DNA of 17,219 bases from an uncultured Faecalibacterium sp. (GTDB taxonomy: Bacteria; Bacillota; Clostridia; Oscillospirales; Ruminococcaceae). A program made the position numbers and the translations under genes. This document shows, one piece after another, positions 1-17,219 of this stretch. Location: the NCBI GenBank assembly GCA_934525325.1, contig CAKSZE010000036.1, positions 1 through 17,219 on the forward strand, given 5' to 3'. Within the stretch, counting starts at the first letter, position 1. Each line of letters opens with the position of its first letter. The notes beneath the pieces are model-generated. The model worked only from the letters and a program-made list of their open reading frames with translations. It did no database searches and was not told the origin of the DNA.

Positions 1-390
1 AACAACGGCATCGTGTTCGTGGACTACGCCAACCAGCTGCGCATGGGCGGCATGGAGCGCCGCGCCGCGCTGGTGGCTACCGGCAAGACCCGTATGCGCC
101 CCATCCTGATGACCACCCTGACCACCGTGCTGGCCATGCTGCAAATGGTATTCAGCAACGATATGGCAAGCCAGCTGATGAGCGGCATGGCCATTGTCAT
201 CATCTGCGGCCTGAGCTACGCCACCCTGATGACCCTGTATATCGTGCCGATTTTGTACGATATCCTGTTCAAGAAGCCGCCGCTCAACGTGGATGTCGGC
301 AGCGACGAGGACTTGGACGACATCCCGGACGATGCCGCCGAGTTCATTGCCGCCCAGTCCTCTGCGGCACAGCCTCAGCCGGAAGCATAA
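1..390 (+). CDS. RND-family efflux transporter, C-terminal end (partial)
   Basis: This is the last 129 codons of a gene that begins left of the window; the frame is open from base 1 and stops at TAA 388-390. The residues match the end of AcrB/MexB-type RND pumps. They include the NGIVFVDYANQ stretch, the RMRPILMTTLTTVLAMLQ transmembrane-helix region and a final hydrophobic helix ending in TLYIVPILYDILF, followed by an acidic, Ala/Gln-rich cytoplasmic tail of about 40 residues. RND pumps sit in the cytoplasmic membrane and use the proton gradient to export drugs, lipids or peptides. In a Gram-positive host there is no outer membrane, so the substrate is unknown. A strong terminator follows 24 bases after the stop. 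Confidence 0.85.
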   Translation, partial: NNGIVFVDYANQLRMGGMERRAALVATGKTRMRPILMTTLTTVLAMLQMVFSNDMASQLMSGMAIVIICGLSYATLMTLYIVPILYDILFKKPPLNVDVGSDEDLDDIPDDAAEFIAAQSSAAQPQPEA

Positions 391-414
391 GGCAGATAAG
401 CCTGCATGACCCAA

Positions 415-452
415 GCGCCCCGCATTTCCACCGGAAGTGCGGGGCGCTTTTT
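415..452 (+). terminator. Intrinsic terminator of the RND gene
   Basis: A hairpin of about 15 bp (GCGCCCCGCA pairing with TGCGGGGCGC, extended inward by TTTCC/GGAAG with one wobble) has a three-base ACC loop and is followed by TTTTT at 448-452. Confidence 0.9.
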
Positions 453-474
453 GGTATTGTGGGCAGCTAAGCCG

Positions 475-791
475 ACCCCCTCAGGCGCTGCGCGCCAGCT
501 CCCCCAAGGGGACGCCAAGCCCTCTCAGGCGCTCCCGCGCCAGCTCTCCCAAAGGGAGAGCCAAGCCGTTAAGTTCGTTGCTAAAGTATTAGGCGTAATG
601 AGGAAGTTTCCGGCAGTGCTCTTGGCTCTCCCTTTGGGAGAGCTGTCAAGCCCGACAGGGCTTGACTGAGAGGGCGCACGCCGTTACCCTTAGTATTAAA
701 GTATCAAGAGTGATGAGAAAGCTTCCGGCAGTGCTAAAGCCGTCCCCTTGGGGAAGGTGGCTGCGAACGCAGTGAGCAGACGGAAGGGGTA
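475..791. repeat. Outer MITE-like inverted-repeat element carrying a nested element
   Basis: The left end reads ACCCCCTCAG with a CCAGCTCCCCCAAGGGGACGCC arm (to about 516). The right end is an inverted, diverged version of it: CCGTCCCCTTGGGGAAGG, then GACGGAAGGGGTA ending at 791. A second, smaller inverted-repeat element (520-674) lies inside it. The last 60 bases (732-791) recur identically at 3904-3963. There are no open frames with ribosome sites, so this is best read as a non-autonomous, palindromic intergenic repeat of the host genome. Confidence 0.7.
520..674. repeat. Inner inverted-repeat element nested in the outer one
   Basis: The termini are CCCTCTCAG at 520-528 and CTGAGAGGG at 666-674. 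The inner arms are a perfect 24-base inverted repeat at 542-565 and 621-644, built on CTCTCCCAAAGGGAGAG. The 53-base stretch 568-620 that precedes its right arm resembles 683-735, which precedes the outer element's right arm (39 of 53 bases match by hand count). The two elements are therefore related members of one family. No clear target-site duplication is visible. Confidence 0.7.
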
Positions 792-842
792 CTCCGGGCA
801 AGCGCTTTCCGCTTTAGCCGGAAACTGTACCGCCATGCCAAA

Positions 843-893
843 GGCTCCCTCTCCGAGGGAGCTGGCAAAACCGTCAGGTTTTGACTGAGGGAG
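843..893. repeat. Solo right arm of a related palindromic repeat
   Basis: Two adjacent hairpins are present: GCTCCCTC/GAGGGAGC with loop TCC at 844-862, and CAAAACC/GGTTTTG with loop GTCA at 866-883. They end in CTGAGGGAG. The layout matches the right arm of the element at 520-674, but no left partner is seen nearby. Confidence 0.6.
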
Positions 894-923
894 TTCGTTC
901 TCCAAACCCCACCCGTGAAAATA

Positions 924-1012
924 GCGTTTGGAGCGCTCCGCAGAGCGCGACAAACGCAAAATTAAAAATAATTCTTCCGCTGAAAATATCCAGAGCGTCA
1001 GCGGAGGATATT
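924..1012. repeat. Hairpin-rich intergenic repeat upstream of galM
   Basis: One hairpin is GCGTTTG...CAAACGC (924-930/951-957) enclosing GCGCTC/GAGCGC. It is followed by two overlapping pairings: TCCGCTGA 976-983 with TCAGCGGA 998-1005, and AATATCC 985-991 with GGATATT 1006-1012. No start codon with a ribosome site opens a credible gene between 455 and 1170. The rest of this gap (1013-1140) is AT-richer and holds nothing else recognised. Confidence 0.5.
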
Positions 1013-1144
1013 CAAAATCGTTTTTTCTCCGCAAACGCGCTGGCGGGAGCGCTATTGTATGCACTTTCGATGATTCTACCAAAAAATCGCCGCAAAAATT
1101 GGATGGTAATTCTAAAAGGAATCCAACACAAAACCGTAAAACTG

Positions 1145-1153
1145 TGATATAAT
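1145..1153 (+). promoter_or_regulatory. Extended -10 promoter for galM
   Basis: TG-A-TATAAT is a full extended -10 element (TATAAT at 1148-1153). No good -35 is seen 16-18 bases upstream, which is acceptable for an extended -10 promoter. The start codon lies 80 bases downstream, leaving a leader with a hairpin. Confidence 0.6.
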
Positions 1154-1170
1154 CATAAATACAGACAAGA

Positions 1171-1200
1171 TGCAAAGGGGGCAGTCTGCCCCCTTTTGCA
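1171..1200 (+). promoter_or_regulatory. Leader hairpin in the galM 5' UTR
   Basis: TGCAAAGGGGGCAG can pair with CTGCCCCCTTTTGCA around a minimal loop; one unpaired base breaks the symmetry. Only TTTCC follows, so it is a weak terminator at best. It may be an attenuator, an mRNA-stabilising stem, or a small repeat. Confidence 0.5.
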
Positions 1201-1232
1201 TTTCCGAAAAAAGCTTTAGGAGGCGAGGCCCA

Positions 1233-2306
1233 ATGGCACAGATCCGTTCCAAGCCCTTCGGTGTGACCAAAGAGGGCGCTAATGTTACCGAGTACATCCT
1301 CTCGAACCCCGGCGGAATGTCCGTCAGTGTGCTGGATTACGGCTGCGTGATCAAGAATATTATCGTCCCGGCCAAAAACGGCCCGGTGGATGTGGTGCTG
1401 GGTCACGACACCATGGCAGATTACGAAAACGACTTCACCTCGTCCGGCAGCACCTGCTGCGGTGCTTTTGTGGGACGCTACGCCAACCGCATCGAAAACG
1501 CCGTCTTTACCTTGGGCGGCAAGACCTATCAGCTGGAAAAAAACTGCGGCGAGCACCATCTGCACGGCTGCTTTTCCCGGAAAATCTATGAGGTGAAGTA
1601 CTTCGGCGATACCCTGCTGATGGAAGCGGTAAGCCCCGACGGTGAGGACGGCTTTCCCGGTACGCTGAAGATCGCGGTGCGCTATACCCTCACCGACGAC
1701 AACACCTTCCGCATGGACTACCGTGTGTCCTCGGACGCCGACACCCTTGTAAACCTGACCAACCACAGCTATTTCAATCTGGACGGCAGCGGCGATGTGC
1801 TGAACCAGAAGCTGCGCATCTATGCGTCCCGCTATCTGGAAGGCAACAACACCACCTGCCCCACCGGCAATATCCTGCCCGTGGCGAACACCCCCATGGA
1901 TTTTACCGCCGGCAAGCTTATCGGCAAGGAGATCGACACCGGCTTCTCCCAGACCACCATGGTAGGCGGCGGTTACGACCACTGCTATGTCATCGACCGC
2001 GCACGCGGCTCCAGCCAGAGCATCTGCGCATGGGCTACCAGCGATAAGACCGGCATCAGCATGAAGCTGTACACCACCCAGCCGGGCATCCAGCTGTACA
2101 CCGGCAACTTTTTGCAGGACTGCCCCGCCCCGGGCAAGGGCGGCCAGCCCCTGCGCAAGTACGGCGGCTTTGCCTTGGAGACCCAACACTTCCCCTGCAG
2201 CCCCTCTCACCCGGAGTTCCCCTCCACGGTGCTGCGGGCGGGCAAGGTGTTCCGCGCCACCACCACCCTGCGGTTCTTCACCGGCAAGCAGTGCGGAAAG
2301 CTTTAA
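1233..2306 (+). CDS. galM: Aldose 1-epimerase (galactose mutarotase)
   Basis: This 357-residue cytosolic enzyme interconverts the alpha and beta anomers of galactose or glucose, the entry step of the Leloir pathway. Family landmarks visible are GRYANRI (81-87), the HHLHG histidines (108-112), NHSYFNL with the second active-site histidine (H178), GGYDHCY (247-252), TTQPGIQLYTGNF (281-293) and the likely catalytic base glutamate in FALETQHFP (E316). The length is normal for the family. The start at 1233 is chosen because AGGAGG (1218-1223) lies nine bases upstream; an in-frame ATG at 1170 has no ribosome site and falls at the leader hairpin. The gene appears monocistronic, with its own promoter and terminator. 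galE follows about 440 bases later with no galK or galT between. Confidence 0.93.
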   Translation: MAQIRSKPFGVTKEGANVTEYILSNPGGMSVSVLDYGCVIKNIIVPAKNGPVDVVLGHDTMADYENDFTSSGSTCCGAFVGRYANRIENAVFTLGGKTYQLEKNCGEHHLHGCFSRKIYEVKYFGDTLLMEAVSPDGEDGFPGTLKIAVRYTLTDDNTFRMDYRVSSDADTLVNLTNHSYFNLDGSGDVLNQKLRIYASRYLEGNNTTCPTGNILPVANTPMDFTAGKLIGKEIDTGFSQTTMVGGGYDHCYVIDRARGSSQSICAWATSDKTGISMKLYTTQPGIQLYTGNFLQDCPAPGKGGQPLRKYGGFALETQHFPCSPSHPEFPSTVLRAGKVFRATTTLRFFTGKQCGKL

Positions 2307-2320
2307 AAATGATACACCAT

Positions 2321-2353
2321 GCAAAAACGTCTGCTTCGGCAGACGTTTTTTGC
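2321..2353 (+). terminator. Intrinsic terminator of galM
   Basis: AACGTCTGC and GCAGACGTT pair around a TTCG tetraloop and are followed by a T run (2344-2350). The flanking GCAAAA/TTTTGC extends the stem and makes it partly bidirectional. Confidence 0.9.
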
Positions 2354-2360
2354 GTGGCAG

Positions 2361-2522
2361 GATGTTCCCTGCGGGAAATGATGTTGTCCTGCGGACAAAT
2401 GATGTGTGCCTTACGGCACAATGGCCGCCTGCGGCGGCTGCATCATTTCCGGCGCAGCCGGAACATCATTGCACAGCACATCATTTGCCGCACAGCGGCA
2501 AACCTCATTGCGCAGCTGCGCT
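2361..2522. repeat. Convergent array of about eight short hairpins spaced by ATGATGT/ACATCATT
   Basis: The hairpins are TTCCC-TGC-GGGAA (2365-2377), TTGTCC-TGC-GGACAA (2384-2398), TGTGCC..GGCACA (2405-2420), GCCGCC-TGC-GGCGGC (2424-2438), TTCCGGC-GCA-GCCGGAA (2447-2463), a degenerate one near 2470-2480, TTGCCGC-ACA-GCGGCAA (2485-2501) and GCGCA-GC-TGCGC (2510-2521). In the left half the spacers read AATGATGT; in the right half they read ACATCATT. The array is thus inverted about its centre near 2440. The stem sequences differ while the spacers and loops are conserved. There is no gene here. Bases 2525-2727 between this array and galE hold no recognised gene; a CCGGGC-AGC-GCCCGG hairpin lies at 2683-2697. 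Confidence 0.75.
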
Positions 2523-2744
2523 ATTTCTATGTTTTGCACAAACAGCGCATTCTCTCCATGTGAATAATGCGAAAAATCTCTGTCAATCAAAAGTGTAATG
2601 CGCGAAGATGCAACAAAAATATATCTGAATAAAGAAAGCGCCCCTTGCAGTCGGCGGCAAAAAGCGGTATGCTTTAAGCAGACCGGGCAGCGCCCGGCGC
2701 AAAGAGAAAAAGCAATAAATGATATGTGAGAGAGGTACTCGGCT

Positions 2745-3770
2745 ATGGCAATTTTGGTTTCCGGCGGTGCCGGCTACATCGGCAGCCACACCTGCATCGA
2801 ACTGTTGAACGCTGGCTACGATATCGTAGTGGCAGATAACTATTATAACGCTTCTCCCGTGGTTCTGGATCGGGTCAAGCAGATCACCGGCAAGGACTTC
2901 CGCTTCTACAATGCAGACATGACCCGCCGCGAGGATGTGGAGAAGATCTTCTCCGAGTGCCCGGACATTACCGCCGTCATCCAGTTTGCAGCCTACAAGG
3001 CTGTGGGCGAGAGCGTGTCCAAGCCCATCGAGTACTACTATAATAACCTCAACTGCACGCTGGTCATTCTGGACGTGATGCGCCACCATGACTGCCACAA
3101 CTTCGTGTTCAGCTCCTCCGCTACCGTCTACGGCGACCCCGCCAGTGTGCCCATCACCGAGGACTTCCCCGTGGGCGCTACCACCAACCCCTACGGCACC
3201 ACCAAGGCTTTCACCGAGCGCATTCTGCAGGACGTCTGCAAGGCGGACCCCAGCCTGAATGTGGCGCTGCTGCGCTACTTTAACCCCATTGGTGCCCACA
3301 AGAGCGGCCTGATCGGCGAGGACCCCAACGGCATTCCCAACAACCTGATGCCCTACATCGCCAAGGTGGCTGTGGGCAAGCTGGAAAAGGTGCACGTCTT
3401 TGGCAACGACTACCCCACCCCGGACGGCACCGGTGTGCGTGACTACATCCACGTTGTGGATCTGGCTCGCGGCCATGTGTGCGCCATCCGCAAGCTGGAG
3501 ACCGGCTGCGGCCTCTTCATCTGCAATCTGGGCACCGGCAAGGGCTACAGCGTGCTGGACGTCATCCACGCCTTCTCCAAGGCCTGCGGCAAGGAGATCC
3601 CCTACGTCATCGAGGATCGCCGCCCCGGCGATATCGCCGAGTGCTACGCCGACCCCACCAAGGCCAAGAACGAGCTGGGCTGGGTGGCTGAGTACGGCAT
3701 CGAGGAGATGTGCGCCGACAGCTGGAACTGGCAGAAGAACAACCCCGATGGCTACCACACTGTAAAGTAA
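2745..3770 (+). CDS. galE: UDP-glucose 4-epimerase
   Basis: This 341-residue cytosolic enzyme uses bound NAD to interconvert UDP-galactose and UDP-glucose. It links galactose use to cell-wall and polysaccharide precursors. It is an extended short-chain dehydrogenase/reductase. Visible landmarks are the N-terminal Rossmann motif GGAGYIGSH (7-15), SSSATVYG (123-130) with the active-site serine, the catalytic pair Y150-xxx-K154 in NPYGTTK, RYFNPIGAH (177-185), and the C-terminal RRPGDIAECYAD (292-303). The start is set by GAGAGAGG (2728-2735), nine bases before ATG. It follows galM in the same direction but behind a terminator, so it is probably transcribed separately; no convincing promoter was found in the gap. 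It ends in a long terminator. Confidence 0.96.
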   Translation: MAILVSGGAGYIGSHTCIELLNAGYDIVVADNYYNASPVVLDRVKQITGKDFRFYNADMTRREDVEKIFSECPDITAVIQFAAYKAVGESVSKPIEYYYNNLNCTLVILDVMRHHDCHNFVFSSSATVYGDPASVPITEDFPVGATTNPYGTTKAFTERILQDVCKADPSLNVALLRYFNPIGAHKSGLIGEDPNGIPNNLMPYIAKVAVGKLEKVHVFGNDYPTPDGTGVRDYIHVVDLARGHVCAIRKLETGCGLFICNLGTGKGYSVLDVIHAFSKACGKEIPYVIEDRRPGDIAECYADPTKAKNELGWVAEYGIEEMCADSWNWQKNNPDGYHTVK

Positions 3771-3786
3771 TAATGATTTGAACCGG

Positions 3787-3827
3787 AGCACCGCATATTC
3801 TCGCCCGAGAGTATGCGGTGCTTTTTT
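3787..3827 (+). terminator. Intrinsic terminator of galE
   Basis: A 17-bp stem (3787-3803 with 3806-3822, one G-T wobble, two-base loop) is followed by TTTTT. Confidence 0.93.
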
Positions 3828-3963
3828 ACCCCCTCAGTCTCGCTGCGCTCGCCAGCTCCCCCAAGGGGACGCCTTTCGGCGCTGCCGCAAAGTTTCCCGC
3901 CACTGCTAAAGCCGTCCCCTTGGGGAAGGTGGCTGCGAACGCAGTGAGCAGACGGAAGGGGTA
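3827..3963. repeat. 137-bp MITE-like element with TACCCC/GGGGTA ends
   Basis: The element begins TACCCCCTCAG and ends CGGAAGGGGTA. Each end carries a CCCCAAGGGG/CCCCTTGGGG palindrome in an arm that is an imperfect inverted copy of the other. The right 60 bases (3904-3963) are identical to 732-791. The left end overlaps the T run of the galE terminator. No coding capacity. Confidence 0.75.
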
Positions 3964-3982
3964 AACTCCCCCACATTTTCTA

Positions 3983-4011
3983 TTGACATCCGCTAGTAGT
4001 TAGTCTATACT
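3983..4011 (+). promoter_or_regulatory. Sigma-A-type promoter of feoAB
   Basis: A perfect -35 TTGACA (3983-3988), a 17-base spacer and a -10 TATACT (4006-4011). The start codon is about 58 bases downstream. Confidence 0.85.
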
Positions 4012-4033
4012 ACATTTGTTAACACGGACTAAC
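3999..4033. promoter_or_regulatory. Candidate metal-responsive operator at the feoAB promoter
   Basis: GTTAGTC (3999-4005) and GACTAAC (4027-4033) are an inverted pair flanking the -10 box, and TAGT-CTAT-ACTA forms a smaller dyad over the -10. TTAG/CTAA half-sites are typical of DtxR/IdeR-type iron regulators. The spacing of the larger repeat is not the classical one, so the identity of the binding protein is inference. Confidence 0.4.
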
Positions 4034-4069
4034 ACATAAGAATGGTACATATAAAGAGGGCAGACGGAT

Positions 4070-6412
4070 ATGACGTTAAAAGAGTTACAGATCGGCAAAA
4101 GCGCCATTGTGGATGCTGTGGGCGGTGCGGGCGCACTGCGGCAGCATTTTCTGGATATGGGTCTGATCCCCGGGGCAGAGGTCACGCTGGTAAAGCTGGC
4201 ACCCATGGGCGACCCCATGGAGCTGCGCATCCACGGCTATGAATTGACCCTGCGTCTGGATGACGCGGCACAGATCACCGTGACCCCCACCGAAAAGACC
4301 CCGGCGGTGCACGCCCCGGTGGACGGAAAAATGGTGGAGCACCCGGGTCTTGGCGAGGGCGGCAAGTACCACACCAAGGAGGGGGAACATCCCCTGCCGG
4401 AGGATAAGACCCTGACCTTTGCGCTGGCGGGCAACCAGAACTGCGGCAAGACTACCCTGTTCAACCAGCTTACCGGCTCCAACCAGCACGTGGGCAACTT
4501 TCCGGGCGTGACGGTGGACCGCAAGAGCGGTGCCATCAAGGGACACCCGGAGACCGAGGTCACCGACCTGCCGGGCATCTACTCCATGTCCCCCTATTCC
4601 AGCGAGGAGATCGTCACCCGGCAGTTCATCATCGGTGAAAAGCCCACCGGCATCATCAACATCGTGGATGCTACCAACATCGAGCGCAACCTGTACCTGA
4701 CCATGCAGCTCATGGAGCTGGACACCCCCATGGTGCTGGCACTGAACATGATGGACGAGGTGCGCGGCAACGGCGGCACGGTGCGCATCAACAAGATGGA
4801 GGCCATGCTGGGCATCCCGGTCATTCCCATCTCTGCCGCCAAGAATGAGGGTGTGGACGAGCTGGTAGACCACGCCCTTCATGTGGCAAAGTATCAGGAG
4901 CGGCCCGGCCGCATGGATTTCTGCAGTGAGGACGACCACGGCGGCGCGGTGCACCGCTGCATCCACGGCATCATCCACCTGATTGAGGACCACGCCAAAG
5001 CGGCGGGCATCCCGGTGCGGTTTGCCGCCACCAAGCTGGTGGAGGGCGACCAGCGCATTGAGGAAGCCCTGAAGCTGGATCAGAACGAAAAAGAGATGAT
5101 CGAGCATATCATCGTGCAGATGGAGCAGGAGCGCGGGCTGGACCGCGCCGCCGCCATTGCGGATATGCGGTTCTCCTTCATTCAGGAGCTGGTGGCCAAG
5201 ACGGTGGTCAAGCCCCACGAAAGCAAAGAGCAGCTGCGCTCCAACCGCATCGACAAATTCCTCACCGGCAAGTACACCGCCATCCCGGCCTTTATCGCCA
5301 TCATGGGTCTGGTGTTCTTCCTCACCTTCAATGTCATCGGCCTGTTCTTCCAGAACCTGATGGAAATGGGCATCGACGCCCTGACCGGCATCGTGGACAC
5401 GGCGCTTACCAACTGGAACGTCAACGCGGCGGTGCACTCCCTGCTCATCGACGGCATCTTTACCGGCGTGGGCAGCGTGCTGAGCTTTCTGCCCATCATC
5501 GTGGTGCTGTTCTTCTTCCTCTCCATGCTGGAGGATACTGGTTACATGGCCCGTGTGGCCTTTGTGATGGATAAGCTGCTGCGCCGCATCGGCCTTTCCG
5601 GCCGCAGCATCGTGCCCATGCTCATCGGCTTTGGCTGCACGGTGCCCGGCGTCATGGCAAGCCGCACCCTGCCCTCGGAGCGCGACCGCAAAATGACCAT
5701 CCTGCTCACCCCGTTCATGAGCTGCTCGGCAAAGCTGCCCATCTACAGCCTGTTTGCGGCGGCCTTCTTCCCGCAGTATGCGGGCCTTGTGATGGTGCTG
5801 CTGTACTTTACCGGCATCGCGGTGGGCGTGCTGGCGGCACTGCTGCTCAAGAGCACCGTGTTCAAGGGCGAAGCCGTGCCCTTTGTCATGGAGCTGCCCA
5901 ACTACCGCCTGCCCGGCCTGAAAAACGTGGCGCAGCTGCTGTGGGAAAAGGCGCGGGACTTTTTGCAGAAGGCCTTCACGGTCATCTTTGCCGCCACCAT
6001 CGTCATCTGGTTTTTGCAGAACTTTGACCTGCGCCTGTCGCTGACCGCCGACCCGCAGGCCAGCATTCTGGCGCGCATCGCGGGCGATATCGCCCCGCTG
6101 TTTGCCCCGCTGGGCTTTGCGGACTGGCGCATCTCCACCGCCCTCATCACCGGTTTTATGGCTAAGGAGAGCGTGGTGTCCTCGCTGCTCATCCTTTTCG
6201 GCTCCACCGCTGCCCTGACGGCAGCTCTCACCCCGGCGCAGGCCGCGCCGCTGCTGGTATTCTGCCTGCTGTACACCCCCTGCATCGCGGCGGTGGCGTC
6301 GGTCAAGCGGGAACTTGGCGGCAAGTGGGCAACCATCATGGTGGTCAACCAGTGCGCCGTGGCATGGCTGTGCGCCCTGCTGGTGCGTCTGGTCGCCGTG
6401 GCGGTGTTCTAA
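4070..6412 (+). CDS. feoB: FeoA-FeoB fusion ferrous iron transporter
   Basis: This 780-residue inner-membrane protein takes up Fe(II). Residues 1-75 form an FeoA SH3-like domain (LRQHFLDMGLIPGAEV), joined by a linker of about 40 residues to FeoB. The G domain shows G1 GNQNCGKT (121-128), G3 DLPG (166-169), G4 NMMD (226-229) and G5 SAAK (255-258). A helical insert follows, then the membrane domain from about 400, with the two Gate motifs GFGCTVPGVMASRTL and TPFMSCSAKLPIY carrying the conserved cysteines. ATG 4070 is chosen for GAGGG (4056-4060) nine bases upstream; an ATG at 4042 is out of frame. Clear consensus promoter in front and a long terminator behind make it a single-gene unit, followed by a MarR regulator. 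FeoA fused to FeoB is known in some Firmicutes; separate genes are more common. Confidence 0.96.
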   Translation: MTLKELQIGKSAIVDAVGGAGALRQHFLDMGLIPGAEVTLVKLAPMGDPMELRIHGYELTLRLDDAAQITVTPTEKTPAVHAPVDGKMVEHPGLGEGGKYHTKEGEHPLPEDKTLTFALAGNQNCGKTTLFNQLTGSNQHVGNFPGVTVDRKSGAIKGHPETEVTDLPGIYSMSPYSSEEIVTRQFIIGEKPTGIINIVDATNIERNLYLTMQLMELDTPMVLALNMMDEVRGNGGTVRINKMEAMLGIPVIPISAAKNEGVDELVDHALHVAKYQERPGRMDFCSEDDHGGAVHRCIHGIIHLIEDHAKAAGIPVRFAATKLVEGDQRIEEALKLDQNEKEMIEHIIVQMEQERGLDRAAAIADMRFSFIQELVAKTVVKPHESKEQLRSNRIDKFLTGKYTAIPAFIAIMGLVFFLTFNVIGLFFQNLMEMGIDALTGIVDTALTNWNVNAAVHSLLIDGIFTGVGSVLSFLPIIVVLFFFLSMLEDTGYMARVAFVMDKLLRRIGLSGRSIVPMLIGFGCTVPGVMASRTLPSERDRKMTILLTPFMSCSAKLPIYSLFAAAFFPQYAGLVMVLLYFTGIAVGVLAALLLKSTVFKGEAVPFVMELPNYRLPGLKNVAQLLWEKARDFLQKAFTVIFAATIVIWFLQNFDLRLSLTADPQASILARIAGDIAPLFAPLGFADWRISTALITGFMAKESVVSSLLILFGSTAALTAALTPAQAAPLLVFCLLYTPCIAAVASVKRELGGKWATIMVVNQCAVAWLCALLVRLVAVAVF

Positions 6413-6425
6413 ACGCAATCATTAT

Positions 6426-6478
6426 AGTGAAAAAGAGAACCGGCGCGTCCGCAGGACGTGCTGGTTCTCTTTTTCACT
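6426..6478 (+). terminator. Long intrinsic terminator after feoB
   Basis: A 25-bp stem with two G-T wobbles and a GCA loop (6426-6450 with 6454-6478). The A/T-rich base AAAAAG/CTTTTT makes it usable on both strands. Its last base is the first base of the next gene's -35 box. Confidence 0.9.
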
Positions 6479-6506
6479 TGACAACTTCCCTTATCTGCAC
6501 TATAAT
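6478..6506 (+). promoter_or_regulatory. Perfect-consensus promoter of the MarR gene
   Basis: TTGACA (6478-6483), 17-base spacer, TATAAT (6501-6506). Both boxes match the consensus exactly. The start codon is 45 bases downstream. Confidence 0.92.
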
Positions 6507-6550
6507 ACTTCAAAAATGAACTATCCATATAAGAACAAAAGGAGCGCCCC

Positions 6551-6985
6551 ATGAACCCTACCATAGAGATCAGCTTCAAGACTGCGCAGGCCTACAATGC
6601 CATGTGCAAGCCGCTGTGTCAGGAGCTCAAGCTGCCCCAGACCGCCTTTGATATCCTGATGTTTTTAGCCAATAACCCGGACTGCACCACTGCCCGGGAT
6701 ATCGTGGAGATCCGCAAAATTAAGGCGAACCTTGTGTCGGTAAACGTGGATCGTCTGGTGCAGGAGGGGTATCTGGAGCGCCGCGCTGTGGCGGGCGACC
6801 GCCGCAAGACCCAGCTGCTGTGCACCGAAAAGGCGCAGCCGGTCATCGCACGGGGGCGCGAGGTGCAGGAGCGCTTTTTTGCCCGTCTGCTGCAAAACAC
6901 CGATGCCGCCACCCGGGAGGCGTTTTTCCGCACCATGGAGGTCATCGGGAAAAATCTGGACGAGATCCTGCTGCAATTCTCATGA
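6551..6985 (+). CDS. MarR-family winged-helix transcriptional regulator
   Basis: A 144-residue protein with MarR architecture: an N-terminal dimerisation helix (about 5-25), a winged helix-turn-helix at about 28-95 with recognition region KIKANLVSVNVDRLVQEGYLE and a wing containing the conserved DRR (83-85) followed by KTQLLCTEKA, and a C-terminal helical dimerisation segment. Such proteins bind DNA as dimers and usually repress nearby or their own genes. AAAGGAG (6538-6544) six bases before ATG fixes the start. It follows feoAB in the same direction behind a terminator, with its own consensus promoter. A role in iron, redox or drug response is possible but not shown by the sequence, and no obvious palindromic operator overlaps its promoter. 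Confidence 0.9.
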   Translation: MNPTIEISFKTAQAYNAMCKPLCQELKLPQTAFDILMFLANNPDCTTARDIVEIRKIKANLVSVNVDRLVQEGYLERRAVAGDRRKTQLLCTEKAQPVIARGREVQERFFARLLQNTDAATREAFFRTMEVIGKNLDEILLQFS

Positions 6986-6991
6986 TCTATA

Positions 6992-7030
6992 ACAAAAAAC
7001 AGCCAAGCCCGCAGGCTTGGCTGTTTTTGT
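6992..7030. terminator. Bidirectional terminator between marR and tig
   Basis: ACAAAAAACAGCCAAGCC (6992-7009) pairs with GGCTTGGCTGTTTTTGT (7014-7030). A runs on one side and T runs on the other serve the convergent genes on both strands. Confidence 0.92.
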
Positions 7031-7039
7031 ATCTTAAGC

Positions 7040-8344
7040 TTACTTGCTCTCTACCTTTTCCTCAATGGTGGAGTGGTCGATGACCCAATCGGCAGCCTTG
7101 CGGATGCCCTCGTTGCGGCGCAGGGCGGCAACGTCGGTGTTGGCCTTGATCTCCTCGACCGTCTTTTTGGTCTTTTCGGCGCGTTCAGCCAGCTGCTTGT
7201 CGATCTCCTCGTCGGTGGGCAGCAGGTTCTCCTGCTGTGCGATCTGCAGCAGTGCCATGCGGGCGCGGGTGTTCTTCTCTGCGGCGGTACGCACCTTGGC
7301 AGTAAAGCTCTCGCGGGTCTCATGGATCTGGCTCAGGTAGGTGTTCAGGCTCATGCGCTGCATCTGCAGCTGCTGCTGGATGACCTGCATCTGCTGCTGG
7401 TAGGCATTTTCCACCAGAATGCTGGGGATCTCGCCCTCGGCGGCATCCGCCAGCTGACCAAGGATCATGTCCTTGGCGTGGTTCAGCGCACCGCCGTGGC
7501 GGCCGTTGAACAGCTGCTGCTTCACGAAGGCGCGGTACTCCTCCATGGTCTCCTTGCCCATCTTCTTGGCAAAATCGCTGTTCAGGGCAGGCAGCTGACG
7601 CACGCACACGTCATGCAGTTTGATCTTGAACACGACAGGCTTGCCTGCCAGCTCCTTGTTGGGGTAGTTCTGGGGGAAGGTGACGTTGATCTCGAACTCG
7701 TCCCCTGCCTTGTGACCCAGAATGCCGTCCTCGAAACCGGGGATCATGCGGCCGCTGCCCAGCTGCACCGACTGGTCCTTTGCCGTGCCGCCCGCAAAGG
7801 CCACGCCGTCCAGAAGACCCTCAAAGTCCATGTGCACCACGTTGCCCTTTACAGCGGGGCCCTTGTGGGGCACCAGTTCTGCGGCGTAATTGCGGCGGCG
7901 CTCCAGCACCGTGTCGATCTCCTTGTCGGTCACCTCCGGGGTGACGCACTGGGAGGTAAAGCCGGTGGTCTTGGTCAGCGTCAGCTCGGGCTGCAGCGCC
8001 ACGGTGGCGGTAGCCACAAAGCCCTCGTCCTTCTTCACGCTTACCAGATCGTAGCTGGGATCATCTACCGGCGCAAAGCCGTGTTCTTTCAAAGCAGCCT
8101 CGTACAAAGCAGGCACATCCTGATCCATCAGGTCGTTGATGGCATCGTACCAGAAGGTGTGCTCGCCGCGGTCAGCCTCGATCTGTGCGCGGTCGGCCTC
8201 GCCCTTCTGGAAGCCCTTGATGGTATAAGTGGCGCGGGTGCGCTCATAGACCGCGTTGGAGGCGGCCTCCAGTTCCTCAGCCGTAGCGCTGAAGGTCATT
8301 TTGCAGACACTCTTTTCAGGAGTTTCCACGCTTACCAGTTTCAT
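7040..8344 (-). CDS. tig: Trigger factor, ribosome-associated chaperone and prolyl isomerase
   Basis: A 434-residue cytosolic chaperone that meets nascent chains at the ribosome exit. The N-terminal ribosome-binding domain (1-115) carries a degenerate signature, GFQKGEAD at 44-51, where most trigger factors have GFRxGKxP. An FKBP-type PPIase domain follows at about 165-247 (VHMDFEGLLDGVAFAGG, LGSGRMIPGFEDGILG, FPQNYPNKELAGKPVVF), then the helical C-terminal substrate cradle. The start is placed at 8344 because GGAGGG (8353-8358) lies eight bases upstream on this strand. A longer in-frame reading back to 8518 adds 58 residues unlike the family and runs through the promoter. It is divergent from sdaAB and convergent with marR. 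Confidence 0.94.
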   Translation of the reverse strand: MKLVSVETPEKSVCKMTFSATAEELEAASNAVYERTRATYTIKGFQKGEADRAQIEADRGEHTFWYDAINDLMDQDVPALYEAALKEHGFAPVDDPSYDLVSVKKDEGFVATATVALQPELTLTKTTGFTSQCVTPEVTDKEIDTVLERRRNYAAELVPHKGPAVKGNVVHMDFEGLLDGVAFAGGTAKDQSVQLGSGRMIPGFEDGILGHKAGDEFEINVTFPQNYPNKELAGKPVVFKIKLHDVCVRQLPALNSDFAKKMGKETMEEYRAFVKQQLFNGRHGGALNHAKDMILGQLADAAEGEIPSILVENAYQQQMQVIQQQLQMQRMSLNTYLSQIHETRESFTAKVRTAAEKNTRARMALLQIAQQENLLPTDEEIDKQLAERAEKTKKTVEEIKANTDVAALRRNEGIRKAADWVIDHSTIEEKVESK

Positions 8345-8444
8345 AGGATCTACCCTCCGTGTTGTTCCCTTGGCGGCGGGGCGGCACTGCAAAGGCAGCA
8401 GCCGGAACGCCATTTTGGGGACATTTTCAAACATTAGTAAAGTT

Positions 8445-8453
8445 ATTATAGCA
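8445..8453 (-). promoter_or_regulatory. Extended -10 promoter of tig
   Basis: On the minus strand TGC-TATAAT forms an extended -10 about 100 bases before the tig start codon. The -35 region is poor. Confidence 0.6.
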
Positions 8454-8471
8454 CAAGTGCAGCAAAAGCGG

Positions 8472-8477
8472 TATAAT
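8472..8477 (+). promoter_or_regulatory. Possible -10 box for sdaAB-sdaAA
   Basis: TATAAT on the plus strand, 124 bases before the sdaAB start, back to back with the tig promoter. No clear -35 is seen, so the assignment is weak. Confidence 0.35.
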
Positions 8478-8600
8478 AAACTTGATAAAAATGTGCCGTT
8501 TTGGCAATTTTTGTCCATTCAAGCAGGAAAAAAGCGCGTTTTGCGGCAGTAGCTGCCGCGCAAAAGTGGGAAACCCCTCAGGAAAGGAAGGCTGTCCCCT

Positions 8601-9281
8601 ATGCGATTATTTGATGTTCTGGGCCCGGTGATGATCGGACCCTCTTCCAGCCACACCGCCGGTGCGGCAAAGATCGGCTATACCGCACAAAAGCTTCTGG
8701 GCGAGGTTCCGGCGCAGGCAGACATCGGCCTGTACGGCAGCTTTGCCACCACCGGCAAGGGCCACGGCACTGACCGCGCCTTGGTGGCGGGGCTGCTGGG
8801 TCTGCGCCCGGACGACCCCCGCCTGCCGGACAGCTTTGCGCTGGCTGCGCAGCAGGGAATGCAGTTCAGCATCCACCCGGTAGAACTGCGCTCTGCCCAC
8901 CCCAACACCGCCGTGCTCACCCTGACCAGCCGCACCGGGCGGCAGCTCTCGCTCAAGGCGGCATCGGTGGGCGGTGGACGCATCCGCGTCACGGAAATTG
9001 ACGGCGTCCCGGCAGATTTCGGCGGGGACAGCAACACCCTCATCATCCACAACGAGGACACCCCCGGCTGCATTGCCGAGGTGACTATGGCGCTGGCGCT
9101 TCGGCGCATCAATATCGCGTCCATGCAGGTGTTCCGCGCCGCCGCGGGCGGCTATGCGGTGATGGTGCTGGAGTGCGACTCCCACATCCCCCACGCGCTG
9201 GAGCGGCAGCTGGCGGTAATGCCGGGCTTGCTGAAGGTGACCTGCCTGAACGTGGACGAGCCGGAAGAAACGGAGGAATGA
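8601..9281 (+). CDS. sdaAB: L-serine dehydratase, iron-sulfur-dependent, beta subunit
   Basis: A 226-residue subunit of the Fe-S L-serine dehydratase, which converts L-serine to pyruvate and ammonia in the cytosol. The N-terminal signature GPSSSHTAGA (13-22) and the GTDRALVAGLLGL stretch (56-68) identify the beta domain. A C-terminal ACT domain occupies about residues 147-220 (TLIIHNEDTPGCIAEV, INIASMQVFRAAAGGYAVMVLE). In related enzymes this kind of domain is regulatory. GGAAAGGAAGG (8581-8591) precedes ATG by nine bases. sdaAA begins three bases after its stop, so the two subunits are co-transcribed and probably translationally coupled. The two-gene arrangement is typical of Bacillus/Clostridium-type enzymes, whereas E. 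coli has a single fused chain. Confidence 0.95.
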   Translation: MRLFDVLGPVMIGPSSSHTAGAAKIGYTAQKLLGEVPAQADIGLYGSFATTGKGHGTDRALVAGLLGLRPDDPRLPDSFALAAQQGMQFSIHPVELRSAHPNTAVLTLTSRTGRQLSLKAASVGGGRIRVTEIDGVPADFGGDSNTLIIHNEDTPGCIAEVTMALALRRINIASMQVFRAAAGGYAVMVLECDSHIPHALERQLAVMPGLLKVTCLNVDEPEETEE

Positions 9282-9284
9282 GCC

Positions 9285-10160
9285 ATGGCATTTTTGTCCT
9301 GTGAAGAGATGCTGGCTGCCGCCCGCAGCCAGAAAATTTCGCTGGCAGAAGCGGTGCTGCGCAGCGATCTGGAAGAGAGCCGCCTGACCGAGGCGCACAG
9401 CCGCGCCGCCATGCGGCATTTGTGGCAGGTAATGCAGGCCACCAGTCAGGAATACGACCCCGCACAGCGCAGCCGCAGCGGCCTTTCCGGCGGCGATGCC
9501 GCCAAGGTGGAGCAGGCGTGGCAGCAGGGGCGCTTGCTGGGCGATGATTATCTGGCAGCCGTCACGGCAGAAGCCCTAAAGACCGCCGAGTGCAACGCCT
9601 GCATGAAGCGCATCGTAGCCGCGCCCACGGCGGGCAGCTGCGGGGTGCTGCCGGCGGTGCTGCTGCCGCTGGCCCGCGCCGGACAGGCAGACGAGGACGC
9701 CGTCTGCGATGCGCTGTATGTGGCGGCAGGCTTCGGGCAGGTCATCGCCGCCCGCGCCACGCTGGCGGGCGCAGAGGGCGGCTGTCAGGCCGAGGTAGGC
9801 GCTGCCAGCGCCATGGCCGCCGCCGCCCTGTGTAACCTGAAGGGCGGCACCCCGGAGCAGTGCGCCGCCGCCGCCGCCATGGCACTGGGCAACCTGCTGG
9901 GGCTGGTCTGCGACCCTGTGGCGGGTCTGGTGGAAGTGCCCTGCATCAAGCGCAACGTGGTGGGCGCGGTGAACGCGGTCTCCTGCGCCAATATGGCGCT
10001 GGCTGGGGTGGACTACGCCATCCCCTGCGACGAGGTCATCGACGCCATGGGGCGCGTGGGAAGTCTGCTCTCCCCCGACCTGCGTGAGACCGGTCAGGGC
10101 GGCCTTGCCGCCACCCCCACCGGCGTAAAAATTGCCCGTCAGCTGGCGCAGGAGGACTGA
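9285..10160 (+). CDS. sdaAA: L-serine dehydratase, iron-sulfur-dependent, alpha subunit
   Basis: The 291-residue catalytic subunit that carries the oxygen-sensitive [4Fe-4S] cluster and, with SdaAB, deaminates L-serine to pyruvate. Family motifs are CNACMKRIVAAPTAGSCGVLP (103-123), GGCQAEVGAASAMAAAAL (165-182), CDPVAGLVEVPCIKRN (209-224) and NAVSCANMALAG (230-241). Cysteines C167, C209 and C220 are the likely cluster ligands by analogy; this was not tested. The length is normal. GGAGGA (9272-9277), inside the end of sdaAB, serves as ribosome site. A weak hairpin follows the stop. Confidence 0.95.
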   Translation: MAFLSCEEMLAAARSQKISLAEAVLRSDLEESRLTEAHSRAAMRHLWQVMQATSQEYDPAQRSRSGLSGGDAAKVEQAWQQGRLLGDDYLAAVTAEALKTAECNACMKRIVAAPTAGSCGVLPAVLLPLARAGQADEDAVCDALYVAAGFGQVIAARATLAGAEGGCQAEVGAASAMAAAALCNLKGGTPEQCAAAAAMALGNLLGLVCDPVAGLVEVPCIKRNVVGAVNAVSCANMALAGVDYAIPCDEVIDAMGRVGSLLSPDLRETGQGGLAATPTGVKIARQLAQED

Positions 10161-10162
10161 GC

Positions 10163-10185
10163 CGGAGCGTTGCCCCGGATTTTAT
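10163..10185 (+). terminator. Weak terminator-like hairpin after sdaAA
   Basis: CCGGAGC and GCCCCGG pair around GTT with one mismatch, followed by ATTTTA. The stem is short and the T run brief. Confidence 0.4.
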
Positions 10186-10324
10186 GAGAAACCGGATGCC
10201 CACCCGCATATAGGCGCAAGGCGTGCAGGAGGTTCTGCCCCTCTCTTATAGACAGACTGCACAGGAAAAACCAATAGTTTTGTGCATCTGCACCTGCCGT
10301 ATCCTCCGCCCGGCGGCTGCGAAC
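10186..10324. other. Intergenic stretch between sdaAA and tRNA-Arg, no gene seen
   Basis: No reading frame with a ribosome site. TGCAC...GTGCA enclosing AAAAC/GTTTT (about 10258-10285) can fold, and several GC-rich short dyads follow. Nothing here matches an RNA family I can name. Confidence 0.4.
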
Positions 10325-10345
10325 CGGCTGTAAAAGCCGCTTTTT
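10325..10345 (+). terminator. Candidate intrinsic terminator upstream of tRNA-Arg
   Basis: CGGCT-GTAAA-AGCCG followed by CTTTTT. The short stem with a good T run may end readthrough from sdaAB-sdaAA or an unrecognised small RNA. Confidence 0.5.
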
Positions 10346-10440
10346 GCGCCGGGACGGAAGAAGGTTTACAGAAAAAACGCAGTAAAATCAAAGAAAAGAC
10401 GTTCTTTTTCGAAAAATATAAAAATATTTTAAAAAAGCTG

Positions 10441-10469
10441 TTGACAAACCCCGCCCTTCGTGATAAAAT
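10441..10469 (+). promoter_or_regulatory. Promoter of tRNA-Arg
   Basis: TTGACA (10441-10446), 17-base spacer, TAAAAT (10464-10469) preceded by TG-A, so it is also an extended -10. The tRNA begins 26 bases after the -10. Confidence 0.85.
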
Positions 10470-10494
10470 ACATCATGTTCCGAACGGAACGTAT

Positions 10495-10571
10495 GCGTTG
10501 GTAGCTCAGCTGGATAGAGTGACTGACTACGAATCAGTAGGCCGGGGGTTCGAGTCCCTTCCATCGCACCA
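10495..10571 (+). tRNA. tRNA-Arg (anticodon ACG), integration site of the mobile element
   Basis: The cloverleaf is complete. It comprises acceptor GCGTTGG (10495-10501), D stem GCTC/GAGT, anticodon stem ACTGA/TCAGT with loop CTACGAA (anticodon ACG at 10529-10531), a five-base variable loop, T stem GGGGG/CCCTT with loop TTCGAGT, 3' acceptor strand CCATCGC, discriminator A and encoded CCA. Pair 4-69 is T opposite T, and two T-stem pairs are G-U. All three weak positions involve bases in the last 12 of the stems. The integrase gene lies just beyond the 3' end in opposite orientation, the usual layout for integration into a tRNA 3' end. Confidence 0.95.
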
Positions 10572-10577
10572 GAAAAT

Positions 10578-10609
10578 GCCGTGAAATCGAAAGATTTCAT
10601 GGCTTTTTT
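10578..10609 (+). terminator. Intrinsic terminator after tRNA-Arg
   Basis: GCCGTGAAATC pairs with GATTTCATGGC (one wobble) around GAAA, followed by TTTTTT. If recombination occurs within the tRNA 3' end, this terminator belongs to the inserted element. Confidence 0.9.
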
Positions 10610-10626
10610 GTTTTGTAAGCCATGGG

Positions 10627-10655
10627 TGCACGGTTTCTGCACGGTTTTTGCACGG
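10627..10655. repeat. Three phased TGCACGG direct repeats, candidate integrase arm sites
   Basis: TGCACGG starts at 10627, 10638 and 10649, each separated by exactly 11 bases (about one helical turn). The first two are followed by TTT. They lie between the tRNA and the integrase gene, where attachment-site arm sites are expected. Function is inferred from position and phasing. Confidence 0.5.
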
Positions 10656-10682
10656 TCGGTGTTATCCATGTCCGATGATGTA

Positions 10683-10718
10683 GGGCGCTGTATTGCATTG
10701 CAATCAGTGCCCTTTTTT
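10683..10718 (+). terminator. Plus-strand terminator facing the integrase gene
   Basis: GGGCGCTG pairs with CAGTGCCC (one mismatch), inside which ATTGC-ATT-GCAAT forms a perfect inner stem. TTTTTT follows at 10713-10718. It would stop transcription from the tRNA side before it runs antisense into the integrase. Confidence 0.8.
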
Positions 10719-10721
10719 GCA

Positions 10722-12110
10722 TCAGGTGAGCAGTGCCAGGCGGAGCTTTGCCTTCATTTCCGGGTCGGCATCCTTGAGCAATTCCAGCAGAGCCGTCATG
10801 GAGATGGTGGGTTCGCCTGCGGCGGGTACAGCCTGCGGGCTGGGGGTGTCGGGCTTGGCATAGAAGCCGCTTTCAAACTTCTTGCCCAGCTCCACACGGG
10901 AGGACTGCTGGATATGGGCGTAGGTGTTCACCAGCATATCCGCACTGGCGTGACCGGTGGTCCCCTGCACCGCCTTGATGTCACCGCCGGAGATCATCAA
11001 CTGGTAGGTGGCACTGGAATGCCGCAGACCGTGAAAGACGATGCGGGGAAACTCCGGGTGTGCGTCCTGCCATTTCAGGAACTTCTTGCGGATGAGCACC
11101 GGCTCCACCGCCAGACCGTTGGGGAGCCGCAGCAGCATCCCGCTGTTGCGGTACCGCTCCGGGTCGAGGGCTTCTTCCCTTTTCAAGCGTTCCAGCCACT
11201 GCTTCAGTTCCTCCCGCAGGGCGGCGGTCATAAAGATGGTGCGGCAGGAGGCTTCCGTCTTGGTGTCCTTCAGGATGAGGGAGGTCTTGCTGCCCTCCAG
11301 CTTGTCCGGGAAGATGCGGAGGATGCAGCCCTTGTCCACCTGCGCCAGCGTGTCCTTCTGCACCCGCTGCATGGAACGGTTGACGGTGAAGGTGCCCATG
11401 CCGTTGGCGGCATCAAAGTCGATGTCCTCCGGGGTCAGACCTGCCACCTCCCCTTCCCGCAGCGCACCCACCAGCGTCAGGTGCACCGCCAGATGGAGGA
11501 TGGGGTCCTCCATGCTGTCCAGCGCTGCCCGCATCTCCTCCACCTCCCAGATGCTGCGCTCTTGGGTGGTCTTTTTGGGCGCTTCCACCGGGACAGGGCT
11601 TTTGATGAGGATGCCCCACTCCACCGCCAGCAGAAAGGAATTGTGCAGCAGCTGGTGGACCTCATGGAGGGTGGTGCCGGAAAGGGTGCGCTTCTGCTGC
11701 TTGGGCGAGAGGTCTCGCCGCTTGCCGCCCACATACTGTCCGCAGGGGGTCTTGCTCAGGGTGTCGTACAGGGCTTCGATGTGGTAAGGCCGCAGTTTCT
11801 GCATCTGCATTTCCCCGATATAAGGGATGATGAGGTTCTGGATAAGGGCCAGATTGGACTGGTAGGTCTTGGGTGCCCACTTGTGCTTGCTGCACTGCTT
11901 GGGCAGCCAGTCCATCAGGAACTCTGCCACCGTCACCGTGGACGGGATCAGGAAGTTGCCGGTCGCCAGCTCATGCTCGATCTGCTTCTGGCGTTTCACC
12001 GCCTCCTCTTTGGTGGGAAAGCTCTCCCATTTGTCGCAGCTCTTGCCGTGCTCGTCCTGATAGGTGTAGCGGACACTGTAAGAGCTGCCGCGTTTCGTGA
12101 TATATGCCAT
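10722..12110 (-). CDS. int: Site-specific tyrosine recombinase (integrase)
   Basis: A 462-residue tyrosine integrase of the type found on Gram-positive integrative elements, catalysing integration into and excision from the tRNA site. An N-terminal arm-binding-like region (about 1-50, ITKRGSSYSVRYTYQDEHGK) is followed by a SAM-like core-binding domain (about 60-165) and the catalytic domain. Visible active-site residues are R218 in GALREGE, a lysine in the beta-hairpin region near 282-284, H360 and R363 in HGLRH, H387 in TGH and nucleophile Y397 in NTYAHI. AAGGAGG lies seven bases before ATG. It is the last gene of the minus-strand element operon, directly after the HTH excisionase-like gene (15-base gap), and ends 150 bases from the tRNA. 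Confidence 0.95.
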   Translation of the reverse strand: MAYITKRGSSYSVRYTYQDEHGKSCDKWESFPTKEEAVKRQKQIEHELATGNFLIPSTVTVAEFLMDWLPKQCSKHKWAPKTYQSNLALIQNLIIPYIGEMQMQKLRPYHIEALYDTLSKTPCGQYVGGKRRDLSPKQQKRTLSGTTLHEVHQLLHNSFLLAVEWGILIKSPVPVEAPKKTTQERSIWEVEEMRAALDSMEDPILHLAVHLTLVGALREGEVAGLTPEDIDFDAANGMGTFTVNRSMQRVQKDTLAQVDKGCILRIFPDKLEGSKTSLILKDTKTEASCRTIFMTAALREELKQWLERLKREEALDPERYRNSGMLLRLPNGLAVEPVLIRKKFLKWQDAHPEFPRIVFHGLRHSSATYQLMISGGDIKAVQGTTGHASADMLVNTYAHIQQSSRVELGKKFESGFYAKPDTPSPQAVPAAGEPTISMTALLELLKDADPEMKAKLRLALLT

Positions 12111-12125
12111 AGATTTGCCTCCTTA

Positions 12126-12431
12126 TCAAGCTGCCCGGTAGAGCCACGCATCGAAGCTGTCTTTCGGGATGCGGATGCTTCCGCCTGCCCGCAGGACACG
12201 GAATTCGGTGGTGCTGTTGCACAGGTTGTAGGCGGCACGCTGGCTGATGGCCAGCATCTGTGCGACCTCCTTCACCGTGTACACCAGCTTTGTGGTCTCA
12301 GGGCTGTTGGTCGGAGACTTGACGGCATTGGTTCGAGTGACCACCTCCATTGTAGCCGGATCAGAGTCCGACTGCAAGAACTTTTTCGTATAATCCAAAG
12401 ATTTCACATTCTCGTACATTTTATTACACAT
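12126..12431 (-). CDS. Excisionase-like helix-turn-helix protein
   Basis: A 101-residue protein whose C-terminal half (about 50-97) is a MerR/excisionase-type helix-turn-helix: VYTVKEVAQMLAISQRAAYNL, then a wing FRVLRAGGSIRIPKDSFDAWL. Small proteins of this kind, next to an integrase, steer recombination toward excision and bind near attachment sites. The N-terminal 45 residues are polar and probably unstructured. The start at 12431 is chosen over an in-frame ATG at 12437 because AAGGAG lies eight bases upstream of the former and only two from the latter. It sits 12 bases after the relaxase stop and 15 before the integrase start, within one operon. It could alternatively be a local transcription regulator. 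Confidence 0.8.
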   Translation of the reverse strand: MCNKMYENVKSLDYTKKFLQSDSDPATMEVVTRTNAVKSPTNSPETTKLVYTVKEVAQMLAISQRAAYNLCNSTTEFRVLRAGGSIRIPKDSFDAWLYRAA

Positions 12432-12443
12432 AGGCATTGCTCC

Positions 12444-13418
12444 TTACTTATCGTGGCGCATCGCAGGCTCCTGCGTGCGGTTCTCATAGAATCGAATGAC
12501 CTCCGGCGGGATGCTGTCCAGCGTTTTCAGGGCGGCTTCATAGTCCTGCCGCAGCTTGGTATCCTCCAGACGCTTCAAGACGCTCCCTTCCTTCGCTTTG
12601 TCCAGCGAGGCAGAGAGCGTCCTGTTCTTCTCTTTTAACTTTTCATTTTCGGCGGCGGTCTTGGTGAAGGCTACGTTGTACTTTCGCAGCTGGTCCTTCA
12701 TCCGTGCTACGTTGGGGATATAGCTGTCCAGTACCTTGCTGATCTCTGCCGCACGGCTCTTGCCGTTGAAGGGAGTGATGCCCACCAGAAGGGCATCCAG
12801 TTGCTCCTTCTGCTTGATCAGCTGGGTCATCTCCTTGAAGATGCGGGGCGGGATGTGCTCCCGCCCGGTCTGGCTGGCGCTTTCGCCCCGTTCCAGTTCC
12901 GGGTACTGCTTGACCATGTGCTGCCAGAACTCGTCCTGCCACTTCACAAGGTTTTTGCGGTTGCCGATGATCTCCTTGGCGCTCAGCCGTCCGTCAGGGG
13001 TCAGGGGCACAAAGCAGAGGTGCAGGTGGGGCGTTTTCTCGTCCATGTGGACAACGGCAGAGAGAAAGGTATCCGGGCGCTGTCTGCCCTCTAAAAATTT
13101 CAGGGCGTACGCAAAGTACGCCTTGATTTCGCTGTGCGTCTTGCCTTTGAAAAACTCCGGGCTGGCGGTGACGAGTGCCTCCACCACTCGCACGCTGTCC
13201 TTGCGGACACGGCAGTGGGCGGCGGCTATCATGCGGTCGGCTTCTTCCCGGTACCTGCCCTGCGGCTGCACCAGATGGAGGTTGTAGCGGCTCCGGTTCG
13301 TGTTGATATCCGGGTTGCTGGCGTACTGCTCCTTGGTGCGCTCGTTGTGGGCTTCGATGGGGCTGATGGCAGGCCCCTTGTATTTTTTGAACCTTAAAAT
13401 GCCGTATTGGGCTTTCAT
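12444..13418 (-). CDS. MobV-family relaxase (Pre/Mob plasmid recombination protein)
   Basis: A 324-residue mobilization protein expected to nick one strand at an origin of transfer and lead it into a recipient through a conjugation machine supplied by another element. The N-terminal relaxase domain shows motif I with HNERTKE (24-30), NRSRYNLHL (41-49), and the metal-binding motif III HMDEKTPHLHL (124-134), followed by FVPLTPDGRLSAKEIIG. The C-terminal part (about 240-310) is rich in Lys, Glu and Leu and probably coiled coil. It is somewhat shorter than many MobV proteins. AAGGAG is eight bases from ATG. No type IV secretion genes are seen here, so the element is mobilizable rather than self-conjugative as far as the window shows. 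Confidence 0.9.
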   Translation of the reverse strand: MKAQYGILRFKKYKGPAISPIEAHNERTKEQYASNPDINTNRSRYNLHLVQPQGRYREEADRMIAAAHCRVRKDSVRVVEALVTASPEFFKGKTHSEIKAYFAYALKFLEGRQRPDTFLSAVVHMDEKTPHLHLCFVPLTPDGRLSAKEIIGNRKNLVKWQDEFWQHMVKQYPELERGESASQTGREHIPPRIFKEMTQLIKQKEQLDALLVGITPFNGKSRAAEISKVLDSYIPNVARMKDQLRKYNVAFTKTAAENEKLKEKNRTLSASLDKAKEGSVLKRLEDTKLRQDYEAALKTLDSIPPEVIRFYENRTQEPAMRHDK

Positions 13419-13440
13419 AGATCACGCTCCTTCTTGGGGT

Positions 13441-13581
13441 GTACAAAAAATCTGTACGGACTTCAAATAACCTGTACGGTTCGTACGGTGTACGGAAACA
13501 TGAAATATAAACGATAACACGTTTTAATTTACTTCAATTTGCCGTACGGGTTCGTACGAGTACAGACCGTACAGGTTGTAC
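13441..13581. other. Iteron-like GTAC array with AT-rich core; candidate ori and/or oriT
   Basis: Ten GTAC cores start at 13441, 13454, 13474, 13483, 13490, 13544, 13554, 13560, 13569 and 13578, most within GTACGG or CGTACG contexts. They form two clusters of five around an AT-rich stretch (13496-13543). The blocks 13474-13495 and 13544-13565 are near direct repeats. An AAACG-ATAACA-CGTTT dyad lies at 13509-13524. The array sits between the helicase and relaxase genes, so it may be the replication origin bound by the replication proteins, the transfer origin, a regulator site, or a combination. Confidence 0.6.
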
Positions 13582-13609
13582 GAACTTCTTCCGTGAAAAA
13601 ATGCACTTT

Positions 13610-14926
13610 TTACGGGCAGGGGTGGACAAGCGGCTCGATGCCTACAAAACCACGCACCCTGCGGCCACCGGGCAGGTAGATATTGTTGGTGGCTTCAAGG
13701 TTATAGCGGCGGTCGTTCTGGCGCAGTTCTGCGCTGAAACGGATGGCCGATACGCTGTGACAGGCGTTGTCCTCACACCACTGCTTATAAATGTCGTAGA
13801 ACTCTTTGGAACTGATGGAGTAGTCCGCCTTGAAGCGGAAATAGCCCTCGGATTCCATGAAGTCGATGACATTGTTGCTGCTGCGCTTGATGGTGTCCAC
13901 GTTGGCGGCGGCTCGTTCGCTGACCGTGAAGCGGAAATCGTTCTGCACCAGCCGGTGCAGCCCTTCCAGACACCAGAGCAGGATGCCTTCTAACTCGGCG
14001 CACATCTTCTCCACAAGGAAGGGGTCGTCCGTGCGGTCGGCAGGCTTGTCCTTGGTGGTCAGGATAAGCTGGCGGCGAAAGAAGCCGTCCGAATGGTCGT
14101 AGAGTGAAGTCAACGCACCGTTGCCGAAACAGAGGAACCGGGCGTAAATATCCCGCTGGTAGCTCTGGACACCCTTGCGCTCCAAGTCCAGCTTGGCTTC
14201 GGCAGTCACGATGGTCTTGATATAGTTGGTCTTGGGCAGGGCGTTCATGTCCATGTCGTCGTCGATCATGAGCAGGCGGCGTTCCAGATCGGCACGGGCA
14301 AAGCGGTTGTTCTCTATCTTCTGGACGCTGCCGTTGCTGGCGGCATCTCCCATGAGCCGTTTTAGCACCAGTCCGATGCGAGACTTGCCCTCGCCGCCCT
14401 TGCCAACGATGAGCATCATTTTCTGCCCCTTGGTGCTGGGGATAAGGCAGTAGCCCAGATACTCCTGTAAGGTGGGGATGTCGGCATCGTCCAGCAGTTC
14501 GTGCAGAAAGGTCAGCCAGCGGTCAGGGCTGGCAGCTTTCGGGTCGTACTTCACAGGCAGGCGGTTCTGGCAGAACAGGCGGCTCTCCTGAAAAGTGCCG
14601 TCCGGCAGATGGTACACGCCGTTCTGGAGGTGGATGCAGTCCTGTTCGATGGGAAACGGGTCGGAAAAGGCCAGCAGCTTGATGGTCTCCAGAATGTTGG
14701 TGACCTTTTTGGACAGGCCGGAGGTGACATATTCCTCGATGTTCTCCAAGATGCGCTGCTTGATCTCGCTCTCGTCCTCCACCGGGCCGTCCAGCGTGTA
14801 CAGCGTTCCGTTGACGCATTTCAGCGGCCACTGTTCCAGAAAGGCGCGGCCAAACTGGACTTCATCGATCTTCTTGCCGTTGTACCAGTCCGGCCATAAG
14901 GGGTTGCGGGCAATGTTTTTCTTCAT
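13610..14926 (-). CDS. P4/D5-type SF3 replicative helicase
   Basis: A 438-residue superfamily 3 helicase of the phage P4 alpha / poxvirus D5-like class that unwinds DNA at an element's own origin. The N-terminal D5_N-like region (about 1-165) lacks primase motifs. Then come Walker A GKGGEGKS (175-182), Walker B LLMIDDD (218-224), sensor-type motif FLCFGNG (264-270) and a likely arginine finger GFFRRQ (281-286). The C-terminal segment (about 360-438) resembles the winged-helix DNA-binding tail of these proteins. AAAGGAG is nine bases before ATG. It lies between the CHC2 primase protein and the GTAC array. Together these look like a compact replication module, with primase and helicase on separate chains instead of fused as in P4. 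Confidence 0.9.
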   Translation of the reverse strand: MKKNIARNPLWPDWYNGKKIDEVQFGRAFLEQWPLKCVNGTLYTLDGPVEDESEIKQRILENIEEYVTSGLSKKVTNILETIKLLAFSDPFPIEQDCIHLQNGVYHLPDGTFQESRLFCQNRLPVKYDPKAASPDRWLTFLHELLDDADIPTLQEYLGYCLIPSTKGQKMMLIVGKGGEGKSRIGLVLKRLMGDAASNGSVQKIENNRFARADLERRLLMIDDDMDMNALPKTNYIKTIVTAEAKLDLERKGVQSYQRDIYARFLCFGNGALTSLYDHSDGFFRRQLILTTKDKPADRTDDPFLVEKMCAELEGILLWCLEGLHRLVQNDFRFTVSERAAANVDTIKRSSNNVIDFMESEGYFRFKADYSISSKEFYDIYKQWCEDNACHSVSAIRFSAELRQNDRRYNLEATNNIYLPGGRRVRGFVGIEPLVHPCP

Positions 14927-14949
14927 AGGGCAATTCTCCTTTGGGAAAG

Positions 14950-14986
14950 TGAAGTGGTGGGTCTCACGGTGAGACCTGCCACTTCA
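14950..14986. promoter_or_regulatory. Intercistronic stem-loop between primase and helicase genes
   Basis: TGAAGTGG/CCACTTCA encloses GGTCTCA/TGAGACC, separated by a TG/TG internal loop and closed by a three-base loop. No T run follows on either strand, so it is not a standard terminator. It lies in the 73-base gap just before the helicase ribosome site and could influence mRNA processing or translation. Confidence 0.6.
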
Positions 14987-14999
14987 GGTGAATAAATTA

Positions 15000-15695
15000 T
15001 CAGGCGCACTTTGCCAGAGCAAGGCGGTCGGTGCGCTCCTCCAGCATCAGCAGGTACGACCCGGACAGCAGCCGTGCAGCGGCATCGGCCTTCTGCTGGG
15101 GAGTTCCAAATGCAACGCAGTCCGTCAGGTACTCGATGGTCTCGGTCATGTGGAGGGCTTCCACAAACCGTTCGTCCTGCGGTTCTTCCGGGCTGGTGGG
15201 CTTATAACGCTCCCGCCAGTCATGCAGCAGGTCGAGATAATCGGTCAGTACCCGCAGGCAGTAGGCGATGTCTGCCCACTGCTCGTCTGTCAGGCCGCGC
15301 TTGGGCGGCGGCAGAGCGATGGCATTGGCGGGCGGCTTGTCCGGGTCAAGCCAGAGCTTGTCGGGGCAAGGCCCCTCCATCTTGCTGACGCAAGACCGCT
15401 CTGTCACTTGCAGTCCCCACTGGGGACTGCATTGCTTCGCAAACGCGAAGTCATGCATCAGCTTTTCGGCGGCTTGCCGGGGGTTCAGGCCGAACAGCTT
15501 GGCGGTGAGGTCGATGGCATCGCCGTTGGCTCCACAGCCAAAGCAGTAATAATAGTTGTCGTTCAGCTTCATGCTGGGGTCGCTGTCGGAATGGAACGGA
15601 CAGCACACCATGTCATGGCGGTCGGGCTCCATGCCGTACATCTCTCCCACCTGCCGAACGGTGATGGCGGACTTGATCTTTTGATATAAACTCAA
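15000..15695 (-). CDS. CHC2 zinc-finger primase protein
   Basis: A 231-residue protein with a DnaG-type CHC2 zinc-binding domain: CPFH (32-35) and CFGC (51-54), 15 residues apart, within YYYCFGCGANGDAIDLTAKLFG. It has no TOPRIM catalytic domain, so it resembles the stand-alone CHC2 proteins of integrative elements that help primer synthesis or recognition. The start is set at TTG 15695 because CAAAGGAG (15701-15708) lies five bases upstream, giving MSLYQKIKSAITVRQVGEMYG, which looks like family N-termini. An ATG at 15749 in the same frame lacks a ribosome site. Residues about 82-112 are encoded by four consecutive DNA hairpins and look like an in-frame insertion. It heads the minus-strand operon. 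Confidence 0.85.
   Translation of the reverse strand: MSLYQKIKSAITVRQVGEMYGMEPDRHDMVCCPFHSDSDPSMKLNDNYYYCFGCGANGDAIDLTAKLFGLNPRQAAEKLMHDFAFAKQCSPQWGLQVTERSCVSKMEGPCPDKLWLDPDKPPANAIALPPPKRGLTDEQWADIAYCLRVLTDYLDLLHDWRERYKPTSPEEPQDERFVEALHMTETIEYLTDCVAFGTPQQKADAAARLLSGSYLLMLEERTDRLALAKCA
15363..15450. repeat. Four consecutive hairpins inside the CHC2 coding sequence
   Basis: GGGGC-AAG-GCCCC (15363-15375), CTTGC-TGAC-GCAAG (15381-15394), TGCAGTCCCC-ACT-GGGGACTGCA (15409-15431, ten-base perfect arms) and CTTCGC-AAAC-GCGAAG (15435-15450). The reading frame stays open through all of them. Confidence 0.7.
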
Positions 15696-15757
15696 AATTT
15701 CTCCTTTGGTCAAAGGTTTTGGCACGGACCATTTTGATCCCTGCCACATTCAAAGGC

Positions 15758-15964
15758 ACCGGAGTTCCCCAAATGAGAACTTCGGTGAAGCCGGTCTCCC
15801 TTGCTGCCTCCCGACAGGAAATCTTTTTGGACTCTGTGTCGGCCCCATGCAGGGCGCTCGCTCCCCCGATGGGAGGTCTTGGCGGTCTGGGCAGTTCGGA
15901 CGGTCATTCTGTTCTCAAGGTCCTGTTATGAAAGATATTTCAGAGGGCTTTCGCGGGAAGCCCT
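15758..15964. other. Structured non-coding gap upstream of the primase operon
   Basis: No credible gene is seen; short frames on both strands lack ribosome sites. Foldable pairs include ACCGG/CCGGT with AGTTC/GAACT inside (15758-15795), CCGACA/TGTCGG (15811-15842) and AGGGCTT/AAGCCCT (15944-15964). As the leader of the minus-strand operon and the space facing the XRE gene, it may hold a regulatory RNA or leader. Confidence 0.45.
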
Positions 15965-15996
15965 TAATATGTTCGCTGCTGGGGAGTTAATATGTT
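15964..15996. promoter_or_regulatory. Paired TTAATATGTT repeats, candidate operator
   Basis: TTAATATGTT occurs at 15964-15973 and again at 15987-15996, 23 bases apart, between the divergent operon and the XRE gene. The position suits binding sites for the element's repressor; the role is inferred. Confidence 0.4.
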
Positions 15997-16091
15997 TTCT
16001 TTCTGTCTATAGGATAGCACCGCCATGGCCGCTGTGCCGTATATCCATAATGTAGGAAAACAGGTGCAGAAACTGCAAAATTCCACGCTTA

Positions 16092-16120
16092 TGGACAGGA
16101 ACCGCCGGAAGTGGTATACT
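16092..16120 (+). promoter_or_regulatory. Promoter of the XRE regulator gene
   Basis: TGGACA (16092-16097), 17-base spacer, TATACT (16115-16120). ATG follows 26 bases later. Confidence 0.85.
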
Positions 16121-16146
16121 GTGCAAAAAACATCGGAGGTGCGACC

Positions 16147-16962
16147 ATGAACATCAAGCTGACACTGGGAGAACGGCTCAAAGACCTGCGTGTGGAACGG
16201 GATCTGAAGTTGGAAGCTTTGGCAGAGCAGACGGGTCTGTCCAAATCGGCACTGTCGAAATACGAGGGCGACGATGTGACAGACCTCAGCATTTATGCGG
16301 TGACAACGCTGGCTGAGTTCTATGGCGTGACCACGGACTACCTGCTGGGCGTGACAGAAAACAAAAAACGCCCAGATGCAGTCCTTTCGGACTTGCATCT
16401 GAGCGACAACGCAGTGGACGTATTAAGGAATGGAAAATTCAATCATCGGCTGCTGTGTGAACTGATCGTGCATGAGAATTTCCAGCGGTTCATGACCGAT
16501 CTGGAGATCTATGTGGATGGATATGTCAGCGCAAACATTCAGAACCTCAATGCTGGTCTGGAAGCGACCCGGCAAATGCTGAAAAAGAAGTATGCAGCAG
16601 ATGAAAACGATCTGTACATGAGCACCTTGAAGCTGGGGCAGATCGATGAAGATGAGTACTTTGGTCGGGTCTTGTATGACGAGTTGGTGGCTATCCTGAA
16701 AAACATCAAGACGGAACACCGCAAGGACAAGACCACTTCGGATGGTTCAATGATCGATAATCTGATGAAGGAACTGGAGGATGCCCAGAAACTTGAAGGG
16801 TCTGCGGATGAAAAGAAGATCCGAACGGCATTGAAGGCAATCGGCATCAACTACGATAAGCTGACAGAAGATGAAAGAAAGCTGATAAAGAAGATTCTTT
16901 ATAAAACGGCAATGCTGAAACCGGGGACACTTGCAGGCAACCGGGGCAAGCATAGGCGATAA
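16147..16962 (+). CDS. XRE-family helix-turn-helix transcriptional regulator
   Basis: A 271-residue protein with an N-terminal Cro/C1-type helix-turn-helix (about 8-68: LGERLKDLRVERDLKLEALAEQTGLSKSALSKYE, then LAEFYGVTTDYLLGVTE). The remaining 200 residues are helical, charged and unassigned. GGAGG (16135-16139) lies seven bases before ATG; an upstream in-frame extension to 16111 would run through the -10 box. It is transcribed divergently from the primase-helicase-relaxase-integrase operon, the typical place of a repressor controlling replication and excision of an integrated element. Base composition is more A-rich than in the neighbouring core genes. Confidence 0.88.
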   Translation: MNIKLTLGERLKDLRVERDLKLEALAEQTGLSKSALSKYEGDDVTDLSIYAVTTLAEFYGVTTDYLLGVTENKKRPDAVLSDLHLSDNAVDVLRNGKFNHRLLCELIVHENFQRFMTDLEIYVDGYVSANIQNLNAGLEATRQMLKKKYAADENDLYMSTLKLGQIDEDEYFGRVLYDELVAILKNIKTEHRKDKTTSDGSMIDNLMKELEDAQKLEGSADEKKIRTALKAIGINYDKLTEDERKLIKKILYKTAMLKPGTLAGNRGKHRR

Positions 16963-17163
16963 TCATTTGCCCTGCGCTTTATGGGGAAAAACGCTGCTGC
17001 GGCAGGAAGGGAAACGTACACCATTGGTTCCTCTTCAAGCCTGCGCTGGGTGGGCAAAGACCGTCAACTGCCACGCCCATCCGCGCATCCTTCTGCCGCA
17101 GAACAGGTGCTTGCCGGAGCCTCTCGCAGCCCCTTTTCCGCATCAGCCGGAACCAAGGTGTAA
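16963..17163. other. Stretch after the XRE gene, no convincing gene
   Basis: A 60-codon plus-strand frame (16981-17163) has no ribosome site and a composition unlike a protein, so it is not called. Nothing else was recognised before the hairpin at 17164. Confidence 0.4.
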
Positions 17164-17193
17164 CACACTAGACTTTGCAAGCAAAGTCGTGTG
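17164..17193. repeat. Strong dyad near the window's right edge
   Basis: GACTTTGC-AA-GCAAAGTC (17171-17188) is a perfect stem. CACAC/GTGTG extends it outside a two-base TA bulge. No T run follows, so it is not a plain terminator. Confidence 0.6.
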
Positions 17194-17219
17194 CCAACGA
17201 GCGTTCCGCCGCTCTTTGG

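What the first reader, a model, noticed from the sequence alone, without database searches (positions are those of the whole stretch)
13441..13581. Ten GTAC-core sites in two clusters around an AT-rich core: a candidate undescribed origin
Ten GTAC tetramers occur in 141 bases, five on each side of a 48-base AT-rich stretch. The inner blocks 13474-13495 and 13544-13565 are near direct repeats 70 bases apart. The array lies exactly between an SF3 helicase gene and a MobV relaxase gene. Clustered sites flanking an unwinding-prone core is what an iteron-type origin looks like, and the space upstream of mob is also where MobV oriTs lie. A combined ori/oriT, or an operator for the XRE regulator, are alternatives.
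Basis: partly seen in the sequence, partly recalled or inferred. Interest (0 to 1): 0.75.

Follow-up and report, generated by a model that had tools for sequence, protein, structure and literature searches.

The report
Iteron origin of gut mobile element
A short stretch packed with the sequence GTAC is very probably the start point of DNA replication for a small mobile DNA element of a common gut bacterium; the layout is known from phage satellites, but here it sits on an element built for conjugation, and some related elements have lost their replication genes yet kept this stretch.

The parts
13419..13609 (.). candidate replication origin (ori): whole rep-mob intergenic region
13544..13581 (.). 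rep-proximal iteron set: GTAC at 13544, 13554, 13560, 13569, 13578
   Evidence: each present in 33 or 34 of 34 distinct relatives
13494..13543 (.). 50-bp AT-rich core, presumed melting region; length 50 in 33 of 34, sequence variable
13502..13518 (-). best conserved stretch inside the core (TTATCGTTTATATTTC-like); a similar motif recurs in CGCCC-iteron families
13441..13493 (.). rep-distal iteron set, inverted relative to the first: GTAC at 13490, 13483, 13474, 13454 (conserved) and 13441 (variable)
13610..14926 (-). rep: SF3 / P4-primase C-terminal / D5-type initiator helicase
13613..13840 (-). codons 363-438 of rep: C-terminal domain, read by me from the predicted secondary structure as a winged helix; presumed iteron-binding domain (binding not tested)
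   Evidence: (Pox_D5, below its cut-off)
15000..15749 (-). pri: CHC2 zinc-finger (DnaG-like) protein upstream of rep
16111..16962 (+). XRE-family regulator, divergent from pri-rep
12444..13418 (-). MobV relaxase
12126..12437 (-). xis-like HTH protein (Pfam HTH_17; just below the NCBIfam excisionase cut-off)
10722..12110 (-). tyrosine integrase
10495..10571 (+). tRNA-Arg(acg), probable integration site (att repeats not found)
   Evidence: homology to L001 starts inside it at about 10532
17159..17188 (-). oriT-like site separate from the array: inverted repeat GACTTTGC...GCAAAGTC followed by TAGTGTG/TTA
   Evidence: resemblance to the pMV158 nick region is recalled, not looked up

Best explanation
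The array is the replication origin of an integrative mobilizable element (IME). Rep, encoded just upstream, binds the GTAC-cored iterons with its C-terminal domain, probably as two oppositely facing assemblies because the two sets are inverted. The 50-bp AT-rich core between them melts, Rep loads as a hexameric helicase, and the CHC2 protein or host primase primes synthesis. This lets the excised circle be copied before transfer or reintegration. Shown here: the array's anatomy, its conservation, its linkage to Rep, and Rep's predicted fold. Inferred: binding, melting, initiation, direction and timing.
Against: No binding, melting or replication data. No circular form found: no terminal overlap in 8 contigs or 6 virome records, and no near-identical plasmid record. 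Some Rep clusters show weak or no repeat excess (for example L054 z -0.6, L020 0.6, L051 0.7). The residual mob-ori correlation is small, but only 8 of 2000 permutations reached it, and pairs with unlike Rep but similar mob have a higher array similarity (0.375, 14 pairs) than pairs unlike in both (0.16); 11 of those 14 pairs involve L067, whose Rep is still 71-72% identical to that of its partners and which also has GTAC sites. The core of this family is only moderately AT-rich (62-74%).
Confidence: 0.85

Rival explanations
1. The array is the oriT of the MobV relaxase, or a combined ori/oriT.
For: It lies directly upstream of mob in the window element, where MobV oriTs often lie (recalled). 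In the window alone the oriT-like motif elsewhere is not beyond chance.
Against: The same array sits with a 25%-identical relaxase. An inverted repeat plus TAGTG[G/T]G/TTA lies upstream of 26 of 32 mob2 genes, 23 of the 26 at 79-81 bp (the loci overlap in part, so these are not independent). The window type has a similar site beyond XRE at 17161-17170, found in all 10 loci I chose to look at. In L082 a mob2 83% identical to that of L009 sits beside a different Rep and a different array.
Confidence: 0.05
2. The array is an operator for the XRE regulator.
For: XRE repressors often bind clustered palindromes (recalled); one XRE gene lies within the stretch studied.
Against: Elements with a 29%-identical XRE keep the same array, and L144 combines an XRE of the window class (73% identical) with the other mob type. 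The XRE gene is divergent from pri and 2.5 kb away, and its operator would be expected between the two.
Confidence: 0.03
3. The array is a Rep-binding control site (copy control or incompatibility, like P4 crr) and the real start point lies elsewhere.
For: Covariation shows Rep association, not initiation; P4 has such a second site (recalled).
Against: No second dense GTAC cluster exists in the window, and the constant 50-bp core between inverted sets fits an origin. Position just 3' of rep matches PICI origins.
Confidence: 0.07

Closest known systems
PICI / SaPI replication module (pri-rep-ori), SaPI5-type Rep
   Same: Primase then rep then ori; ori just 3' of rep; two iteron sets around an AT-rich core; divergent repressor upstream (PMC6092414 passages). 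Rep model matches SaPI5 primase-helicase best.
   Different: Lies on an element with int, xis-like gene, mob and an oriT-like site; pri is a CHC2/DnaG-type protein while SaPIbov1 and SaPI5 primases are AEP family (PMC7581432 passage); iteron core GTAC; int lies at the far end of the pri-rep side rather than on the repressor side.
SCCmec Cch2 operon and its putative origin
   Same: Primase_Cterm/D5_N class helicase with repeats directly downstream, bound by the C-terminal domain (PMC7581432 passages).
   Different: Cch2 site has three AAGTG iterons and a polymerase-type primase pair; here nine to ten GTAC sites in two inverted sets.
Vibrio PLE replicon
   Same: Initiator and origin covary and swap as a module (PMC8263062 passages).
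   Different: PLE RepA binds with a RepA_N domain and its iterons are three repeats of about 30 bp (same passages); that it has no SF3 helicase domain is recalled.
IncQ satellite plasmids
   Same: Derivatives with replication genes deleted that depend on the full plasmid (PMC6925257 abstract and passages).
   Different: Those evolved as plasmids in laboratory E. coli and in a bee-gut bacterium; here the rep-less forms are integrative elements in many genomes.

Membership tests
PICI/SaPI-type replication origin | iterons immediately 3' of the rep helicase gene | tested here: met
PICI/SaPI-type replication origin | two iteron sets flanking an AT-rich region | tested here: met
PICI/SaPI-type replication origin | Rep is a D5/P4-type SF3 helicase with a C-terminal extra domain | tested here: met
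   (by family and predicted fold; DNA binding not tested)
PICI/SaPI-type replication origin | Rep binds the iterons and the site supports replication | not testable with these tools
   needs bench work
PICI (phage satellite) as an element | phage packaging or interference genes (terS, capsid morphogenesis) | tested here: inconclusive
   the six genes from 10722 to 16962 are int, xis-like, mob, rep, pri and XRE, but the right end lies outside the window and no dedicated search was made
PICI (phage satellite) as an element | induction and packaging by a helper phage | not testable with these tools
   -
Integrative mobilizable element | integrase plus relaxase, no conjugation apparatus | tested here: inconclusive
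   integrase and relaxase present and no conjugation gene among the six genes from 10722 to 16962; the right end of the element is outside the window
MobV oriT (the array itself) | inverted repeat followed by a TAGTG[G/T]G/TTA-like nick region inside the array | tested here: not met
   the only match in the window, at up to one mismatch, is at 17161-17170; the motif itself is recalled

The most novel reading that the evidence does not exclude
Faecalibacterium carries a two-level parasite system: IMEs with a phage-satellite-type replicon, and rep-less IMEs that have lost pri-rep but keep origin, relaxase, excisionase and integrase, and spread by borrowing Rep from full elements in the same cell. 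The origin is then a shared currency that lets satellites of a satellite-like element carry cargo, as a rep-less virome contig with what look like sugar-acid and TRAP-transporter genes suggests.
Probability: 0.45. Interest if true: 0.75.

Novelty: new variant of a known kind. Interest (0 to 1): 0.58.

Why it matters
[quoted passage not shown] replication of the IME SGI1 has been reported since, by titles and abstracts). Finding it on IMEs that are multi-copy in a dominant gut commensal links phage-satellite and conjugative-hitchhiker replication, offers a candidate origin for Faecalibacterium vectors, and gives a natural set of Rep-iteron pairs for reading how D5-type C-terminal domains recognise DNA. 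The rep-less forms make dependence of one mobile element on another directly testable.

Tried and rejected
Combined oriT and XRE-operator readings: disfavoured on swap evidence. Circular contigs: none with terminal overlap among L006, L074, L096, L077, L018, L028, L072, L034 and six virome records. A possible circle junction in virome record L153 was looked at and dropped: its end matches the non-int end of L103 and other elements, and only a 31-bp arm-like repeat matches the window. Direct att repeats: none of 11 bp or more between 10481-10725 and 16901-17219, nor of 13 bp or more in five loci; the far end is probably outside the window. Whether the retained rep tail in rep-less elements is still a protein: in its last 12 codons variation is mostly at third codon positions, as in full elements, and several tails look alike in both kinds, so recombination with full elements is a possible cause; undecided. 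A conserved TTATCG-like core motif across families: 24 of 25 distinct sequences in the window cluster and 7 of 8 in the CGCCC clusters (L056, L087-L089), but in only one of the other 25 clusters. Scan of IMG/VR with rep: 3 stretches matched a pattern, none was a relative. phmmer against PDB sequences: no relative, one chance match at E 0.69. PADLOC on the L137 cargo frame: no family. Literature: ten searches listed, by title and start of abstract, no paper on a PICI-type origin in Faecalibacterium or on a MobV IME; the lists were capped and subscription papers are mostly not held, so this is not proof of absence.

Full report
THE OBSERVATION. Ten GTAC sites lie in 13441-13581, five on each side of a 50-bp core (13494-13543, 72% AT). 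Any 141-bp stretch clear of the array holds at most 3, and 20,000 dinucleotide shuffles of the 191-bp intergenic region gave a mean of 1.77 and a maximum of 7. The two sets are mirror-like: inverted arms of 25 nt at 80% against a direct repeat of 28 nt at 71%, with conserved site centres at -61,-52,-43,-37,-27 and +27,+34,+43,+63 from the core centre.

THE ELEMENT. The window matches Faecalibacterium genomes. Next to tRNA-Arg are a tyrosine integrase, a xis-like protein, a MobV relaxase, the array, rep (D5_N/DUF5906; primase_Cterm above NCBIfam's cut-off), a CHC2 zinc-finger protein, and a divergent XRE regulator. As far as the window shows it, this is an integrative mobilizable element; its right end is outside. 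The window's own assembly is not held.

CONSERVATION. In one search the six window proteins were compared with the 106 loci then in hand. One search took the DNA after rep. For one search, 46 sequences were kept (33 beside a rep of at least 97% identity, 13 beside a rep remnant), giving 34 distinct ones; more distant reps were left out of this count. Seven of nine sites are GTAC in 34 of 34 and two in 33 of 34; the tenth is at its window place in 6 of 34. Core length is 50 in 33 of 34. GTAC columns vary in 3 of 36, other columns between the first and last site in 53 of 92. In the 12 rep-less sequences alone the figures are 2 of 36 and 34 of 92.

WHAT THE ARRAY FOLLOWS. Of 103 loci with a usable rep (71 distinct downstream sequences; some loci are the same place fetched twice), 30 had a recognised mob within 4.5 kb and a distinct downstream sequence. 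Similarity of the downstream DNA correlates with Rep identity (r 0.97, partial 0.97) and little with Mob identity (r 0.36, partial 0.14; 8 of 2000 permutations reached the latter, none the former). Pairs with the same Rep and unlike Mob keep the array (cosine 0.76, 77 pairs), close to pairs alike in both (0.80, 79 pairs) and far from pairs unlike in both (0.16, 147 pairs). Against this, 14 pairs with unlike Rep but similar Mob have 0.375; 11 of them involve L067, whose Rep is 71-72% identical to its partners' and which also has GTAC sites. The window XRE type and the 29% XRE type both occur with the array, and L144 has an XRE of the window class (73%) with the other mob. L082 has a mob2 83% identical to that of L009 but another Rep and another array. 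Over 30 Rep clusters the first 200 bp after rep are rich in repeats (median z 2.9; 14 of 30 above 3; last 200 bp of rep 0 of 30; next two 200-bp blocks 5 and 3 of 30), and the repeat unit differs between Rep families. Several clusters show little or no excess.

oriT. A TAGTG[G/T]G/TTA site lies upstream of 26 of 32 mob2 genes, 23 of them at 79-81 bp; the window mob class has one upstream in 1 of 33. The window type instead has such a site after an inverted repeat beyond XRE, at 17161-17170, seen in 10 of 10 loci looked at. The comparison with pMV158 is recalled. In the window alone this short match is not beyond chance (93 of 200 shuffles have at least one at up to one mismatch); its conservation with the inverted repeat is what counts.

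REP-LESS ELEMENTS. A conserved 29-base part of the array occurs 45 times in 14 of 31 Faecalibacterium genomes. By comparing these places with the rep hits and with the fetched loci, I assigned 29 to elements with rep (three cut by contig ends, two broken) and 16 to elements without a full rep; one search adds up that hand assignment. Fourteen of the 16 keep about the last 27 codons of rep, preceded by the same foreign sequence, and the array; one of them (L098) has lost one site. L103 against L009 shows loss of L009 4206-6242 (pri and nearly all of rep) with 92-94% identity in the aligned stretches on both sides, and the four others compared break within about 5 bp of the same points. L137 is independent: a window-type element with pri-rep replaced by a 494-aa frame with a sub-threshold CoiA_N match. 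L139 is a third, degraded case. An IMG/VR contig (L154) and a virome record (L153) are further rep-less examples. Nine of ten genomes with such elements also hold a rep of at least 97% (in one, G006, only pieces cut by contig ends); one-sided Fisher p 0.010 over 22 genomes at least 90% complete (relatedness of genomes not corrected for). G021 is the exception: a rep-less element but no such rep. Repeated loss of rep with the array kept is what a cis-acting origin served in trans predicts. Recent recombination with full elements could also keep the array intact.

MECHANISM AND JUDGEMENT. Most likely Rep binds the two inverted iteron sets, the core melts, and Rep unwinds the excised circle. Anatomy, linkage and predicted fold are shown; binding, melting and replication are inferred. 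The origin is of a known kind, PICI/SaPI-like, in a setting not listed in the IME review section read here (PMC5704250 section 2.2). A comparative genomics paper on F. prausnitzii notes many integrative mobilizable elements and plasmid-like replication genes (PMC6295017, passages); the passages seen do not describe origins.

Noticed in passing
window 17159-17188 (-): Inverted repeat followed by TAGTGTG/TTA beyond the XRE gene, a separate oriT-like site found in all 10 loci looked at.
   Followed up: partly
L094-L106, L138 (also L153, L154): Rep-less elements, 14 sharing one pri-rep deletion junction, that keep the array and, where the contig or fetched stretch reaches, relaxase, xis and int.
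   Followed up: partly
L137:4385-5869 (-): In a second, independent rep-less element pri-rep is replaced by a 494-aa frame with a weak CoiA_N match.
   Followed up: partly
L153 (MT836512.1) 1405-9602: Rep-less element in a human faecal virome record with about 8 kb of cargo that by eye looks like a DeoR-type regulator, sugar-acid kinase, aldolases and a TRAP transporter; no family search was run on it.
   Followed up: no
window 13502-13518 and cores of L056, L087-L089: A TTATCGTT-like motif in the origin core recurs in families whose iterons are of the unrelated CGCCC type.
   Followed up: partly
pri codons 100-132 (about 15354-15452) and places in L095, L106, L154: A stretch of about 33 codons of pri matches (73%) DNA between array and mob2 in other elements, as if a small mobile repeat had entered pri in frame.
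   Followed up: no
MT839795.1 (L152); MT838581.1, MT838804.1, MT838910.1, MT836739.1 (L148-L151): Human faecal virome records carry relatives: L152 is 95-96% identical to window 15370-16977 and 17003-17197, and the other four hold a rep 47-61% identical.
   Followed up: partly
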